A DNA stretch of 64,000 nucleotides from Pseudooceanicola nanhaiensis (lineage in GTDB: Bacteria > Pseudomonadota > Alphaproteobacteria > Rhodobacterales > Rhodobacteraceae). The notes under the pieces were generated by a model, which ran no database searches, was not told where the DNA came from, and saw only the letters and a list, made by a program, of their open reading frames with translations. Location: positions 124,001 through 188,000 of the forward strand of contig NZ_JAIUZP010000007.1 of NCBI RefSeq assembly GCF_020171315.1, written 5' to 3'. The position numbers were made by a program, and so were the translations under genes. Positions 1 through 64,000 of the stretch are shown here, piece after piece (position 1 is the stretch's first letter; every line of letters begins with the position of its first letter).

Positions 1-36
1 TGGCGCCGGCTGCCGGATCGCGAGGCAGATCGCGCG

Positions 37-104
37 CAACCAAATATCAACCATATTGCCACCTAAAGAATTTGGTTGTGCCCGTGGTTGCAATCTGGTT
101 GCCA
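37..104. promoter_or_regulatory. Operator-like repeats upstream of the amidase operon
   Basis: A 9-bp perfect inverted repeat, CAACCAAAT at 37-45 and ATTTGGTTG at 70-78, is accompanied by further copies of the same core: TCAACCA from 48, and GGTTGC at 86-91 and 98-103. The same TGGTTG/CAACCA core recurs near 4729-4970 and 20307-20605, always beside genes of this cluster. Inference: binding sites for one or both FCD-family GntR regulators (3963-4637 and 20658-21329). Which copies are real operators cannot be decided by eye. Confidence 0.5.
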
Positions 105-132
105 TGAGGAGGACGCGTGCAAGGAGACGGAC

Positions 133-1563
133 ATGGACGGCATCGACTACGACCGGATGGATGGAACCGACATGGCAGAGGCGGTCCGGACGGGCCGGGT
201 CGCGCCGGATACTTTCGTGGTCGAGGCGATTCGGCGGGCCAAGGCGGTGAACGGCCAGCTCAACGCCATGGTGCATGATATTGCCCCGGTCATGCCCGCC
301 TCGCTCGACGGTGCCTTTGCCGGTGTGCCGCTGCCGCTCAAGAACATCGGGGTCTCGGTGAAGGACGCGCCGATCAGTTCGGGCGCGGCGATCTTCAAGG
401 ATGTGGTCAGCCCGGCCGACAACACGATGGCGAAACGCTATCGCGAGGCGGGCCTTGTCTTCATCGGGCGGACCAATACGCCGGAACTGGCGCTCAGTTT
501 CACCAGCGAACCCGCCCTGCATGGCCCGGCCTGCAACCCGTGGGACCTGACCCGTACGCCCGGCGGGTCGTCGGGCGGATCGGCCGCGCTTGTCGCGGCA
601 GGGGTCGTGCCGCTGGCGCAAAGCTCGGACGGGGCAGGCTCCACCCGGGTGCCCTCCGCCCATTGCGGGGTCTTCGGCTTCAAGCCCTCGCGCATCCGCA
701 ACCCTGTCGGCCCGGCCACGGCGGAGGGGATCGCGGGCATGTCCACGCCGCACGCGATCTCGCGCACAGTCCGCGACAACGCCCGGCTGCTCGATGTCTC
801 CTCCGGCCCGGACGTGGGTGATCCCTATGCCGCGCCCGCACCGCTGCGCCCCTATGCGCAGGAGGTGGGCCGCGATCCCGGAAAACTGCGCATCGGGCTG
901 GTGACGGAAGGCCCCGCCGGGGCCCCGCTCGATCCCGTTTGCGTGGCCGCGGCGCGGGAGGTGGCGGACCTGTGCCGCGCGCTTGGCCACGAGGTGATCG
1001 AAACCTCCGATCCCTATGACAACGCCGCGCTGAAGCAGGCATGGCGCGTGATCTCGGGCGTCTCCGTGGCGCGGGGCATCGACGGCTATGCCGCCGCCAA
1101 CAGGATCGCCGACCCGGACGCCCTGCTGGAGCCTGTGAACGCGCTTTGGGTGCAGGAAGGCCGCACGATCAGCGGGGGCGACTACCTCGGCGCGGTGCAG
1201 GCGCTGCACACCACCAGCCGCGCCATGGGCGGCTTTTTCGAGGGGTTCGACATCTACATGTCGCCCACCACGGCAGAACTGGCGCCCAAGCTGGGCAAGC
1301 TGGCGGGCGCGGGCAAGGACCTCGATACCTTCTACGATCTCTTCTGGCAGCACGCGCCGCTGACCGCGGTCTTCAACGCCTCCGGTTGCCCGGCGATGAA
1401 CGTGCCGCTGGTCTGGCACGAGGGCCTGCCCGTGGGCGTGCAGTTCGGTGCGGCCTTCGGGGCGGATGGTCTGCTCTTCGCGCTCGCCGCGCAACTGGAG
1501 GCCGCCGCCCCCTGGGCGCAGCGCCGCCCGTCGGTCTGGGCCGGGGCGGAGGCCATGGCATGA
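133..1563 (+). CDS. Amidase-signature family amidohydrolase (first of a pair)
   Basis: A 476-residue member of the amidase-signature family, which hydrolyses carboxamides through a Ser-cisSer-Lys triad. Visible elements are the catalytic Lys at about residue 70 (VPLPLKNIG), the glycine/serine-rich signature GGSSGGSA at 144-151, and the nucleophile region GAGSTRVPS with Ser about 170. An upstream in-frame ATG at 76 exists, but the ATG at 133 follows a good ribosome site (AAGGAGACGG at 121-130) and is preferred. Its stop overlaps the start of the next amidase by four bases, so the two are translationally coupled. The C-terminal part recalls enzymes acting on cyclic or linear amides such as the nylon cyclic-dimer hydrolase. 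The substrate is unknown; in this catabolic cluster a deamidation or ring-lactam opening step is plausible. Confidence 0.88.
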   Translation: MDGIDYDRMDGTDMAEAVRTGRVAPDTFVVEAIRRAKAVNGQLNAMVHDIAPVMPASLDGAFAGVPLPLKNIGVSVKDAPISSGAAIFKDVVSPADNTMAKRYREAGLVFIGRTNTPELALSFTSEPALHGPACNPWDLTRTPGGSSGGSAALVAAGVVPLAQSSDGAGSTRVPSAHCGVFGFKPSRIRNPVGPATAEGIAGMSTPHAISRTVRDNARLLDVSSGPDVGDPYAAPAPLRPYAQEVGRDPGKLRIGLVTEGPAGAPLDPVCVAAAREVADLCRALGHEVIETSDPYDNAALKQAWRVISGVSVARGIDGYAAANRIADPDALLEPVNALWVQEGRTISGGDYLGAVQALHTTSRAMGGFFEGFDIYMSPTTAELAPKLGKLAGAGKDLDTFYDLFWQHAPLTAVFNASGCPAMNVPLVWHEGLPVGVQFGAAFGADGLLFALAAQLEAAAPWAQRRPSVWAGAEAMA

Positions 1564-2864
1564 CGCTCGACCCAAGGGCCATGACCGCCCGCGGCATCGC
1601 GAAGGCCGTCAATGCGGGTGACGTCACCGCCGTGGCCGTGACCGAGGCCTATCTCGACCGGATCAATGTGCTGGAGGCACAGGTGCAGGCCTTTGCCTAC
1701 CTAGATCCCAAGCGCGCGCTGGACGAAGCCGCCGCCGTCGATGCGGGGGCCAAGGGCGGTTTGCTGTCCGGCGTGCCGCTGGCGGTGAAGGACGTGATCG
1801 ACAGTGCAGACATGCCCACGGCATACGGCTCCGATGCCTATACCGGGTTTCGACCCGGGCGCGACGCCACCTGCATGCACCTCGCCCGGATGGCCGGGGC
1901 CGTGGCGCTTGGCAAGACGGTGACCACGGAATTCGCCACCATGTCGCCCGGTCCCACGCGCAACCCCTTCAACCCCGGGCACACGCCGGGCGGGTCGTCG
2001 TCTGGCTCGGCGGCGGCACTCGGTGCGGCGATGGCCTCGGTGGGTTTCGGCACGCAGACCTCGGGCTCCACCATCCGGCCGTCCGGCTTCTGCGGCGTGG
2101 CCGGGTTCAAGGCCAGCCTCAACCGGATCGACCGCACCGGGGTGAAACCGCTGGGCGAAAGCCTCGACGTGGTGGGGGCCATGGCGCGCGACGTGCGCGA
2201 CGCGGCGCTGCTGGCCGCCGTCATCGCACGGGAGCCGTCGTGGATCGTGCCCGAGGAGACCCCGGACCTGCCCGCCGTGGCGCTCTTCCTGCCGGAGCAG
2301 GAGGGCCCCGCGCTGGAGGCGGGCGGCCAGATGGCGATCGACCGGGTGGCGGCGCTGCTCGCGGCCCCGGTCGCCATGGCGACGCCCGCGTGGTGGGACG
2401 GTCTGGGTCCGGCGCAGGATGCGGTCTTCGGCTGGGAGGCCTCTGCCTCGCTCGCCGTCGAACGTGACCTGAGGGCCGCGGATGTCACTGAAATCACGCG
2501 CGGGTTCATGGCGCGTCAGGCGCTCTCGACGGCAGAGGGCCACCGTGCGGGGTGCGCCGCGCGCGACGCGGCTCTGGCCGATCTCGACAGCCTCTTCGGC
2601 GCGGCGGAGATCCTGATCACCCCGCCTGCCTCGGGGGAGGCGCCCGCGGGGCTCGGCTCCACCGGGAATGCGGCGTTCAACATCCGCTGGACCCTGCTGG
2701 GCACGCCCTCGATCACCGTGCCCGCCGGGCTGGGGCCGACCGGCCTGCCGGTCGCGGTGCAGGTGGTCGCGAGGCCGGGTCAGGATGCGCTTCTGCTGCA
2801 CGCGGCGGCGGCGATCGAGGATGCTTTGCGCAGGGCGGGCCATCCCGCCCGTCCGGAGATCTGA
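1560..2864 (+). CDS. Amidase-signature family amidohydrolase (second of a pair)
   Basis: A 434-residue amidase-signature enzyme, paralogous to its upstream neighbour. The triad elements are Lys at about 77 (VPLAVKDVID), the serine-rich signature GGSSSGSA at about 145-152 and Ser about 170 (QTSGSTIRPSG). The ATG lies inside the stop region of the first amidase (ATGA overlap), so an open extension upstream is out-of-frame read-through and not part of the gene. The pair could act on successive amide intermediates or form a hetero-oligomer. The substrate cannot be read from sequence. A six-base gap separates it from the AbrB-type membrane protein gene, making a three-gene transcription unit. Confidence 0.88.
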   Translation: MTLDPRAMTARGIAKAVNAGDVTAVAVTEAYLDRINVLEAQVQAFAYLDPKRALDEAAAVDAGAKGGLLSGVPLAVKDVIDSADMPTAYGSDAYTGFRPGRDATCMHLARMAGAVALGKTVTTEFATMSPGPTRNPFNPGHTPGGSSSGSAAALGAAMASVGFGTQTSGSTIRPSGFCGVAGFKASLNRIDRTGVKPLGESLDVVGAMARDVRDAALLAAVIAREPSWIVPEETPDLPAVALFLPEQEGPALEAGGQMAIDRVAALLAAPVAMATPAWWDGLGPAQDAVFGWEASASLAVERDLRAADVTEITRGFMARQALSTAEGHRAGCAARDAALADLDSLFGAAEILITPPASGEAPAGLGSTGNAAFNIRWTLLGTPSITVPAGLGPTGLPVAVQVVARPGQDALLLHAAAAIEDALRRAGHPARPEI

Positions 2865-2870
2865 CGCCCG

Positions 2871-3956
2871 ATGGGCTGGTCCGGGGAGGAGGCACGCGAC
2901 CTGCGCCGCCGCAAGCTGCTGCAATGGGCCGCCTGCGTGCTGGGTGCCATCCTTCTGACGGGGGTCTTCCGCCTGCTGCACCTGCCTGCCGCGGCCCTTC
3001 TGGGGCCGGCGATCGCCTCGACCTTCGTGGGCGTGCGGGGTGGGGCCATCCGTGTGCCCAAGCCGCTCCATCAGGGTGGGCAGGGCGTGGCCGGTTGCCT
3101 GATCGCGCAGTATCTCACCACCGACCTCGTCACCCGGATGGGCGGCGACGTCGGGCTGTTCGCGGTCTTCGTCGCGGCGACGCTGGCCATGGCCGTGCTG
3201 ACCGGGCTGCTGGTCGGGCGGCTCTCCTCGGTACCCGAGGAGGAGGCGATCTGGGGGTTCCTGCCCGGCATGGCCGGCGCGATGATCGCCATGTCCGAGG
3301 AGCAGGGCGTCGACAGCCGCTATGTCGCTTTCATGCAGATCACCCGGCTGCTGGTGGTGATCCTGACCACCGGCGCGGCCTCGGCCATCCTGCTCGACAG
3401 CCCGCCCGTGTCGGTGAGCGCGACGGCCGATCCCCTTGGCGGGCCGATGGTCCTGCTGACGCTGCTGGTGGCGGTGGCGGGCTTCCCGGTGCAGCGGTTC
3501 CTGCCGTGGTTTCCCACGCCGAACACGTTGGTGCCCATGGTGCTGGCCGCCGGTCTGAAGGCCGGTTTTGGCATCGCACTGCCGCTGCCCATGTGGTTGC
3601 TGTTGCTGGCGTTCTTCCTGATCGGCTGCGACGTGGGGCTGAAATTCACCCCGGCGCTGATCCGGCACGTGGCCCATTCGCTGCCGGTGCTGATCCTCGC
3701 GTCGCTGGGGCTGATGGCGGCCTGCGCCACCTCGGGCGTCGTGCTGGCCTGGCTGCTGGACGTGCCGCTGCTGACGGCGCTGCTGGCGACGATCCCCGGC
3801 AGCATCGAATCCGTGGCGATCATCGCGATCAACAGCCACGCGGACGTGACCTTCGTCATGACGCTTCAGACGCTGCGGCTCTTCGCGGTGGTCTTCTTCG
3901 GCCCGATGCTGGCGCGGCGCATCTGCCGGCGCATGGCAAGCGCGCCGGGGGAGTGA
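2871..3956 (+). CDS. AbrB-family integral membrane protein
   Basis: A 361-residue polytopic membrane protein with about ten hydrophobic segments and an internal duplication, resembling the Pfam AbrB membrane family (formerly annotated as putative ammonia monooxygenase and often mislabelled as a transcriptional regulator). Recognisable features are LGPAIASTFVGV near residue 45, GFLPGMAGAMIAMSEE near 130 and a matching second half with IPGSIESVAIIAINSHADVTFV near 305-325. The function of the family is not established; transport of a small molecule is the usual guess. It follows the amidases by six bases and is the last gene before a convergent regulator, so it probably serves the same pathway, perhaps moving an amide or its product. 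Confidence 0.75.
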   Translation: MGWSGEEARDLRRRKLLQWAACVLGAILLTGVFRLLHLPAAALLGPAIASTFVGVRGGAIRVPKPLHQGGQGVAGCLIAQYLTTDLVTRMGGDVGLFAVFVAATLAMAVLTGLLVGRLSSVPEEEAIWGFLPGMAGAMIAMSEEQGVDSRYVAFMQITRLLVVILTTGAASAILLDSPPVSVSATADPLGGPMVLLTLLVAVAGFPVQRFLPWFPTPNTLVPMVLAAGLKAGFGIALPLPMWLLLLAFFLIGCDVGLKFTPALIRHVAHSLPVLILASLGLMAACATSGVVLAWLLDVPLLTALLATIPGSIESVAIIAINSHADVTFVMTLQTLRLFAVVFFGPMLARRICRRMASAPGE

Positions 3957-3962
3957 TCTGCC

Positions 3963-4637
3963 TCAGTGCGGCCCCATCAGGACGATCCGGTGGATCGCCA
4001 TCAGGTGCTTGCGCATGGCCTCTTCCGCAAGATCGGGCGCGCGGCTGGCAATCGCCTCGACGATGGCACCGTGTTCGCTGGTGTCCTTGTCGATATCCAG
4101 CGGTTCGGCCTGTTCGCGCGGCATGTTGAGCTTGGCGTCGGCGTCGATCCGGCGCAGCAGCGCATAGAGTTCCGAGGCGAGTGCATTGCCGCTGGCATCG
4201 GCGATCATCCGGTGCAGATCGACGGAGCTGCGCCCACTGGCGATGTCCCGCACGGCCTGCCGCATGTCCTCGATCTTGGCGGGGGTGGCGCGCAGGGCGG
4301 CCAGCCGGGCCAGCGTCGGTTCGATCATCAGGCGCAGCTCAACCACTTCCACCGGGTTGGTGTTGTGGACGAGGTCCGAGACATTGTCGCTTGCGCCGCT
4401 GCGGCGGGCCCGCCGCTTGGGCTGAGGCAGGTCGCCGTTGTCGCGCATCGCCGCAAGGGCGCGCCGGATCTGGTGCCGTTTCACGCCGATCAGCTCCGAG
4501 AGCTTGCGCTCGGCCGGGAGGCGTTTCTCCTGCGCGCGGATTTCCTCGATCTTCTCGACGATCCCGGTCAGGTCGGCGGGGATGTCTTCTGCCGCGGTAA
4601 TTGGCACGTCGAGCTTCTCGACTGGCTTATTCATCAA
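3963..4637 (-). CDS. GntR-family regulator with FCD ligand domain
   Basis: A 224-residue GntR/FadR-type repressor. The N-terminal half carries a winged helix (LPAERKLSELIGVKRHQIRRALAAM), followed by an all-helical FCD domain containing the typical ELRLMIEPTLARLAAL segment, which forms the ligand pocket in this family. It is clearly paralogous to the regulator at 20658-21329: both share a TNPVE motif, the ELRLM helix and a similar recognition helix. It converges on the AbrB-type gene and is divergent from the BMP transporter operon across a 400-base control region full of TGGTTGA-type repeats. Inference: it senses the pathway substrate or an intermediate and controls the two flanking operons. 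Confidence 0.88.
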   Translation of the reverse strand: MMNKPVEKLDVPITAAEDIPADLTGIVEKIEEIRAQEKRLPAERKLSELIGVKRHQIRRALAAMRDNGDLPQPKRRARRSGASDNVSDLVHNTNPVEVVELRLMIEPTLARLAALRATPAKIEDMRQAVRDIASGRSSVDLHRMIADASGNALASELYALLRRIDADAKLNMPREQAEPLDIDKDTSEHGAIVEAIASRAPDLAEEAMRKHLMAIHRIVLMGPH

Positions 4638-4728
4638 AATTCCCTTCTCTTCGCCCGGTCTGCACGAAGGCAGGGCCCGGCGAACGATCTAAAGCGCGCG
4701 AGGCACTAGCACAGGAGTGTAGCGCAAA

Positions 4729-4970
4729 CAACCATTTCGACCAATGGTCATGGTTGACGCACGAATGGCCGAAATTCGAATCGCGAAGTCAGCTTTCCCC
4801 GGACCGCATGCCATGCCGCAGCAATTTCCACCGGACAATTCTGCGCCTGCAAAGACAGAGCGCACAAAACCCGGGCGAAGCCTGCGGCGGGATCGAGAAA
4901 ATCGCAATCTGGCCGGTTTTGGTTGGCCTCAACCATTGCTTTGGTCGCGCGTTGATTGAAGTCTGGTTGA
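4729..4970. promoter_or_regulatory. Divergent control region with nested palindromes
   Basis: The 401-base gap 4638-5038 contains no gene but several copies of the cluster's repeat. CAACCAT at 4729-4735 pairs with ATGGTTG at 4750-4756 and encloses a second palindrome, GACCA-A-TGGTC at 4739-4749. Further on, TGGTTG (4920-4925) pairs with CAACCA (4930-4935), and TGGTTGA recurs at 4964-4970. The region separates the FCD regulator from the importer operon. Inference: operators used for autoregulation and for control of the transport/monooxygenase operon. I cannot place the promoters with confidence. Confidence 0.55.
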
Positions 4971-5038
4971 TACCGGCCGGTTGAGCCTGCGGGCTCCGGA
5001 AGCCGGATCAAAAAACAGAACCGACAGGGGTGTATACC

Positions 5039-6070
5039 ATGATTTTCAACCGTAGCGTCCGGCCCCTGGCCGGCGCGGTGCTCGGCCTTGCGCTGTCCAC
5101 CGGGGCGATGGCCGCAGAGGTCAAGACGATTGCCGTTCTGACGCCCGAACAGGGCACCGACTTCGGCTGGAACCAGCAGGGGATCGAGGGGGCGGAAGCC
5201 GCCGCCGAGGCCACCGGCAAGGAGATCATCGTGGCGCAGGGCCTGGGCTACGGCAACGTCCGCCCGACGCTGCGCGAACTGGCCGAGGACGGTGCGGACC
5301 TGATCATCGCCCATGCCTCCGGCTACACGACCGAAGCCATCGAGGTCGCCAAGGAGATGAACGTGCATGTCGCCGTGGGCGCCACCTCCGAACCGCCGCT
5401 CGTGGGCATGTATGAACTGGCGGGCGAGAAGGGCTCCTTCCTCGCCGGTGTTCTGGCCGCGCGGATGACCAAGACCGGCACCATCGGCATCGTCGTCTCC
5501 TCCGAAAGCCCGAACTGGAACGCCCAGTCGGCCGGCTTTGCACAGGGCGTCAAATCCGTCGCCCCGGAAACCACCCTGCGCTATGCGATCATCGGCCCGG
5601 CCGCCTATGCCGACGTGGCCGGTGCGCGCCGCGTGACCGAAAGCGTCATCGCCTCGGGCGCGGACGTGATCTTCGGCCAGGGCAACGGCTCGTCCTTCGG
5701 CATGATCCAGGCGGTCGAGACGCTGAAGACCCCCGGCGGCGACAAGGTCTGGTTCATCGACGTGATCGGCGACAAGTCCTCGATCGACAAGGGGCACCTG
5801 CTGTCGTCGGTTCTCTGGGACATGGGCCCGGTCTTCACCCAGATGGTGAAGGACATCGAGGCGGACACCTTCGGGACGGCCTCCTATGCGCTCAACCTCG
5901 AGGACGGCAGCCAGCGTCTGCTGAAGACCGACCACATCCCCGAGGATGTCTGGGCCGAACTGGAAGACGTGAAGGCCAAGATCATCTCGGGTGAAATCGA
6001 GGTGGAGATGGTGATCGAACCCGCCGCCACCCGCGCGATGATGTCCGAAACCATCGCCTCCGCCGAATGA
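5039..6070 (+). CDS. BMP-family ABC transporter substrate-binding protein
   Basis: A 343-residue periplasmic binding protein of the basic membrane protein (BMP/PnrA-like) family, whose characterised members bind nucleosides, purines or related heterocycles. A Sec signal peptide is visible (basic start, hydrophobic core, GAMAAEV cleavage region near residue 23), then KTIAVLTPEQGTDFGWNQQG, typical of the family. The ATG at 5039 is chosen over an in-frame GTG at 5030 because AGGGG lies eight bases upstream of it. It begins a tightly packed operon with a two-domain ATPase and two permeases, each junction overlapping by four bases. Ligand unknown; the neighbouring ring-cleavage genes point to a nitrogen heterocycle. 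Confidence 0.9.
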   Translation: MIFNRSVRPLAGAVLGLALSTGAMAAEVKTIAVLTPEQGTDFGWNQQGIEGAEAAAEATGKEIIVAQGLGYGNVRPTLRELAEDGADLIIAHASGYTTEAIEVAKEMNVHVAVGATSEPPLVGMYELAGEKGSFLAGVLAARMTKTGTIGIVVSSESPNWNAQSAGFAQGVKSVAPETTLRYAIIGPAAYADVAGARRVTESVIASGADVIFGQGNGSSFGMIQAVETLKTPGGDKVWFIDVIGDKSSIDKGHLLSSVLWDMGPVFTQMVKDIEADTFGTASYALNLEDGSQRLLKTDHIPEDVWAELEDVKAKIISGEIEVEMVIEPAATRAMMSETIASAE

Positions 6071-7644
6071 CCTACGAGACGGAAATACGCGCGGACCCGG
6101 CAACGGGTCCCGCGCAGCCGCTGGTCGCGCTGGAGGGCGTGACCAAGCGGTTCCCCGGGGTCGTCGCGAATGATGCGGTGACGCTGGAATTCCACCCCGG
6201 CGAGGTCCATGCCCTGCTGGGCGAGAACGGGGCGGGCAAGTCCACACTGATTTCCATGCTGGCGGGTGTCCAGCAACCGGACGAGGGGCGCATCCTGATC
6301 GAGGGCGTGCCGACGAAGATCACCTCGCCCAAACACGCGCTGAGCCTTGGCATCGGCACGGTCTACCAGCACCGGATGCTGGTCCCGACCCTGACCGTGG
6401 CCGAGAACCTTCAGATGGGCGCGCCATGGTATCGCCGGCCGGACCGGGCCGCGATCCGCGAGAAATTCGCCGAAAGCTGCCGTGCCTTCGGCATCGACAT
6501 CGACATCGACCGCGTGGTGGGGGAACTGTCGCTGGGCGAGCAGCAGCAGGTCGAGATCATCCGCGCGCTCTGGCGGGGCGGCAAGCTGCTGGTGCTGGAC
6601 GAGCCCACGGCGATGCTGTCGCCCGCCGGTGTGCGCGAACTGGGCCGGATGATGGGCCGGATGCGCGACGCGGGCGTGTCGATCATCTTCATCACGCACC
6701 ACCTCTCCGAGGCGGTGGAATTCGGCAACCGGGTCTCCGTGCTGCGTTCGGGCCGGGTGGCCGGGGCCATGTCGGCGGACGAGGTCGCAGCCCTCACCCC
6801 CGAGGCAACGCGGGCCCGGATCGTGGACCTGATGTTCGGCGCAGGTGTCGAGGGCGACACCAAGATCGAGCGCCGCGCCCGGCGCGACCATGGCGAGCGC
6901 GCCTTCGAGGTCGTGGGCCTCTCGGGCAAGTCCCAGAAGGGCGACACCGGCTTCTCCGACGTGACCTTCCACGTGCAGGAAGGCGAGATTTTCGGCGTCG
7001 CGGGCGTGGACGGCAACGGGCAGACCCCGCTGGCCGAGGCCATCGCGGGCCAGATCCCCTGTCAGGGCGACGTGCTGCTGGAGGGCCGGGCCCTTGGCCG
7101 CGCCGATGTGGCGAAACGCTACCGGCTGGGCCTGCGCTATGCCACCGATGACCGGCTGGGCGAGGGCACGGTGGCCTCGCTGCCGATCTCGCTCAACATG
7201 GTGCTCAAGCAGATCGGCCGCCCGCCCTACTGGCGCGGCGGGGTGCAGCGCGACGCCCTGATCGACGCCCATGCCGAGAGCCTCTTCGAAGAGTTCGACG
7301 TGCGGGCCCCCTCGATCCACACGCCGATCGGCAAGCTGTCGGGCGGCAACATCCAGAAGGTCCTGCTGGCGCGGGAACTGTCGGGCGCGGCCAAGGTCGT
7401 GGTCTACAACAAGCCCACCCACGGGCTGGACCTCAAGAACATCGAAACCACGCGCCGCCGTATCCGGGACGGCGCGGACAACGGCATCGCCACGGTGCTG
7501 ATCTCCACCGATCTCGAAGAGATCCTGTCCCTCTCGGACCGGATCGGGGTGATGGTGCGCGGTCGCATGGTGGGCGTGGTGCCCAACGGACCTGACGCCC
7601 GCAAGCGCGTCGGCGCGATGATGGCCGGGGAGAGCGAAGAATGA
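6067..7644 (+). CDS. Two-domain ABC transporter ATPase for BMP-type importer
   Basis: A 525-residue protein with two nucleotide-binding domains, as in nucleoside and sugar importers of this class. The first domain is intact: Walker A GENGAGKST at 52-60, signature LSLGEQQQVEI and Walker B LLVLDEPTAML. The second has a Walker A-like GVDGNGQT without the catalytic lysine, a good signature (LSGGNIQKV) and a changed Walker B region (VVYNKPTHGLD) without the acidic residue. Such asymmetry is common in the family, so one site probably hydrolyses ATP and the other is structural. It overlaps the binding-protein gene and the first permease gene by four bases each. Confidence 0.9.
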   Translation: MTYETEIRADPATGPAQPLVALEGVTKRFPGVVANDAVTLEFHPGEVHALLGENGAGKSTLISMLAGVQQPDEGRILIEGVPTKITSPKHALSLGIGTVYQHRMLVPTLTVAENLQMGAPWYRRPDRAAIREKFAESCRAFGIDIDIDRVVGELSLGEQQQVEIIRALWRGGKLLVLDEPTAMLSPAGVRELGRMMGRMRDAGVSIIFITHHLSEAVEFGNRVSVLRSGRVAGAMSADEVAALTPEATRARIVDLMFGAGVEGDTKIERRARRDHGERAFEVVGLSGKSQKGDTGFSDVTFHVQEGEIFGVAGVDGNGQTPLAEAIAGQIPCQGDVLLEGRALGRADVAKRYRLGLRYATDDRLGEGTVASLPISLNMVLKQIGRPPYWRGGVQRDALIDAHAESLFEEFDVRAPSIHTPIGKLSGGNIQKVLLARELSGAAKVVVYNKPTHGLDLKNIETTRRRIRDGADNGIATVLISTDLEEILSLSDRIGVMVRGRMVGVVPNGPDARKRVGAMMAGESEE

Positions 7645-8711
7645 GCGAAATGACGGAGGCCCCCCGCGTGGCCGCGGCCCCGCGGCTGCCCGGCTGGGCC
7701 AAGCCGCTGGCCTTTGCCCTGCTGCCGGTGCTGGCCGCCCTTTTGGCCGGGGCGCTGGTTCTCTGGGCGCTCGGCAGCGATCCCCTGAACTACTACACCT
7801 ACGTGGTCGAACGCGGGCTGCTGCGCACCCGGGGGCTGCAAGCCTCCATCGTGCACATGATCCCGCTGCTGATCCTCGGCACGGCGCTGATCGTCAGCTT
7901 CCGCGCCGGGCTCTGGAACCTCGGCATCGACGGGCAGTACATCCTCGGCACGCTCACCGCGGGCGTGGTCGCGCCCAAGCTGGTGGCCGTGATGCCGGTG
8001 GTGCCCGCGCTCTTCCTCGCGATGCTGGCCGGGGCTGCCGTGGGCGCCCTCTGGGCGCTGCCGCCCGCGCTGCTGCGCGCCAAGCACGGCATCAACGAGG
8101 TGATCTCGGGGCTGATGATGAGCTTCATGGCCACCTCGCTGGCCGCCGCGATCATCAAGCTCTGGGCGAAGGACCCCGCCAGCCTGGAGCCGCAGACCAG
8201 CACGATCCCGGTGGAGCAGCGCCTGCCGCTGCTGCCGGGGACGGACATCAACCTCGGCATCGTCATCGCGCTGGTGGTGACCATCGCCGCGCATCTGGCG
8301 ATCTCGCGCACCTCGGCGGGGCTGAAGCTGCGCATTCTCGGGCTCAATCCGGCGGCGGCGACCCACGCGGGCCTGCCCGCGCCCCGGATGATCGTTCTTG
8401 TGCTCTGCCTCTCCGGGGCCATCGGCGGCTTTGCCGGCGCGGTGGAACTGACCGGCGTGCTGGGCAAGATGCAGGCCAGCTGGAACCCCGCCTACGGCTT
8501 TGCCGTGGTGCCGCTGGTCTTCCTCGCCCGGATGAACGGCTGGGCCATGATCGCCTTCGTCTTCGCCTTCTCAGTGCTCTCAATCGGCGGGGCCTCGGCC
8601 GCCGTCCGGCTGGGCGTGCCGCAGAGTTTCACCATGGTCCTCGTCGGCTTCCTGCTGCTGTTCCTCGCGCTTGCCGAATGGATCGACCAGACCCGGAGGG
8701 AGCAGGCATGA
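7641..8711 (+). CDS. ABC transporter permease (BMP-type importer), subunit 1
   Basis: A 356-residue inner-membrane permease of the branched-chain/sugar permease superfamily, with about ten hydrophobic segments. Family traits are LIVSFRAGLWNLGIDGQY around residue 95, KHGINEVISGLMMSF near 155, and the conserved GLNPAAATHAG segment near 235 that couples to the ATPase. It overlaps the ATPase gene upstream and the second permease downstream by four bases each. Role: one half of the membrane channel for the substrate delivered by the BMP protein. Confidence 0.9.
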   Translation: MSEMTEAPRVAAAPRLPGWAKPLAFALLPVLAALLAGALVLWALGSDPLNYYTYVVERGLLRTRGLQASIVHMIPLLILGTALIVSFRAGLWNLGIDGQYILGTLTAGVVAPKLVAVMPVVPALFLAMLAGAAVGALWALPPALLRAKHGINEVISGLMMSFMATSLAAAIIKLWAKDPASLEPQTSTIPVEQRLPLLPGTDINLGIVIALVVTIAAHLAISRTSAGLKLRILGLNPAAATHAGLPAPRMIVLVLCLSGAIGGFAGAVELTGVLGKMQASWNPAYGFAVVPLVFLARMNGWAMIAFVFAFSVLSIGGASAAVRLGVPQSFTMVLVGFLLLFLALAEWIDQTRREQA

Positions 8712-9643
8712 GCGGTCTTCTCACGGAAACCTTCCTTGCCGCGCTGCTGTCCGGCGCGGTGGTGGCGGCGGTGCCGCTGATCCTCGCCGGGCTTGGCGAG
8801 CAGATGTCGGAGCGCGCGGGCGTGCTGAACATCGGGCTCGAGGGGATGATCCTCGGCGGGGCCTATGCGGGCTTTGCCGCCGCCGTGGGCGGCTGGGGCA
8901 TCTGGGGCGGCTTTGCCGCGGGCATCCTCGCGGGCATGGCGCTTGCTATGATCATGGTCGTCTTCTGCGTCCGTCTCGGCATCAACCAGATCATCGTGGG
9001 CATCGCGATCACGCTGGGGGTGACGGGGGTGACGGCGCTTCTGCACAACGTCTACTTCGCCCGGACCTACCCGCGCCTGCCCGCGCCCGAGAAATGGGCC
9101 ATCCCCGGGCTGTCGCAGATCCCGCTCATCGGGCCGGGGCTCTTCGATCATCACCTGATGACCTACGCGGCCCTGCTGGCGCCCTTCGTGCTGATGTGGC
9201 TCTACAAGGGGTCCTTCCTCGGCCTCAACCTTTCGGCCGCGGGCGAAAAGCCCGAGGCGCTGGATGCGGCGGGCATCGACGTGACCCGCACCCGGACCAC
9301 CGGTGCGCTCTTCGCGGGCGCCATGGCGGGCCTCGGCGGCGCCTACCTGTCCGAGATCGGCTCGGGCATCTTCGTGCCGGCCATGAGCCACGGCTCCGGC
9401 TTCATCGCCATCGTGCTGGCCATGCTCGCGCGGCATCGGCCCGTCTGGGTCATGGGCGGCGCTCTGCTCTTCGGCTTGTGCCTCTCTGCCGCCACCGCGC
9501 TGCAGGTCGGCGGGGTCGAGATACCCACCGATTTCATCCAGATGCTGCCCTTCGCCATGGTCATGGCCGTGCTGATCGCCTTCGGGCGCAAGGCGCGGCT
9601 GCCCGCGGCCCTGGGCACCCCCTATCGCCGGGGTCAGCGGTAA
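8708..9643 (+). CDS. ABC transporter permease (BMP-type importer), subunit 2
   Basis: A 311-residue permease forming the second half of the channel. It opens with GLGEQMSERAGVLNIGLEGMIL, the usual second-permease signature, and has GINQIIVGIAITLG and NLSAAGEKPEALDAAGIDV, the equivalent ATPase-coupling loop. The ATG at 8708 sits in the stop of subunit 1 (ATGA); an in-frame ATG at 8678 would extend further into that gene and is less likely. The operon continues after an 85-base gap into an HpaB-type monooxygenase, linking uptake with oxidation. Confidence 0.9.
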   Translation: MSGLLTETFLAALLSGAVVAAVPLILAGLGEQMSERAGVLNIGLEGMILGGAYAGFAAAVGGWGIWGGFAAGILAGMALAMIMVVFCVRLGINQIIVGIAITLGVTGVTALLHNVYFARTYPRLPAPEKWAIPGLSQIPLIGPGLFDHHLMTYAALLAPFVLMWLYKGSFLGLNLSAAGEKPEALDAAGIDVTRTRTTGALFAGAMAGLGGAYLSEIGSGIFVPAMSHGSGFIAIVLAMLARHRPVWVMGGALLFGLCLSAATALQVGGVEIPTDFIQMLPFAMVMAVLIAFGRKARLPAALGTPYRRGQR

Positions 9644-9665
9644 GCCGCCCCGCAAGGTCCAACGA

Positions 9666-9718
9666 GGCCCAAACAGCCAGTCAGGCCCAAGAGCCAACAA
9701 GGCCCCAAAAGCCAACAA
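9666..9718 (+). repeat. Three imperfect 17-18 bp tandem units before the monooxygenase gene
   Basis: Three units, each beginning GGCCC and containing AGCCA, lie in tandem at 9666-9683, 9684-9700 and 9701-9718. The last two are nearly identical (both end AGCCAACAA). The array ends ten bases before the ATG of the monooxygenase and runs into its GGAG ribosome site. It may be a replication-slippage product. It could alter spacing or translation, but no function is shown. Confidence 0.6.
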
Positions 9719-9728
9719 GGAGTGTGTT

Positions 9729-11204
9729 ATGAACAAGATGACCCAGACAGAGCCGGTAAAGAAGCTCCGCACCGGCGCCGAATACAAGGAATCCCTGAAG
9801 GATGGCCGCAAGGTCTGGTACGAGGGCGAGCTGCTCGACAGCGTCTTCGACGCGCCGCACCTCGCCAAGGGGATCGACCTGCTGGCCGAGATGTTCGATG
9901 ACCAGTTCGACCCCGAGTATGCCGAGGCGACCACCTATTTCGAACCCAAGGTCGGCGCCGTGGTCACCCGCTCGTGGCAGGCGCCCATGTCGATGGAAGA
10001 GCTGGCCGACCGCCGCAAGATGATCGAGTACACGGCCAAGAAGACCGCGGGCACCTATGGCCGTCCGCCGGATCTGGGCCCCTCGATCGCCATGGGCCTC
10101 TGGGCCTACCTGCCGACGTTCAAGAAGAAATCCTCGACCTTCGACGGGCTCAAGCCCGACTTCGCCGAGAACATCGAACGCTACATGGAATACGGGCGGC
10201 TCAACGGCATCACCTGTGCCGAAAGCCTCACCGGGCCCCAGAACGACCGCTCGCAGCCCATGGCGCAGGCCGCGTCGCTGCTGCGGGTCACCAAGGTCGA
10301 GAAGGGCGGCGTGCGCGTCTCGGGCGCGAAATCCGTGGGCTCCATCGCGGCGCAGACCAACGAGATCTTCTTCACCAACCTCGCCTATGGCGGCACCCCG
10401 CCCGAGGCCTGCATCTGGGGCTCCATCCCGATTGCCACCGAGGGGCTCAAGCTCGTCTCGCGTGAGTGCCTGTCCAACCCCGAGGCCGATCCCTTCGACC
10501 ACCCGCTGAACCACAAGGGCGAAGAGGCCGACCAGCTGGTGATCTTCGACAACGTCTTCGTGCCCGAGGACCGGATCTTCAACCTCGGTGACGAGGAACT
10601 GGTGGGCTACTACGGCAAGACCTGCAACTGGGCGCACTGGCACATCCTGACCCGCCTGATGGTCAAGGCAGAGCTCTTCGTCGGGACCGCGCAGGTGGTG
10701 CTCGACATCCTTGGCACCGGGCATATCCAGCCGGTGCAGGCGCTGGTCGCGGATATCATCCAGTACGCCCAGACCCTGCGCGCCTTCGTGCTGGCGGCCG
10801 AAAGTCAGGCCAAGCCGACCGAGAACGGCGTCTTCGCCCCCGACATCCCGCTGCTGACGGCAGGGCGGATGTACTCGATCCAGCATTACCCGAACATCAT
10901 CCACACCCTGCAGGAGCTTTGCGGTCAGGGCCTCGTGATGCGCTTCGGCAAGAAGGCCTTCGAAAACCCCGAGATCGGGCATCACCTCGAAGAGCTGCTG
11001 CCCGGTCACGGGGTCAGCGGGATGGAGAAGGAGCGGGTGATGAACTTCATCTGGGACCTGACCACCTCCTCCCACGCGGGCCGCGTCGCGCTCTTCGAGA
11101 ATGTGAACGCCACCCCTGCGCCGCTGCTGCGGATGCGTCTCTTCGGGGAATACGACCGGAGCGAGCACGTGAAGACCGCCCGCAAGCTGATCGGGATGGA
11201 CTGA
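9729..11204 (+). CDS. HpaB-family FADH2-dependent monooxygenase (copy 1)
   Basis: A 491-residue flavoprotein of the 4-hydroxyphenylacetate 3-hydroxylase large-component family (group D, acyl-CoA-dehydrogenase-like fold). These enzymes use reduced FAD supplied by a separate reductase to hydroxylate aromatic or N-heterocyclic rings. Family segments include RLNGITCAESLTGPQNDRS near 155-175, SGAKSVGSIAAQTNEIFF near 198-216 and the C-terminal helical domain ending WDLTTSSHAGRVALFENVN. It is a clear paralogue of the protein at 18753-20240, with long near-identical stretches. A matching reductase gene is at 21326. It is co-directional with the importer, suggesting it acts on the imported substrate. 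Not necessarily a phenol hydroxylase: pyrrole and pyridine hydroxylases occur in this family. Confidence 0.88.
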   Translation: MNKMTQTEPVKKLRTGAEYKESLKDGRKVWYEGELLDSVFDAPHLAKGIDLLAEMFDDQFDPEYAEATTYFEPKVGAVVTRSWQAPMSMEELADRRKMIEYTAKKTAGTYGRPPDLGPSIAMGLWAYLPTFKKKSSTFDGLKPDFAENIERYMEYGRLNGITCAESLTGPQNDRSQPMAQAASLLRVTKVEKGGVRVSGAKSVGSIAAQTNEIFFTNLAYGGTPPEACIWGSIPIATEGLKLVSRECLSNPEADPFDHPLNHKGEEADQLVIFDNVFVPEDRIFNLGDEELVGYYGKTCNWAHWHILTRLMVKAELFVGTAQVVLDILGTGHIQPVQALVADIIQYAQTLRAFVLAAESQAKPTENGVFAPDIPLLTAGRMYSIQHYPNIIHTLQELCGQGLVMRFGKKAFENPEIGHHLEELLPGHGVSGMEKERVMNFIWDLTTSSHAGRVALFENVNATPAPLLRMRLFGEYDRSEHVKTARKLIGMD

Positions 11205-11602
11205 TGGACAAGGCTGCGACGGTGGATGCCTTCTATGCCGCCTACAACAGCCACGATGCCGGGGCCGCCGCTGCGCTTTATGCCAGCGGCGGTCGCCACG
11301 TCGAGGCCGCCAGCGGCAAGGCCCGCGAGGGCCGCGATGCGCTGGAGGCGGGGCTGGTGGGCTTCTTCGGAATGCTGGACGGGCTGCGCTTTGACGAGGT
11401 GAAGCGTATCCATTCGGGAAACAATGTTCTGGTGGATTACGTGATGCGCGGCACCATGACCCGCGACCTCGGCCCGATGAAGGCCAAGGGGCAGGAGATC
11501 GCCTTGCCCGGCGTCCATGTCTTTACCTTCGAGGGGGACGAGATCGCCTCGACCACCGATTACTGGGACCCGTCCGAGTTCGGCCGGCAGGTGGCGGCAT
11601 GA
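11204..11602 (+). CDS. SnoaL/NTF2-like protein
   Basis: A 132-residue protein of the NTF2-like cone-fold type. The start DAFYAAYNSHDAGAAAALYA and the ending VHVFTFEGDEIASTTDYWDP are typical of SnoaL-like polyketide cyclase, isomerase or lyase domains. Start ATG shares one base with the stop of the monooxygenase (TGATG), so translation is coupled. Such small cone-fold proteins often isomerise, hydrolyse or bind an unstable intermediate. Here it may handle the hydroxylated product, but no catalytic residue can be assigned from sequence alone. Confidence 0.8.
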   Translation: MDKAATVDAFYAAYNSHDAGAAAALYASGGRHVEAASGKAREGRDALEAGLVGFFGMLDGLRFDEVKRIHSGNNVLVDYVMRGTMTRDLGPMKAKGQEIALPGVHVFTFEGDEIASTTDYWDPSEFGRQVAA

Positions 11603-11994
11603 AGCGGCTGGCGTTCTGCCTCGCGCTTGTGGCGGCTCCCGCGGTGGCGGCGGAGGGCAAGGCGGGCGGCTATCGCCCCGCGCCGCTCTCGATCACCAAC
11701 GGGACGGATGCGCCCATGGCCTGCCGGGCCGTGCTGGCGCATTGGTACCTCAATGAATACGGGCCCGCGGCGCCCGGCGCGGCAGTAAACATCCCGTTGC
11801 GCTACGATTCCGCCAGCGGAACGGTTTCGATCCTCAACAGCGTGGGGGATGAGATGGCGGTGGAGCGGTTGGTCTGCGGCGCGGCCGGCGCTGTCTGGGA
11901 CAGTGCCGGGGACGTGGCCTACAAGGCGCTTGCCGGTGCTGGGTCCGAAACGCTGTCCTGCGAGAAAAAGGCGGGCGGGTTCAGCTGCCGCTGA
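11599..11994 (+). CDS. Small secreted protein of unknown function
   Basis: A 131-residue protein with a clear Sec signal peptide (MKRLAFCLALVAAPAVAAEG, cleavage near residue 18). The mature part contains ITNGTDAPMACRAVLAHWY and four cysteines, at about 42, 93, 120 and 130, spaced so that two disulphides are possible in the periplasm. I do not recognise the family. It overlaps the SnoaL-like gene by four bases, so it belongs to the importer/monooxygenase operon. Its export is unexpected beside cytoplasmic enzymes; it may assist substrate capture or be a periplasmic accessory to the importer. Confidence 0.75.
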   Translation: MKRLAFCLALVAAPAVAAEGKAGGYRPAPLSITNGTDAPMACRAVLAHWYLNEYGPAAPGAAVNIPLRYDSASGTVSILNSVGDEMAVERLVCGAAGAVWDSAGDVAYKALAGAGSETLSCEKKAGGFSCR

Positions 11995-12003
11995 GCTCCG
12001 CCC

Positions 12004-12789
12004 TCAAGTCCAGGAAAGGAACCGGGTGTCACGTGGCAGGGCCGCGCGGACCTGCCGTGCGTGGTCGAGGGTGATCTCGCCCTCGGACAGCAGGTGGCCT
12101 TCGGCATCCAGCGCCCGGGCGTGGTAGGCACCGGCCGGGGGCAACATCTGCTCGTCCTCGAAGCGGAAACAATCCAGTCCCCAGGGCCGCACCGGCGTCA
12201 GCCACGGCCCGCCCAGAAGGTGGACCGCGCCCGCGATGTCGCCCCGCGCCACCAAGGCCCGGATGAAGCTGGAGGAGATGCGCCGTCCGGCGTCCTGAAC
12301 CTCGGCCACGGCGCGCAGGCCGAAGCCGTTCTCGCGCCCCATCCGGTCGAGCAGCGCCGCATCCCCGGACCGACGGCGGCCGAAGCGGAAATCATCCCCG
12401 CAGATCACCGCCGAGACCCCCAGCCGGGCCACCAGCAGGTCGTGCACGAAATCCGCAGGCTCCTGCCCGGCAAAGGCGGCATCGAAGCGCGGCGCAAAGA
12501 CATAGTCGAACCCGGCCTCGGCAAAGAGCCTGCGGCGTGCGGCGGCGCAGGACAGGCGCATCGGCGGCAGCTCGGGATCGAAAAAGGCGCGGGGGTGCGG
12601 ATCGGCGCACATGATCGCCAGCGGCGCACCCCCGGCCAGGTCGCGCCCTTCCTGCAAGAGGGCGCGGTGACCGCGGTGCATGCCGTCGAAATTGCCGAGC
12701 AGCAGCACCGCGCCCCGCAGGTGGGCGGGAACGGGAGTGGCCCCGTCCACCTGCGGCAGGTCAGAGACCTTCAAGCCAGTCGAAGACAT
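12004..12789 (-). CDS. FAD synthetase (RibF N-domain) without a normal riboflavin kinase domain
   Basis: About 261 residues, homologous to the FMN adenylyltransferase half of bifunctional RibF. It shows the nucleotidyltransferase signature GNFDGMHRGH at about 32-41 (HxGH), CADPHPRAFF, VICGDDFRFGRRRSGD and the SSSFIRALVARGDI segment. The flavokinase half is reduced to about 70 residues, and the usual GFPTAN motif is missing, so only FMN to FAD conversion is expected. The start is uncertain: ATG 12789 is used, 12807 is an alternative, and both overlap the end of the isochorismatase-family gene. As last gene of the operon led by the second flavin monooxygenase, it probably boosts FAD supply for that enzyme; the household RibF should be elsewhere. 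Confidence 0.8.
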   Translation of the reverse strand: MSSTGLKVSDLPQVDGATPVPAHLRGAVLLLGNFDGMHRGHRALLQEGRDLAGGAPLAIMCADPHPRAFFDPELPPMRLSCAAARRRLFAEAGFDYVFAPRFDAAFAGQEPADFVHDLLVARLGVSAVICGDDFRFGRRRSGDAALLDRMGRENGFGLRAVAEVQDAGRRISSSFIRALVARGDIAGAVHLLGGPWLTPVRPWGLDCFRFEDEQMLPPAGAYHARALDAEGHLLSEGEITLDHARQVRAALPRDTRFLSWT

Positions 12790-13420
12790 CGGAGACGGGC
12801 AGGACATCGGCGTACTTCTTGTGCATGTCGTAGAGGTTGGCGAAATGCGGGCTCTCGTGCAGGTCGGCCACGCATTCCTCGGGCACGATGGTGAAGTAGG
12901 AGCGCGACAGCGCATCCACCACCGTGGCGCGGACACAGCCGCTGGTGGAGCCGCCGGTGACGATGACGGTGTCGATCTTGTGGAAGGTCGCCAGCGATTG
13001 CAGGTGGGTCTCGAAGAAGGCCGAGGGCATCTTCTTGTTCAGCACGATATCGTCCTTGCCGATCACCAGGCGCGGGTCCAGCGCCGCGCGCTCGGAGCCG
13101 ATCTTGATCATCTTCAGGTCGTCCGGCGCGTCGCCACGGGTGCCGAAGACGCCGCAGTCATCGCCCATGTCGTTGAAGGCGACATAGGTCCAGACCACGG
13201 GCAGCCCCAGCTTGCGGTGCAGTTCGGCGAGGCGGTTCACGTAGTCCGCCTGCTTCGGATCGGTCTCGTAGGCGGTGACATAGGTGTCCGGCTGGGTATA
13301 GGCGCATTGCAGGTCCACGTTGACCAGCATCGGGCGCGTGCCGAAGCCATAGGGCTTGCGGGCCGGGTTTGCGCGCAGCTCTTCGAACATCTGGCGCGCG
13401 GTCTTGGGAGAGAGTTCCAT
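12761..13420 (-). CDS. Isochorismatase-family amidohydrolase
   Basis: A 219-residue cysteine hydrolase of the isochorismatase-like family, which includes N-carbamoylsarcosine amidase, nicotinamidase and maleamate amidohydrolase (NicF). The catalytic triad is visible: Asp36 (VNVDLQ), Lys130 (LNKKMPSAFF) and Cys162 in GGSTSGCVRATVVDA. The TSGCVR context is that of amide- or carbamoyl-hydrolysing members. In an operon with a NicX-like ring-opening dioxygenase, a maleamate-type deamidation is the obvious proposal, but the exact substrate is inferred only from context. Confidence 0.88.
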   Translation of the reverse strand: MELSPKTARQMFEELRANPARKPYGFGTRPMLVNVDLQCAYTQPDTYVTAYETDPKQADYVNRLAELHRKLGLPVVWTYVAFNDMGDDCGVFGTRGDAPDDLKMIKIGSERAALDPRLVIGKDDIVLNKKMPSAFFETHLQSLATFHKIDTVIVTGGSTSGCVRATVVDALSRSYFTIVPEECVADLHESPHFANLYDMHKKYADVLPVSDVFDWLEGL

Positions 13421-13448
13421 GGCGATCTTTCACGGAGAGAGGGATGGA

Positions 13449-13469
13449 CCGGCCCCGCGCGGGGGCCGG
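13449..13469 (-). terminator. Intra-operon GC-rich hairpin
   Basis: CCGGCCCC at 13449-13456 pairs with GGGGCCGG at 13462-13469 around a five-base loop. It lies between the binding-protein stop (13486) and the downstream amidohydrolase start. No U-run follows, so it is more likely an mRNA-stability or partial-attenuation element than a full terminator. Confidence 0.4.
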
Positions 13470-13485
13470 CCGGTGGGTGTGAGGC

Positions 13486-14568
13486 TTACGACGACATCCA
13501 GTCGAGCCAGCGGGTGCGCACCTCTTCGGCGTTCGCGCCCCACCATGTCTCGTCGATGTTCATGTTCTTCTCGGCGTTGGCGGGATAGCCTGGCAGCGTC
13601 TTGGCGTGCTCTTCCGGGATCGCGTCGTAGATCGAGGTATTGGCCATCGTGTAGGGCATCTGCGATGCGTATTCGCGCATCCCTTCCGCCTGCATCATCC
13701 AGGCGATCAGCTTCATGGCGTCTTCCTTGCCGGGCGCGTTCTTGGGAACGGTCCAGTAGGATTGCTCGACGATGGCCTGGTTGAAGTTGAAGTCGAAGTA
13801 GCCTTCCTTGCGGCCGGTCACCAGACGGCTGAGCGAGGCACCGCAGAGGTCCACTTCGCCCGATTCCATCAGCACGCCCCACTGCGAGGTGCGCTCGACC
13901 CAGAGGTCCACCTTGTCCTTGATCGCGTCGCAGGCCTCGAAGGCCTCGTCGATGCTGATCGGGTAGATCTCGTCCTTGGGCACACCGGCGGCCATCAGGG
14001 CGATCTCGAAGGTGGGGCGGGGCTGGGCATAGAGCCCGAGACGGCCCTTGAACTTCGACTCGTCGAACAGCTCCTGCCAGCTCTGCGGGCCTTCCTCGCC
14101 GATGGTCTTGGGGTTCCAGCCGATGCAGGTGGAGAAGGCGACCGAGCCGATGCCGTATTCCTTCATCACCTTGGGGTCGATCTGCTCCTTGGGCACGACC
14201 GAGAAGATCAGGTCATAGTCGATCGGCTCCAGCAGGTCCTTCTCGATCGCGACGAGCATCTGGGTGCCCTCGGTGTCGATCAGGTCCCACTCCACGTTGT
14301 TCACCTTGTCCATCACTTCGAGCTTGGACATGTCCGGGATCGCGGTGGCGGAGGTGGTGATGCCGGTGGCGTCGGTGAACTTGGAGAACCAGATCTGGTC
14401 CATGACGTCTGTGTAATGGCCGCCCCAGGTGCAGACGACCACATGGCCGTCGCCCTTGAGGATCTCGGCCACGTCCTGCGCGCGCAGTCCGGTCCCGACG
14501 AGAGAGCCGGCACCCGTGGCAGCAAGGCCGGCCAGCAGTTCGCGGCGTGACATTCCCTTGAATTTCAT
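13486..14568 (-). CDS. PotD-like ABC transporter substrate-binding protein, Tat-exported
   Basis: A 360-residue periplasmic binding protein of the spermidine/putrescine (PotD/PotF) type. The N-terminus MSRRELLAGLAATGAGSL after MKFKG has the twin-arginine motif followed by a weak hydrophobic stretch, so Tat export is likely. The mature part starts about AQDVAEIL, with VVCTWGGHYTDVMDQIWFSKF typical of the family. The ATG at 14568 is chosen over a longer frame because an AGGGATAGGA ribosome site precedes it. Partners are the permease and permease-ATPase fusion just upstream. Despite family naming the ligand need not be a polyamine; this transporter sits in an operon of ring-degradation genes. 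Confidence 0.88.
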   Translation of the reverse strand: MKFKGMSRRELLAGLAATGAGSLVGTGLRAQDVAEILKGDGHVVVCTWGGHYTDVMDQIWFSKFTDATGITTSATAIPDMSKLEVMDKVNNVEWDLIDTEGTQMLVAIEKDLLEPIDYDLIFSVVPKEQIDPKVMKEYGIGSVAFSTCIGWNPKTIGEEGPQSWQELFDESKFKGRLGLYAQPRPTFEIALMAAGVPKDEIYPISIDEAFEACDAIKDKVDLWVERTSQWGVLMESGEVDLCGASLSRLVTGRKEGYFDFNFNQAIVEQSYWTVPKNAPGKEDAMKLIAWMMQAEGMREYASQMPYTMANTSIYDAIPEEHAKTLPGYPANAEKNMNIDETWWGANAEEVRTRWLDWMSS

Positions 14569-14674
14569 AGTCCTATCCCTGTTGTTTGAGGAGGAGGAAC
14601 GGCCGGACCCTTCTGGGAGGTCTCGCACCGGGGAGAACGGGCGCAGCCAAGGGACCGCGCCCGGCAGGACGGCC

Positions 14675-16687
14675 TCAGGCCGCCATCACGTGGCTCATCT
14701 GCGGGGCCCAGGAGATCGACATCTCGCGCCCGGGCGCGGGGGCCGTGCTCTGCCCGTCGATGGGTTGCGTTGCGATGACCGTGCCCATCGGGCTGTCGAG
14801 CTCGATCCGAAGGGTCGACCCGAGGAAGCGGGCATCTGTCACCCGGCCGGGCAGCGCCCAGTCCGGGGCCTGTGCATCGTCGAGGCGGATCACCTCGGGG
14901 CGGACGCAGAGAACGGAGGCGCCGGACTGCGCCGTGGGCAACGGCAGCCGCCCGCCGGTGGCGGCCAGCGTCGTACCCGTCCCGGTGCCGGCAAAGAGGT
15001 TCGATTCCCCGAAGAAGCCCGCGACGAAGGAGTTGGCCGGCGAGAGGTAGAGATCGCGCGGCGTGGCGACCTGCTGCAGCTTGCCGTCGTTCATCACCGC
15101 GACGCGGTCGGACATGTTCATCGCCTCTTCCTGATCGTGGGTCACGAAGACGACGGTCTGGCCGAGGCTGCGTTGCAGGCTGCGGATCTCGCCCTGCATG
15201 TCGACGCGCAGGTTCCGGTCCAGCGCCGCCAGCGGTTCGTCCATCAGCAGGGCGCGGGGATCGAAGGCGATGGCGCGGGCCAGGGCGACGCGCTGCTGCT
15301 GGCCGCCGGACAGCTGGGTGATCCGGCGCTCGGCGTAATCCTCCATGTGCACCCGGCTCAGTGCCCATTTGATGCGGCGGGCCTGTTCGTCCTTCGACAT
15401 GCCGCGGGCGCGCAGCGGGTAGGCCACGTTGCGGGCGACGTTCATATGCGGGAAGAGCGCGTAGCTCTGGAACACGACGCCGATATCGCGCTGATGCGGC
15501 GGCACGAGGGAGATGTCGCGCTTGCCCAGCAGGAGGTGCCCGGCATCGGCCTGCGTGAACCCCGCGATCAGCATCAAGAGCGTCGTCTTGCCGGACCCGG
15601 AGGGCCCGAGGATGGTCACGAATTCGCCCGGCTCGACCTTCAGGCTCACATCCTCCACGGCGGCCTTGCCGTCGTAGAACTTGGACATGCGGTGGAAGGT
15701 GATGCCAAAGCCGTGCTGGCTGTCGCGGCCGGTCGAAGTGTCGGACATGAAGGGGAGCCTTTCACGCGGGAGGGAAGGGGCCGCCGGGGCCGTCTGCGGG
15801 GAAGGGGAGCCTGCAAGGGCCCCGGCGGCCGTCGCGCCCGGCACCGCCGCGGCCGAGAGCGAACGGGCTCTGGGCGCGGCCACGAGGGCCCGGCGCGCCC
15901 GGACTTTCGACCACAGCGCCTGCGCCGCCACGAAGGCCAGCACGAGGAAGAGCTGCAGCGAGGAGATCGCGGTAATCGTCTTGTCGAGGCCGTTCTGGGT
16001 GATCTCCTCCCAGATCTTGCGCGGCAGGGTCTCGAACCGGGGCCCTGCAAGGAGCTGCGCCAGCACCACCTCGTCGAAGGAGAAGATGAAGGCGAAGACC
16101 GCCGAGGCGATGATCGCGGGCACGAGAAGCGGCAGCGTCACCAGCCCAAGCGTGCGCCAGACATTCGCGCCGAGCGAGGCAGAGGCCCGTTCCAGCGCCG
16201 GGTCGAGGCTGGCCAGCCGCGACATCACCGGCATGACCACGAAGGGCAGCACGACCATGGCATGGGCCACCGAGAGCGGTGCGATCTGGCCCAGCAGGCG
16301 CAGCTTGGCAAAGATCACGTAGTAGCCGACGCCGATCACCATGAGCGGCACGATCATGGGCGCGATGAAGAAGATCTTCAGCGCGTTGCCCAGTCGGCCC
16401 CGGATGCGCGAGATGCCGATCGCCGCCGCCACGCCGAGGACGGTGGCAAAGAGCGTCGTCACCAGCGCCACCTGGAAGGAGAGCGAGGCCGCCCGCATCC
16501 AGCGCCGGTCGCTCAGCAGGTTGCGATACCATTCCAGCGACCAGCTGTTGGGCGTGAGCGTCAGCGCCTTGCCCGAGCCGAAGGAGATCGGCACGAGGAT
16601 CAGGACCGGAAGGATCACCACGAAGAGCATGATCCAGCCATAGATTTTCAGGGCGCGGCGGCCGTTCGGTCCAAGCAGCAGGTCCAT
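14675..16687 (-). CDS. Fused ABC permease-ATPase (PotC-like plus PotA-like) of the polyamine-type importer
   Basis: One uninterrupted 670-residue frame encodes two transporter subunits. Residues 1-265 are a PotC-like permease with six hydrophobic segments and an EAA-loop region about 168-190 (LGANVWRTLGLVTLP). Residues about 266-313 are an Ala/Pro/Arg-rich linker. Residues 325-670 are a PotA-like ATPase: Walker A GPSGSGKTT 361-369, Q-loop VVFQSYALFPHM, signature LSGGQQQR 459-466, Walker B LLMDEP 480-485, His517, then a TOBE-like C-terminal domain. Normally these are separate genes. An internal ATG (codon 314, position 15748) preceded by GAAAGG could also start a free ATPase. The other permease gene ends one base upstream. 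Confidence 0.85.
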   Translation of the reverse strand: MDLLLGPNGRRALKIYGWIMLFVVILPVLILVPISFGSGKALTLTPNSWSLEWYRNLLSDRRWMRAASLSFQVALVTTLFATVLGVAAAIGISRIRGRLGNALKIFFIAPMIVPLMVIGVGYYVIFAKLRLLGQIAPLSVAHAMVVLPFVVMPVMSRLASLDPALERASASLGANVWRTLGLVTLPLLVPAIIASAVFAFIFSFDEVVLAQLLAGPRFETLPRKIWEEITQNGLDKTITAISSLQLFLVLAFVAAQALWSKVRARRALVAAPRARSLSAAAVPGATAAGALAGSPSPQTAPAAPSLPRERLPFMSDTSTGRDSQHGFGITFHRMSKFYDGKAAVEDVSLKVEPGEFVTILGPSGSGKTTLLMLIAGFTQADAGHLLLGKRDISLVPPHQRDIGVVFQSYALFPHMNVARNVAYPLRARGMSKDEQARRIKWALSRVHMEDYAERRITQLSGGQQQRVALARAIAFDPRALLMDEPLAALDRNLRVDMQGEIRSLQRSLGQTVVFVTHDQEEAMNMSDRVAVMNDGKLQQVATPRDLYLSPANSFVAGFFGESNLFAGTGTGTTLAATGGRLPLPTAQSGASVLCVRPEVIRLDDAQAPDWALPGRVTDARFLGSTLRIELDSPMGTVIATQPIDGQSTAPAPGREMSISWAPQMSHVMAA

Positions 16688-16688
16688 C

Positions 16689-17636
16689 TCAGCGCCCCTT
16701 GTCGAAGAGTTTGTCCACGCCCGCGATGCGGTCGTAGATGAGCAGAAGGACGAGGCAGATCAACAGCAGCACCATCGAGGTCGCGGCGGCCAGTTCGAGA
16801 TCGCCCAGCTTCTGGATTTGGTCGCGCACCGCCAGCACGATGGTGGGCGTCCGCCCCCCGCCGAGGATCGCGGGCGTCACGAAGAAGCCGAAGGCCAGCG
16901 TGAAGACCAGCATCGACCCGGCCACGAGGCCGGGGAGGGAAAGCGGCACATAGACCTGGTAGAAGACCTGGAAAGGCTTGGCCCCCAGCGAGAGCGCGGC
17001 GCGCACATAGGCCGGGTCGATCGCCTTCATGCTGGGGATCAGGGTGATCACCATGAAGGGCAGCAGGATGTGGATCATCCCGATGTAGACGCCGACTTCG
17101 TTGTAGACCAGTTCCAGCGGGCCGGAGGTGATGCCGACGGTCTGGAGGATCGTGTTCACCACCCCGTTGCGTTGCAGGATGATGATCCACGCGAAGGTCC
17201 GCGCCAGGAAGCTGAGCCAGAGCGAGATGAAGAGCGTGATCGCCATCGCCTGCGCGTAGCGGCCCGGCAGGTTCACCATCAGGTAGGCGATGGGATAGGC
17301 CAGCAGGGCGCAGGCCAGCGTGGTGAAGAAGGCGAGCCGCAGCGTGAAGTAGAGCAGCCGGAGGTAGACCGGCTCGACCACCCCGCGGAAGTGGACGAGG
17401 GTGAAGCCCTCGCCCGACCAGCCGCCGAAGCTCATCCAGAGCAGGGTGAAGAGCGGCGCGAGGAAGAAGAGCGCCATGCAGATCATCGGCAGCGCCATGA
17501 GCGCCAGCGTCAGGCGCCGGCGCTGAAGCTCCCAGCTGCCGGAAGAGGGGCGGCCGGAAGGACGGCCGGAAGGACGGGCGGAGGGCGGCAGGCCCTCCGC
17601 GGCATCGGTCTCGACGATGGCGGCATCGCTGCTCAT
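16689..17636 (-). CDS. PotB-like ABC transporter permease
   Basis: A 315-residue permease of the binding-protein-dependent (PotB/PotH) type with six hydrophobic segments starting about residue 42 and the EAA loop AALSLGAKPFQVFYQVYVPLS near 212-232. It has an unusual N-terminal extension of about 35 residues with a PSGR repeat (PSGRPSGRPSSG), encoded by a 12-bp DNA repeat; this part is probably disordered in the cytoplasm. It pairs with the fused permease-ATPase whose start lies one base after its stop. The NicX-like gene ends ten bases upstream. Confidence 0.9.
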   Translation of the reverse strand: MSSDAAIVETDAAEGLPPSARPSGRPSGRPSSGSWELQRRRLTLALMALPMICMALFFLAPLFTLLWMSFGGWSGEGFTLVHFRGVVEPVYLRLLYFTLRLAFFTTLACALLAYPIAYLMVNLPGRYAQAMAITLFISLWLSFLARTFAWIIILQRNGVVNTILQTVGITSGPLELVYNEVGVYIGMIHILLPFMVITLIPSMKAIDPAYVRAALSLGAKPFQVFYQVYVPLSLPGLVAGSMLVFTLAFGFFVTPAILGGGRTPTIVLAVRDQIQKLGDLELAAATSMVLLLICLVLLLIYDRIAGVDKLFDKGR

Positions 17637-17646
17637 GTCATGGCCC

Positions 17647-18681
17647 TCAGGCGGCCATTTCGGGGATCATCATCTTTCCGTTCTCGACGATGGTCTGCCC
17701 GTCGAGCTTCAGCGTGTGCCGGCGCAGCGGGATGTCGAGGTGGCAGGCGGTGTCATTGTTGCCGCCCAGTTCCGTGTTCGGCCCGAGCGAGAACAGCACG
17801 TTGCCGTGCCATGACAGCATGTTCACGCCGATCTCGGCGTCGCGGGTCTTGGTGATGATGTTGGAATACCACTTGGCCGAGGGCAGCAGACCCCAGCCGA
17901 TGTGGCTGATCGCATAGGCCCGCGGGTCGTTGTAGCTGTCCATGAAGTCCTTCATCATCGCGGCATCGATGCCTTCGCCGTCGATGGAGGTGACATAGCC
18001 GTCGCGGATCGTCAGCTCGACCGGGCGCTCCACGTGACGCTTGAAGGCGACGATGGCATCGCCGGGCGCGATGACGACCTTGCCGTTCACCTTGCCGTCG
18101 ACCCCCTGGCTGAGGACCTGCCCCGTGCCCATGTGGTCCCAGCGGCCCGGCTCGTCGGTGTAGCCATATTGCGTCATGACGCGATACTGGCCCAGTTCGT
18201 AGGTCACGTCGGTGCCGTTGTCCGAGGTGATGTGCATGGTCTTGGCCGCGCCCAGCAGTTTCTCACCGTATTCGACGCGCGCGCGCAGCTCCGGCGAGGG
18301 CATGTTCTGGGCGAGGATGTCGAAGGGTTCGCGCACGAAGAGCATCCGCGTGCCGGTGGCGCAGATCTCGTTCTGCTCGTGGGAGAAGAGCATCCCCATC
18401 AGGTCGATGACGATGTCGGCCTTCTTCAGCGTGTCGATCACCGGCAGGTTGCCCGCGATGGCGGTGCGGCCGACCATCGACTTCATCACCCGGGTCTCGC
18501 GCAGCGGCACGTTGATCAGGAAACTGTTCGCGCCCATCTCGCGGGCCGCCAGCAGGAAGGCCTCGCCGTAATCGGCGCGGATGTCGCCCTCCGTCAGCAC
18601 GATCACCGTCTCGTGCGGCTTCACCTTGCAGAGTTCCAGTTGCTTGGTGAAGACCTTCACCATTTCAAGTTGGGTTGCCAT
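17647..18681 (-). CDS. NicX-like Fe(II) ring-opening dioxygenase
   Basis: A 344-residue protein resembling 2,5-dihydroxypyridine 5,6-dioxygenase (NicX), an iron(II) extradiol enzyme with an aminopeptidase-like (M29-type) fold that opens dihydroxypyridine to N-formylmaleamate. Candidate iron ligands are His260 (AISHIGWG), His314 and Asp316 (CHLDIPL). Their spacing agrees with the His-His-Asp set I recall for Pseudomonas NicX. Translation starts after AGGGGACAGAG. It lies between the second HpaB-type monooxygenase and the ABC importer, consistent with acting on the hydroxylated ring. Related metallopeptidase-like proteins are sometimes annotated as leucyl aminopeptidases, so the ring-cleaving role rests on the ligand pattern and context. 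Confidence 0.75.
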   Translation of the reverse strand: MATQLEMVKVFTKQLELCKVKPHETVIVLTEGDIRADYGEAFLLAAREMGANSFLINVPLRETRVMKSMVGRTAIAGNLPVIDTLKKADIVIDLMGMLFSHEQNEICATGTRMLFVREPFDILAQNMPSPELRARVEYGEKLLGAAKTMHITSDNGTDVTYELGQYRVMTQYGYTDEPGRWDHMGTGQVLSQGVDGKVNGKVVIAPGDAIVAFKRHVERPVELTIRDGYVTSIDGEGIDAAMMKDFMDSYNDPRAYAISHIGWGLLPSAKWYSNIITKTRDAEIGVNMLSWHGNVLFSLGPNTELGGNNDTACHLDIPLRRHTLKLDGQTIVENGKMMIPEMAA

Positions 18682-18707
18682 TCTCTGTCCCCTTTATCTG
18701 TAACGAT

Positions 18708-18729
18708 GCCCCGCGACGTTGCGCGGGGC
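18708..18729 (-). terminator. Hairpin between monooxygenase copy 2 and NicX-like gene
   Basis: GCCCCGCG at 18708-18715 and CGCGGGGC at 18722-18729 form an 8-bp perfect stem with a six-base loop in the 71-base gap. There is no U-run. Inference: a processing or attenuation point that sets the monooxygenase mRNA apart from the rest of the operon. Confidence 0.45.
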
Positions 18730-18752
18730 GCACTTGTTCCCTTCGGGCGCGC

Positions 18753-20240
18753 TCAGAAGTCGAGCGCGGCCAGTTCCCGCACCAGCCCGGTCATCGGGGT
18801 GCGGTCGAATTCGTTGAAAAGACGCTCGCGCAGGCGCGGAGCGGGGCTGGCGTTCACGTTCTCGAAGAGCGCGACGCGGCCCGCGAGGGAGGAACAGGTG
18901 AGATCCCAGATGAAGTTCATCAGCTGTTCCTTCTGCATCCCCGACACGCCCTTGCCCGGCAGAAGCTCCTCGAGGTGGTGCTTGATGTCGGGGTTGTTGA
19001 AGCTGTCCTTGCCGAACCGCATGACGAGGCCCTGGCCGCACATTTCCTGCAGGGTGTGCACGATCTGCGGGTAGTGGCGGATCGAATGCAGCCGGCCGGC
19101 GGTGATCATCGACACGTCGGGCGCCATGGTGCCCATGGCGGTGGGCTTGGCGTTGGCCTCGGCCGCGACGATGCAGGCCTCCAGCACGCGGTTGTATTCC
19201 ACGATGTCGCCCAGCATGGCGCGCACGGCGGGGATTTGGTCGGTGCCGAGGATCTCAGTGATCAGCTGCGCACAGCCCACGAAGATCTCGGACTTCACCT
19301 TGATCCGGGTCAGCACGTGCCAATGCGCCCAGAGGGTCGCCTTGCCGGACAGGGCCAGCACGTTCTGGTCGCCGAGGTTGAAGATCCGGTTCTTGGGCAC
19401 GAAGACGTTGTCGAAGATCACCAGCTGATCGGCTTCCTCGCCCTTGTGGGTCAGCGGGTGGTCAAAGGGGTCTTCCTCCGGCTGGCTCAGCATTTCGCGG
19501 CTGACCAGCTTGATGCCGTCGGAATTGATCGGAACCGAACCCCAGATGCAGGCCTCGGGCGGGGTGCCCGGATAGCCGAGGTTGGTGAAGAAGATCTCGT
19601 TGGTCTGCGCCGCGATGGAACCCACGGATTTCGCGCCCGAGATATAGACGCCCTCCTTGGTCACCTTCTTCACCTTCAGCAGGGATGCCGCCTGCGCCAT
19701 GGGCGAGGAGCGGTCGTTCTGCGGGCCGGTCAGGCTTTCTGCGCAGGTGATCGAGTTCAGGCGGCCGTATTCGACATATTCCTGCACGTTCTCGAAGAAG
19801 TCGGGCTGGCATTCGTCGAAGGAGGACTTCACGCCCTTGAATTCATGGGCATTCGCCGCGATGCCGATGGCGATCGTCGGGCCCAGGTCGATGGGCCGCC
19901 CGAAGGTGCCCGCCGTCCGGCGCGAGGTGAATTCGATCATCTTCCGGCGGCCGATCATCTCGTCCACCGTCTTGGGCTCCTGCCACGAGCGGCCGACGAT
20001 CTTGCCGGTCTTGGGATCGAGGCAGGTGGTGGCGTAGGAATGCTCCTCGGTGAACTGGTCGTCGAACATGGAGGCCATCAGCTTGATGCCTGCCGCCAGT
20101 GCGGGGACATCCATCACGTGGTCGATCTTGCGCCCCTTCACCCAGAGCTGCCGCCCGTCATCGAGCGACGAGATGAACTCGTCCCCGGTCTTGAGCGCGT
20201 GCGCCGCGCCGCCCTTCAGGCTTGCGAATGTACCGTCCAT
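18753..20240 (-). CDS. HpaB-family FADH2-dependent monooxygenase (copy 2)
   Basis: A 495-residue paralogue of the enzyme at 9729-11204. Shared blocks include SITCAESLTGPQNDRSSPM near 155-175, ISGAKSVGSIAAQTNEIFFTN near 202-222 and the ending LEELLPGKGVSGMQKEQ then FIWDLTCSSLAGRVALFENVN. It belongs to group D flavin monooxygenases that need a free reduced-flavin supply, here plausibly from the reductase at 21326. It heads the long minus-strand operon NicX-like, ABC importer, amidohydrolase, FAD synthetase. The most economical role is ring hydroxylation producing the diol substrate for the NicX-like enzyme. Divergent from the second FCD regulator, with operator repeats between. Confidence 0.88.
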   Translation of the reverse strand: MDGTFASLKGGAAHALKTGDEFISSLDDGRQLWVKGRKIDHVMDVPALAAGIKLMASMFDDQFTEEHSYATTCLDPKTGKIVGRSWQEPKTVDEMIGRRKMIEFTSRRTAGTFGRPIDLGPTIAIGIAANAHEFKGVKSSFDECQPDFFENVQEYVEYGRLNSITCAESLTGPQNDRSSPMAQAASLLKVKKVTKEGVYISGAKSVGSIAAQTNEIFFTNLGYPGTPPEACIWGSVPINSDGIKLVSREMLSQPEEDPFDHPLTHKGEEADQLVIFDNVFVPKNRIFNLGDQNVLALSGKATLWAHWHVLTRIKVKSEIFVGCAQLITEILGTDQIPAVRAMLGDIVEYNRVLEACIVAAEANAKPTAMGTMAPDVSMITAGRLHSIRHYPQIVHTLQEMCGQGLVMRFGKDSFNNPDIKHHLEELLPGKGVSGMQKEQLMNFIWDLTCSSLAGRVALFENVNASPAPRLRERLFNEFDRTPMTGLVRELAALDF

Positions 20241-20306
20241 CTGTTGAGCCCTGTTCTTTCGGAAATTTGGAGAGGTCTGCGGCCGGGGGAGGAGGTGGCC
20301 GTCGTC

Positions 20307-20605
20307 TCAACCATCGCAGCCCAGAATCATGATTTGTGTCAACCATCGCATGAACCTCTCTCAACCAAATGGCCGTTGGGCGGGCCGTGTTCGGGCGTTT
20401 TTCGGGCAAAGATGACTGCGGGCCTCGCCATTGGATGCCATGATTTTCTGAGGTAATCACGGATCTGACCCGGGTCTGGCGCGATTTTGAGCAAATTCCC
20501 GCGGCAGGGGGCCAACCGGGCGCGCTGCTGGAATTGAAAGCAAAACGCGCTCTGGTTGTCGTGATTCTCGCCAACCAGCGTCAACCAATGACGCATTTGG
20601 TTGAC
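20307..20605. promoter_or_regulatory. Divergent control region with strongest TCAACCA operators
   Basis: The 417-base gap 20241-20657 contains no gene. Near the monooxygenase side are two copies of TCAACCATCGCA (20307-20318 and 20339-20350) and TCAACCAAAT (20361-20370). Near the regulator side is a 9-bp perfect inverted repeat, GTCAACCAA at 20580-20588 and TTGGTTGAC at 20597-20605 with an 8-bp spacer, plus CTGGTTG (20552-20558) pairing with CAACCAG (20572-20578). These match the motif in the other two control regions of the cluster. Inference: operators for the FCD regulator encoded just downstream. Confidence 0.6.
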
Positions 20606-20657
20606 AGCGGCTCGGGCGGCATGGTTGCCTGACGGGGAACACCCCATTGGAGCCGCG

Positions 20658-21329
20658 ATGACAGATCAGACACAGGTTTCCGAACCGAGGCTGGACCAGC
20701 TGGTAGAGCGTCTGCGGAGTCACGTCACCGGGCTGAAGCGCCTGCCAAGTGAACGCCGTCTGGCCGAGACGCTGGGGGAAAACCGCTACATGCTGCGCCG
20801 GGCGCTGGCCGTGCTGCGCGACGCGGGCGACTTGCCGGCGCTGCCCGCGCGCGAACGGCGCGAAGACGTGGCCGATCAGAGGCAGGCGCTGCTTCATGGC
20901 ACCAACCCGGTCGAGATGTGGGAACTGCGCCTGATGTTCGAACCGGACCTCGCAAGGCTCGCCTCGCTGCGGGCCTCTCCGGGGGAGATCGAGCAGCTCG
21001 CCCGGATCCACGCCGACACCGGCCAGACCGCCTTCGACCTTGAGGCGGATATCGCCTTTCACTGCCTCATCGCCCGGGCCAGCCGCAATTCGCTGGCCTA
21101 TTTCGTCGTCGAACTGCTCACTGATCTGACCCGCGACGATACCTTCCGCATGTTGCTGCCCGCCTTCACGCAGGAGACGGGCTTCGACCACCACCAGATG
21201 ATTCTCGACGCGATCCGCGACCGGGAGCCAGCCCGGGCAGAGGCGGCCATGCGGCTGCATCTCTCTGCCATTCACCGCTGGCTGACCGGCTTCCCGGACG
21301 ACAGCCTGACGCAGGAGCCCCCGAAATGA
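20658..21329 (+). CDS. GntR-family regulator with FCD ligand domain (paralogue 2)
   Basis: A 223-residue repressor with an N-terminal winged helix (LPSERRLAETLGENRYMLRRALAVL) and a helical FCD domain (MWELRLMFEPDLARLASL; DIAFHCLIARAS with a metal/ligand-type His; DHHQMILDAIRDREPARAEAAMRLHL). The ATG at 20658 follows TTGGAG; an ATG at 20601 would overlap the strongest palindrome and is less likely. Its stop overlaps the flavin reductase start (ATGA), so the regulator is cotranscribed with that reductase and the aminotransferase. Paralogous to the regulator at 3963-4637. Confidence 0.88.
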   Translation: MTDQTQVSEPRLDQLVERLRSHVTGLKRLPSERRLAETLGENRYMLRRALAVLRDAGDLPALPARERREDVADQRQALLHGTNPVEMWELRLMFEPDLARLASLRASPGEIEQLARIHADTGQTAFDLEADIAFHCLIARASRNSLAYFVVELLTDLTRDDTFRMLLPAFTQETGFDHHQMILDAIRDREPARAEAAMRLHLSAIHRWLTGFPDDSLTQEPPK

Positions 21330-21850
21330 CCGCTGCCATGACCGCCGAACTGCCCCATCCCTCGATCGACGCGCAGGCCTTCCGCAGTGCCATGCGCCGT
21401 CCGGCCAGTGCCGTGGCCATCGTCACCGGCGGGCTGCCCGGGGACCGGGCGGGCGTCACCGTCACCGCGGTCTGCTCGCTCTCCGACACGCCGCCGATGG
21501 TGCTGGCCTGCGTCCACCGAGACAGCAGTGCGCTGCCGATCCTGCGTGCGGGCGGCGTGTTCTGCGTCAACTTCCTTTCTGCCGCCCAGACCGATGTCGC
21601 GGGCCTCTTTGCCGGGCGCGGCGGGCTGAAGGGCGAGGACAGGTTCAGCGCGGTGGACTGGGTGCAGCGGGTCTCGGGCGCGCCGGTGCTGGCCGGGGCG
21701 CTCGCCTCCTTCGATTGCGTGCTGGAGCAGGAAATCGACAGCGCGACCCATGCGATCCTCGTGGGCCGTGTCGTCGCCATCGACGCGGGCACCGACCCGG
21801 CGCCGCTGGTCTACAATGACGGCGCCTTCGGTGGCGTCGTTCCGATCTGA
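21326..21850 (+). CDS. Flavin reductase (HpaC-like small component)
   Basis: A 174-residue protein of the split-barrel FMN-binding flavin reductase domain family. It has the typical start FRSAMRRPASAVAIVTGG, VTVTAVCSLSDTPPMVLACVHRDSS, GVFCVNFLS and the C-terminal H(A)ILVGRVVAID block. Enzymes of this kind reduce free FAD or FMN with NAD(P)H and hand it to HpaB-type oxygenases. No other HpaC-type gene lies beside either monooxygenase, so this one may serve both. A second ATG at 21338 is possible. Coupled by ATGA overlap to the regulator gene. Confidence 0.88.
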   Translation: MTAAMTAELPHPSIDAQAFRSAMRRPASAVAIVTGGLPGDRAGVTVTAVCSLSDTPPMVLACVHRDSSALPILRAGGVFCVNFLSAAQTDVAGLFAGRGGLKGEDRFSAVDWVQRVSGAPVLAGALASFDCVLEQEIDSATHAILVGRVVAIDAGTDPAPLVYNDGAFGGVVPI

Positions 21851-21869
21851 TCCGGCAGGAGACAGCCCC

Positions 21870-22979
21870 ATGACATGGTCCCCCTTCCCGCAGGCGCCCA
21901 CCTATCCCGCCAGCGGCTTCGCTCCGCTGGCCGACCGGGTGGCGGCCCTGATGAAGACCGCGAATGACGTGGTTCTGGTGCAGGGCGAGGCGGTGATCGC
22001 GCTGGAGGCGGCGGCCTCCTCTCTGGCGCGTCCGGGCCTCAGGGCGCTGAATATCGTCAGCAGCCCCTATGGCGCGTGGTTCGGCGAATGGCTACGGCGC
22101 GGCGGCAGCGATGTCACAGACCTGCGCGCCACGCCGGGCAAGCCGATCACGGTCGAGGCGGTGCAGGCGGCGGGCACCGGGTTTGATCTCGTGGCGGTGG
22201 TGCATGCGGAATCGGCCACCGGCATCCTGAACCCGCTGCCGGAGATCGCGGCCTTCGCCAAGGCACAAGGTGCGCTGATGGTGGTGGATGCGGTGGCCTC
22301 CTTCGGCGGGCATGCCCTCGATGTGGATGCGCTCGGCCTCGACGTGGTGGTGACGGGCATGCAGAAGTCCCCGGGCGGGCAGGCGGGCCTTTCCGTCGCC
22401 GCGATCAGCCCGGCGGCATGGGCCGCGATGTCGCTGCCCGGTGCTGCGCCGTCTGCGCTCTGCCTGCAGGACCTGAAACAGGGCTGGATCGAGACCGGCC
22501 GCGGTGCCCTGCCGGGGATGCCCTCGGGGCTGGAGTTTCACGCACTGGAGGCCACGCTCGACGCGGTCGAGGCGGAGGGTCTGGAGGCGCTGATCGCCCG
22601 CCACACGCTTGCCGGTGAGGCGATGCGCGCCGGGCTGGAGGCGATGGGCCTGCCGCTCTGGGTGCCCGGGGCGCAGGCCTCGAACCTTGTCACCGGCGGC
22701 TGGCTGCCCGAGGGGATCGACGCCGCCCTGCTCTGCGCCCATCCCGCGCTGATCGAAACCGGCACCGCGCCCGGCGTCGGGCCCGGGTCCGAGCGGATCC
22801 TGCGCCTGAACCACACCGGCCCGCGGGCCCGCTTCGAAACCGTGCTGTCGGTTCTGGGCGCATTGGGCTGCGCGCTTCGGGCCGCCGGGCAGGCGGTGGA
22901 CCTGGGCGCCGGGGCCGAGGCCGTGAGCGCCACCTATGCCGCCGCCTGGACCCCGGAGGCCCGCAAGGCGGCGGAATAA
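21870..22979 (+). CDS. Class V PLP aminotransferase resembling pyridoxamine-pyruvate aminotransferase
   Basis: A 369-residue fold-type I PLP enzyme of aminotransferase class V (serine-glyoxylate type). Visible parts are QGEAVIALEAAASSL near 35, HAESATGILNPL, the PLP Asp in VVDAVASFGGHALDVDALGLDVVVTG and the Schiff-base Lys in GMQKSPGG. The layout recalls pyridoxamine-pyruvate aminotransferase of vitamin B6 degradation, as well as serine-glyoxylate enzymes; family assignment between these is uncertain. Start ATG follows GCAGGAG, 19 bases after the reductase. In this cluster it may remove an amino group from the substrate or from a linear product, with pyruvate or glyoxylate as acceptor. Confidence 0.8.
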   Translation: MTWSPFPQAPTYPASGFAPLADRVAALMKTANDVVLVQGEAVIALEAAASSLARPGLRALNIVSSPYGAWFGEWLRRGGSDVTDLRATPGKPITVEAVQAAGTGFDLVAVVHAESATGILNPLPEIAAFAKAQGALMVVDAVASFGGHALDVDALGLDVVVTGMQKSPGGQAGLSVAAISPAAWAAMSLPGAAPSALCLQDLKQGWIETGRGALPGMPSGLEFHALEATLDAVEAEGLEALIARHTLAGEAMRAGLEAMGLPLWVPGAQASNLVTGGWLPEGIDAALLCAHPALIETGTAPGVGPGSERILRLNHTGPRARFETVLSVLGALGCALRAAGQAVDLGAGAEAVSATYAAAWTPEARKAAE

Positions 22980-23077
22980 CCGCCTGCGATCCGGGCATTT
23001 CCCGCGGCCCGGCCCCTGTCCCGCTGCGCGGCAGGCCGGTTTCATTTGACGCGACTCGCCGGGCAGCGTTCAGTTAA

Positions 23078-23095
23078 GGTATTAAAAGTAATACC
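23078..23095. promoter_or_regulatory. Palindromic operator upstream of the hydratase-lyase operon
   Basis: GGTATTA (23078-23084) and TAATACC (23089-23095) form a perfect 7-bp inverted repeat around AAAG, 15 bases before the ATG of the LeuC-like gene. The symmetry and TA-rich half-sites suit a HutC-subfamily GntR protein. The convergent UTRA-type regulator at 26035-26805 is the natural candidate. The site overlaps where transcription should start, so repression is expected. Confidence 0.6.
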
Positions 23096-23110
23096 ACTGG
23101 ATCTGGCAAC

Positions 23111-24520
23111 ATGACCCCACCGCGCACGCTGGTCGAAAAGATATGGGCACAGCACGTCATCGGTGCGCCGCAGGAAGGGCGCGACCTGCTGCATGTGGAT
23201 CGCCACCTGCTGCACGACCTCGCGGGGGTGATCAGCCTTGAAGAGATGGAGGCCCGCGACCTGCATGTGCTGCGCCCCGATCTGACGCCCGCCATCCTCG
23301 ACCACACCGTTTCGACCCTGCCGGGGCGCGGGCCGGTCACCACGCGGATCAGCGAACGCTACGTCCCGACGATGGAACGGCTCTGCGCGCAGGAGGGCAT
23401 TCCGCTCTTCCGCCTCATGGGGCGGGGGCAGGGCATCGCCCATGTGGTCGGGCCGGAACAGGGGCTGATCCTGCCCGGCCTTCTTGTCGTCTGCGGCGAT
23501 AGCCATACGACGACGCATGGGGCGCTCGGCGCTCTCGCCTGGGGCATCGGATCGACCGAGGTGACCCATGTCCTGGCGACCCAGACGCTCTACCAGGCGC
23601 CGCAGAAGCAGCACCTCTACCGGCTGACCGGTCACCTGCGTCCGGGCGTGGGGGCCAAGGACGTGATCCTCTGGCTGATCGGGCGTTACGGCACCGCGGC
23701 GGGGGCGGGCGCCGCAGTGGAATTCGCCGGGCCCGTGATCTCGGACATGGGGATCGAGGACCGGATGGTGCTCTGCAACATGACGCTGGAGATGGGGGCC
23801 AAGGTGGCAATCATCGCCCCGGACCAGAAGACGCTCGACTATCTCGAAGGCCGCCCCTTCACGCCCACGGGCGCGCAATGGGAGGCGGCCAAGGCCGACT
23901 GGGCCACGCTCTACAGCGATCCCGATGCCGCCTTCGACCTCGTGCGCGAGGTCGATTGCAGCCAGATCGCCCCGCAGGTGACATGGGGCACGACGCCCGA
24001 ACTGGTGGGGGCCATCGACGCCCCGATCCCGGACCCGGAGGCCGAGGCCGATCCGGCGCGCCAGAGGCTGATGCGGGCGGCGCTCGACTACATGGGGCTG
24101 ATGCCGGGGCAGGTGCCGGGCGATCTGCCGGTGGACTGGGTCTTCATCGGGTCCTGCGCGGGAGGGCGGATCGAGGATCTGCGCAATGCCGCCGCCGTGG
24201 TGCGTGGCCGGCATGTGGCCGAGGGGCTGACCGCCTGGGTCGTGCCGGGCTCCACCGAGGTGCGGCTGCAGGCCGAGGCAGAGGGCCTTGACCGGGTGTT
24301 CACGGAGGCAGGGTTCGAATGGCGCCAGTCGGGCTGTTCGCTCTGCTCTGCCGCCAATGGCGAGACGGTGCCGCCGGGCGCGCGCTGTGTCTCGACCTCC
24401 AACCGCAATTTCGTGGGCCGTCAGGGGCCGGGGGCGCGCACCCATATCGCCAGCCCTGTCATCGCCGCCGCATCGGCCCTTGCCGGGCATATCGCGGCCC
24501 CGCTGGAGGCAGGCGCATGA
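23111..24520 (+). CDS. Aconitase-family hydratase, large subunit (LeuC-like)
   Basis: A 469-residue 4Fe-4S hydro-lyase related to 3-isopropylmalate dehydratase large subunit. The cluster cysteines are Cys349 (FIGSCAGGRIEDLR), Cys409 and Cys412 (GCSLCSAANGE). The substrate loop SCTNGR of true LeuC is SCAGGR here, hinting at a different substrate. Other family blocks are CGDSHTTTHGALGALAWGIG near 128-147 and STSNRNFVGRQG near 428. Relatives hydrate maleate, citraconate or dimethylmaleate. It is coupled by ATGA overlap to the small subunit and then to a C-C lyase, so a hydration-then-cleavage sequence on a maleate-type diacid is the likely role; leucine biosynthesis is unlikely. Confidence 0.85.
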   Translation: MTPPRTLVEKIWAQHVIGAPQEGRDLLHVDRHLLHDLAGVISLEEMEARDLHVLRPDLTPAILDHTVSTLPGRGPVTTRISERYVPTMERLCAQEGIPLFRLMGRGQGIAHVVGPEQGLILPGLLVVCGDSHTTTHGALGALAWGIGSTEVTHVLATQTLYQAPQKQHLYRLTGHLRPGVGAKDVILWLIGRYGTAAGAGAAVEFAGPVISDMGIEDRMVLCNMTLEMGAKVAIIAPDQKTLDYLEGRPFTPTGAQWEAAKADWATLYSDPDAAFDLVREVDCSQIAPQVTWGTTPELVGAIDAPIPDPEAEADPARQRLMRAALDYMGLMPGQVPGDLPVDWVFIGSCAGGRIEDLRNAAAVVRGRHVAEGLTAWVVPGSTEVRLQAEAEGLDRVFTEAGFEWRQSGCSLCSAANGETVPPGARCVSTSNRNFVGRQGPGARTHIASPVIAAASALAGHIAAPLEAGA

Positions 24521-25173
24521 GAGCCTTCGACACTGTCACCTCGCCCCTGCGCTACCTGCCGCGGGATCACGTCGACACCGACATGGTCATCCGCATCGAG
24601 CGGCTGGTCCTCGTGCCGCGCAAGGACCTCGGGGCCTATGCCTTCGAGATGCTGCGGCGCCTGCCCGACGGTACGCCCGATCCCGCCTGCACGCTGGATC
24701 GCCCCGGCTCCGAGGGTGCCGAGATCCTGCTGGCGGGGCGCAACTTCGGCTGCGGCTCCTCGCGGGAGGCGGCGGTTTGGGCGCTGGCGGGCTACGGTAT
24801 CCGCGCCGTGGTCGCGCAGAGCTTCGGCGACATCTTCCGGCAGAACTGCCTCAAGAACGGCATCCTGCCCGTCGCCATCGGCAAGGCGGCGCATGACGCG
24901 CTCATGGCCCGGGCCGAGCAGGAGCCTGCGATGCAGCTGACCATCGACCTGCCCGCGCAGGCCGTCGTCACGCCCGGCGGGCAGCGCATCCCTTTCGAGA
25001 TTCCGGCGGGCGAGAAAGACGCGCTCCTCAAGGGCGAGGACGACCTGGCCCGCACCATGGCCCGCGCCGAGGAAATCCGCGCCCATTTCGAGGCCGCCGA
25101 GGCCGCCCGCCCCTGGATGCGGATCGACCCCGGTCCGCTGGCAGAATTCACTTCAGACGAGGAAAGATCATGA
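24517..25173 (+). CDS. Aconitase-family hydratase, small subunit (LeuD-like)
   Basis: A 218-residue swivel-domain subunit. It shows DHVDTDMVIRIERL (the usual DxIDTDxI region), the signature NFGCGSSREAAVWAL at about 72-86 and VVAQSFGDIFRQNCLKNGILP. It should assemble with the LeuC-like subunit to complete the active site. Both flanking genes overlap by four bases, giving tight stoichiometry. The C-terminal extension after PFEIPAGEK is somewhat longer than in standard LeuD. Confidence 0.87.
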   Translation: MRAFDTVTSPLRYLPRDHVDTDMVIRIERLVLVPRKDLGAYAFEMLRRLPDGTPDPACTLDRPGSEGAEILLAGRNFGCGSSREAAVWALAGYGIRAVVAQSFGDIFRQNCLKNGILPVAIGKAAHDALMARAEQEPAMQLTIDLPAQAVVTPGGQRIPFEIPAGEKDALLKGEDDLARTMARAEEIRAHFEAAEAARPWMRIDPGPLAEFTSDEERS

Positions 25174-26033
25174 CGAAACCGACAAGCGCGCTGCGCGCCC
25201 TTCTGGCCCGCGACGGGCAGGCCGTCTTTGCCCCCGGCGCCTATGACGCGCTGCTGGCCAAGCTGGTGGAGAAACAGGGATTCGAGGCGGTCTACATGAC
25301 CGGCGCGGGGGTCTCCGGCGCGCTTGGCCTGCCCGACCTGGGCCTGCTCTCCATGTCCGAGATCACCGATGTGCTGCGCCGCATGGTGAAGGCCGTGAAG
25401 GTGCCGGTGATCGCCGATGCCGACACCGGCTATGGCAACGAGCTGAACGTGGTCCATGCGGTGCGCGAGTTCGAGGCCACCGGCTGTGCCGGTCTGCACA
25501 TCGAGGATCAGGAGTTCCCCAAGAAGTGCGGCCACCTCGCCGACAAGCAGATCGCGCCGCTGGACGAATACGTCCGCAAGATCCGCGCCGCCGTCTATGC
25601 CCGGCAGGACCCGGACTTCCTGATCATCGCGCGCTCTGACGCGCGGGCCAAGCTGGGCTTCGAGGAATCGGTGCGCCGGGTGAATGCCGCGCTGGATGCC
25701 GGGGCGGATATCGGCTTCGTCGAGGCGCCGGAGACCATGGAAGAGGTCGAGGCGATCCCCAAGCTGGTGAACGGCCCCTGCATGATCAACATCGTGCGCG
25801 GCGGCATGACGCCCATCGTCTCGAACTTCGAGCTGCAGAAGATGGGCTACAAGATCGTCATCACGCCGGGCATGGCGCTGATGACCGTGATCACCGCCTA
25901 CGAGGCCTGCCTGAAGGGCCTGAAGGAAACCGGCACGATCCCCGAGCCACTGGAGGCGCTCTCCATCGTCGGCGTGCTGGAGCGCGTGGACATCGAGCAG
26001 TGGGAAGCCGACCGCAAGTTCGTCTCGGGCTGA
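25170..26033 (+). CDS. Isocitrate lyase/PEP mutase superfamily C-C lyase
   Basis: A 287-residue TIM-barrel enzyme of the superfamily containing methylisocitrate lyase, 2,3-dimethylmalate lyase and oxaloacetate decarboxylase. Metal-binding acids lie in IADADTGYGN (Asp83/Asp85) and LHIEDQEFPKKCGH (Glu112). The KKCGH loop with Cys120 is the hallmark of true lyases as opposed to the mutases and decarboxylases that lack the Cys. With a LeuCD-like hydratase in the same operon, the arrangement copies the hydratase plus lyase pair of nicotinate fermentation, where dimethylmaleate is hydrated and split to pyruvate and propionate. Expected products are pyruvate or glyoxylate plus a short acid; substrate unproved. 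Confidence 0.85.
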   Translation: MTKPTSALRALLARDGQAVFAPGAYDALLAKLVEKQGFEAVYMTGAGVSGALGLPDLGLLSMSEITDVLRRMVKAVKVPVIADADTGYGNELNVVHAVREFEATGCAGLHIEDQEFPKKCGHLADKQIAPLDEYVRKIRAAVYARQDPDFLIIARSDARAKLGFEESVRRVNAALDAGADIGFVEAPETMEEVEAIPKLVNGPCMINIVRGGMTPIVSNFELQKMGYKIVITPGMALMTVITAYEACLKGLKETGTIPEPLEALSIVGVLERVDIEQWEADRKFVSG

Positions 26034-26034
26034 G

Positions 26035-26805
26035 TCAGGCGGGCGGGCGGAGTTTCGTGCGCAGCACGTAGGACTCCGGCCGCCCGTAGGCGAACTGGTA
26101 TTCAACCACGCGGCCGTCGCGGTCGCGGAAGATCCAGACCATCGACAGCAGCGCGGAGGAGACGGGCACGTCCAGAAGCTCCGCCTGCCGTGGGTCGGCA
26201 TTCACCGCCGAAACGGTGTAATCCACTTCCTGCAACGCGATTCCGGCCCGGCGCAGGCCCTGCTGGATCGAGCCCTCGCGGATCTCTGCCGCGTCGAGTT
26301 CGGCCGCCAGACCCGCCGGCATCCATGTTTCCAGCAGAAGACAGGGCGCCCCGCGAAAGCGGCGCAGGCGCACGGAATGCTGCGCGGGGGTCTCGGGCGG
26401 GGTCTCCATCGCGCGGGCGACCTCGGGCGGCGGCAGCGCCTCCTCCAGCGAGATCAGCTGCACCTCGGTGTTCCGGGTCAGCCAGTCGGCCTGTTGCAGG
26501 AAGCCGTCGATCGGCCCCGAGAGCACGGCGGGCTCGGGCCGCTCCGCCACGAAGGTGCCCTGACCGTGACGCCGGTCGATCAGCCCCTCCGCCTCAAGGC
26601 TCTGCAGGGCGCGCCGGACGGTGACGCGGGACAGGCCGTGACGTTCTGCCAGCTCTGTTTCGGGCGGCAGCTTGGCCCCTGCCGGGGTGCGACCGCCCAG
26701 AATATCCGACCGCAGAGCGAGGTAGAGCTGCTGGGTGCGCGAGGGGCCCGGTCTCTTGCTCTGCCCAGATCTCTTGCTCTGAATCGTCTGGCTTTGGCGG
26801 GTCAC
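26035..26805 (-). CDS. GntR-family regulator with UTRA domain (HutC subfamily)
   Basis: A 256-residue repressor: a basic, Gln/Lys-rich leader, a winged helix at about 27-90 (LPPETELAERHGLSRVTVRRALQSLEAEGLIDRR split across helices, with GQGTFVAER wing) and a UTRA ligand domain (SVRLRRFRGAPCLLLETWMPAGL and FRDRDGRVVEYQFAYGRPESYVLR). It converges on the lyase gene with one base between the stops. The palindrome at 23078-23095 is its best visible target. It may respond to an acid intermediate of the hydratase-lyase steps. Confidence 0.88.
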   Translation of the reverse strand: MTRQSQTIQSKRSGQSKRPGPSRTQQLYLALRSDILGGRTPAGAKLPPETELAERHGLSRVTVRRALQSLEAEGLIDRRHGQGTFVAERPEPAVLSGPIDGFLQQADWLTRNTEVQLISLEEALPPPEVARAMETPPETPAQHSVRLRRFRGAPCLLLETWMPAGLAAELDAAEIREGSIQQGLRRAGIALQEVDYTVSAVNADPRQAELLDVPVSSALLSMVWIFRDRDGRVVEYQFAYGRPESYVLRTKLRPPA

Positions 26806-26904
26806 GCGGCGCTCCTCTTGTCCGCGCGAGGATAGCGGCCCGGCACCGGACGGGACAGGGCCAATCGGCCGCAGCCCCGTCCGCCATATTTTCCGCAGCG
26901 GCGA

Positions 26905-27504
26905 TCAGTCGTCGGGGCGGGTCAGCTCCCAGGCCTCGGTTACGGTGGCATAATCGCGGTAGCCCATCCGGGCGATCGGCCGGGCCGCCGCGGTGTCGAA
27001 ACGCCCGTCACGGATGTACTCGTCGCGGATGTGGGTCTGCACCACCTCGCCGATGACGAAATACCGCTCCATCGGGGTGCCGTGCCGGTCGGTCAACTGC
27101 GTGGCCGAAACGGTGACGCATTCCAGCGCGGCGGGGCTGGCGGCCACGAAGGGGGTGGCGATCTCGATGCTTTTGCCCAGTTCGAGGCCCGCCATCTCGA
27201 ACTCGTTCGCCCCGTCCGGCACCGCGGCGGAGGAGATGTTCATCGCGTCGGTCAGCGCCTCGGTCGCCAGCGAGAAGGTGAACTCTCCCCGGTCGCGGGC
27301 ATTCACGTAGGAATGCTTCTGCCCTTCCGAGGTGAAGCCGATCAGGTGCGGGTTGTTGCCGAGCGCCGAAAAGAAGGAATAGGGCCCGAGGTTGGGCACG
27401 CCATCGGCGTTCAGCGTGCCGATCCAGCCGATGGGCCGGGGCGCGATGATCGCCTTGAACGGGTCGTGCGGCAGGATCGAGGGGCGGTCTTTACCGTAGT
27501 GCAT
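26905..27504 (-). CDS. Split-barrel flavin reductase-like protein
   Basis: A 199-residue protein of the flavin reductase-like (DIM6/NTAB) family: PHDPFKAIIAPRPIGWIGTLNADG, NLGPYSFFSALGNNPHLIGF and EFTFSLATEALTDAMN are typical, with FMN held by the APRPIGW and SFFSA loops. The start at 27504 follows AAGGATA; the much longer open frame upstream is antisense to bioM and is not coding. These proteins are often reductases of free flavin or simple flavin carriers. It is monocistronic here and divergent from bioM, so a role in the oxygenase cluster is possible but not shown. Confidence 0.82.
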   Translation of the reverse strand: MHYGKDRPSILPHDPFKAIIAPRPIGWIGTLNADGVPNLGPYSFFSALGNNPHLIGFTSEGQKHSYVNARDRGEFTFSLATEALTDAMNISSAAVPDGANEFEMAGLELGKSIEIATPFVAASPAALECVTVSATQLTDRHGTPMERYFVIGEVVQTHIRDEYIRDGRFDTAAARPIARMGYRDYATVTEAWELTRPDD

Positions 27505-27687
27505 CCGAATATCCTTGCTGGTTTCGGGCCGGAGGGGCGGCCCGTCCTGCGCGGCAGAGAAGCAAGTTCCGGCCCGCTTGGCAATCGCCCGTCCGGCGGG
27601 GCTGCGGCGCTTTGGCTTTGCTCCCCGCGCCCGCTTTGGTCTATAGGGGCAACCGGCCCCCGCGAGGGGGGAGGAGAGGAGACAGTC

Positions 27688-28428
27688 TTGGCCCCCGTTG
27701 ATCGCCCGGATGACCTGTTGCGGCTGGAGGACCTGCGCGTGGCCCATGACGGGTGCGACGTGCTGGGCCCGCTGACGCTCGACATCACGGCGCGGCGCAC
27801 CGGGATCGTGGGGCGCAACGGCTCCGGCAAGACCACGCTGGCCCGGGTGGTGGCGGGCTTGCAGGCCCCGACGGCGGGGCGCGTGACGATTTCCGGCATC
27901 GACCCGGCCAAGGACCGGCGCGGCGCGCTCGACCGGGTGGGCATCCTGTTCCAGAACCCCGATCACCAGATCATCTTCCCCACGGTGGAGGAGGAGATCA
28001 CCTTCGGCCTGCGCCAGCAGGGGCGCAGCAAGGCCGAGGCCGCCGCGGCGGTCACCGCTATCCTGACCCGCTTCGACAAGCTGCACTGGCGCGCGGCCGC
28101 GACCCACAGCCTGTCGCAGGGCCAGAAGCAGCTGGTCTGCCTGATGGCGGTGCTGGTCATGGGGCCGCGCTGGATCGTGCTGGACGAGCCCTTCTCGGGC
28201 CTCGACATCGCCACGCGGCTCCAACTGATGCGCCACATGGCGCGGATCGAGGCGCGGATCCTCATGATCTCGCACGATCCCGAGAGTTTCGCGGGCTATG
28301 ACCGGGTGATCTGGCTGGAGGGCGGCGCCCTGCGCGAAGACGGCCCGGCCGCGCCGGTGCTGGCGCGGTTCACGGCGCAGATGCGGCATTGGGGGGACGC
28401 GGATGATCTCTCTCACCTCGCCGGTTGA
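27688..28428 (+). CDS. bioM: Biotin ECF transporter ATPase BioM
   Basis: A 246-residue ABC ATPase of the energy-coupling-factor (CbiO) type: Walker A GRNGSGKTT, Q-loop LFQNPDHQIIFPTVEEEI, signature LSQGQKQL, Walker B WIVLDEPFSGLD and His in SHDPES. The frame has no suitable ATG, and the start is taken as TTG at 27688 behind GAGGAGAGGAGAC. BioN follows with a 26-base overlap and BioY after that, so the complete biotin uptake system BioMNY is present. Confidence 0.92.
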   Translation: MAPVDRPDDLLRLEDLRVAHDGCDVLGPLTLDITARRTGIVGRNGSGKTTLARVVAGLQAPTAGRVTISGIDPAKDRRGALDRVGILFQNPDHQIIFPTVEEEITFGLRQQGRSKAEAAAAVTAILTRFDKLHWRAAATHSLSQGQKQLVCLMAVLVMGPRWIVLDEPFSGLDIATRLQLMRHMARIEARILMISHDPESFAGYDRVIWLEGGALREDGPAAPVLARFTAQMRHWGDADDLSHLAG

Positions 28429-29029
28429 GACATGGGCCCACCGCTGGCCCGCCGGGCTGAAGCTGGGGCTCATGTCGCTGGCCACCGTGGCGCTCTTCGC
28501 CACCGAGGACCCCGCGATCCTCGGTGCCTCGGCATTTGGCGTGGCGCTGCTCTATGCCTCCGCCGGGGCGCGGTTCGCCCGCGCGGGGGCCCGGCAGCTC
28601 TGGCCGCTCTGGCCCTTCCTCGTGCTGATCGCGCTCTGGCACGGGCTGTCCGGGCAAGTCGCGGCGGGCGTGGCCCTGACGCTGCGGCTGCTCGCCGCCG
28701 TGGCGCTTGCGAATTTCGTCACCATGACCACCCGGCTCTCCGCCATGATCGAGGTCGCGGCGGTCTTGCTGGCGCCCTTCCGCAGGCTGGGGCTCTCGAC
28801 CCGGGCGCTGGAGATTTCCATCGCCCTCGTGATCCGTTTCACCCCCGCCATTGCCCGCAAGGGCGGCCTGCTTTCGGAGGCATGGCGCGCCCGGTCGCGC
28901 CGCCGTCCGGGCTGGCAGATCGTCATGCCGCTGGCGGCGCTTGCCATCGACGACGCAGACCACGTGGCCGACGCGCTGAAGGCGCGCGGCGGCGTGCTCC
29001 CCATCCCTGACACTGACCAGAAAGGCTGA
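28403..29029 (+). CDS. bioN: Biotin ECF transporter transmembrane protein BioN
   Basis: A 208-residue T-component with about five hydrophobic segments and the conserved coupling helices containing arginine/alanine motifs near the C-terminus (LLSEAWRARSRRRPGW; ALKARGG). These residues contact the ATPase. The start overlaps bioM by 26 bases and the gene ends two bases before bioY. Short for CbiQ-family proteins, as usual for BioN. Confidence 0.92.
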   Translation: MISLTSPVETWAHRWPAGLKLGLMSLATVALFATEDPAILGASAFGVALLYASAGARFARAGARQLWPLWPFLVLIALWHGLSGQVAAGVALTLRLLAAVALANFVTMTTRLSAMIEVAAVLLAPFRRLGLSTRALEISIALVIRFTPAIARKGGLLSEAWRARSRRRPGWQIVMPLAALAIDDADHVADALKARGGVLPIPDTDQKG

Positions 29030-29031
29030 CC

Positions 29032-29574
29032 ATGGAACGTAGCATCGCCCTCGTGGCCCTTTTCGCGGCGCTGATCGCCGGCCTCGGCTTCATCCCGAAA
29101 TTCACCCTCGCCTTCGGCGTCCCGATCACGGCGCAGAGCCTCGGCATCATGCTCTGCGGCACCGTTCTGGGCGCGCGGCGCGGGGCGCTTGCGGTGATCC
29201 TCTTCCTGCTGCTCGTGGCGCTTGGCCTGCCGCTGCTGGCGGGCGGGCGTGGCGGCCTCGGCGTCTTTGCCTCGCCGACGGCAGGCTACCTCGTGGCCTT
29301 CCCGATCGCGGCCTTCGTGACCGGCTGGATCGTGGAACGCTGGCGCGGCAACCTTGCCGTTGTCGGGGCCGTGGCCTCGGTCATCGGCGGCATCGTGGTG
29401 ATGAACCTGATCGGCGCCGTGGGCCTCTCGATCGTTCTGGGTAAGACGTACGTTGAGTCGCTGCTGCTGGTCACCGCCTTTATTCCCGGCGACCTGATCA
29501 AGGCCGTGCTGGCCGGGCTGATCACCGCCAGCCTCGCCAAGGCGCGCCCCGCCAGCGTGCTGTCGCGGGCATGA
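29032..29574 (+). CDS. bioY: Biotin-binding S-component BioY
   Basis: A 180-residue six-helix membrane protein of the BioY family. Typical features are the PITAQSLGIMLCGTVLGARRGALAVILFLLL region and the GRGGLGVFASPTAGYLVAFP loop that lines the biotin pocket. It binds biotin on its own and uses BioMN for high-affinity uptake. The nitroreductase gene starts within its stop (ATGA). I see no convincing BioR box upstream of bioM. Confidence 0.93.
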   Translation: MERSIALVALFAALIAGLGFIPKFTLAFGVPITAQSLGIMLCGTVLGARRGALAVILFLLLVALGLPLLAGGRGGLGVFASPTAGYLVAFPIAAFVTGWIVERWRGNLAVVGAVASVIGGIVVMNLIGAVGLSIVLGKTYVESLLLVTAFIPGDLIKAVLAGLITASLAKARPASVLSRA

Positions 29575-30248
29575 GCGGGCCGGGCGCCGCGGCGCTTCTG
29601 GCCCGGCGCCGGTCCGTCCGGGCCTTCACCGACCGGCCCGTGCCCCGGGATGCGGTGGCGGCGATCCTCGCCTCTGCCCGGCAGGCCCCCAGCGGGGCGA
29701 ACCTCCAGCCGGGGCGGTTCCATGCCCTGACCGGTGCGCCGCTGGCCGATCTCTCCGGTGCGCTGCTGGCGGCCATCGCCGAGGGGCGGCCGATGGTGTC
29801 GGAATATTCCTATTTCCCGCAGCCCATGCCGGCGGAGTTGAAGGCACGGCAGCGGGCGGCGGGCTTCGCGCTCTATGCCGCGCTCGGCATCGAGAAACGC
29901 GACCTGCCCGGGCGCCGGGTGCAGTTCGAACGCAACTACCGCTTCTTCGACGCGCCCGTGGGCATCGTGATGACGATCCGGCGCGACATGGGCAGCGGCT
30001 GTTTCATGGACCTCGGCATGGCGCTGATGGCGCTGATGCTGGCGGCGGAGGAACAGGGGCTGGCCACCTGCGGGATCGGGGCGCTGGCGAACTACGGCGA
30101 CCTCGTGCACGAGGTGCTGGAACTGCCGGAGGAGGAGATGGTCGTCTGCGGCTTGGCCCTGGGCGAGGCGGATATGACCGCGCCGGTGAACGGCTTCCGG
30201 ACGGAGCGCGACGCCGAGGAGGTCTACGCCAGCTTCCGCGGCTTCTAG
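29571..30248 (+). CDS. Nitroreductase-family protein
   Basis: A 225-residue FMN-dependent nitroreductase-fold protein: RRSVRAFTDRPVPRDAV at the start, ASARQAPSGANLQPGRFHAL for FMN phosphate binding, and the C-terminal GLATCGIGALANYGDLVHEVLELPEEEMVVCGLALG block. It is translationally coupled to bioY. Family members reduce nitro groups, quinones or flavins; a link with biotin or its sulfoxide is only a guess from position. It converges on the thiolase gene with four bases of overlap. Confidence 0.85.
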   Translation: MSGPGAAALLARRRSVRAFTDRPVPRDAVAAILASARQAPSGANLQPGRFHALTGAPLADLSGALLAAIAEGRPMVSEYSYFPQPMPAELKARQRAAGFALYAALGIEKRDLPGRRVQFERNYRFFDAPVGIVMTIRRDMGSGCFMDLGMALMALMLAAEEQGLATCGIGALANYGDLVHEVLELPEEEMVVCGLALGEADMTAPVNGFRTERDAEEVYASFRGF

Positions 30249-31357
30249 GCCCGCTCGACCAGCAGCGCCGTCCCGATCCCGCCCGCCGCGGCGATGGCGG
30301 CGAGGCCCTTTGCGCCGGGCGCCTTCGGCGTCAGTTCGTGGAACAGCCGCACCGCGTTCACCGCGCCGGAGGCCCCCACCGGATGCCCCCGCGCCAGCCC
30401 GCCGCCGCCGGGGTTCACGACCAGCGGGTCGAGGCTCGCGCCCGTGACACAGGCCATGGCCTGCGCGGCATAGGCCTCCATGATCTCCGCCACGGCGAGG
30501 GTCGAGGCCGCACAGCCCGCCTCTGCCAGCACCGCCCCGATGGCCGCGACGGGGGCGAGGCCGGGCAGGTCCGGCGCATCGCCCAGCGTCCGGCCCGCCC
30601 GCAGGATCACGCCCGGATCGGGCAGGCGGCGGGCAACGTCCTCCGACACCAGTAGGCAGAGCGCCGCGCCATCCGCCGCCACCGCCGCATTGGCTGCCGT
30701 GATCGTGCCCGTCAGGACAGGCGCGCGCGCGCAGAGCGCAGGCGTCAGGCGGCGGGTGAAGGCGTCGTGGTCCAGCCCGGCCAGCGGGGTGATCTCCGCC
30801 AGCAGACGCTGTGAAGCGGCGCGGGCCTTGGCGTGGCTCTCCACGGCCCAATCATCCTGCGCGGCGCGGGTCAGGCTGAACTGTCGGGCGAGGGTGTCGG
30901 CGGCGGTGTCCATCTCGGGATCGCGCTCGGGGAAGGGGGTGAAGGGCGGCCGGTCGTAGGGCTGGGGTGCGCCGCCCTTGGGATCGGTGCGCAGCCGCAG
31001 GGGGCGGCGGGAGTAGCTTTCGACCCCGCCCGCCACCACGACCTGCGCCTGCCCGCTGTCGATCAGCGCCCGCCCCAGCAGCAGCGCGTCCAGCCCGCCA
31101 CAGCACTGCCGGTCGAGCGTCAGGCCCGCCACCTGCTCCGGCAGCCCGGCGGCGAGCGCCACCAGCCGCGCCGGGTTGCCTCCCGCGCCGAGCGCATTGC
31201 CGAGGATGACCTCCTCCACCGCCTCCGCCGCGACGCCGGCCTGTGCCAGCAGGGCCCGCAGTACGGGGGCGGCAAGGTCATGGGGGCTCAGGCGGGCAAG
31301 TGCCCCGCCGCGGGGCGCAACGGGGCTGCGCAGGGCGGCGATCAGGTGGGTGGTCAT
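30245..31357 (-). CDS. Short thiolase-family protein lacking the second catalytic cysteine
   Basis: A 370-residue thiolase homologue, shorter than the usual 390-400. The acyl-accepting Cys85 is present (LDRQCCGGLDALL), as is the His motif GGGLARGHPVGASGAVNA. The C-terminal CxGGGxG loop is replaced by IAAAGGIGTALLVE, so the proton-transferring second Cys is missing. It overlaps the AMP-ligase gene by four bases. A ligase plus thiolase pair beside bioY also occurs in Bacillus (yhfT-yhfS next to yhfU), which suggests a role in biotin or pimelate-type acyl metabolism. It may act as an acyl-CoA binding or condensing enzyme of changed chemistry. Confidence 0.82.
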   Translation of the reverse strand: MTTHLIAALRSPVAPRGGALARLSPHDLAAPVLRALLAQAGVAAEAVEEVILGNALGAGGNPARLVALAAGLPEQVAGLTLDRQCCGGLDALLLGRALIDSGQAQVVVAGGVESYSRRPLRLRTDPKGGAPQPYDRPPFTPFPERDPEMDTAADTLARQFSLTRAAQDDWAVESHAKARAASQRLLAEITPLAGLDHDAFTRRLTPALCARAPVLTGTITAANAAVAADGAALCLLVSEDVARRLPDPGVILRAGRTLGDAPDLPGLAPVAAIGAVLAEAGCAASTLAVAEIMEAYAAQAMACVTGASLDPLVVNPGGGGLARGHPVGASGAVNAVRLFHELTPKAPGAKGLAAIAAAGGIGTALLVERA

Positions 31358-32550
31358 GGCGCCTCCAGCAGGGCCGCGATGGCACGCAGGTCGGGCTTGC
31401 CTGAGACGGTCTGCGGAAAGTCCGCGAGCGCCACGATCCGGCGCGGCGCGGCCAGCGGCCCGACCGAGGTGCGGCAGAGCGCCAGCAGCCGGGCCTCGCG
31501 CAGCGGATCGGGCGTGCCGTCCACCACCGCGACAAGGGTCGCACCGCGCAGGGCATCGGGGCGGGGGACCACGGCGCAGGCGGTCACGTCGGGCTCTCCC
31601 AGCAGCAGCGCCTCGATATCCTCGGGAAAGACGTTCTGGCCCGCGATGGTCACCATACGGTTGCGTCTGCCTGCGACGGTGAGGAAGCCCTCGGCATCCA
31701 TCTGCCCCATCTCGCCCACGGTGACGAAGCCGCCCTCGCGGCGGGTCTCGGCACTGTCGCCCTCGACGTAGCCCTCGGCGATGTAGGGGCTGCGGACCCA
31801 GATCTCGCCCTCGCCACGGATCTCGATCTCGACACCCGGGTAGGCGCGGCCCACCGTGCCCTCGGGCCCGGCGCCGTCGCCCCAGGCGATGAAGCTGGTC
31901 TCGGCCGCGCCATAGAATTCCCGGAGGACCGCGTTCGGGGCCATCTGCGCCACGGCGGCCCGCAGGCCCGCAGGCATCCGTCCGCCGCCGCAGAGGATAT
32001 GGCGCAACGCGGGCAGCGCGGCCCCGGTGGAGGCGAGGTGCAGCAGATGCGTCGGCGTGGCGTAGAGGACGGTGATGGCACAGTCAGAGAGGACCTGCGC
32101 CTGTGACCGGGGCCGCAGCCCGGCCAGCTGATACAGGTCCGCTCCGATATGCGCCGCTTCCACCGCGCCGTAGAGCGCCAGCGAATGCGCAAGGTCGCCC
32201 ATGATGGCGGTGCGGTCTGCCGTGGTCAGGGAGAGGGTGCGGCGATTGACCTCGAAACTGGCGATCCAGCTGCCGTGGCTGCGCCGGATCGTCTTGGGCT
32301 GCCCGGTTGTCCCGGCAGAGCGCAGGCGCAGGAAGCCGGGCGTGCCCTGCGGCAGCAGCGAGATCCCTTCGGGACCGCAGAGGATCTCTCCCTCCGCGCG
32401 GATCGCGTCGCGCAGGGCACAGAGCGCGCGGGCCAGTGGGGCCGGGTCCGCGTCAGAGACCGGCTGCGCCCCGAGGCAGAGGGCCGTTTCTGGGGACCAG
32501 CGAAAGAGGTCGGGCATGGGGGCTCCGGTCGGGGGTTGTTGCCCCGTCAT
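31354..32550 (-). CDS. AMP-forming acyl-CoA ligase, short form
   Basis: A 398-residue adenylate-forming enzyme, about 100 residues shorter than a typical acyl-CoA synthetase because the N-terminal part is reduced. Motifs are SAGTTGQPKTIRRS (A3), FYGAAETSFIAWGD (A5), GEMGQMDAEGFLTVAGRRNRMV with IAGQNVFPEDIEA (A7-A8) and VSGKPDLRAI with the A10 lysine. It should activate a carboxylic acid as an acyl-CoA. With the coupled thiolase and convergent bioMNY it resembles the YhfT/YhfS pair; biotin side chain or a biotin precursor are candidate substrates. Confidence 0.83.
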   Translation of the reverse strand: MTGQQPPTGAPMPDLFRWSPETALCLGAQPVSDADPAPLARALCALRDAIRAEGEILCGPEGISLLPQGTPGFLRLRSAGTTGQPKTIRRSHGSWIASFEVNRRTLSLTTADRTAIMGDLAHSLALYGAVEAAHIGADLYQLAGLRPRSQAQVLSDCAITVLYATPTHLLHLASTGAALPALRHILCGGGRMPAGLRAAVAQMAPNAVLREFYGAAETSFIAWGDGAGPEGTVGRAYPGVEIEIRGEGEIWVRSPYIAEGYVEGDSAETRREGGFVTVGEMGQMDAEGFLTVAGRRNRMVTIAGQNVFPEDIEALLLGEPDVTACAVVPRPDALRGATLVAVVDGTPDPLREARLLALCRTSVGPLAAPRRIVALADFPQTVSGKPDLRAIAALLEAP

Positions 32551-32656
32551 ACCGCGCCGCCGCGGTACGGGCCAGCACGGGAGACCGCGGGCGCCCGGGC
32601 GGTCTGCACGCGACTGGCGTCTCTAACTTGGGAGCGCGCGAGGCCCTCTCGCGGTT

Positions 32657-33412
32657 TCAGTCTGCGCCAGCGGCTCCGAGGGAGGCCTCGATCAGGTCCC
32701 GGCGGCGGCGCAGGGCGGCGAGGATGTCATCGCCCCGCTGCTCGGCCCGCTGCGTGGGCAGGATCGCGGCGAGGGAGTAGAGCCCCATATGCGTGCGCAG
32801 GGGCACCGCGAAGGCGATCAGCCCCTCGTTGATCTGGTACTTGTCGAGCGCCCCGTCCCGCTGGGCGGCGAGGATGTCCAGTTCCGCCTCGACCTCGTCG
32901 GGGGGCATGTCCTGCGCAAGCACGGCACGGGCCCGTGCCACGGGCCATTCCGCCAGGATCGCGCGGCCGGGGGCCAGAACCCAGACCGGGTGCGGGATGG
33001 TGCCGAGGGGAAAGACCACGCGCAGCGGCTGCTCTGCGATGGCGCGGTCGAGGGTGTTCAGCTTGTCGCCGGAAATCCCGCAGAGCGAGAGCGATTCGCC
33101 CAGTTCGGCGCAGAGCGCCTCGAGGTGGGGACGGACCTCGCCCACGATGTCCATCTGCCGCCGGTAGACCAGCTGCGACAGCGACGGCCCGAGGCGAAAG
33201 CCGCCACTGGGCCCCGAAGGCTCGGCCAGCCCCTCCATTTCGAGCGCATGGATGATCCGCTGCACGGTGGAACGCGCCAGCCCGACCTCGCCCGCGATTG
33301 CGCTGAGGCTGAGCCCCTGCGGATGATCGCCCATCAGGCGCAGGATCGCCGCCGCCCGGGCAATCACCTGGATGCCGCCGCTTTTCTCGCCGCTCTTCTC
33401 ACTGTCCGTCAT
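32657..33412 (-). CDS. IclR-family transcriptional regulator
   Basis: A 251-residue regulator with an N-terminal winged helix (LSLSAIAGEVGLARSTVQRIIHALEMEGL at about 35-63) and a C-terminal IclR effector domain (VRPHLEALCAELGESLSLCGISGDKLNTLD and INEGLIAFAVPLRTH). The start at 33412 is chosen because an upstream extension would cross the divergent control region. Divergent from the MFS exporter, which it most likely controls through the palindrome at 33487-33507. Confidence 0.9.
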   Translation of the reverse strand: MTDSEKSGEKSGGIQVIARAAAILRLMGDHPQGLSLSAIAGEVGLARSTVQRIIHALEMEGLAEPSGPSGGFRLGPSLSQLVYRRQMDIVGEVRPHLEALCAELGESLSLCGISGDKLNTLDRAIAEQPLRVVFPLGTIPHPVWVLAPGRAILAEWPVARARAVLAQDMPPDEVEAELDILAAQRDGALDKYQINEGLIAFAVPLRTHMGLYSLAAILPTQRAEQRGDDILAALRRRRDLIEASLGAAGAD

Positions 33413-33472
33413 CGGCTCCCCCGTTCCGTGGCGGGGCCGGTTGACTCCGCTCGCGGGAAGGTGAATACCATA

Positions 33473-33507
33473 GCGATACACTGAACCGCAATGCGATACA
33501 TATTGCG
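33473..33507. promoter_or_regulatory. Putative IclR operator
   Basis: Two direct repeats of GCGATACA (33473-33480 and 33493-33500) are 20 bases apart, so on the same helix face. The second lies inside an inverted repeat, CGCAAT (33487-33492) and ATTGCG (33502-33507). The site lies between the divergent IclR and MFS genes. Because it abuts the first possible MFS start (33513), it supports a later start codon for that gene. Confidence 0.5.
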
Positions 33508-33578
33508 GGCATATGAATTCTCCCCTCCCCCTCCCGGCCGGTCCCCACCGCGCCGGGATGCCTGATTTGGACCGACCG

Positions 33579-34820
33579 ATGCCTCACGCCTCCTCCCGCT
33601 CCGCGGCACCGCCCGCGCCGCTGCCCGTCATTGCCATCCTCGTGCTTGCGCTGCTCTCTGCCGTGGCGCCGCTGGCGACCGACATGTACCTGCCGGGTTT
33701 CCCGGTGATGACCGAAGACCTCGCCACCGGGGCCAGCACGGTGCAGCTGACGCTCACCGGCTTCATGGTGGGCCTTGCCCTCGGGCAGCTCTTCATCGGG
33801 CCGCTGTCCGACAGCTTTGGCCGCCGTCGCCCGCTTTTGCTGGGCACGGCTCTGGCCGTGGTGGCGGGCCTTGCCTGCGCCATGGCCCCGAACGTCGAGA
33901 CGCTGATCGCGCTGCGGCTTCTGCAGGGCTTCGGCGGGGCGGCGGGTGTCGTGATCGCCCGGGCGATCATCTCTGACCGGACGACGGATGCGGGCGCCTC
34001 GGCGCGGCTGATGCAGATCATGATGATGATCGGCGGCCTGGCCCCGGTGCTGGCCCCGATCATCGGGACCGGCATCGTCAGCCTTGCCGGCTGGCGTGCG
34101 GTCTTCGTGGTGACGGCGATCCTCTCGGCAGTGTCCTTCTTCGGTGTCTTCACCAAGGTGACGGAATCGCTGCCCGCCGAAAACCGGACCCCGGGCGGGG
34201 CCCGCGCCCTGTGGACGGGGATCGGCACCGTGATCACGAACCGGTCCTACCTCGGCTACACGCTGACCGTCGGCTTCGCCTTCGCGGTGATGTTCGCCTA
34301 TATCTCCGCCTCGCCCTTCGTCTTCCAGGGCATCCTCGGCCTGTCGCCGGTGCAGTACTCGCTGGCCTTCGGCTCCAACGCCATCGGGATCGTCGTGGTC
34401 AGCGCCGTCTCGGCCAAGATCGTGGGGCGCGTGGCGCCGCAGCGGCTGGCGGCCATCGGCCTGACGACCATGTCCTGCGGGGCGCTCGCGGTCATGGCCT
34501 GTGTGCTGGCCGGGGCGGGCGCGGCGCTGATGCTGCCGTCGATCTTCTGCACGGTGGCCTCGCTGGGCCTGATCCTCGGCAACGTCAGTGCCTTGGCGAT
34601 CTCCCAGACGCCGCGCACGGCGGGCACGGCCTCGGCCCTGCTCGGCGCGCTGCAGTTCTGCCTCGGCGCAGTGGCGTCTCCGCTGGTGGGGCTGGCGGGG
34701 GAGGGCACGGCCCTGCCGATGGCCTGCGTCATGATCGTCGCCGCCGTCCTCGCCGTGGGCAGCTTCCTGCTGCTGACGCCGCGCAGCCCGGCGGCACAGG
34801 CGGCAGCAGAGGCCGCCTGA
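33579..34820 (+). CDS. MFS exporter of the Bcr/CflA drug-resistance type
   Basis: A 12-segment major facilitator of the DHA1 Bcr/CflA subfamily, 413 residues from this start. Hallmarks are LATDMYLPGFPVMTEDL near the first helix, GLALGQLFIGPLSDSFGRRRPLL (motif A) and LQGFGGAAGVVIARAIISD (motif C region). In-frame ATGs at 33513 and 33558 would lengthen it; none has a good ribosome site, and 33513 touches the operator palindrome. Proton-driven export of a drug or metabolite is expected; the ligand is unknown. Confidence 0.87.
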   Translation: MPHASSRSAAPPAPLPVIAILVLALLSAVAPLATDMYLPGFPVMTEDLATGASTVQLTLTGFMVGLALGQLFIGPLSDSFGRRRPLLLGTALAVVAGLACAMAPNVETLIALRLLQGFGGAAGVVIARAIISDRTTDAGASARLMQIMMMIGGLAPVLAPIIGTGIVSLAGWRAVFVVTAILSAVSFFGVFTKVTESLPAENRTPGGARALWTGIGTVITNRSYLGYTLTVGFAFAVMFAYISASPFVFQGILGLSPVQYSLAFGSNAIGIVVVSAVSAKIVGRVAPQRLAAIGLTTMSCGALAVMACVLAGAGAALMLPSIFCTVASLGLILGNVSALAISQTPRTAGTASALLGALQFCLGAVASPLVGLAGEGTALPMACVMIVAAVLAVGSFLLLTPRSPAAQAAAEAA

Positions 34821-34941
34821 CGGCGTCCCGGCGCGCGCGGTGGCTCGACTTCCCGCCCGCGCCGGATATAGCAGAAGGGGCGGCCACCCCGCGCCGCCCC
34901 GGCAGGCCACAGGGCCTGCGGACAGAGCACAGGAGCATCCC

Positions 34942-35286
34942 ATGTCCATCACCCGTCTCGACCCCGGCCCCCGCATGAGCAAGGCCGTCATCCACGGCGA
35001 CACCGTCTACCTGGCCGGTCAGGTCGGCGAGCCGGGTTCGGACCTCGCCGGTCAGACCCGCGAGGCGCTTGCCAGCGTCGACGCCATCCTGGCCGAGGCC
35101 GGCTCCGACAAGTCGAAGATCCTGCAGGTCATCGTCTGGCTGGCCGACATGGCCGACTTCGCCGCGATGAACGCGATCTACGACGCATGGATCGATCCGG
35201 CCAACCCGCCCGCCCGCGCCTGCGGCGAGGCCAAGCTGGCCACCCCGGACTACAAGGTCGAATTCATCGTGACCGCGGCCAAGTAA
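34942..35286 (+). CDS. RidA/YjgF-family protein
   Basis: A 114-residue protein of the Rid family that deaminates reactive enamine/imine intermediates. The pattern matches: VYLAGQVGEPGSDLAGQTREAL, ILQVIVWLADMADFAAMN and the C-terminal PPARACGEAKLATPDYKVE with the conserved Arg. The canonical archetype motif has RxxxxVxxLP; here ARACGEAKLATP fits the Rid subgroup rather than RidA itself. Start follows AGGAGCATCCC. Stands alone. Confidence 0.88.
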   Translation: MSITRLDPGPRMSKAVIHGDTVYLAGQVGEPGSDLAGQTREALASVDAILAEAGSDKSKILQVIVWLADMADFAAMNAIYDAWIDPANPPARACGEAKLATPDYKVEFIVTAAK

Positions 35287-35293
35287 GGCCAAC

Positions 35294-35324
35294 GCCGGGG
35301 AAGCGCGCCGTGCGTGTCCCCGGC
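35294..35324 (+). terminator. Terminator-like hairpin after the Rid gene
   Basis: GCCGGGGA (35294-35301) pairs with TCCCCGGC (35317-35324). There is no U-run. The rest of the 368-base gap to 35654 is GC-rich and shows no gene or clear promoter; it presumably carries the control region of the efflux operon. Confidence 0.4.
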
Positions 35325-35654
35325 CCCCCGCCCGCGCCTGCCGTGACGCAAGCGCATGCGCCGGGCTGCCACCCCGCGACCTCTGTCGCCGGTCGGCCCC
35401 CATTCCCCAGACAAATCGCCGCTCAGCGCTGCACCCGCCGGGAGGCTGCCATGCCGGTCCCGGGACTGGCCGCCCCCACGCCGTGGCCTATCTGCTGAGG
35501 CGACCTCGTGGCCTTCGTTTGGGCGCGGGCGCAGGGCCCCGTCACGGCGGTGTCACGACACTCTGCGCTCTTCTCCGACGGAAATGGCCCCGACCCGCGT
35601 TATACTCTCGGCGGCTCCCCTCACCGCCTCGCGATTGCTGATGAAGGTACGAAC

Positions 35655-36857
35655 TTGAAACACGCCCTTTTCCCTCCCCGTCCGTCCCGCACATGCCTGT
35701 CCCCGCGCCGTGCGCTGCTGGCTCTCCCTCTCATCGCCCTTGCCGCCGGTCCGTTGGCCGCGCAGGCCCCCGCAGACGGGCAGGCGCAGCAGGCCGAGGT
35801 GGGCGTCGTCACGATCGAGGAAACCGATGTGCCCTACACCCAGACCCTGCCGGGGCGCGCGGCGGCCTATGAGAGCGCCTCGATCCGGCCCCGCGTCGGC
35901 GGTGTGATCGAGGAAATCCCCTATAACGCGGGCCGCCCGGTGAAGAAGGGCGAGGTGCTGTTCCGGATCGAGAAGGACACATATCAGGCCGCGCTGACCG
36001 CCGCCGAAGCGGCCCGGGCCTCGGCCGAAGTGGCGGTGGAGACGGCGCAAAGCCAGGTCGACCGCTACTCCCGCATCGAGGGGGTCGGCGTCACCCAGTC
36101 CGACGTGGAGACGGCCCGCGCGACGCTGCTTCAGGCGCAGGCGGATCTGAAGAGCGCCGAGGCGAGCCTGCAATCGGCGCAGCTCGACCTTGACCGCACC
36201 GACATCCGTAGCCCGATCGAGGGCTGGGCCGAGGTGCCCGAGGTCTCGGTCGGGGCGCTGGTGACAGCCAACCAGACCGATGCGCTGACCACGGTGACGC
36301 GGTCCGATCCGGTCTATGTGGACGCGCAGGAATCCTCGGTCCGCATGATGCGCAACCGGGCGATGCGCGATTCCGGCAAGCTGAGCTTCGGCGATGCGCT
36401 GGAGGTCAGGCTGACGCTGGAAAACGGGCAGGTCTATGAACGCGACGGCAAGATGGTCAGCCCCTCGGCGCAGGTGTCCTCGACCACCGGCACGGTCGAT
36501 CTGCGGTTCCAGTTCGACAATCCCGATTTCCTGATCCTGCCGGGCCAGTTCCTGCGGCTGGAGGTGACGCTGGGCACGACCCGCGCCATGCTGGTGCCGC
36601 AGCGCGCCACGACGCGGAAGTCCGACGGGACGCTCACGGCCTTCGTGGCGCAGGGCGGCACCGCCCAGCAGGTCACGCTGACCACCGCCGGAACGTATGA
36701 GAGCAACTGGATCGCCACCGATGGCGTCTCGCCCGGGGACATGCTGATCGTCGACGGGCTGCGCACCCTCAAGGCCGGGGCCGCCGTCACGACGGTGCCG
36801 GTCACCATCAACGCGGATGGGGTGGTTGAAGACGCCGCCAAGGCGGCAGGCGAGTAA
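35655..36857 (+). CDS. RND efflux periplasmic adaptor (membrane fusion protein)
   Basis: About 400 residues. A TTG start at 35655 behind AAGG is proposed because it places a clear signal peptide (RRALLALPLIALAAGPLAAQA) at the N-terminus; an upstream ATG at 35508 would put 49 unlikely residues before it. Domains follow the AcrA plan: barrel-sandwich half RAAAYESASIRPRVGGVIEEI, an alpha-helical hairpin (AALTAAEAARASAEVAVETAQSQ and matching helix), second half TDIRSPIEGWAEVPEVSVG, then the beta-barrel. It works with the pump encoded six bases downstream. Unlike AcrA no lipobox is visible, so it is not a lipoprotein. Confidence 0.9.
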   Translation: MKHALFPPRPSRTCLSPRRALLALPLIALAAGPLAAQAPADGQAQQAEVGVVTIEETDVPYTQTLPGRAAAYESASIRPRVGGVIEEIPYNAGRPVKKGEVLFRIEKDTYQAALTAAEAARASAEVAVETAQSQVDRYSRIEGVGVTQSDVETARATLLQAQADLKSAEASLQSAQLDLDRTDIRSPIEGWAEVPEVSVGALVTANQTDALTTVTRSDPVYVDAQESSVRMMRNRAMRDSGKLSFGDALEVRLTLENGQVYERDGKMVSPSAQVSSTTGTVDLRFQFDNPDFLILPGQFLRLEVTLGTTRAMLVPQRATTRKSDGTLTAFVAQGGTAQQVTLTTAGTYESNWIATDGVSPGDMLIVDGLRTLKAGAAVTTVPVTINADGVVEDAAKAAGE

Positions 36858-36862
36858 GCACC

Positions 36863-39800
36863 GTGGTCAACTTCTTCATCCATCGCCCCGTCTTCGCATG
36901 GGTGCTTGCCATCATCACGATGCTGGCCGGCGCCTTCTCCATCACCCAGCTGCCGGTGTCGCAATATCCCGACATCGCGCCCACAACCGTCCGTATCTCG
37001 GCCACCTACAGCGGGGCCACGGCAGAGGCGGTGCAGAACTCGGTCACCACGGTGATCGAGGACAGCCTGACCGGCATCGACGGGCTGCTCTACATGGTCT
37101 CCACCTCGTCCGAGGGCTCTGCCTCGATCACGCTGACCTTCGACGAGAGCATCGAGCCGATCGACGCCCAGAACGACGTGCAGACACGGGTCAGCCAGAT
37201 CGAGAGCCAGCTGCCCGACACGGTGATCGACGCCGGTGTCACGGTGCGCCGCTCCACCTCCTCGATCCTCATGGTGGGCGCGCTGGTCTCAGAGGACGGC
37301 AGCTATTCCACGGTGGAACTTGGCGACATGCTCGACAGCACCGTCTCCGGCCCGATCCAGCGCACCGACGGCGTGGGCAGCATCAACGTCTTCGGCTCGA
37401 CCTATGCCATGCGCATCTGGCTCGACCCGCTGGAGCTCGCGAAATACCAGCTGACCCCCGCCGATGTGACCTCGGCCGTGCAGGCGCAGAACACCACCGT
37501 GTCGGTCGGCTCGCTCGGCGATCTGCCCACGGTGCAGGGCCAGCAGTTCACCGCCACGATCACCGCGCAGAGCCAGCTGACCTCGGTCGCGCAGTTCGAG
37601 AACATCATCCTGAAGACCGAGGAGGACGGCTCTTCCGTCTTCCTCGGCGACGTGGCCAAGGTCGAGATCGGGCAGGAGGATTACGGTTCCTCGGCGCGGT
37701 TCAGCGGCAAGAACGCCGCCGGCTTCGGCGTGAACCTCGCCACCGGGGCCAATGCCGTGGACACGGCCGAGGCCGTGCGCGAAACGCTGGACCGGATCGG
37801 CACCTCGCTGCCCGACGGGGTGACGGTGGAATATGCCTATGACACCTCGCCCTTCGTCGAGAAGTCGATCGAGAAGGTCTATCACACGCTGGCCGAGGCC
37901 ATCGCGCTGGTCTTCATCGTGATCCTCGTCTTCCTGCAGAAGTTCCGCGCCACGCTGATCCCGATCATCGCCGTGCCGGTGGTTCTGGCAGGCACCTTCG
38001 CGGTGCTGGCGGTCTTCGGCTATTCCGTGAACACGCTGACGATGTTCGCCATGGTGCTGGCCATCGGCCTGCTGGTCGATGACGCCATCGTCGTGGTGGA
38101 AAACGTCGAACGGGTGATGGAGGAAGACGGGCTCGGCCCGCTGGAGGCCACCGAACGCTCCATGGGGCAGATCGTGGGGGCGCTGATCGGCATCGCGCTC
38201 GTGCTCTCCGCCGTGTTCCTGCCGATGGCCTTCTTCGGCGGCTCCACCGGGGTGATCTACCGCCAGTTCTCGGTGACGATCATCACGGCGATGGTGCTCT
38301 CGGCCCTTGTCGCACTGGTGCTGACGCCCGCGCTCTGCGCCCAGATGCTCAAGCCCGCCAGCCATGGGTCGGGCATTGCGCCCGCCCGCTGGTTCAATCG
38401 CAATTTCGACCGCATCACTAAGGGCTACACCGCCACGGTCAGCCGCTTCCTACGTCGCCCGGCGGTGATGCTGCTGGTGCTGGCGGGCATCGGGGTCGGC
38501 GCATGGGGCATCATGACCCGGCTGCCGTCTTCCTTCCTTCCGGCGGAGGATCAGGGCGTGTTGATGTCCATGGTCACCCTCACCGAAGGCTCCACCACGG
38601 CACAGACACAGGCCGTGGTCGAGGAGATCGAGGATTACCTGCTGACCGAGGAAAACGACACGGTCGAGGCGGTCTTTGCCTCGCTCGGCTTCAGCTTCGG
38701 CTCCAGCGGGCAGAACACCGCCATGGTCTTCATCAAGCTGAAGGACTTCGAGGATCGGGCCGCGGCGGACACCGCCGCCGGCCAGCTGGCGCTGCGGGCA
38801 AACATGCGCTTTGGCCAGCACCGCGCGGGGCAGATCATCTTCATGCAGCCCCCCGCCATTCCCGGCCTCGGCAATTCCTCGGGCTTCACCATGTACCTCG
38901 TGGATCAGGGCAACACCGGGATCGACGCCCTGCGTGCCGCGGCGGACGAACTGATCGCCGCCGCCGGACAGGACAGCCGGTTGCAGAACGTGCGCCTCTC
39001 CGACAACGAGGAGGAGGCCGCGCTGCGCATCACCATCGACCAGCAAAAGGCCGAAAGCTTCGGCGTGACGGTGAGCGACGTGAACACCATGCTCTCGGTC
39101 ATCTTCTCGGGGCGCGACGTGAACGACTTCTCGCTCGACAACAACCTGCGGCCGGTGATCGTGCAGGGCGCGGCCGAATACCGGATGCAGCCCAAGGACA
39201 TCGAAAGCTGGTACGCCCGCAACGGCGACGGCGAAATGGTGCCCTTCTCCAGCTTCATGACCACCGACTGGGTCTCGGTCCTGCCAGCCTTGGCGCGGTT
39301 CGACGGCACGGCGGCGCTGGAGGTTTCGGGCTCGCCCTCCGACAGCGCCTCTTCGGGCGAGGCGATGAACGCGATGGAAGAGCTGACCGCGCAGGTCGAT
39401 GGCGGCTATGGCGTCAGCTGGACCGGCCTGTCCTACCAAGAACGCCAATCCGGCGATCAGGCGCCCTATCTCTACGCCCTGTCCGTGCTGGTGGTCTTCC
39501 TCTGCCTCGCGGCGCTTTACGAGAGCTGGTCGGTGCCCTTCTCGGTCATGCTGGCGGTGCCTGTCGGCGTGCTGGGGGCGCTTGCGGCCGCATGGGCCTT
39601 CGGCCAGTCGAACGACGTCTACTTCAAGGTGGGCATCCTGACGACCATCGGTCTGGCGGCCAAGAACGCGATCCTGATCGTGGAATTCGCCAAGGACCGG
39701 GAGGCCGAGGGCATGGGGCTGGTCGAGGCCACGCTGGAGGCCGCGCGCCTGCGGCTGCGCCCGATCCTGATGACCTCGCTCGCCTTCATGCTGGGGGTGG

Positions 39801-39970
39801 TGCCGCTGGCCACGGCCTCGGGCGCGGGGGCGGCGGCGCAGAATGCCATCGGCATCGGCGTGCTGGGGGGCATGGCCACGGCCACCTTCCTCGGCGTCTT
39901 CATGGTGCCCAGCTTCTACGTGCTGATCCGGCGGCTCGCCGACCGGACGAAGCGGAAGACTGCGGCCTGA
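36863..39970 (+). CDS. RND multidrug efflux pump (AcrB/MexB type)
   Basis: A 1035-residue hydrophobe/amphiphile efflux pump starting with GTG at 36863 (VNFFIHRPVFAWVLAIITMLAG). Proton relay acids are Asp406 and Asp407 in GLLVDDAIVVVENVER, with the lysine in GLAAKNAILIVEFAKD. Two large periplasmic loops and twelve membrane helices follow the usual plan. No outer-membrane channel gene or TetR regulator lies next to it, so the pump must use a TolC-like protein encoded elsewhere. Substrates cannot be predicted. Confidence 0.93.
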   Translation: MVNFFIHRPVFAWVLAIITMLAGAFSITQLPVSQYPDIAPTTVRISATYSGATAEAVQNSVTTVIEDSLTGIDGLLYMVSTSSEGSASITLTFDESIEPIDAQNDVQTRVSQIESQLPDTVIDAGVTVRRSTSSILMVGALVSEDGSYSTVELGDMLDSTVSGPIQRTDGVGSINVFGSTYAMRIWLDPLELAKYQLTPADVTSAVQAQNTTVSVGSLGDLPTVQGQQFTATITAQSQLTSVAQFENIILKTEEDGSSVFLGDVAKVEIGQEDYGSSARFSGKNAAGFGVNLATGANAVDTAEAVRETLDRIGTSLPDGVTVEYAYDTSPFVEKSIEKVYHTLAEAIALVFIVILVFLQKFRATLIPIIAVPVVLAGTFAVLAVFGYSVNTLTMFAMVLAIGLLVDDAIVVVENVERVMEEDGLGPLEATERSMGQIVGALIGIALVLSAVFLPMAFFGGSTGVIYRQFSVTIITAMVLSALVALVLTPALCAQMLKPASHGSGIAPARWFNRNFDRITKGYTATVSRFLRRPAVMLLVLAGIGVGAWGIMTRLPSSFLPAEDQGVLMSMVTLTEGSTTAQTQAVVEEIEDYLLTEENDTVEAVFASLGFSFGSSGQNTAMVFIKLKDFEDRAAADTAAGQLALRANMRFGQHRAGQIIFMQPPAIPGLGNSSGFTMYLVDQGNTGIDALRAAADELIAAAGQDSRLQNVRLSDNEEEAALRITIDQQKAESFGVTVSDVNTMLSVIFSGRDVNDFSLDNNLRPVIVQGAAEYRMQPKDIESWYARNGDGEMVPFSSFMTTDWVSVLPALARFDGTAALEVSGSPSDSASSGEAMNAMEELTAQVDGGYGVSWTGLSYQERQSGDQAPYLYALSVLVVFLCLAALYESWSVPFSVMLAVPVGVLGALAAAWAFGQSNDVYFKVGILTTIGLAAKNAILIVEFAKDREAEGMGLVEATLEAARLRLRPILMTSLAFMLGVVPLATASGAGAAAQNAIGIGVLGGMATATFLGVFMVPSFYVLIRRLADRTKRKTAA

Positions 39971-40053
39971 TCCGCAGGGGGGCGGCCCGGGCCGCCCCCG
40001 CCATCCTCTGCGCAGGAGACCCGGACGGGCGGCAGACGGGCAGGGCGCACTTT

Positions 40054-40097
40054 CGTTTTCTTCAAAGAAAACGGACCGGACTTTTCAAAAAGTCCGG
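40054..40097. terminator. Tandem terminator hairpins after the RND pump
   Basis: Two hairpins follow each other: CGTTTTCTT (40054-40062) with AAGAAAACG (40065-40073), and CCGGACTTTT (40076-40085) with AAAAGTCCGG (40088-40097). A/T-rich stem tips give U-runs in both directions, so they can end both the pump transcript and the convergent DUF1992 gene. Confidence 0.65.
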
Positions 40098-40112
40098 GGG
40101 TATCCCGAGAGG

Positions 40113-40445
40113 TCAGTCGCGCATGAACTTGCGCCGGGCCTCCTCGGCCATGGCCTGCTGCATCTGGATATGGGACAGCTCCGACATGGCGGCGCGGCGC
40201 GCGTCCGGGTCGGTCAGCCCGGCCAGCTCGGCCCGTTTCGCCTCTGCCAGCTTCTTCCATCGGATCTCGTCGGGCAGGGCGCCGGCCTCGGCCATGATGC
40301 GATAGCCCATGGCCTCGCCCGCATCGAGATGCGCCTCGCCGCTGCGGTCGGGCAGCGGCTTGCCCTCCCCCTCCAGCCCCGAGAGGCCGCCCTCGGCGAG
40401 GGTCTTGAGGATGCGTCTTTCGGTCAGTCGTGACAGCCAGGACAT
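40113..40445 (-). CDS. DUF1992 (DnaJ-like subfamily C28) protein
   Basis: A 110-residue protein with the DUF1992 pattern: ILKTLAEGGLSGLEGEGKPLPDRSG near the N-terminus, then AMGYRIMAEAGALPDEIRWKKLAEAKR, mostly helical with a charged C-terminus. The human homologue is DNAJC28, but no J domain occurs here. Function unknown. It stands alone between terminator hairpins and the nucleoside hydrolase gene. Confidence 0.85.
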   Translation of the reverse strand: MSWLSRLTERRILKTLAEGGLSGLEGEGKPLPDRSGEAHLDAGEAMGYRIMAEAGALPDEIRWKKLAEAKRAELAGLTDPDARRAAMSELSHIQMQQAMAEEARRKFMRD

Positions 40446-40567
40446 GTGCGGGCCCTCCTGCCCTGAAATATGGGCGCAGCAGGGCCTCGCCGCAATCGCG
40501 GAACCGCTTGCGCGGGCGCCTCCGCGCGATTATGCCGCGCGGGTTCCAGACCAGCGGGAGAGCCTCC

Positions 40568-41479
40568 ATGAAACTCATCATCGACACCGATCCGGGCATC
40601 GACGACGCGATGGCGGTCTTCTACGCCGCGCTCGATCCCGCGATTGAACTGGTGGGGCTGACCTCGGTCTTCGGCAACGTGCTGACCCCGATCGCCACCC
40701 GCAACGCCCTGCGGCTGGCCGAGATGGCGGGCCTCGACATTCCCGTGGCCGAAGGCGCGCACCAGGCGCTGGAAATCGCGCCCACGCCGCCCTCGTCGCA
40801 TATCCACGGGGTCGAAGGCTTCGGCGACATCGCCCCGGTGCAGCCCAAGGCGGCCGCGCTGGAGGAAAGCGCGCCCGCGTTCCTGTGCCGCATGGCGCGG
40901 GAGCTGAAGGGCGAGCTGGTGCTGTGCCCCATCGGTCCGATCACCAACATCGCCCGCGCGATCCAGCTGGACCCGGAGTTCGCCACGAACGTGAAGGAGA
41001 TCATCTTCATGGGTGGCGCGGCCCGGGTGCCGGGCAACATCACGCCCCATGCCGAGGCCAACACCTACCACGATCCGCATGCGCTGAACGTGGTTCTGGG
41101 CTCGGGCGCGAAGGTGACGATGGTCGGGCTGGACGTGACCATGGCCACGGCCTTCACCGCCGCCGATTTCGACGACCTCGCCCGGCGCGATCCGCATCTT
41201 GGCGGCTTCCTGCGCGAGGCCGGGCTCTTCTACCTCGAGTTCTACTACAGCCGGGGCCGGGATGGCGTGGGCCTGCACGATCCGATGACCCTGATCGCGG
41301 CGGCCCACCCGGAGCTGTTCGTGACCGAGGAGATCCCGCTGCGCGTGGTCGAGACGGGCGAGGAACAGGGCCGGACGCAGGAAGTGGCACCGGCCGAGGC
41401 CGCTGGCGTGGCGCGGGTCTGCGTGGGCGGAGACATGGATGCGATCAAGCGGCAGTTCTCCGCGGTCTTCGGGAACTGA
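40568..41479 (+). CDS. Inosine-uridine preferring nucleoside hydrolase family
   Basis: A 303-residue nucleoside hydrolase. The calcium-binding motif IIDTDPGIDDAMAV is at residues 4-17, followed by IGPITNIARAI and the C-terminal GLHDPMTLIAAAHPEL containing the active-site histidine and aspartate. It cleaves the N-glycosidic bond of ribonucleosides to free base plus ribose. Start follows GGGAGAGCCTCC. No nucleoside transporter or kinase lies beside it; the BMP-type importer at 5039-9643 is far away and is a purely speculative partner. Confidence 0.9.
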   Translation: MKLIIDTDPGIDDAMAVFYAALDPAIELVGLTSVFGNVLTPIATRNALRLAEMAGLDIPVAEGAHQALEIAPTPPSSHIHGVEGFGDIAPVQPKAAALEESAPAFLCRMARELKGELVLCPIGPITNIARAIQLDPEFATNVKEIIFMGGAARVPGNITPHAEANTYHDPHALNVVLGSGAKVTMVGLDVTMATAFTAADFDDLARRDPHLGGFLREAGLFYLEFYYSRGRDGVGLHDPMTLIAAAHPELFVTEEIPLRVVETGEEQGRTQEVAPAEAAGVARVCVGGDMDAIKRQFSAVFGN

Positions 41480-41576
41480 GAGGCCCGTCGCCTGATGCCG
41501 TTTCGGCGCGGCGGCGGAAAGCTCTAGTAAGAGGCGCGCGTGTGGAGCGGTGTCCGCGCGCGTTGGGGCGCGGCCC

Positions 41577-42395
41577 TCACTCCCCCAGCTTCGCGTGCAC
41601 CTCGTCGAGGTCGATCTCGCCCACCGGCAGCTTGTTCGCGGGGTTTTCGAAATCGTATTTGAACAGCCGGAAGTCGCGCTTGTAGATCTCGTAGACCAGA
41701 TGCATCGACAGGTCGTCGAAGTAGTCCTCGACCGGATGCGCGCGCTTGGGCCCGTGGCCCTCGCTCTCGTTGAAGCGCGGGATCTCGGCAAGGTTCACCG
41801 CATGGGGCGTCTCGATATTGTCGAGCACCTTCTGCATGCCTTCGTTGAACTTCTCGGTCCAGAAGATCTGATCGTAGCGCCCGCCGTTCAGGATGAAGGT
41901 CGAGACATGGCCCGAGGTGGCGGACCAGTGAATGTCCGGGTCCATCGGGCGGCGCCAGCGGATGCTGTCGCGGGCAAACAGCAGGAAGCGGCGGAAGCTC
42001 TTGATCTGATCGAACTCCCCGGTCCCGTCCGGGCCGCCCACGTCCACGCCGTACTTCTGCGTCAGCAGCGGCACGAGGTTGCCGCGATACCGGCGCCCGT
42101 TGCGCTGAACGCCGCAGATCTTGTCGAAATAGGACGACAGGATCCGGGTGTAGGGATTGCGCACGCAGGTGAAGGCATAGGACCTGTGGCCCGTCACATT
42201 CGCCTCGATTAGCGGCTGGGACTCTTCGAGCGCCCACTTGTGCAGCCCGTCCTTGGCGTCGTGGATGTCGCCGTCATAGAAGGTGCCGTGATCGGAATAA
42301 TAGAGAATCTGCCCGATGCTCGAGCAGGCGCATTTCGGCACCACGCGATAGACGACGCTCTCGCTTTCGGTCATCCATGTACCGGGGAAGCCCAT
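41577..42395 (-). CDS. Sulfotransferase family protein
   Basis: A 272-residue PAPS-dependent sulfotransferase of the Sulfotransfer_2 type. The 5-prime phosphosulfate loop is VPKCACSSIGQILYY at about 19-33, the 3-prime phosphate-binding segment is CVRNPYTRILSSYFDKI at about 77-93. The start at 42395 has GGAGG..AAGG upstream; the frame stays open far beyond it but that part is antisense to the glycosyltransferase. Divergent from that glycosyltransferase, so it probably sulfates the same surface glycan. Likely acts on a carbohydrate acceptor at the cytoplasmic side. Confidence 0.85.
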   Translation of the reverse strand: MGFPGTWMTESESVVYRVVPKCACSSIGQILYYSDHGTFYDGDIHDAKDGLHKWALEESQPLIEANVTGHRSYAFTCVRNPYTRILSSYFDKICGVQRNGRRYRGNLVPLLTQKYGVDVGGPDGTGEFDQIKSFRRFLLFARDSIRWRRPMDPDIHWSATSGHVSTFILNGGRYDQIFWTEKFNEGMQKVLDNIETPHAVNLAEIPRFNESEGHGPKRAHPVEDYFDDLSMHLVYEIYKRDFRLFKYDFENPANKLPVGEIDLDEVHAKLGE

Positions 42396-42557
42396 TCCTG
42401 CCTTACCTCCAAGGTCGCGGCGGTTGTCCCCGCCGCCTGTTGATACAGGGAAAGAACCAAACTTCCCGTATACTTTCAATCGCTGATGCGGGTTTCCCTG
42501 ACAGGCGTTCCTGCGTATCAAGGGGCGGAGCCCCATGCGGAGAGCCGTTGTCGCGAC

Positions 42558-44135
42558 ATGGCCACCATTGCCTTCATCCTGCTGTGCCACAAGGATCCGG
42601 CGGCGATCATTGATCAGGCCACCCGTCTGACGGCGGCGGGCGACTACATGGCGATTCACTTCGATGCCCGGGCACGGGCCGAAGATTACCAGAAGATCCG
42701 CAAGGCACTTGCCGACAACCCCCGTGTCACCTTTGCCCGCAAGCGGCTGAAATGCGGCTGGGGGGAATGGTCCCTCGTGGCGGCGACCCTGCAGGCAGTC
42801 GAGGCCGCGGCAGAGGCCTTCCCGCGGGCCACGCATTTCTACATGGTCTCGGGCGATTGCATGGCGATCAAGTCGGCCGAATATGCCCATGACTTCCTCG
42901 ACGCCGAGGAGGTGGATTACATCGAGAGCGCCGATTTCTTCAACGATGGCTGGATCAAGACCGGCATCAAGGAAGAGCGGCTGATCTACCGCCACTATCT
43001 CAACGAGCGGACCCACAAGTGGTGGTTCTACAAGTCGCTCGACTGGCAGCGCCGGTTGGGGCTGGCGCGCAAGATACCCGAGGATCTGCAGATGTGCATC
43101 GGGTCGCAGTGGTGGTGCCTGCGACGGCGCACGATCGAGGCGATCCTCGACTTCACCCGCGAACGCCGCGACGTGATGCGCTTCTTCCGCACCACGTGGA
43201 TCCCGGATGAGACCTTCTTTCAGACCGTCGTGCGCCACCTGATCCCGGAGCGCGAGATCCGTTCGCGCACGCTGACCTTCCTGATGTTTACCGAATACGG
43301 GATGCCGGTGAATTTCTACAACGATCACTATGACCTGCTCTTGAGCCAGGATTTCCTCTTTGCCCGGAAGATCAGCCCCGAGGCCCATGCCCTCAAGCGG
43401 CGGCTGGGGCAGCTCTATGCCGCCACGGGCGTCCGCTTTCAGGTCTCGAACGAGGGCCGGAATCTCTACAAGTTCCTCACCGGGCGGGGCCGGATCGGGC
43501 AGCGGTTCGCGCCACGGTTCTGGGAAACGGAAAGCACGCTGGGCCGCGACCGCGAGCTGATGATCGTGATCTGCAAGAAGTGGCACGTCGCCAAGCGGCT
43601 GATCGAGCGCATTCGCCAGAACACGAACCTCCCGGCCGTGGCCTATCTCTTCAACGAGGATCAGGCCGACCTGCCCGATCTCGGCGGGATCGAGGCCAAT
43701 GTCGCCAAGCGGACCCGCCACCGGCGCGCGCTGATGCGGATGCTCTTCGACTATTTCGACAGCGACCGGCTGGTCATCTGCATGGATCCTTCGGCGATCG
43801 ACCTGATGAACGACTTCTGCTCCGACCGGGCCGAAACGCGCCTGCTGGAGATGGAGTGCCAGTTCAGCGACGCCTTCCTCATCGGCCACGCCAAGCGCGT
43901 GGGTCTGGCCAGCGAGCAGACCCCGCAGGAGGCCCTGCGCCGGCTGCTGCCGACGCTTCGCAATGACATCGCCTTCGAGGCCGACAGCATCCGCGAGGCC
44001 GACTTCGACCACCATTACCGCCTGCGGGAAATCGACGGGCCCGAGCAACATGCCGAGGCCCTGATGCACTTCCTTGCGGTGCCCCGCCAGACGGCCGAGG
44101 ACATCGCCGATCTGGACCACCTCTTCAGCGACTGA
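42558..44135 (+). CDS. GT14-like (core-2/I-branching) glycosyltransferase with C-terminal extension
   Basis: A 525-residue protein. Residues 1 to about 270 resemble beta-1,6-N-acetylglucosaminyltransferases of the branching type: MATIAFILLCHKDPAAI, FPRATHFYMVSGDCMAIKS, IGSQWWCLRRRTIEAI and FFRTTWIPDETFFQTVV. The rest is a domain of unknown function common in Rhodobacterales, containing RELMIVICKKWHVAKRL and VAYLFNEDQADL, which looks nucleotide-related. The ATG at 42558 is preferred over 42486. Likely modifies an exopolysaccharide, together with the divergent sulfotransferase. Confidence 0.82.
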   Translation: MATIAFILLCHKDPAAIIDQATRLTAAGDYMAIHFDARARAEDYQKIRKALADNPRVTFARKRLKCGWGEWSLVAATLQAVEAAAEAFPRATHFYMVSGDCMAIKSAEYAHDFLDAEEVDYIESADFFNDGWIKTGIKEERLIYRHYLNERTHKWWFYKSLDWQRRLGLARKIPEDLQMCIGSQWWCLRRRTIEAILDFTRERRDVMRFFRTTWIPDETFFQTVVRHLIPEREIRSRTLTFLMFTEYGMPVNFYNDHYDLLLSQDFLFARKISPEAHALKRRLGQLYAATGVRFQVSNEGRNLYKFLTGRGRIGQRFAPRFWETESTLGRDRELMIVICKKWHVAKRLIERIRQNTNLPAVAYLFNEDQADLPDLGGIEANVAKRTRHRRALMRMLFDYFDSDRLVICMDPSAIDLMNDFCSDRAETRLLEMECQFSDAFLIGHAKRVGLASEQTPQEALRRLLPTLRNDIAFEADSIREADFDHHYRLREIDGPEQHAEALMHFLAVPRQTAEDIADLDHLFSD

Positions 44136-44145
44136 GGACGCAGCA

Positions 44146-44523
44146 ATGCCCTATACCTACGACGATCAGAACATCTTTGCCAAAATCCTGCGGGGCGAGA
44201 TCCCCAACAAGACCGTGATGGAGACCGAGCACACGCTGGCCTTCGAGGACATCCGCCCGCAGGCGCCGGTGCATGTGCTGGTGATCCCCAAGGGACCCTA
44301 TGTCACCTACGATCACTTCGCGCAGGAGGCCTCCGACGCCGAGATCGTGGATTTCACCCGCACCGTGGGCGCGGTCTGCGCCAAGATGGGCGTCAGCGCG
44401 GCCGAGGCGGCAGGCTGCCGCTTCATCTCCAACGCGGGCGACCACGGCGTGCAGGAAGTGCCGCACCTGCATATCCACATTCTCGGCGGGCGGCCCCTCG
44501 GCCGGATGCTCGCCCGGGATTGA
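44146..44523 (+). CDS. HIT-family (HinT-like) nucleotide phosphoramidase
   Basis: A 125-residue histidine-triad protein with the start NIFAKILRGEIPNK, the middle LAFEDIRPQAPVHVLVIPK and the triad VPHLHIHILGG at about 105-115. It hydrolyses AMP-lysine or other adenosine phosphoramidates. Ten bases separate it from the glycosyltransferase stop, so cotranscription is likely although function is general. Confidence 0.93.
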   Translation: MPYTYDDQNIFAKILRGEIPNKTVMETEHTLAFEDIRPQAPVHVLVIPKGPYVTYDHFAQEASDAEIVDFTRTVGAVCAKMGVSAAEAAGCRFISNAGDHGVQEVPHLHIHILGGRPLGRMLARD

Positions 44524-44576
44524 GCCGCGAGGGGCGGCCCGAGGGCGCGCTTTCCCTGCAACGTGATGCAAGTCTG

Positions 44577-44602
44577 AAGGGGCGGCTTCCGGGCCGCCCC
44601 TT
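44577..44602 (+). terminator. Terminator hairpin after the HIT gene
   Basis: AAGGGGCGGC (44577-44586) pairs exactly with GCCGCCCCTT (44593-44602). It lacks a long U-run but is followed by TTGACTTATT. The remaining leader up to the RNA helicase start (44843), about 240 bases, is probably a structured 5-prime UTR; I see no gene there. Confidence 0.6.
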
Positions 44603-44842
44603 GACTTATTGCGGGTCCGGCCTCATGTGGGCGGGGTAATCGCCGGCACTTTACCGGTTCGGGCCGCGCCCGATCCTGCGATACTTGTTTCCCGCAAGCA
44701 GTGTTCCTGTCTCGCGAAGGGGCTTTCGCGATTACGACCGTTGGCAATCCGGCCGCCGGTCTCATCGCAGCCCGATCCCCTGCCGCGCCCGGATGCGCGG
44801 CGCAAAAGGGACCCGCACCGCGGGCCCGAAAGGACCTATTAC

Positions 44843-46141
44843 ATGACCTTCGAAACGCTGGGGCTCGCCCCCTCCCTGCTCGCGCGCCTTGCAGAGCTGG
44901 AGCTGACGACCCCCACGCCGATTCAAACCCGCGCCATCCCCGAGGCGCTGGACGGCCGCGACGTGATGGGCCTCGCCCAGACCGGCACCGGCAAGACGCT
45001 GGCCTTCGGCCTGCCGATCGCCGACAAGCTGCTGCGCGACGGTGGCCGCTGCGCGCCGCGTCAGGCCCGCGCCCTCGTGCTGGCGCCGACCCGCGAACTG
45101 GCCAAGCAGATCCACGACAACCTGCGCGAGGTGCTGAAAGGCGCCCACCTGCGCAGCCAACTCGTCGTCGGCGGGGCCTCGGTCAACGCGCAGGCGCAGC
45201 GACTGGAGCGTGGCACCCACCTGCTGATCGCCACCCCGGGCCGCCTGATCGACCTGATGGACCGCCGCGCGATCGACCTGTCGGGCACCCGCCACCTCGT
45301 CCTGGACGAGGCGGACCAGATGCTCGACCTCGGCTTCATCCACGCGCTGCGCCGCATCGCGCGCGAGCTGCCGTCCGAGCGTCAGACGCTGCTCTTCTCG
45401 GCCACGATGCCCAAGCAGATGGAAGAGATCGCAGGCGCCTACCTGACCGATCCGGTGAAGATCGAGGTGACCCCTCCGGGCCGCACCGCCGACAAGGTCA
45501 CCCAATCGGTGGTCTTCGTCGAACAGGCGGCCCGCGTCGGCAAGCTGACCGGCCTGCTGGACGATCACCGCGAGGAACTGGCGCTGGTCTTCACCCGCAC
45601 CAAGCATGGCGCCGAGCGTCTGAGCCGCAAGCTGGAGCAGTCCGGTTTCGCCGTCGCCGCGATCCACGGCAACAAGTCGCAGGGTCAGCGCAACCGCGCG
45701 CTGGAGAACTTCCGTTCGGGCGAGGTCCGTGTGCTGGTGGCGACCGACGTGGCCGCGCGCGGCATCGACATTCCTGACGTGCGCCATGTCTACAACTTCG
45801 ATCTGCCCAACGTGGCCGACAACTACGTCCACCGTATCGGCCGCACCGCGCGCGCCGGGCGTGATGGCCGGGCGGTCAGCTTCGTCGGCATCGAAGAAAT
45901 GGGCGATCTGGTCGGCATCGAGAAGCTGATCGGTCAGGAGATCGAGACGCTGGAAGGCCACCGTCCCGAGGCACCCCGTGGCGGTCGCGGCAAGAGCGGC
46001 GGCAATGGCGGCGGTCGCGGTCGGCGCGGCGGCGGCGGTCAGGGCAAGCCCTCGGCGCAAGGCAAGCCGGGCGGTCAGGCCAAGAGCAACGGCGCCCGCA
46101 ACCGCCGGCGCAAGCCCTCGGGTCAGCGCAGCGCCGCGTGA
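44843..46141 (+). CDS. DEAD-box ATP-dependent RNA helicase (RhlE type)
   Basis: A 432-residue RNA helicase: Q motif FETLGLAPSLLARL..TPTPIQ, Walker A AQTGTGKT, PTRELAKQI, LVLDEADQML, LLFSATMPKQM, and motif VI HRIGRTARAG. The tail after residue 375 is rich in Gly, Arg and Lys (GGRGKSGGNGGGRGRRGGGG), typical of RhlE for RNA binding. The ATG at 44843 follows AAAGGACC. It remodels structured RNA, such as ribosome intermediates, probably important at low temperature. Confidence 0.93.
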   Translation: MTFETLGLAPSLLARLAELELTTPTPIQTRAIPEALDGRDVMGLAQTGTGKTLAFGLPIADKLLRDGGRCAPRQARALVLAPTRELAKQIHDNLREVLKGAHLRSQLVVGGASVNAQAQRLERGTHLLIATPGRLIDLMDRRAIDLSGTRHLVLDEADQMLDLGFIHALRRIARELPSERQTLLFSATMPKQMEEIAGAYLTDPVKIEVTPPGRTADKVTQSVVFVEQAARVGKLTGLLDDHREELALVFTRTKHGAERLSRKLEQSGFAVAAIHGNKSQGQRNRALENFRSGEVRVLVATDVAARGIDIPDVRHVYNFDLPNVADNYVHRIGRTARAGRDGRAVSFVGIEEMGDLVGIEKLIGQEIETLEGHRPEAPRGGRGKSGGNGGGRGRRGGGGQGKPSAQGKPGGQAKSNGARNRRRKPSGQRSAA

Positions 46142-46172
46142 TCGCGGATCGCAGGGTTTGAGAACTGGCATA

Positions 46173-46199
46173 GGCCCGGCTCGGTGAGCCGGGCCTTTT
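46173..46199 (+). terminator. Rho-independent terminator of the RNA helicase
   Basis: GGCCCGGCTC (46173-46182) pairs with GAGCCGGGCC (46186-46195) around GGT, followed by TTTT. Correct position and polarity for the helicase gene ending at 46141. Confidence 0.85.
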
Positions 46200-46225
46200 G
46201 CTGTCCCGCTGAGGCCAAACGCGAA

Positions 46226-46368
46226 GCCGCACATCGACGGCGCGCGCGGAGGCGATACTGTCCTCTCTGGCAGGCATTTTATATCAGCCACACACATCGT
46301 GTCCCATCGAGGGACCGCCCAGCCTCACCAAATCGCCGCCGCGTGGGAGCGCGCCGTCGATGCGCGGC
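46226..46368. repeat. 143-bp element bounded by 20-bp inverted repeats
   Basis: The left arm 46226-46245 and right arm 46349-46368 match inversely at 19 of 20 positions, including a 14-bp perfect core (CATCGACGGCGCGC). Just inside, 46245-46256 and 46332-46343 pair at 11 of 12. The centre is more AT-rich and contains no gene. Located in the 439-base gap 46142-46580 between helicase and trcR terminators. It could be a MITE-like or palindromic repeat element or a large RNA hairpin; no target-site duplication was recognised. Confidence 0.5.
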
Positions 46369-46519
46369 GGCCTGCGGCCTTGTCCCGCGCCGGCGGTTTT
46401 CTGGGCTAATGTAAGGAGCAGGGCATACCGGTATCGCGTTCGCTGGCGAGCGGCGCGGAGGCGGCATCTGGCGGTGCTGGAGCCAGCACCGGTCACTCGC
46501 ACACCCGCCCGCCGCAGCG

Positions 46520-46555
46520 CCCAAAGAAAAACCCCGGTTCCTGCGAACCGGGGTT
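46520..46555 (-). terminator. Rho-independent terminator of trcR
   Basis: AACCCCGGTTC (46530-46540) and GAACCGGGGTT (46545-46555) form a stem with loop CTGC. Reading on the minus strand a TTTTTCTTTGG run follows (46520-46534), giving a classic terminator 26 bases after the trcR stop. Confidence 0.85.
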
Positions 46556-46580
46556 TCCATCTTCAGCAATCCGCCGACGA

Positions 46581-47333
46581 TCAGGGCTGTTCGTCCTCGT
46601 CGTCGTGCTTGCCGCCGGGCAGCGAGAAGAAGCTGTCCGCGTCGGCGTAGTTCTTGTTGTCCTCGTCCTCGTCGTCATCATCGGAGAGCGAGAAGGTCTC
46701 GAGCCCTTCGATGGCCGTGGGGATGCGGGGCTCTGCCGGCATGTCGAGGCTCTGCTCGGTCGACAGCAGCTTGCGGCGCTCGTCGTCGGTCATGGCAGCG
46801 CCCTCGGCGGCCTTGGCGGCGGCGGCCTTCTGCACGGCGGCGTCCAGTTCCGACTGCTTGCACAGGCCAAGAGCGACGGGGTCGATCGGCTGCATGTTGG
46901 CGATGTTCCAGTGCGTCCGCTCGCGGATCGACTGGATCGTCGGCTTGGTGGTGCCCACCAGCTTGGAAATCTGGCCGTCGGTCAGCTCGGGGTGGAATTT
47001 CACCAGCCAGAGGATCGAGTTCGGACGGTCCTGCCGCTTGGACAGCGGGGTGTAGCGCGGGCCACGGCGCTTTTCCTCGCCCTGTGCGGCGGCGTTGAAC
47101 TTCAGCCGCAGCTTGTGCAGCGGGTCCTTCTCGGCGCGGTCGATCTCTTCCTGCGTCAGCTGGTTGTGGCCGATCGGGTCAAAGCCCTTCACACCGGTCG
47201 CAACGTCGCCGTCTGCAATGCCCTGGATCTCAAGCTCGTGCATGCCGGTGAAATCGGCGATCTGCTTGAAGGTCAGGGTCGTATTGTCCACCAGCCACAC
47301 GGCCGTGGCTTTTGCCATAAGCGGTTTTGCCAT
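46581..47333 (-). CDS. trcR: TrcR/DUF1013 cell-cycle transcriptional regulator
   Basis: A 250-residue protein of the alphaproteobacterial DUF1013 family, named TrcR in Caulobacter-type annotation. The first part WLVDNTTLTFKQIADFTGMHELEIQGIADGDV and the segment LTDGQISKLVGTTKPTIQSIRERTHW look like two helix-turn-helix units. The C-terminus is acidic and low-complexity (DDDDEDED). Start follows AAGGAGA. Probably essential and conserved; regulation of RNA polymerase or cell-cycle genes is known only by family association. Confidence 0.88.
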   Translation of the reverse strand: MAKPLMAKATAVWLVDNTTLTFKQIADFTGMHELEIQGIADGDVATGVKGFDPIGHNQLTQEEIDRAEKDPLHKLRLKFNAAAQGEEKRRGPRYTPLSKRQDRPNSILWLVKFHPELTDGQISKLVGTTKPTIQSIRERTHWNIANMQPIDPVALGLCKQSELDAAVQKAAAAKAAEGAAMTDDERRKLLSTEQSLDMPAEPRIPTAIEGLETFSLSDDDDEDEDNKNYADADSFFSLPGGKHDDEDEQP

Positions 47334-47475
47334 GTCGCGTCTCCTTCATCCAAAATGTCCCCGAACCAAAACTTTCCCGTTGCCTGACTTGCAGGCGGCA
47401 CCGTCTGGTGCAGGTTTCCGTTGTAGGGGAACTTGGCGCCTATATAGTCGGGCAAAGGCCGATTGGGAAGAGAGA

Positions 47476-48129
47476 ATGCGCCAAACGCTGATTTTGCTGG
47501 TCTTTGCGCTCTGTCTTGCGGGGGCCACCGCCCCCTCCGCCCGGGCCGAGGGAGCGCGCGCGGGCGACTTCGACTACTACCTCCTGTCGCTCAGCTGGTC
47601 GCCGACATGGTGTGCGCTGGAGGGCGCGCAGCGCGGCTCGCCGCAATGTGATCCCGGCAAGGGGTTCGGCTGGGTGCTGCACGGTCTCTGGCCGCAGAAC
47701 GAACGCGGCTATCCCTCCTACTGCAACACCACCGTGCGCAACCCGTCGAAGACGCAGACCGCTGCCATGGAAGACATCATGGGCGCGCCCGGCGTCGCCT
47801 GGTACCAGTGGAAGAAACACGGCCGCTGCGCCGGGCTGGAGCCGGAGGCCTATTTCGACCTCGCGCGCCGCGCCTATGCCAGCGTGACCCGCCCGCAGGT
47901 GCTGCGCGATCTGGGGCGCGACGTGACCCTGCCGGCCAAGGTGGTGGAGCAGGCCTTCCTCGAGGCCAATCCGCAGCTGGAGCCCGACATGATCACGATC
48001 ACCTGCCGGTCGCGCCGGATACAGGAGGCCCGCGTCTGCCTGACCCGCGATCTGGAGCCGCGCCGCTGCGGCGCCGACGTGATCCGCGACTGTTCCCAGA
48101 GCGATGCGTTGCTGGAGGCGGTGAACTAG
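47476..48129 (+). CDS. Ribonuclease T2 family protein (periplasmic)
   Basis: A 217-residue secreted endoribonuclease. Signal peptide MRQTLILLVFALCLAGATAPSARA ends near residue 24. Catalytic segments CAS I (FGWVLHGLWPQ, about 65-75) and CAS II (WYQWKKHGRC, about 108-117) hold the two active histidines and a lysine. Six or more cysteines suggest disulphides. It degrades RNA in the periplasm for nutrient use. Divergent from trcR. Confidence 0.92.
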   Translation: MRQTLILLVFALCLAGATAPSARAEGARAGDFDYYLLSLSWSPTWCALEGAQRGSPQCDPGKGFGWVLHGLWPQNERGYPSYCNTTVRNPSKTQTAAMEDIMGAPGVAWYQWKKHGRCAGLEPEAYFDLARRAYASVTRPQVLRDLGRDVTLPAKVVEQAFLEANPQLEPDMITITCRSRRIQEARVCLTRDLEPRRCGADVIRDCSQSDALLEAVN

Positions 48130-48154
48130 GGCGAATAATGCCCCGATGGTCGTC

Positions 48155-48176
48155 GGTCCGGGGCGGCCCCCGGACC
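48155..48176. terminator. Bidirectional terminator hairpin between convergent genes
   Basis: GGTCCGGGG (48155-48163) pairs with CCCCGGACC (48168-48176). It lies between the RNase T2 stop and the convergent quinone oxidoreductase stop. No U-run. Confidence 0.55.
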
Positions 48177-48187
48177 GTGATCCGGCC

Positions 48188-49180
48188 TCAGCCGACCTTC
48201 AGGACGATCTTGCCGATATGGCCCGAGCTTTCCATCCGCGCATGGGCCTCGGACGCCGCGTCGAGCGGGTACTCGCTGTCCATCACCGGGCCGATCCGGC
48301 CCGCGTCCAGCAGGGGCCAGACCTGCGCGCGCAGCTCCGCCGCGATCCGCGCCTTGGCGAGGTCGCTTTGCGGGCGCAGGGTGGAGCCGGTGATCGTCAG
48401 CCGTTTCACCATGACGAGGGCGAAATTCAGCGCCGCCTTGGGCCCCTGCAGGAAGGCGATCTGCACCAGCCGCCCGTCCTCGGCCATGGCTTTGACGTTG
48501 CGCGGGATATACTCGCCGCCGACCATGTCGAGGATCAGGTCGGCGCCCCCCGCCTTGCCCATGACCTCGACGAAATCCTCCTCGCGGTAGTTGATCGCGC
48601 GCTCGGCCCCAAGCTCCAGGCAGGCCGCGCATTTCTCCTCGGACCCGGCGGTGACGAAGACCCGTGCGCCAAAGGCCCGCGCCAGCTGGATCGCCGTCGT
48701 CCCGATCCCGGAGGAGCCGCCGTGGACGAGGAACCGCTCGCCCGCCTTCAACCCGCCGCGCATGAAGACGTTGGACCAGACGGTGAAGAAGGTCTCGGGC
48801 AGGCAGGCGGCCTCGTTCAGGCCCATGCCCGCGGGCACGGGCAGGCAATGGGCGGCGGGCGTCGCCACGTATTCCGCATAGCCGCCACCGGGCAGAAGGG
48901 CGCAGACCTGCGTGCCCACGCTGGGCCAGCCGACGCCTTCGCCCACGGCCACCACCTCGCCCGCAGCTTCCAGCCCGGGCAGATCGCTGGCACCGGGGGG
49001 CGGGGCATAGCTGCCCGCGCGCTGCAATGCATCGGGGCGGTTCACACCCGCATAGGCCACGCGGATCACCACCTGCCCCGGTCCGGGGGCGGGGACGGGC
49101 CGGGTGACCGGCGTCAGCACCTCGGGGCCGCCGGGGGCCGAGATCTCGACCGCGCGCATGGTTTCGGGAAGCACGGACAT
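48188..49180 (-). CDS. NAD(P)H quinone oxidoreductase (zinc-independent MDR family)
   Basis: A 330-residue medium-chain reductase of the quinone oxidoreductase / PIG3 type. The catalytic part starts MRAVEISAPGGPEVL; the NADPH domain shows LVHGGSSGIGTTAIQLARAFGARVFVTAGS near 147-176. The zinc-binding residues of alcohol dehydrogenases are absent. Start at 49180 has AGGAGGAG upstream. One-electron or two-electron reduction of quinones is the family role; physiological substrate unknown. Confidence 0.9.
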   Translation of the reverse strand: MSVLPETMRAVEISAPGGPEVLTPVTRPVPAPGPGQVVIRVAYAGVNRPDALQRAGSYAPPPGASDLPGLEAAGEVVAVGEGVGWPSVGTQVCALLPGGGYAEYVATPAAHCLPVPAGMGLNEAACLPETFFTVWSNVFMRGGLKAGERFLVHGGSSGIGTTAIQLARAFGARVFVTAGSEEKCAACLELGAERAINYREEDFVEVMGKAGGADLILDMVGGEYIPRNVKAMAEDGRLVQIAFLQGPKAALNFALVMVKRLTITGSTLRPQSDLAKARIAAELRAQVWPLLDAGRIGPVMDSEYPLDAASEAHARMESSGHIGKIVLKVG

Positions 49181-49257
49181 GGCTCTCCTCCTGTCGTCGT
49201 CTTCTGAATTGGGGAAGGGGCCCGGCACCCGGACCCCGCAGGCAGGCGCGTGGCGGC

Positions 49258-49965
49258 TCAGTGCGACCAGCGGCCCGGCAGGCCGGTGCCGTTGCCCGGC
49301 GCACGGATCTTGCCGATCAGTGCCAGCGGCCCGGCCAGCACGGTCTGCGCCAGCTTGTTCTCGCGCAGGCTGGCCTTGGTCTTCTCGATTCGCATCACGC
49401 CCTCGATCCGGCGGTCGAGGAAGTCCCAGGTCGCCTTGTGGCCCTCGCTGTCATCGCCCAGCCAGTAGAGCACGGTGGCCCCGTAGACCCCCGAAAGCGT
49501 GGCGCGCTTGGTGTACCAGTTCACGTCCTGCGAGGTATCGCCAAGCGCGGTCCAGATCCGGTCCGCCGTCTGCCAGATCGCCCGCGCGCCATCGGCGGCA
49601 TGCTGCGGCAGGGAGAAGAGCGTCGAGCCCCGGCGCACCAGTTCCTTGTCCGCATCCTCCAGCCGCAGCCGGATCGCCAAGGCAACCCGGTCGGAATACC
49701 GCATATCCGACAGGTCCTTGGCGGCCATGGCCTTCATCATCTCCGCGTCACCCCGGGCGTGGTAGGCCAGGGCCAGGTCCACTGCGCCGCGCGGATAGAG
49801 CGCCCGCGCCAGCTCGGGACCGACGCCCGCATCCTCGGCCGCGGCGCGGAACGTCGTCTCGGACCAGCCGTCGAAGGGGACGTGCATCAGGGCGGCATCC
49901 AGCAGCGCCTCGCTGGGCGACGGGGTGGCGGTCTGGCTCTCGGCTTGGGTCTCGGTGGTGGACAT
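49258..49965 (-). CDS. coq9: COQ9-family ubiquinone biosynthesis protein
   Basis: A 235-residue helical protein of the COQ9 family. The N-terminal TetR-like part LLDAALMHVPFDGWSETTFRAAAEDAGV is followed by the COQ9 domain (SDRVALAIRLRLE; WYTKRATLSGVYGATVLYWLGDDSEG; FLDRRIEGVMRIEKTK). COQ9 binds lipids and presents ubiquinone precursors to the COQ7 hydroxylase. Start is preceded by GGAGG. Seventy-seven bases separate its stop from the quinone oxidoreductase start, so the two may be cotranscribed. Confidence 0.9.
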   Translation of the reverse strand: MSTTETQAESQTATPSPSEALLDAALMHVPFDGWSETTFRAAAEDAGVGPELARALYPRGAVDLALAYHARGDAEMMKAMAAKDLSDMRYSDRVALAIRLRLEDADKELVRRGSTLFSLPQHAADGARAIWQTADRIWTALGDTSQDVNWYTKRATLSGVYGATVLYWLGDDSEGHKATWDFLDRRIEGVMRIEKTKASLRENKLAQTVLAGPLALIGKIRAPGNGTGLPGRWSH

Positions 49966-49998
49966 GTGGGCCTCCGGTGGGGCTAGGGCTGTTCTGTC

Positions 49999-50027
49999 TT
50001 GATAAATAGGGCGACCGCTGCTATACG
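49999..50027 (+). promoter_or_regulatory. Predicted sigma-70 promoter of rpsU
   Basis: TTGATA (49999-50004) and TATACG (50022-50027) are separated by 17 bases, 54 bases before the rpsU start. This is the best-looking housekeeping promoter in the window. Confidence 0.6.
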
Positions 50028-50080
50028 GCCACCTCCTGCAATTTCATGCAACTCTAACTTAGGAAGGTGGTGACAACCAC

Positions 50081-50287
50081 ATGCAGGTCTCTGTTCGCGA
50101 CAACAATGTCGATCAGGCGCTCCGCGCCCTGAAGAAAAAGCTGCAGCGCGAAGGCGTTTTCCGCGAAATGAAGCTCAAGCAACATTTCGAGAAGCCGTCC
50201 GAGAAGAAAGCGCGCGAGAAGGCTGAAGCAGTTCGCCGTGCCCGCAAGCTGGCACGCAAAAAAGCGCAACGCGAAGGTCTCCTCTGA
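50081..50287 (+). CDS. rpsU: 30S ribosomal protein S21
   Basis: A 68-residue basic protein: [31 protein letters not shown] and a long lysine/arginine-rich helix ([24 protein letters not shown]). Full length and typical of alphaproteobacterial S21. Preceded by GGAAGGTGG and a sigma-70-like promoter. It stands alone. Confidence 0.97.
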
Positions 50288-50321
50288 GTTTTTCCTCAGA
50301 CGAACACCAAGCTATTCGACG

Positions 50322-50349
50322 ACCCCCGTGGCCCGGCCCCGGGGGTTTG
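50322..50349 (+). terminator. Terminator of rpsU
   Basis: ACCCCC (50322-50327) pairs with GGGGGT (50341-50346) with inner GC pairs in between, followed by TTGTC-type U-richness. Weak but rightly placed. Confidence 0.5.
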
Positions 50350-50519
50350 TCATTTCTGGGGGCCCGGTTCTGAGCGGCCCCAGCCCACCGGATCCCGTCA
50401 AGCGGCGCATCTCTCTTTCAGGCAAAGCTCGGCCTGCCGGCCCTCGCGACTGCGCATTCTTGCACAGCGGTCCAGCGCCCTGCTCGGTGCAGATGTCCAG
50501 CAGGCGTCCTGCAGGCGCC

Positions 50520-50548
50520 TTGACCTGAACCGCCGAGTTCATTTATGA
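50520..50548 (+). promoter_or_regulatory. Predicted promoter of the downstream membrane-protein gene
   Basis: TTGACC (50520-50525) and TTATGA (50543-50548) are 17 bases apart, followed by an unusually AT-rich leader, about 80 bases before the ATG at 50630. The rest of the 342-base gap 50288-50629 holds the rpsU terminator and nothing else recognised. Confidence 0.45.
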
Positions 50549-50629
50549 CGGTTTCTTAAATTTATTGTGTAAATCCCCGGTCGCAAGCCTGTCCCCAGCC
50601 AGCGGCCCGCCTCTTCCCCCGAGAGCCTA

Positions 50630-51334
50630 ATGCCCCGCAACCATCCCCTTCTTCTCGCGCTTCTTGCGCTGTTCGTCGTCGGTCACGTGATCTCCATCGG
50701 TGTCGCGCTCTATGATCCCGCGCTTTATCCCGTGGCGGTGGGTCAGGAAGACGGGCCGCTGGAATATCTCACCGCGGTCTTCCTGTTCCTCGCCGGCCTC
50801 GTTCTCTTCCGCCGCGCAGCCCAGCTTCGCGGCCATCTGCCGCTCTACACGGTCGCGCTGACGGTGCTCTACGGGGCGATGTATGTCTTCGTCGCGGGCG
50901 AGGAGATCTCCTGGGGTCAGCGGATTTTCGGCTGGTCCTCGGGCGAGTATTTCGTCGAGAACAACTTCCAGGCCGAGACGAACTTCCACAACCTCGTGGT
51001 GGGCGATCATCACCTCGCCTCCACGCTCTTCGGCAACTGGCTGACGCCGGTGCTGCTGCTCTACCTCCTCGTCCTGCCACTGCTCTGGCCGCGGGCGAAA
51101 TGGGTGCAGGGCTTCGTACGCGCCCTCGCCGTGCCCGTGCCCGCTCCGCGCGAGGCTTTTCTCGCGGTCGCGGCTTCGGTGATCGTCCTCTCGCTGGACT
51201 TCGTCTACCGCAACTTCGAACTCTACGAATTCGCTTTCTCGATCATCTCGCTGATGATCTTCCTCAGCCCGTGGAACGCAGCGATGTACGGGTTGGAGCG
51301 CGCGCGCGTCCGAGCCACGGCGGTGGCCGCCTGA
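50630..51334 (+). CDS. Polytopic membrane protein with conserved GEEISWGQR motif
   Basis: A 234-residue inner-membrane protein with about six or seven hydrophobic segments. Between helices lies VAGEEISWGQRIFGWSSGEYF and then NNFQAETNFHNLVVG, a pattern rich in conserved Glu, Trp, Arg, Asn and His that I recognise from uncharacterised bacterial membrane proteins but cannot name. The polar cluster inside the membrane suggests a catalytic or binding site facing the periplasm. No functional neighbour. Confidence 0.78.
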   Translation: MPRNHPLLLALLALFVVGHVISIGVALYDPALYPVAVGQEDGPLEYLTAVFLFLAGLVLFRRAAQLRGHLPLYTVALTVLYGAMYVFVAGEEISWGQRIFGWSSGEYFVENNFQAETNFHNLVVGDHHLASTLFGNWLTPVLLLYLLVLPLLWPRAKWVQGFVRALAVPVPAPREAFLAVAASVIVLSLDFVYRNFELYEFAFSIISLMIFLSPWNAAMYGLERARVRATAVAA

Positions 51335-51409
51335 CATCCACTGTTCGGAAATATCCTCGGGGGGTGCGCCCCCATGGGGCGCAGGGGGGCAGACAGCCCC
51401 CCTTTTGCA

Positions 51410-53005
51410 CTACGCCTCCACCCGCGCATCCTCGAGGATCATCTCGCTCGCCTTCTCCGCGATCATGATCGTGGGGGAATTCGTGTTCCCGCTGGTGATC
51501 CGGGGCATCACGCTGGCATCCACCACCCTGAGCCCGCCCACGCCCCGCATCCGCAGCCGCGCATCCAGCGGCGCGCTCTCTTCCGCGCCCATGGCCACGG
51601 TGCCCACGGGGTGGAAGATCGTGGTGCCGATGTCGCCCGCCGCCTGCGCCAGTTCCGCGTCGCTCTGCGCCGCGATGCCCGGTTTCATCTCCTCCGGGCG
51701 GTAGGCCAGCATCGGCGCCTGCGCCATGATCTCCCGCACCTGCCGGATCGCCGCGATGGCCACCTGCCGGTCGCCCTCGGTAGAGAGGTAATTCGGCGCG
51801 ATTTTCGGCGCCTGCAGCGGATCGGCAGAGCCGATGGTGATGCTGCCCCGGCTTTCCGGCCTCAGGTTGCAGACCGAGGCGGTGATCGCCGGATAGTCAT
51901 GCAGCGGCTGGCCGAAGGCCTCCAGCGAGAGCGGCTGCACGTGGTATTCAAGGTCCGGCGTCGCCAGATCGGGCCGTGACCGGGTGAAGGCCCCCAGTTG
52001 CGAGGGTGCCATCGACATCGGCCCGCGGCGGCGGAAGGTATAATCCATCCCGATCAGCGCCTTGCCCCAGAGCGTCGCCGCCAAAGTGTTCAGCGTCTTG
52101 GCCCCGGTCAGCCGCCAGGCGCAGCGCAGCTGCAGGTGGTCCTGCAGGTTCGCGCCGACCTGCGCCATGTCGCGCTTCACGGCGATGCCATGCTCCTGCA
52201 ACAGGGCCGCGGGCCCCAGCCCGCTGAGCTGCAGCAGATGCGGCGAGTTCACGGCCCCGGCGGAGAGGATCACCTCGCCCCGCGCCTTGGCCGTCTTCTC
52301 CACGCCGCCCTGCCGGTAGGCGACGCCGGTCACCCGCGTCCCCTCCATCAGCAGTCGCGTCGTCTGGGCGCCGGTTTCGACCTTCAGCTTCTCCGCGCGG
52401 GTGGTGCGCAGGAAGGCCTTGGCGGTGTTCATCCGCCAGCCCGCCCGCTGGTTCACCCGGAAGTAACCGACGCCGCCGTTGTCGCCGGTGTTGAAATCCT
52501 GCGTGCGGGGAATGCCCGCCGCCTCCGCCGCCGCGATCCAGTCGTCCAGCAGGTCCCAGTGCAGGCGCTGGTTCTCGACCCGCCACTCGCCGCCCGCGCC
52601 ATGCATCTCGGAGGGGCCGTCGACGTAATCCTCGGAGCGTTTGAAGTAGGGCAGCACATCGTCCCAGCCCCAGCCGGGCAGGCCCATCTGCCGCCAGCCG
52701 TCGTAATCCGCTGCCTGTCCGCGCAGGTAGAGCATCCCGTTGATCGAGGAGCAGCCCCCCAGCACCTTGCCGCGCGGATAGAGCAGCGACCGGCCGTTCA
52801 GCCCCGGGTCTTCCTCGGTCCGGTACATCCAGTCGGTGCGGGGGTTGCCGATGCAGTAGAGGTAGCCCATGGGGATATGCACCCAATGGTAGTTGTCGCG
52901 CCCCCCGGCCTCCAGCAGCAGCACCGAATGTCCCGCCTCCGACAGACGCTTGGCCAGCACGCAGCCGGCACTTCCGGCGCCCACGATGATGTAATCCCAG
53001 TCCAT
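51410..53005 (-). CDS. GMC-family FAD oxidoreductase (choline/alcohol dehydrogenase type)
   Basis: A 531-residue flavoprotein. The FAD-binding Rossmann motif is DYIIVGAGSAGCVLAKRLSEAG at the N-terminus (20 or so residues), the GMC signature 1 is GGCSSINGMLYLRG near 85, signature 2 GAVNSPHLLQLSGLGP near 260, and the active His in FHPVGTVAMG with the Asn in SGNTNSP near the C-terminus. Start follows GGGAGGAG. Members oxidise choline, aliphatic alcohols or polyethylene glycol; no betaine genes are near, so alcohol dehydrogenase is the safer call. Confidence 0.9.
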   Translation of the reverse strand: MDWDYIIVGAGSAGCVLAKRLSEAGHSVLLLEAGGRDNYHWVHIPMGYLYCIGNPRTDWMYRTEEDPGLNGRSLLYPRGKVLGGCSSINGMLYLRGQAADYDGWRQMGLPGWGWDDVLPYFKRSEDYVDGPSEMHGAGGEWRVENQRLHWDLLDDWIAAAEAAGIPRTQDFNTGDNGGVGYFRVNQRAGWRMNTAKAFLRTTRAEKLKVETGAQTTRLLMEGTRVTGVAYRQGGVEKTAKARGEVILSAGAVNSPHLLQLSGLGPAALLQEHGIAVKRDMAQVGANLQDHLQLRCAWRLTGAKTLNTLAATLWGKALIGMDYTFRRRGPMSMAPSQLGAFTRSRPDLATPDLEYHVQPLSLEAFGQPLHDYPAITASVCNLRPESRGSITIGSADPLQAPKIAPNYLSTEGDRQVAIAAIRQVREIMAQAPMLAYRPEEMKPGIAAQSDAELAQAAGDIGTTIFHPVGTVAMGAEESAPLDARLRMRGVGGLRVVDASVMPRITSGNTNSPTIMIAEKASEMILEDARVEA

Positions 53006-53151
53006 GAAAGCTCCTCCCGCCGCGAGCGTAGCGGGCGGGAGGGCGCACGGGAAGCGCTCTGGTGGCGCTGCGGCCACCTGTCGCCCGGGAAGTGGGTGCG
53101 GGTTTGAGTATTTGTGGAAAGATGAAGTCTGGTGCCGCGGGGCGCCGGCGC

Positions 53152-53610
53152 TCAGATCGGCAGCGCGGTGGTCTTGAAGACCGTGCGCAGGGCGAAGGAG
53201 CTTTGCATCTGGGCCACGCCCGGCAGCCGCGAGAGGTGCTGGCGGTGGATGCGGGCGAAATCCTCGGTGTTCTCGGCCACGATCTTGAGGATGTAATCGG
53301 CCGTGCCCGCCATCAGGTGGCATTCCAGCACGTCCGGGATGCGCGAGACTGCGGTCTCGAAGGCATCGAGCGTGTCGTCGGCCTGTCCCTGCAGGGTGAT
53401 CTCGACGAAGACCGTGGTGGCCATGCCGATCTTGCGCGCGTCCAGCAGCGCGACGTAGTCCTTGATATAGCCCTCCGCCTCCAGCCGCTGCACGCGGCGG
53501 TGGCAGGCCGAGGCCGAGAGCCCGACCTTCTCGCTCAGATCTGCGTTGGACATGCGACCCTTGCGCTGCAAGACGCGCAGAATGTTCTCATCAATCGTGT
53601 CGAGGGACAT
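53152..53610 (-). CDS. Lrp/AsnC-family regulator
   Basis: A 152-residue regulator: helix-turn-helix RKGRMSNADLSEKVGLSASACHRRVQRLEAEGYI at about 14-47 (two helices) and a C-terminal RAM domain (TVFVEITLQGQ; GTADYILKIVAEN). The C-terminal domain senses amino acids. It precedes the GMC oxidoreductase on the same strand with a 146-base gap and could control it. Confidence 0.92.
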   Translation of the reverse strand: MSLDTIDENILRVLQRKGRMSNADLSEKVGLSASACHRRVQRLEAEGYIKDYVALLDARKIGMATTVFVEITLQGQADDTLDAFETAVSRIPDVLECHLMAGTADYILKIVAENTEDFARIHRQHLSRLPGVAQMQSSFALRTVFKTTALPI

Positions 53611-53659
53611 CGGGGCCGGATTCTCCTGCGAAATTCGTCATCCGCGGGAGATTATTCGA

Positions 53660-53687
53660 AAAGAGCCCCCTTTGGCGAGGGCTCTTT
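53660..53687 (-). terminator. Rho-independent terminator of mscL
   Basis: AAAGAGCCC (53660-53668) pairs with GGGCTCTTT (53679-53687). On the minus strand the stem ends in a TTT run. Five bases after the mscL stop. Confidence 0.75.
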
Positions 53688-53692
53688 CTGCG

Positions 53693-54127
53693 TCACTTGG
53701 CGGCTTTCAGCGAGTCGCGGATCTCCAGCAGGACATCCAGTTCGGTGGGGCCTGCGGGCTTTTCCTCCGCAGGGACGCCCTCCTCCTCCTTGATCACCGT
53801 GTCCTTGGCGCGGTTCACGGCCTTGACCAGCATGAAGACCACGAAGGCCACGATCAGGAAGTTGATCACCGCCATCAGGAAGGAGCCATAGGCGAAGACA
53901 CCCGCGCCCGCCTCCCGCGCCGCTTCCAGGCTGGCGTAGTCGCCGCCGTCGAGCGCCAGGAAGTTGTTGGTGAAGTCGAGCCCGCCGGTGAACAGCCCGA
54001 TGATCGGGTTCAGCAGGTCATCCACCATGGATTTCACGATCGCGGTGAAGGCCGCACCGATGATGATGCCGACGGCCATGTCCATGACATTGCCCTTGGC
54101 GATGAAGGCTCTGAATTCCTTCAGCAT
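53693..54127 (-). CDS. mscL: Large-conductance mechanosensitive channel MscL
   Basis: A 144-residue channel protein: [23 protein letters not shown] (N-terminal helix and first membrane segment), a periplasmic loop, then [20 protein letters not shown] (second segment) and a charged C-terminal bundle helix ([12 protein letters not shown]). Opens on membrane tension to release solutes on hypo-osmotic shock. Stands alone. Confidence 0.96.
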
Positions 54128-54262
54128 AATCTGTCCCTTTATCTCTGGTCGCGCCGTTGCGCGCGTTTATGCACAGAGCATACCATCGAAATTCGGGACC
54201 GCATGGGGGTTTTACGCTGCCGCGCAGAATATATGTTGGCGTCATCCAACAGGAGAACCCTC

Positions 54263-54961
54263 ATGCCTGTCTCTGACTATCTCATCAATAACCGCTGGAC
54301 CGCGGAAACCCCCGATGTCCTGCAGCTCTACTCCTTCCCGACGCCCAACGGTCAGAAGGTCTCGATCATGCTCGAGGAGGTCGGCATCCCCTACGAGGCC
54401 CACCTCGTGACGCTGGCCGATGCCGATGTGCGCAGCCCCGAGTTCCTCTCGGTCAGCCCGAACAACAAGATCCCCGCGATCGTCGATCCCGACGGCCCCG
54501 ATGGCGAGACGGTGGCGCTGTTCGAAAGCGGCGCGATCCTGATCTACCTCGGCGACAAGACCGGCTTCGGCCTGCCGAAATCCGGCGCCAAGCGGGCCGA
54601 GGTGATCCAGTGGCTGATGTGGCAGATGGCCGGCCTCGGCCCGATGTTCGGCCAGCTCGGCTTCTTCGTGAAGTTCGCCGGCGCCGACATCGAGGACCCG
54701 CGCCCGCGTGAGCGTTACATCAACGAGGCCAAGCGCATCCTCGGCGTGCTCGACACCGCGCTCGAGGGCAAGGAGTGGATCGCCGGTGATTATTCCATCG
54801 CCGATATCGCGATCTGCCCCTGGCTCAACACGCTGGAGTTCTACGGCGCGAAGGAGATGCTGGGCTTCGACAGCTTCAAGAACGTCGTGGCCTATTCCGA
54901 GCGCTTCAACGCCCGCCCGGCCTTCCAGAGCGGCCGCAACATCCCGGCCCGTCCCGCGTAA
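54263..54961 (+). CDS. Glutathione transferase family (YfcG/YghU-like)
   Basis: A 232-residue thioredoxin-fold transferase: LQLYSFPTPNGQKVSIMLEEVGIPYEAHLV (N-domain with the Asn of Nu-class enzymes), NNKIPAIVDPDG, ESGAILIYLGDKTG and a helical C-domain with the DYSIADIAICPW motif. Nu-class enzymes act as disulphide-bond reductases with glutathione. Start follows AGGAGAACCC. Confidence 0.92.
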   Translation: MPVSDYLINNRWTAETPDVLQLYSFPTPNGQKVSIMLEEVGIPYEAHLVTLADADVRSPEFLSVSPNNKIPAIVDPDGPDGETVALFESGAILIYLGDKTGFGLPKSGAKRAEVIQWLMWQMAGLGPMFGQLGFFVKFAGADIEDPRPRERYINEAKRILGVLDTALEGKEWIAGDYSIADIAICPWLNTLEFYGAKEMLGFDSFKNVVAYSERFNARPAFQSGRNIPARPA

Positions 54962-54986
54962 GCACGCACCTGGCGCTGAAAACACG

Positions 54987-55012
54987 AAAGCCGCTCCCGA
55001 GGGGGCGGCTTT
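54987..55012 (+). terminator. Terminator after the glutathione transferase gene
   Basis: AAAGCCGC (54987-54994) pairs with GCGGCTTT (55005-55012), with additional inner pairs. Can also serve the convergent ytoQ gene. Confidence 0.75.
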
Positions 55013-55034
55013 CTGCGTCTCGGCCGTCAGGGCC

Positions 55035-55478
55035 TCAGGCCGGCAGCTGGCCGGTCAGCACGTAGCGCAGCATCTGCACCACCTGCAGCGGCGTCTCCGC
55101 CACGGCAAGCGCCGCCGCGTCCACTTCCTTCAGCGCATGCTGATGGTCCGGCCCGTGCAGCACGATCAGCGCCTTGCCGAGCGCCGCCGCCTGACCGGCG
55201 TCGAAGGCCGCGTTCCACTGCTTGTACTTCTCGCCAAAGCGCACCACGACCACGTCGGCCTGTTCGATGCCGCGCCGGGTGCGGATCGCGTTCAGCTTGG
55301 CGCCCTTGTGGTCGTGCCAGAACTTGCTGTCTTCCGCGCCCAGGATCGCCACGCCGCAATCGTCGCTGGCGTCATGGTCCGTCACCGGCCCGTCGAAACT
55401 GACGTCGAGACCGGCACAGCCGTCCATGATCTCCTTGCGCCAGTCGGTGTGGATCTCGCCCGACAGGTAAACCTTCAT
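55035..55478 (-). CDS. ytoQ: YtoQ-family protein
   Basis: A 147-residue protein starting MKVYLSGEIHTDWR with ILGAEDSKFWHDHKGAKLNAIRTRRGIEQADVVVVRFGEKYKQWNAAFDAG, the pattern of the YtoQ family with a nucleoside 2-deoxyribosyltransferase-like fold. Activity is unknown. It follows pheT on the minus strand beyond a terminator, so it is probably expressed separately. Confidence 0.88.
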   Translation of the reverse strand: MKVYLSGEIHTDWRKEIMDGCAGLDVSFDGPVTDHDASDDCGVAILGAEDSKFWHDHKGAKLNAIRTRRGIEQADVVVVRFGEKYKQWNAAFDAGQAAALGKALIVLHGPDHQHALKEVDAAALAVAETPLQVVQMLRYVLTGQLPA

Positions 55479-55500
55479 CTTGCATCCTCCTGATAGGGAA

Positions 55501-55520
55501 AGGGGGCCACGCGGCCCCCT
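55501..55520 (-). terminator. Terminator after pheT
   Basis: AGGGGGCC (55501-55508) pairs with GGCCCCCT (55513-55520), between the pheT stop (55584) and ytoQ. Confidence 0.6.
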
Positions 55521-55583
55521 CATTTTCTTGCCGTAAATATCCGCGCCGCAGGCCGGCGGCGCAAGCCGCCGTCCCGCGCAGGC

Positions 55584-57980
55584 TCAGCCGCGCAGCACGC
55601 CGCCGGTGGCTTTCACCACCTTCTCGACGATCTTGGCCGAGAGCGCCTCGATTTCCTTCTCCTTCAGCGTGGCGTCCTTGGGCTGGATGCGCACGGTGAC
55701 GGCGAGGGATTTCTTGCCCTCCCCGAGGGAGCCGCCGATGAACTCGTCGAAGACGCGCACGTCTTCGATCAGCGCCTTGTCGGCCCCGGCGGCGGCATTG
55801 ACCAGCGTCAGCGCCTCCACCTCGGCGTCCACCACGAAGGCGAAGTCGCGTTCCACCGCCTGCAGATCGCTCAGCGTCATCGCGCCCCGCGAGGCCGAGG
55901 TGGTGCGCGGCAGCGGCACCTCTTCCGGCCAGAGGGTGAAGGCCACGGCGGGGCCCTTCACGCCCATCTCGCGCAGCACCTTGGGGTGCACCTCGCCGAA
56001 GATGCCCAGCACCTTCTTGGGGCCGAGGCAGATCTTGCCGTGACGGCCCGGGTGCCACCAGCCCTCGGCGCCGCGCAGGATTTGCACCTTGGCAGGCGCG
56101 CCGATGGCGGCCAGCACGGCCTCGGCATCGGCCTTGGCGTCGTAGAGGTCCACGGCACGGGCCGCGCCATGCACGTCCTTGGGCCCGGTGCGGCCCACCA
56201 GCAGGCCGGTCACCTGCGTCTTCTGCTCGCCTGGCTCGCCGCCGAACCACGTGGCGCCGACCTCGAACAGGGCGAGGTCGTTGAAGCCGCGCGACTGGTT
56301 GCGCGCCGCCGCCTGCAGCAGACCCGGCAGAAGCTGCGGGCGCAGGTGGCTCATCTCCGAGGAGATCGGGTTTTCCAGCATGGTCGCGTCATCGCCGCCG
56401 CCGAAGAGCGTGGCCGAGGCCTTGTCGATGAAGCTGTAGGTCACGCATTCGTTGTAGCCGAGCGCCGCCGCGGTGCGCCGGGCCATCTGCTCGCGCTTCT
56501 GGATCGGCGTCAGGATCGGCTTCGGCACGCCGGGCTGGGTGCGGGCCATGGGCTTCGGCTCGAGGTTCGAGAGCGAGGCCATCCGCGCCACCTCTTCCAC
56601 GAGGTCCGCCTCGCCCAGCACGTCCGGGCGCCACGAGGGCACATGGGCCATGTCACCCTCCATCACGAAGCCGAGGCGCTCCAGCGTGGCCCGCTGCTCC
56701 TCGGCCGGGATGTCCATGCCCACCAGCGAGGCACAGCGCGCGGTGTCGAGCTTGTAGGCCCGCGCCACGTCCGGCACTTCGCCCGCGACGACCACCTCGG
56801 AGGGTTCACCGCCGCAGAGCTCCATGATCATCTGCGTCGCGAGGTCGAGTGCCTCCATGTTGAAGCCCGGGTCGATCCCGCGTTCGTTGCGGTAGCGCGC
56901 GTCGGAATTGATCTTGAGCGCGCGGCCCCCGGTGGCGATCTGGACGTGGTTCCAGACGGCGGCTTCGAGGAAGACATCGACCGTCTCCTCGGTGCAGCCC
57001 GACACTTCACCGCCCATGATGCCGCCGATCGACTCGACGCCATTGTCGTCCGAGATCACCAGCACACCGGCCGGGATCGCATAGGTCTTGCCGTCCAGCG
57101 CCAGCAGCTCCTCACCGCCCGTGGCGCGGTGCACCCGGACGTCGCCCGCCACCTTGGCCGCGTCGAAGACGTGCAGCGGGCGGTTCTGGTCGTAGGTGAA
57201 GAAGTTCGTCACATCCACCAGCGCGTTGATCGGGCGCAGGCCGATGGCGCGCAGCTTGTCCTGCAGCCATGCAGGCGAGGGGCCGTTCTTGACGCCCTTG
57301 ATCAGGCGACCGGCGAAGACATAGCAGCCGTCCTTGGCGTCTTCGTCGATGGTGACGGTGACGGGGCAGGGGAAGGCGCCGGTCACATCCGCGCTCGGCG
57401 CGGGCTTCAGCGTGCCGAGGCCACGGGCCGCAAGGTCACGGGCCACGCCGCGCACGCCAAGTGCATCGGGACGGTTCGGCGTGATCGCGATCTCGATCAC
57501 GGGATCGACCTTGGCCGGGTCGTTCTTGGCCAGCCAGTCGGTGAACTTCTGGCCCACCTCGCCCGAGGGCAGCTCGATGATGCCGTTGTGCTCGTCCGAC
57601 AGCTCCAGCTCACGCTCGGAGGCCATCATGCCGTGGCTTTCGACGCCGCGGATGTTGCCGACCGAGAGCGTCACGTCGATGCCCGGCACGTAGTCGCCCG
57701 GCTTGCAGAGCACCACGGTGATGCCCTCGCGCGCGTTCGGGGCGCCGCAAACGATCTGCTTCTCGCCCTCGTCGGTCTGCACCATGCAGACCCGCAGGCG
57801 GTCGGCGTCGGGGTGTTGCGAGGCCGCGATCACCTTGGCCAGCGTGAAGGTCTTCAGCTTGGCCGCGGGGTCTTCGACGCCTTCCACCTCGAGCCCGAGG
57901 TCGGTCAGCGTGTCGAGGATCTCGTCGAGGGTGGCCTCGGTCTCGAGATGATCTTTCAGCCAGGAGAGCGTGAATTTCAT
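55584..57980 (-). CDS. pheT: Phenylalanine-tRNA ligase beta subunit
   Basis: A 798-residue subunit of the standard bacterial length. Order: N-terminal tRNA-binding (EMAP-like) domain with VQTDEGEKQIVCGAPNARE, B3/B4 editing domain (SDARYRNERGIDP), B5 domain, catalytic-like core (LLPGLLQAAARNQSRG) and the C-terminal FDX-ACB anticodon domain (VERDFAFVVDAEVEALTL). Forms an alpha2-beta2 enzyme with PheS encoded upstream on the same strand. Confidence 0.97.
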   Translation of the reverse strand: MKFTLSWLKDHLETEATLDEILDTLTDLGLEVEGVEDPAAKLKTFTLAKVIAASQHPDADRLRVCMVQTDEGEKQIVCGAPNAREGITVVLCKPGDYVPGIDVTLSVGNIRGVESHGMMASERELELSDEHNGIIELPSGEVGQKFTDWLAKNDPAKVDPVIEIAITPNRPDALGVRGVARDLAARGLGTLKPAPSADVTGAFPCPVTVTIDEDAKDGCYVFAGRLIKGVKNGPSPAWLQDKLRAIGLRPINALVDVTNFFTYDQNRPLHVFDAAKVAGDVRVHRATGGEELLALDGKTYAIPAGVLVISDDNGVESIGGIMGGEVSGCTEETVDVFLEAAVWNHVQIATGGRALKINSDARYRNERGIDPGFNMEALDLATQMIMELCGGEPSEVVVAGEVPDVARAYKLDTARCASLVGMDIPAEEQRATLERLGFVMEGDMAHVPSWRPDVLGEADLVEEVARMASLSNLEPKPMARTQPGVPKPILTPIQKREQMARRTAAALGYNECVTYSFIDKASATLFGGGDDATMLENPISSEMSHLRPQLLPGLLQAAARNQSRGFNDLALFEVGATWFGGEPGEQKTQVTGLLVGRTGPKDVHGAARAVDLYDAKADAEAVLAAIGAPAKVQILRGAEGWWHPGRHGKICLGPKKVLGIFGEVHPKVLREMGVKGPAVAFTLWPEEVPLPRTTSASRGAMTLSDLQAVERDFAFVVDAEVEALTLVNAAAGADKALIEDVRVFDEFIGGSLGEGKKSLAVTVRIQPKDATLKEKEIEALSAKIVEKVVKATGGVLRG

Positions 57981-57989
57981 GTCATCATC

Positions 57990-58271
57990 CTAGTGGTTGA
58001 GCCGTTGGGCCAGGTCGTCCTTGTCGCCCATGCGGTAGAGTTTGATTTCCCGCACGAGGCGGATGGTCGGCTTGGCGGCAAAGAGCAGCGAGCCGATCAG
58101 GAAAAGCCATGTGCCCGCGGTCTGGAGCTTCTCGGAAAAGAAGAAGATCGAGCCGAGGACGAAGGTAAAGGCCGCGCCGAAGTCGACGAAGGTATAGAGG
58201 ATCTCGAAGCGCGCCCAGAGGTCCTTGGAGGCTTCGGTCTGCTGGCGGGTCTCGTGGCGGAAGAGTTTCAT
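57990..58271 (-). CDS. YrhK-domain small membrane protein
   Basis: A 93-residue protein with two hydrophobic segments (FEILYTFVDFGAAFTFVLGSIFFF and TAGTWLFLIGSLLFAAKPTIRLVREIKLYR, each crossing once), matching the YrhK-like domain. Function unknown. It is inserted between pheS and pheT on the same strand, nine bases before pheT, so it is probably cotranscribed with the synthetase. The 280-base gap 58272-58551 upstream contains nothing I recognise. Confidence 0.8.
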   Translation of the reverse strand: MKLFRHETRQQTEASKDLWARFEILYTFVDFGAAFTFVLGSIFFFSEKLQTAGTWLFLIGSLLFAAKPTIRLVREIKLYRMGDKDDLAQRLNH

Positions 58272-58551
58272 GCGGCGGTCCTCCCTGCGGCGGATGGCAG
58301 ACGCACTCCCGTCACGTGCCGCGCCAGATCAGGCGCACTGCGGCCGTTCCCATCGACGGCCGTGCCCGTGGCACGGCCAGCGCCCGACCGCCCCCCCGGG
58401 CAGGCGCTTTGCGCCCCCCCGCGGCCGGGCCCTGGCCTTGTGGTGGCGCGGGCCGCTGCGGTCGTCAGGGTGCAGGTCATCCCCCCGCTGGCGGGTGCCG
58501 GTCGTGCCGTCACGCGTGCCGAAAGGGATGCCATGCCGCCGGTCCTGCCTG

Positions 58552-59616
58552 TCAGATCCCGCCGCGCAGCGTCGGCACCTGCAGCGAGGCAAAGCCGTAG
58601 TGCCGCAGCCACCGCAGGTCGCTGTCGAAGAAGGCGCGCAGGTCGGGGATGCCGTATTTCAGCATCGCGATCCGGTCGATCCCCATGCCGAAGGCAAAGC
58701 CCTGCCACGCCGCCGGATCGACGCCGCCGGCCTTCAGCACATGCGGGTGCACCATGCCGGAGCCGAGAACTTCCAGCCAGCCGTCGCCTTCGCCCACCTT
58801 CACGGTGCCGTTTTCCCACGAACATTGGATGTCGACCTCGGCCGAGGGTTCCGTGAACGGGAAGTGCGAGGCGCGGAAGCGGGTCTTCACCTTGGTGCCA
58901 AAATAGGCCGAGAAGAATTCCTCCAGCACCCATTTCAGGTTCGCCATCGAGATGTCGCGGTCGATGGCAAGGCCCTCGACCTGATGGAACATCGGCGTGT
59001 GGGTCTGGTCGTAATCCGCGCGATAGACGCGGCCCGGCGAGATCGTGCGGATCGGCGCGCCCTGCGCCTGCATCGAGCGGATCTGCACCGGCGAGGTATG
59101 GGTGCGCAGCACGTTCTGGGGACGGTCGTCGCCCTCGGCGCGGTGCATGTAGAAGGTGTCCATCTCGGCGCGGGCCGGGTGATGGTCGGGGATGTTCAGC
59201 GCGTCGAAGTTGTACCAGGTGGTCTCGACCTGCGGGCCCTCGGCAACGGCAAAGCCCATGTCGCCGAAGATCGTGGTGCATTCTTCCCAGACCTGGCTGA
59301 CCGGGTGGATCGAGCCCTGCCGCTGCGGGCGCACCGGCAGCGTCACGTCGAGCCATTCCTCGCGCAGGCGGGCGTCGAGCGCCGCGTCTTCCAGCGCCAC
59401 CTTCTTGGCGGCAAGCGCCGAGTTGATCTCGTCCTTCAGCGCGTTGAGCGCAGGGCCGGCCGTCTGGCGTTCCTCGGGCGTCATCTTGCCCAGTTCGCGC
59501 ATCTTCAGGCTGACCTCGCCCTTCTTGCCGACGGCCTGCAGCCGCAGCTCTTCCAGCGCGCCCTCGTCCGAGGCGTCAGCGATGGCCGAGAGGTACTTCT
59601 GCTTCAGATCGTCCAT
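58552..59616 (-). CDS. pheS: Phenylalanine-tRNA ligase alpha subunit
   Basis: A 354-residue class II synthetase subunit: N-terminal coiled coil ([24 protein letters not shown] and following helices), motif 1 region [19 protein letters not shown], motif 2 with [10 protein letters not shown] and motif 3 [18 protein letters not shown]. Start at 59616 with AGGAGGAT upstream. Works with PheT. Gap 59617-59903 is GC-rich control DNA; no attenuator peptide was seen. Confidence 0.97.
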
Positions 59617-59903
59617 CCGATCCTCCTGAAACTGTCTGGCCTTCCTGCTACCCGGCAGGGCCGGGAAGGGCAAGGGGAGCGGGGGCGGCGAAGCGCCCCC
59701 CGAGGCGCGGAAATCGGTGGTTTGCACCGGGAAACCGGCGGTCCCGCCCCGGCCGGGCCTGCGTGTGGCGAGTCGCGGGTGGCCCGTGGCGCCGCGCCCG
59801 GCCGCTGGTGCGATCACCGGTCGTTAGGGCCTCGCTCACCCGTCCTTAATCGGTGGGGCCTATGCCGGGGCGGTCGCCCTGTCCCTGCCGTTGGAGTTTT
59901 GCC

Positions 59904-60491
59904 ATGCCTGTCCCGCCCCGCCGCCTCGCCGCCCGCCGTCATGGCTGCCTGCGGTCGCTCGCGCGATGGGGGCTGGCCGTTGGTCTCGCAGTGACCTCTC
60001 CGGTGGCCTCTCCGGTTGCGGCGCAGGAGGGGCGCGGCGTGATCTACCTCGCCGATCGCCAGCATGGGACGGTGGCCTATACGGCGCAGCACCGGCCTCT
60101 CGGGCCGGTGCAGGATCCCACGGCCGCGCCCCTGCCGATGGTCGTTTCCCGCAACGCGGTGCCGGTGCTGGCGCCTGCCGCACCCGCGCCCCGGTCCCTG
60201 GGCCGGGCGGTGGTCCCGCGGGCCGCGCCGCGCGCTCTTCCTGCCCCGGTGCCGCGCCTGTCCACGCAGGGCAGGCCGCCTGCGGCCGCCCCGTCCCCCC
60301 GGTCTCCGGGCGGGCAGGCGCTGCAGGTGGAGGGGGCCACGGGAGGCGGGCAATGGAGGGTGACGGCGCAGGGCTGCACCTATTCGCGAGCGCAGGCCCC
60401 GGGGCGCGCGCCCACCTGGCACCTTGTCCTCAACCCGCGCCACGTGGGGCAGCCGCCCTCGGCCCGGAGATGCCTGCCGATGCTGCGCTGA
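59904..60491 (+). CDS. Secreted proline/alanine-rich protein of unknown function
   Basis: A 195-residue protein with a long, basic signal peptide (RRHGCLRSLARWGLAVGLAVTSPVASPVAAQE, cleavage near residue 41). The middle (about 75-135) is Pro/Ala/Arg-rich and probably disordered; the ends are more ordered, with GRGVIYLADRQHGTVAYTAQHRPLG and a C-terminal WRVTAQGCTYSRAQAPGRAPTWHLVLNP. Two cysteines near the C-terminus could pair. Family not recognised. It interrupts the minus-strand rplT-pheS region on the opposite strand. Start at 59904 follows TTGGAG. Confidence 0.6.
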   Translation: MPVPPRRLAARRHGCLRSLARWGLAVGLAVTSPVASPVAAQEGRGVIYLADRQHGTVAYTAQHRPLGPVQDPTAAPLPMVVSRNAVPVLAPAAPAPRSLGRAVVPRAAPRALPAPVPRLSTQGRPPAAAPSPRSPGGQALQVEGATGGGQWRVTAQGCTYSRAQAPGRAPTWHLVLNPRHVGQPPSARRCLPMLR

Positions 60492-60619
60492 GGGGGCGGG
60501 CGGCCCGCTGGACCACGGCCCGCCCCGTGGACCGGCGTGCGGGCGCGTCGCGCGCCGCCTGCGGTGCCGGACCCGCCGAGCCGGGGCATCGCACCGCACA
60601 TTCCATCCGGCCAAAGAAA

Positions 60620-60648
60620 AACGCCGCGGAGCGGGGCTCCACGGCGTT
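60620..60648 (-). terminator. Rho-independent terminator of rpmI-rplT
   Basis: AACGCCGCGGAG (60620-60631) and CTCCACGGCGTT (60637-60648) form a 12-bp stem with one mismatch. On the minus strand a TTTTTCTTTGG run follows. The same trailing run follows the trcR stem. Confidence 0.85.
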
Positions 60649-60672
60649 TCTGTCGGTCAGCTCAGCTGTCGC

Positions 60673-61038
60673 TTACGCGGGCAGAGCGGCCTTTGCCTGG
60701 TCCACGATGGCACCGAAGGCTTCGGGCTCGTGCACGGCCAGGTCGGCCAGAACCTTACGGTCCACTTCGATGCCGGCCAGCGACAGGCCGTTGATGAAGC
60801 GGGAGTAGGTCAGCGCTTCGTCGTGTGCGCGGACAGCGGCGTTGATCCGCTGGATCCACAGCGCGCGGAAGTTGCGCTTGCGGGTGTGCCGGTCACGGGT
60901 CGCGTACTGGTTGGCCTTGTCGACGGCCTGACGGGCGACCTTGTAAGTGCTCTTGCGGCGGCCGTAGTAGCCTTTTGCTGCCTTGAGGACTTTCTTGTGG
61001 CGGGCGTGGGTAGTCGTACCACCTTTAACACGGGACAT
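60673..61038 (-). CDS. rplT: 50S ribosomal protein L20
   Basis: A 121-residue protein: [32 protein letters not shown] at the basic N-terminus and [26 protein letters not shown] in the middle. Preceded by AAGGAGATC and 12 bases after rpmI. Confidence 0.98.
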
Positions 61039-61050
61039 CTGGTGATCTCC

Positions 61051-61251
61051 TTATTTCGCGTAGGGCATCATCGGCTTGATGATCTTCTCATCAGCCTTCG
61101 ACAGCGTGGTGGTACCGCGTGCGTCGCGGATGAACTTGGTGGTGCGCTTGATCATGCCGTGGCGTTTGCCGGCCTGACCTGCGATGATCTTGCCAGAGGC
61201 AGAGACCTTGAACCGCTTTTTGCAGCTCGACTTTGTCTTCATCTTGGGCAT
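61051..61251 (-). CDS. rpmI: 50S ribosomal protein L35
   Basis: A 66-residue basic protein, [21 protein letters not shown] to IKPMMPYAK. Start at 61251 follows a GGAGAC ribosome site. Forms an operon with rplT; infC is not upstream here. Confidence 0.98.
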
Positions 61252-61411
61252 TTCCGTCTCCTGTCTTTTGAGTGCGGTCAACGCGCGACTCGGCATGCCA
61301 CTACCGGCCGGCCGCGCAACAGAGCGGCCTGATACGCGGTGATCGGCCATTAGGCAAGGGGCATGGGCGGGATTTTCGCTGTTTTTCGGCCCACTGGAGC
61401 GGGCTGGGGCC

Positions 61412-61696
61412 TCAGCCCCGGCGCAGCGCCGCCAGAATCCGGCCCGTCACCCGGATGAAGGCATTGGGTATCTCGGCCAGATCATAGTCCGTAGGCGCCG
61501 TGGAAAAGGCCCAGCCGAGGAGCGCGGCCCCGATCATCAGGACGAACACGGCCGCCCGCGGCGCGCGCCGGTCGGCATAGGCCGCCACCAGCGAGGGGAT
61601 GGCCAGCATCAGCAGGATCACCCCCGTCACCACGACGAGGTCGGTGTCCGGGCGCAGCGCGCGGGCCTGCGCCCAGAGGTCCTGCAAGGCCTCCAA
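61412..61696 (-). CDS. Small membrane protein of unknown function
   Basis: A 94-residue protein with two membrane segments ([20 protein letters not shown] and [18 protein letters not shown]). It lies seven bases after the pyruvate kinase stop on the same strand, so it is probably cotranscribed. Family not known to me. Confidence 0.7.
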
Positions 61697-61702
61697 TCCG
61701 GA

Positions 61703-63148
61703 TCAGCCCGGATCGGTGGCGAAGATCAGGCGCTCTTCGCAGGGGGCGACGCGCAGGATGTTCGTGGTGCCCGAGGTGTTGAATGGCACGCCGGCGACGA
61801 CGAGGATCTGATCGTCGGGGGTCGCGAAGCCGCCGGAGCGCGCGGCACGGGCCGCGTTGACCACCGCTTCCTTGAAGCGCTCCAGCTCGCCGCACATGAC
61901 GCAGTTGGTGCCCCAGGACAGCGCCAGCCGCCGGGCGGTGCCGCGTTCCGAGGTCAGCGCGATGATCGGCACCCGGGGCCGTTCGCGCGCGGTCAGCAGC
62001 GCGGTGGTGCCGGTCTGGGTGAAGCAGCAGATCGCCTTGATATTCGTGGTCTCGGCAATCTCGCGCGCGGCAGAGACGATGCCGTCGGCCACGGTGCTGC
62101 GGCTGACCTTGCGGCTGGCCTCGATGATCTCGCGGTAGTTCGGATCGCTTTCGACCTCGACCGCGACGGCGTTCATGGTGCGCACCGCCTGCACCGGGTA
62201 CTGCCCGGCGGCGGATTCGGCCGAGAGCATGACGGCGTCGGTGCCCTCGTAGATCGCGGCGGCCACGTCCGAGACCTCGGCTCGGGTGGGCATCGGGCTC
62301 TCGATCATGCTTTCCAGCATCTGCGTGGCCACGATCACCGGCTTGGCCGCGGTGCGGCACTTGCGGGTCAGGCGCTTCTGGATCGCGGGCACGTTCTGCA
62401 CCGGCAGTTCGACGCCGAGGTCGCCACGCGCCACCATGATCCCGTCCGAGGCGGCGAGGATCGAATCGAAGGCCTCGACCGCGGCGGGTTTCTCGATCTT
62501 GGCGAGGATCGCGGCCCGGCCATCGGCCAGCTTGCGGGCCTCTTCCACGTCCGCCACGCGCTGCACGAAGGACAGTGCCAGCCAGTCGATCCCCAGCGAG
62601 CAGGCGAATTCCAGGTCGGCGCGGTCCTTCTTGGAGAGCGCGGCCAGCGGCAGCACCACGTCGGGCACGTTCACACCCTTGCGGTTGGAAATCGTTCCGC
62701 CCGCGATGACGGTGCAGCGGGCGTAATCGGGGCCGCAGTCCTCGACCTTGAGGCGGATCTTGCCGTCGTTCACCAAGAGCGTCGCGCCGGATTTCAGCGC
62801 GGCGAAAATCTCGGGGTGGGGCAGCTGGACGCGGTCCTTGGTGCCCGGTGCTTCGTCGAGGTCGAGCCGGAAGGTCGCGCCGTCCACCAGATCCTCGCTG
62901 TCATTGGCAAAGGCGCCGACGCGCAGCTTCGGCCCCTGCAGGTCGGCGAGGATGGCGATGGTGGTGTCGAGGTCGCGCTCGATCTGGCGGATGATGCGGT
63001 GGCGCTCGGCGATCTCTTCGTGGGTGCCGTGGGACATGTTCAGGCGGAACACGTCGGCACCGGCCTCGAAGAGCGCGCGGATCATGTCATAGTCGTTGGA
63101 GGCCGGACCCAGCGTCGCGACGATCTTGGTGTTACGATGGCGTCTCAT
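61703..63148 (-). CDS. pyk: Pyruvate kinase
   Basis: A 481-residue glycolytic enzyme: RHRNTKIVATLGPAS at the N-terminus, LNMSHGTHEE, the catalytic Lys in ILAKIEKPAAVEAFD, MVARGDLGVELP and ATQMLESMIESPMPTRAEVSD. The C-terminal allosteric domain is present. Converts phosphoenolpyruvate and ADP to pyruvate and ATP. Start at 63148 follows GAGGAGACAG. Confidence 0.96.
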   Translation of the reverse strand: MRRHRNTKIVATLGPASNDYDMIRALFEAGADVFRLNMSHGTHEEIAERHRIIRQIERDLDTTIAILADLQGPKLRVGAFANDSEDLVDGATFRLDLDEAPGTKDRVQLPHPEIFAALKSGATLLVNDGKIRLKVEDCGPDYARCTVIAGGTISNRKGVNVPDVVLPLAALSKKDRADLEFACSLGIDWLALSFVQRVADVEEARKLADGRAAILAKIEKPAAVEAFDSILAASDGIMVARGDLGVELPVQNVPAIQKRLTRKCRTAAKPVIVATQMLESMIESPMPTRAEVSDVAAAIYEGTDAVMLSAESAAGQYPVQAVRTMNAVAVEVESDPNYREIIEASRKVSRSTVADGIVSAAREIAETTNIKAICCFTQTGTTALLTARERPRVPIIALTSERGTARRLALSWGTNCVMCGELERFKEAVVNAARAARSGGFATPDDQILVVAGVPFNTSGTTNILRVAPCEERLIFATDPG

Positions 63149-63214
63149 GGCGCTGTCTCCTCTGCTGTGCGGCCTCTGCCGGGCCGATCCCGGTCTTGTT
63201 CGGACGTACGAGGA

Positions 63215-63242
63215 GCAGTATTGCGCTTTTCGCTAACGTCAA
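63215..63242 (-). promoter_or_regulatory. Predicted promoter of pyk
   Basis: On the minus strand TTGACG (63242-63237) and TACTGC (63220-63215) are separated by 16 bases, about 65 bases upstream of the pyk ATG. Confidence 0.45.
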
Positions 63243-63282
63243 CAACCATTACCGATTTTCGGCGCCGGAGGTGACAGTGCCA

Positions 63283-64000
63283 TGACAGAGCAGACGGCAG
63301 GGCAGGCTGTGGGACAGACGGGCTATCAGCCCTTTGAAATCAGCGGTGCAGAGCGGTCGTCCCGCTGGCTGGTGTGCTGTGATCATGCGGCCAACACCGT
63401 GCCGGCCTTCGTGGGCGGCGGCAGCCTCGGCCTGCCGGAGACGGACATGGCGCGCCACATTGCCTTCGATCCCGGTGCGGCGGGCGTCAGCCGGGCACTG
63501 GCGGCGCATCTGGACGCGCCGGTGATCCTGTCGAACTTCTCGCGGCTCGTGATCGACCCGAACCGGGGCGAGGACGATCCGACCCTGCTGATGAAGCTCT
63601 ATGACGGGTCGATCATCCCGGCCAACCGCCACGCGGGTACGGCAGAGCGCGAGGCCCGGCTCAACGCCTGTCACCGGCCCTACCACGATGCGCTGGAGCG
63701 GCTGGCGGCGCGGCGCGACGACACGGTGCTGGTCTCGATCCATTCCTACACGCCGCAATTGCGCGGCCGTCCGCCCCGGCCTTGGCATGTGGGCATTCTC
63801 TACGCCTCGGACAAACGCTTTGCCCTGCCGCTGCTGCACCGGCTGCAGGCCGAGCCCGACCTCTGCGTGGGCGAGAACGAGCCCTACGGCGGCCATCTGC
63901 CCGGCGATACGATCGACCGCCACGCGATCGACAAGGGGCGGCCCAACGTGCTGATCGAGATCCGCAATGACCTGATCGCGACCGAGAGCCAGCAGGCCCA
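63283..64000 (+). CDS. N-formylglutamate amidohydrolase family, partial at right edge
   Basis: The first 239 residues of a metal-dependent amidohydrolase family protein, cut by the window end. Family segments are CCDHAANTVPA near 33-43, the Asp/Asn region SNFSRLVIDPNRGEDDP, VSIHSYTP with the metal His, and PYGGHLPGDTIDRHA. N-formylglutamate deformylase is the namesake, but this group also includes enzymes of unknown specificity. Start follows GGAGGTGA. Divergent from pyk. Confidence 0.88.

Follow-up and report, generated by a model that had tools for sequence, protein, structure and literature searches.

Vitamin B6 degradation pathway I of Mesorhizobium loti comprises PNOX, PPAT, 4-pyridoxolactonase, MHPCO and AAMS hydrolase, of which MHPCO opens the ring at the C2–C3 bond. 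Chlorophenol-4-monooxygenases act para to a hydroxyl group, and dimethylmaleate hydratase and 2,3-dimethylmalate lyase belong to nicotinate fermentation. The 2,5-dihydroxypyridine (DHP) 5,6-dioxygenase NicX of Pseudomonas putida KT2440, which turns DHP into N-formylmaleamate in the breakdown of vitamin B3, has been solved in several structures (7cn3, 7cnt and 7cup). NicX holds iron through His265, Ser302, His318 and Asp320; Glu177 forms bonds to N1 and O1 of the substrate DHP, and Arg293 keeps Asp320 in place. The alanine variant of Glu177 retains 2.7% activity, that of Arg293 retains none and no longer binds iron, and the authors state that NicX activity on any substrate but DHP is unreported (PMC7910607). 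In addition, two bacterial B6 pathways are mentioned in the introduction of a further paper, which names neither HpaB nor NicX there (PMC3538738). Among open PubMed Central papers, as far as their text was available, no description of HpaB acting with NicX in B6 breakdown was found.

Herein, a gene for a NicX-like Fe(II) ring-cleavage dioxygenase was analysed together with its surroundings in a 64,000-nucleotide stretch of Pseudooceanicola nanhaiensis DNA, hereafter the window (Table 1). The protein is homologous to P. putida NicX over 337 residues and shares its His/Ser/His/Asp iron site as well as the DHP contact His189, but it is 38% identical in the family alignment, lies in a non-nic gene set and carries Gln, Leu, Met and Gln at NicX positions 177, 293, 190 and 194. 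With B6 pathway I the locus shares the proposed substrate class, PNOX and PPAT homologues in sister clusters, and C2–C3 as the bond proposed to be opened; in contrast, MHPCO gave no match in the window genome at E 1e-20, and a two-component HpaB with a NicX-type dioxygenase stands in its place, accompanied by an amidase pair. Both window HpaB proteins show the HpaB domains and have a flavin reductase gene nearby, as in the HpaB/TftD/TcpA two-component flavin monooxygenases, yet they reach only about half the TIGR02309 cut-off for 4-HPA 3-monooxygenase HpaB (219.5 and 241.9 against 480.2 bits) and form their own subfamily, with 46–66% identity to its other branches and 25–30% to the two other HpaBs compared. 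Finally, a LeuCD-type hydratase adjoins an alkylmalate-lyase-like protein in one operon, which recalls dimethylmaleate hydratase and 2,3-dimethylmalate lyase; in the window, however, the pair follows a flavin reductase gene within an aerobic ring-cleavage set.

Altogether, the window NicX has, on balance, probably moved from DHP to a substituted dihydroxypyridine, most likely one derived from vitamin B6 such as 4-pyridoxate or a close analogue. The firm part of this reading consists of the homology, the four-residue iron site, the absence of two residues on which NicX depends for DHP, a gene set that is not of the nic kind, and a putative B6 importer encoded close by. The B6 assignment is good for a sister clade described below; for the window, where no PNOX and only a distant transaminase relative were found, we infer it as likely.

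Table 1. Genes and active-site codons of the window, with the basis of each assignment.
Feature	Position	Strand	Basis
Amidase A	76..1563	+	Pfam Amidase
Amidase B	1560..2864	+	Pfam Amidase
AbrB-family membrane protein	2871..3956	+	Pfam PF05145
FCD/GntR-type regulator	3963..4637	-	Pfam
BMP-family binding protein, putative B6 transporter	5030..6070	+	NF047927, 430.5 bits, above cut-off 400
ATPase, putative B6 transporter	6067..7644	+	NF047930, 731.3 bits, above cut-off 670
Permease 2, putative B6 transporter	7641..8711	+	NF047929, 422.9 bits, above cut-off 400
Permease 1, putative B6 transporter	8708..9643	+	NF047928, 461.9 bits, 3 bits short of cut-off 465
HpaB1, second HpaB of the HpaB2 subfamily	9729..11204	+	Pfam; 64% to HpaB2
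SnoaL/NTF2-like protein	11204..11602	+	Pfam; retained in sister clusters
RibF-like protein, FMN adenylyltransferase domain	12004..12807	-	Pfam FAD_syn; below full-RibF cut-offs
Isochorismatase-type cysteine hydrolase, maleamate-amidase-like (NicF-like)	12761..13420	-	Pfam and PDB matches
ABC solute-binding protein	13486..14628	-	Pfam SBP_bac_8
Pot-type ABC permease fused to ATPase	14675..16687	-	PotA-type, 349.6 of 355.6 bits
Pot-type ABC permease	16689..17636	-	NCBIfam PotB-type, below cut-off
NicX-like Fe(II) ring-cleavage dioxygenase, 344 aa	17647..18681	-	7cn3 phmmer match and fold match
Codon Asp316 (NicX Asp320, iron ligand)	17734..17736	-	alignment and codon read-back
Codon His314 (NicX His318, iron ligand)	17740..17742	-	alignment and codon read-back
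Codon Ser298 (NicX Ser302, iron ligand)	17788..17790	-	alignment and codon read-back
Codon Leu289 (NicX Arg293, essential in NicX), changed	17815..17817	-	alignment and codon read-back
Codon His260 (NicX His265, iron ligand)	17902..17904	-	alignment and codon read-back
Codon Gln171 (NicX Glu177, contact to N1/O1 of DHP), changed	18169..18171	-	alignment and codon read-back
HpaB2, oxygenase subunit of two-component flavin monooxygenase	18753..20240	-	Pfam HpaB_N/HpaB
FCD/GntR-type regulator	20601..21329 (start perhaps 20658)	+	Pfam
Flavin reductase (HpaC/RutF type)	21326..21850	+	Pfam; NCBIfam below cut-offs
Class V aminotransferase related to pyridoxamine-pyruvate transaminase	21867..22979	+	PPAT 2z9u best solved match
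LeuC-type hydratase large subunit (paralogue)	23111..24520	+	Pfam, NCBIfam
LeuD-type hydratase small subunit	24517..25173	+	Pfam, NCBIfam
PEP-mutase/ICL-type lyase	25170..26033	+	PDB matches

Identity and active site of the NicX-like protein

An open reading frame indeed lies where a preliminary description of this DNA had placed the gene, yet it runs on the minus strand, the plus strand being interrupted there by a stop. P. putida NicX (7cn3) matches its product at E 1.4e-69 and 238 bits over residues 6–342 (phmmer) and is also the top Foldseek match of the predicted model (E 1.7e-27, TM 0.72), M29 aminopeptidases showing weaker fold similarity; by both homology and fold, the gene belongs with NicX (EC 1.13.11.9). 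The same description had read an iron-site pattern from His260, His314 and Asp316, and all three align with iron ligands of NicX, Ser298 supplying the fourth. The complete set of ligands is present in 98 of 99 NicX-type sequences, a set gathered by similarity, and in all 17 members of the window clade (the window, 14 loci, one Thioclava plasmid and one Terrarubrum plasmid). Because the structural model, built from a 15-row alignment, is weak exactly at the loops concerned (pLDDT below 50 at 258–293 and 301–313), the metal site rests on sequence and not on geometry. In plasmid records such as H1–H3, H6, H7 and H9, relatives of the window gene are often annotated as "leucyl aminopeptidase", a name that the iron site makes doubtful.

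Among the residues around the substrate, Glu177→Gln and Arg293→Leu occur together in 17/17 window-clade members, and Glu177 is found in all 22 nic-cluster NicX sequences of the family alignment; alignment of the window protein to P. putida NicX also gives Trp190→Met and Phe194→Gln. Leu293 recurs in locus L134 and in Variovorax L188. As the Variovorax gene is accompanied by a Mo-hydroxylase and NicC-, NicD- and NicF-like genes, this residue need not mean a dead enzyme. His105→Phe was rejected as a marker, as nic-cluster NicX of the same bacterial family also carries Phe.

The distribution of residue 177 was counted in those 86 of 99 NicX-type genes in which all four ligands are present and each flank extends for at least 4 kb, the remaining 13 being left out; owing to shared ancestry among the rows, the counts do not represent independent events. 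Glu177 is present in all 24 genes with NicD and NicE nearby and Gln177 in all 19 with the amidase pair (amidA and amidB). HpaB-linked NicX carries Gln177 in 23 cases and Glu177 in one, from Peribacillus, which also has NicD and NicE. A further 16 of the 86 have Gln177 without a counted HpaB, namely 14 genes of a third clade, L027 (with an HpaB fragment) and L134. This third clade (L151–L160, L162, L164, L165 and L168) shows no HpaB nearby, and the member read by Pfam, L151, adjoins a xanthine-dehydrogenase-type gene.

A tree of 69 NicX rows was built with column 177 excluded. Uniting the two HpaB-linked clades as one (23 of the 69 rows) was rejected (AU p 1.1e-9), and the HpaB–NicX pairing therefore arose at least twice, while position 177 changed between Glu and Gln at least four times. 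An independent-pairs test of HpaB against Gln177 comprised only 4 pairs and was underpowered (median p 0.5).

Oxygenase partners, gene set and importers

HpaB2 lies 71 bp upstream of NicX, in keeping with the HpaB-type neighbour reported previously, and its nearest solved chains in the PDB are chlorophenol-4-monooxygenases. Within the common HpaB subfamily, sister-clade proteins are 59–65% and Peribacillus proteins 46–51% identical to HpaB1 and HpaB2. A search of 72,556 plasmid records returned 18 with an HpaB match; in 11 the protein is at least 47.9% identical to HpaB1, and NicX adjoins it in 11/11, the other seven matching at below 40%. The RibF-like protein may supply FAD to HpaB. A RibF-like gene is retained in window-type clusters, and a FAD-synthetase-like gene is found on the Peribacillus plasmid.

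The flanking genes had been judged not to be the usual nic set. This holds for NicB, NicC, NicD and NicE, none of which was found within 12 kb, so that the NicD and NicE pair typical of nic or pic sets is missing beside the window NicX; as a correction, a candidate for NicF, a NicF-like hydrolase matched best in the PDB by 4l07 and N-carbamoylsarcosine amidohydrolase, lies 4.2 kb downstream. For the same lack of NicB, NicC, NicD and NicE within 12 kb, nicotinate was rejected as the substrate. With the iron site intact, Glu177 and Arg293 replaced and the gene set neither nic nor pic, the sequence supports the earlier proposal of a ring substrate not yet assigned to this family. The candidates then listed (dihydroxypyridines, dihydroxypyrimidines and pyridine carboxylates) omitted vitamin B6, the class indicated by the neighbours, and nothing seen in the gene set supports a pyrimidine ring such as 5-hydroxyuracil.

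To the right of HpaB2, an operon runs from a regulator through flavin reductase and aminotransferase to LeuC, LeuD and the lyase. The aminotransferase is 36% identical to PPAT and scores 203.7 bits with the PPAT model NF046070, well below its cut-off (600), and the best solved relatives of the lyase are petal death protein and 2,3-dimethylmalate lyase. The window genome holds two further LeuC homologues (48–50% identity); at C4:241054-247382, a 48% homologue and another homologue of the lyase (42%) are some 4 kb apart.

At the left end of the window, three of four subunits of a BMP-type ABC importer pass the NCBIfam models for a "putative B6 ABC transporter", as do all six tested BMP binding proteins from HpaB/NicX clusters; this naming may rest on gene neighbourhood and would then be circular as evidence. 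The gene set gives the impression of serving uptake and breakdown of vitamin B6 or a closely related compound. No PNOX-like gene was detected in the window genome at E 1e-80, a GMC gene at 51437–52999 of the window showing 34% identity. Riboflavin breakdown, prompted by the RibF-like gene and the PnrA-type importer, which we liken to RfuA, was dropped once the importer matched the B6 models. As a comparison, the known PLP importer P5PA was set aside, being reported by its authors only in Pasteurellaceae (PMC8427247).

Sister clusters, window-clade loci and alternative substrates

The sister clade comprises 11 NicX loci (L057, L063, L078, L186, L193, L194, L211 and L221–L224), all with Gln177 and Arg293, and their 11 clusters combine the window's HpaB subfamily, a SnoaL protein and the importer with a PNOX-like GMC oxidase and PPAT. 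The GMC oxidase of L057 matches pyridoxine 4-oxidase 4ha6 at E 7e-179, the five transaminases compared are 61–65% identical to 2z9u, and the four scanned all pass the NCBIfam PPAT cut-off. Record annotations read "pyridoxine 4-oxidase" in Rhizobium sp. ACO-34A and "pyridoxamine--pyruvate transaminase" in R. daejeonense. Queries from ACO-34A detected the amidase pair in 9/11 clusters and the flavin reductase in 8/11, the ACO-34A cluster itself included, L057, L063 and L211 giving no match to the reductase query. In N. alkalisoli and N. lilium (L057 and L063), the PNOX/PPAT set continues directly into a window-type set, whose NicX stands about 13 kb from PNOX, and the amidase at its edge belongs to this window-type array. 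Two other ACO-34A genes were not counted as B6 enzymes, an MBL-fold gene that reached 47.6 of 325 bits as a 4-pyridoxolactonase and an SDR gene with 3-hydroxybutyrate dehydrogenase as its best solved match.

MHPCO was located near PNOX in one genome (G1269; 838 bits to 3alj), together with PPAT (65%). The other 20 genomes searched, including eight of the sister clade and that of the window, gave no MHPCO match above 90 bits; three sister-clade strains with a plasmid-borne cluster were left out of this whole-genome search. PNOX and PPAT sets thus include 11 with HpaB and NicX and one with MHPCO. Of the 249 genomes searched in the order to which N. alkalisoli belongs, 12 carry a PNOX-like gene, six of these with HpaB and PPAT, one with MHPCO, four in another cluster type and one on a contig too short for assignment. 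No HpaB, NicX or PPAT was seen in the four clusters of other type, of which L217 was read by Pfam. Because 4/12 PNOX-like matches sit in such clusters, PNOX identity is weakened as proof of B6, and the B6 reading leans on PPAT and the importer.

The window clade was compared through 14 loci, about 21 kb being read in most and L025 and L029 being cut by contig ends. Within the stretches read, full HpaB2 is present in 10/14, flavin reductase in 11/14, the cysteine hydrolase (at least 74% identity) in 12/14, the RibF-like gene in 13/14 and the amidase pair in 9/14. In L024 the cysteine hydrolase is divergent and a single amidase is present; in L023 HpaB1 and the BMP importer replace HpaB2 and the Pot-type genes, with the amidases further along. 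HpaB1, the BMP importer and HpaB2 occur together in the window and L035, and Thioclava has HpaB1 with the BMP importer. None of the 14 loci yielded LeuCD, the lyase or the aminotransferase; outside the clade, a LeuC homologue (about 32%) adjoins the NicX gene of L150, and a homologue of the lyase (about 41%) lies near that of L148. Among the 13 other window-clade genomes searched, close PNOX was detected only in Neorhizobium G299 and G300, where it lies about 13 kb from the window-clade NicX in one gene array, and G298 has one at 38%. As separate observations, no more than the last third of HpaB2 is seen beside NicX in Xaviernesmea oryzae (L027, 9503–9985), and the L034 cluster, from a record titled Acidobacteriaceae MAG, is nested among alphaproteobacterial ones, by transfer or misbinning.

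In 12/14 of these loci the stretches read show no BMP importer, and 13/14 show the Pot-type one. Together with the lack of a PNOX-like gene in the window genome at E 1e-80, this would suit some other hydroxylated N-heterocycle, such as a pyrimidine or a 3-hydroxypyridine outside the B6 group, with the B6 importer a neighbour by chance or one that has drifted in substrate. We consider this unlikely, since the PNOX/PPAT clusters contain counterparts of the window's HpaB1, SnoaL protein, importer, amidases and flavin reductase.

Marginally less probable still is an ordinary 2,5-dihydroxypyridine dioxygenase, for which HpaB would make DHP, for example from 3-hydroxypyridine or 5-hydroxypicolinate. 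A Peribacillus frigoritolerans plasmid (L189; NZ_OY970401.1, 1601–13023) carries two HpaBs that are 96% identical and a NicX with Glu177; this plasmid of a Gram-positive host also encodes NicD-, NicE-, NicF-like and FAD-synthetase-like proteins and appears to provide a pathway in which HpaB supplies plain 2,5-dihydroxypyridine. Its gene set fits an unsubstituted product, and the window too has NicF-like and RibF-like genes; the Peribacillus NicX, however, keeps Glu177 and Arg293, which the window enzyme does not, and neither NicD nor NicE was detected within 12 kb of the latter. It is very improbable that the protein is no oxygenase at all, but M29-aminopeptidase-like or inactive: the weaker M29 fold similarity, the lost Arg293 and the RefSeq name "leucyl aminopeptidase", shared by plasmid relatives, are outweighed by the match to NicX, which surpasses all others in fold and sequence by a wide margin, by the four ligands in 17/17 window-clade members and by Leu293 in the Variovorax set.

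A candidate route for vitamin B6 breakdown

If the substrate of the window NicX is derived from B6, the importer at 5030–9643, perhaps with the Pot-type one, would take up the vitamin or its acid. HpaB1 or HpaB2, using reduced FAD from the flavin reductase, could then hydroxylate C6, the position para to the 3-hydroxyl group; as B6 is a 3-hydroxypyridine, this would generate the 2,5-dihydroxypyridine pattern that NicX opens. Cleavage by NicX between C2 and C3 would yield an N-acetyl-substituted maleamate, N-acetyl and not N-formyl because C2 carries a methyl group in B6 and a hydrogen in DHP. Such a product is in keeping with amidases standing in for the deformylase NicD, and the two encoded here may free acetate. 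The cysteine hydrolase would release ammonia, LeuCD would hydrate the substituted maleate and the lyase would cleave the resulting alkylmalate, relatedness to petal death protein and 2,3-dimethylmalate lyase being as expected for a substituted maleate. Genes for the earlier reactions at the 4' carbon of the vitamin were not seen in the window.

The B6 reading is favoured by the importer scores, the PNOX/PPAT clusters of the sister clade, the Neorhizobium arrays, the HpaB–NicX pairing on plasmids and its repeated origin, the searches for MHPCO, the association of the amidase pair with Gln177 and of NicD and NicE with Glu177, and the lyase relatives. Against it stand the lack of PNOX in the window genome and of a close PNOX in all but two of the 13 other window-clade genomes searched, the low identity of the PPAT relative, the perhaps circular importer name, the loss of iron in the Arg293→Ala variant of NicX at a position where the window has Leu, and the 14 window-clade loci in which LeuCD, lyase and aminotransferase were not found. 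Gln177 in the HpaB-less third clade, the independent-pairs result and PNOX-like GMC oxidases in four clusters of other type also count against it.

More tentatively, and at somewhat less than even probability, these clusters may represent a third B6 degradation route in Alphaproteobacteria, in which C6 hydroxylation by HpaB and a C2–C3 cut by a re-tooled NicX replace MHPCO. NicX would have been recruited at least twice, each time with Gln177, and the window version would end in an alkylmaleate hydratase and an alkylmalate lyase. A natural family that retains the iron site and swaps the substrate contacts would show how a Ser-ligated dioxygenase sets specificity. Should the B6 reading be true, it would give soil and marine bacteria a new way to destroy an essential vitamin, and residue 177 (Glu or Gln) and the gene set would serve as markers for finding the route.

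Two minor observations concern the wider family and the window. In the L079–L087 branch of NicX relatives, position 177 is Thr or Val and the iron ligands are retained, L079 adjoining an acyl-CoA dehydrogenase gene. Furthermore, a BioY-family protein and a weak CbiQ-type neighbour at 28403–29574 of the window probably form a biotin ECF transporter.
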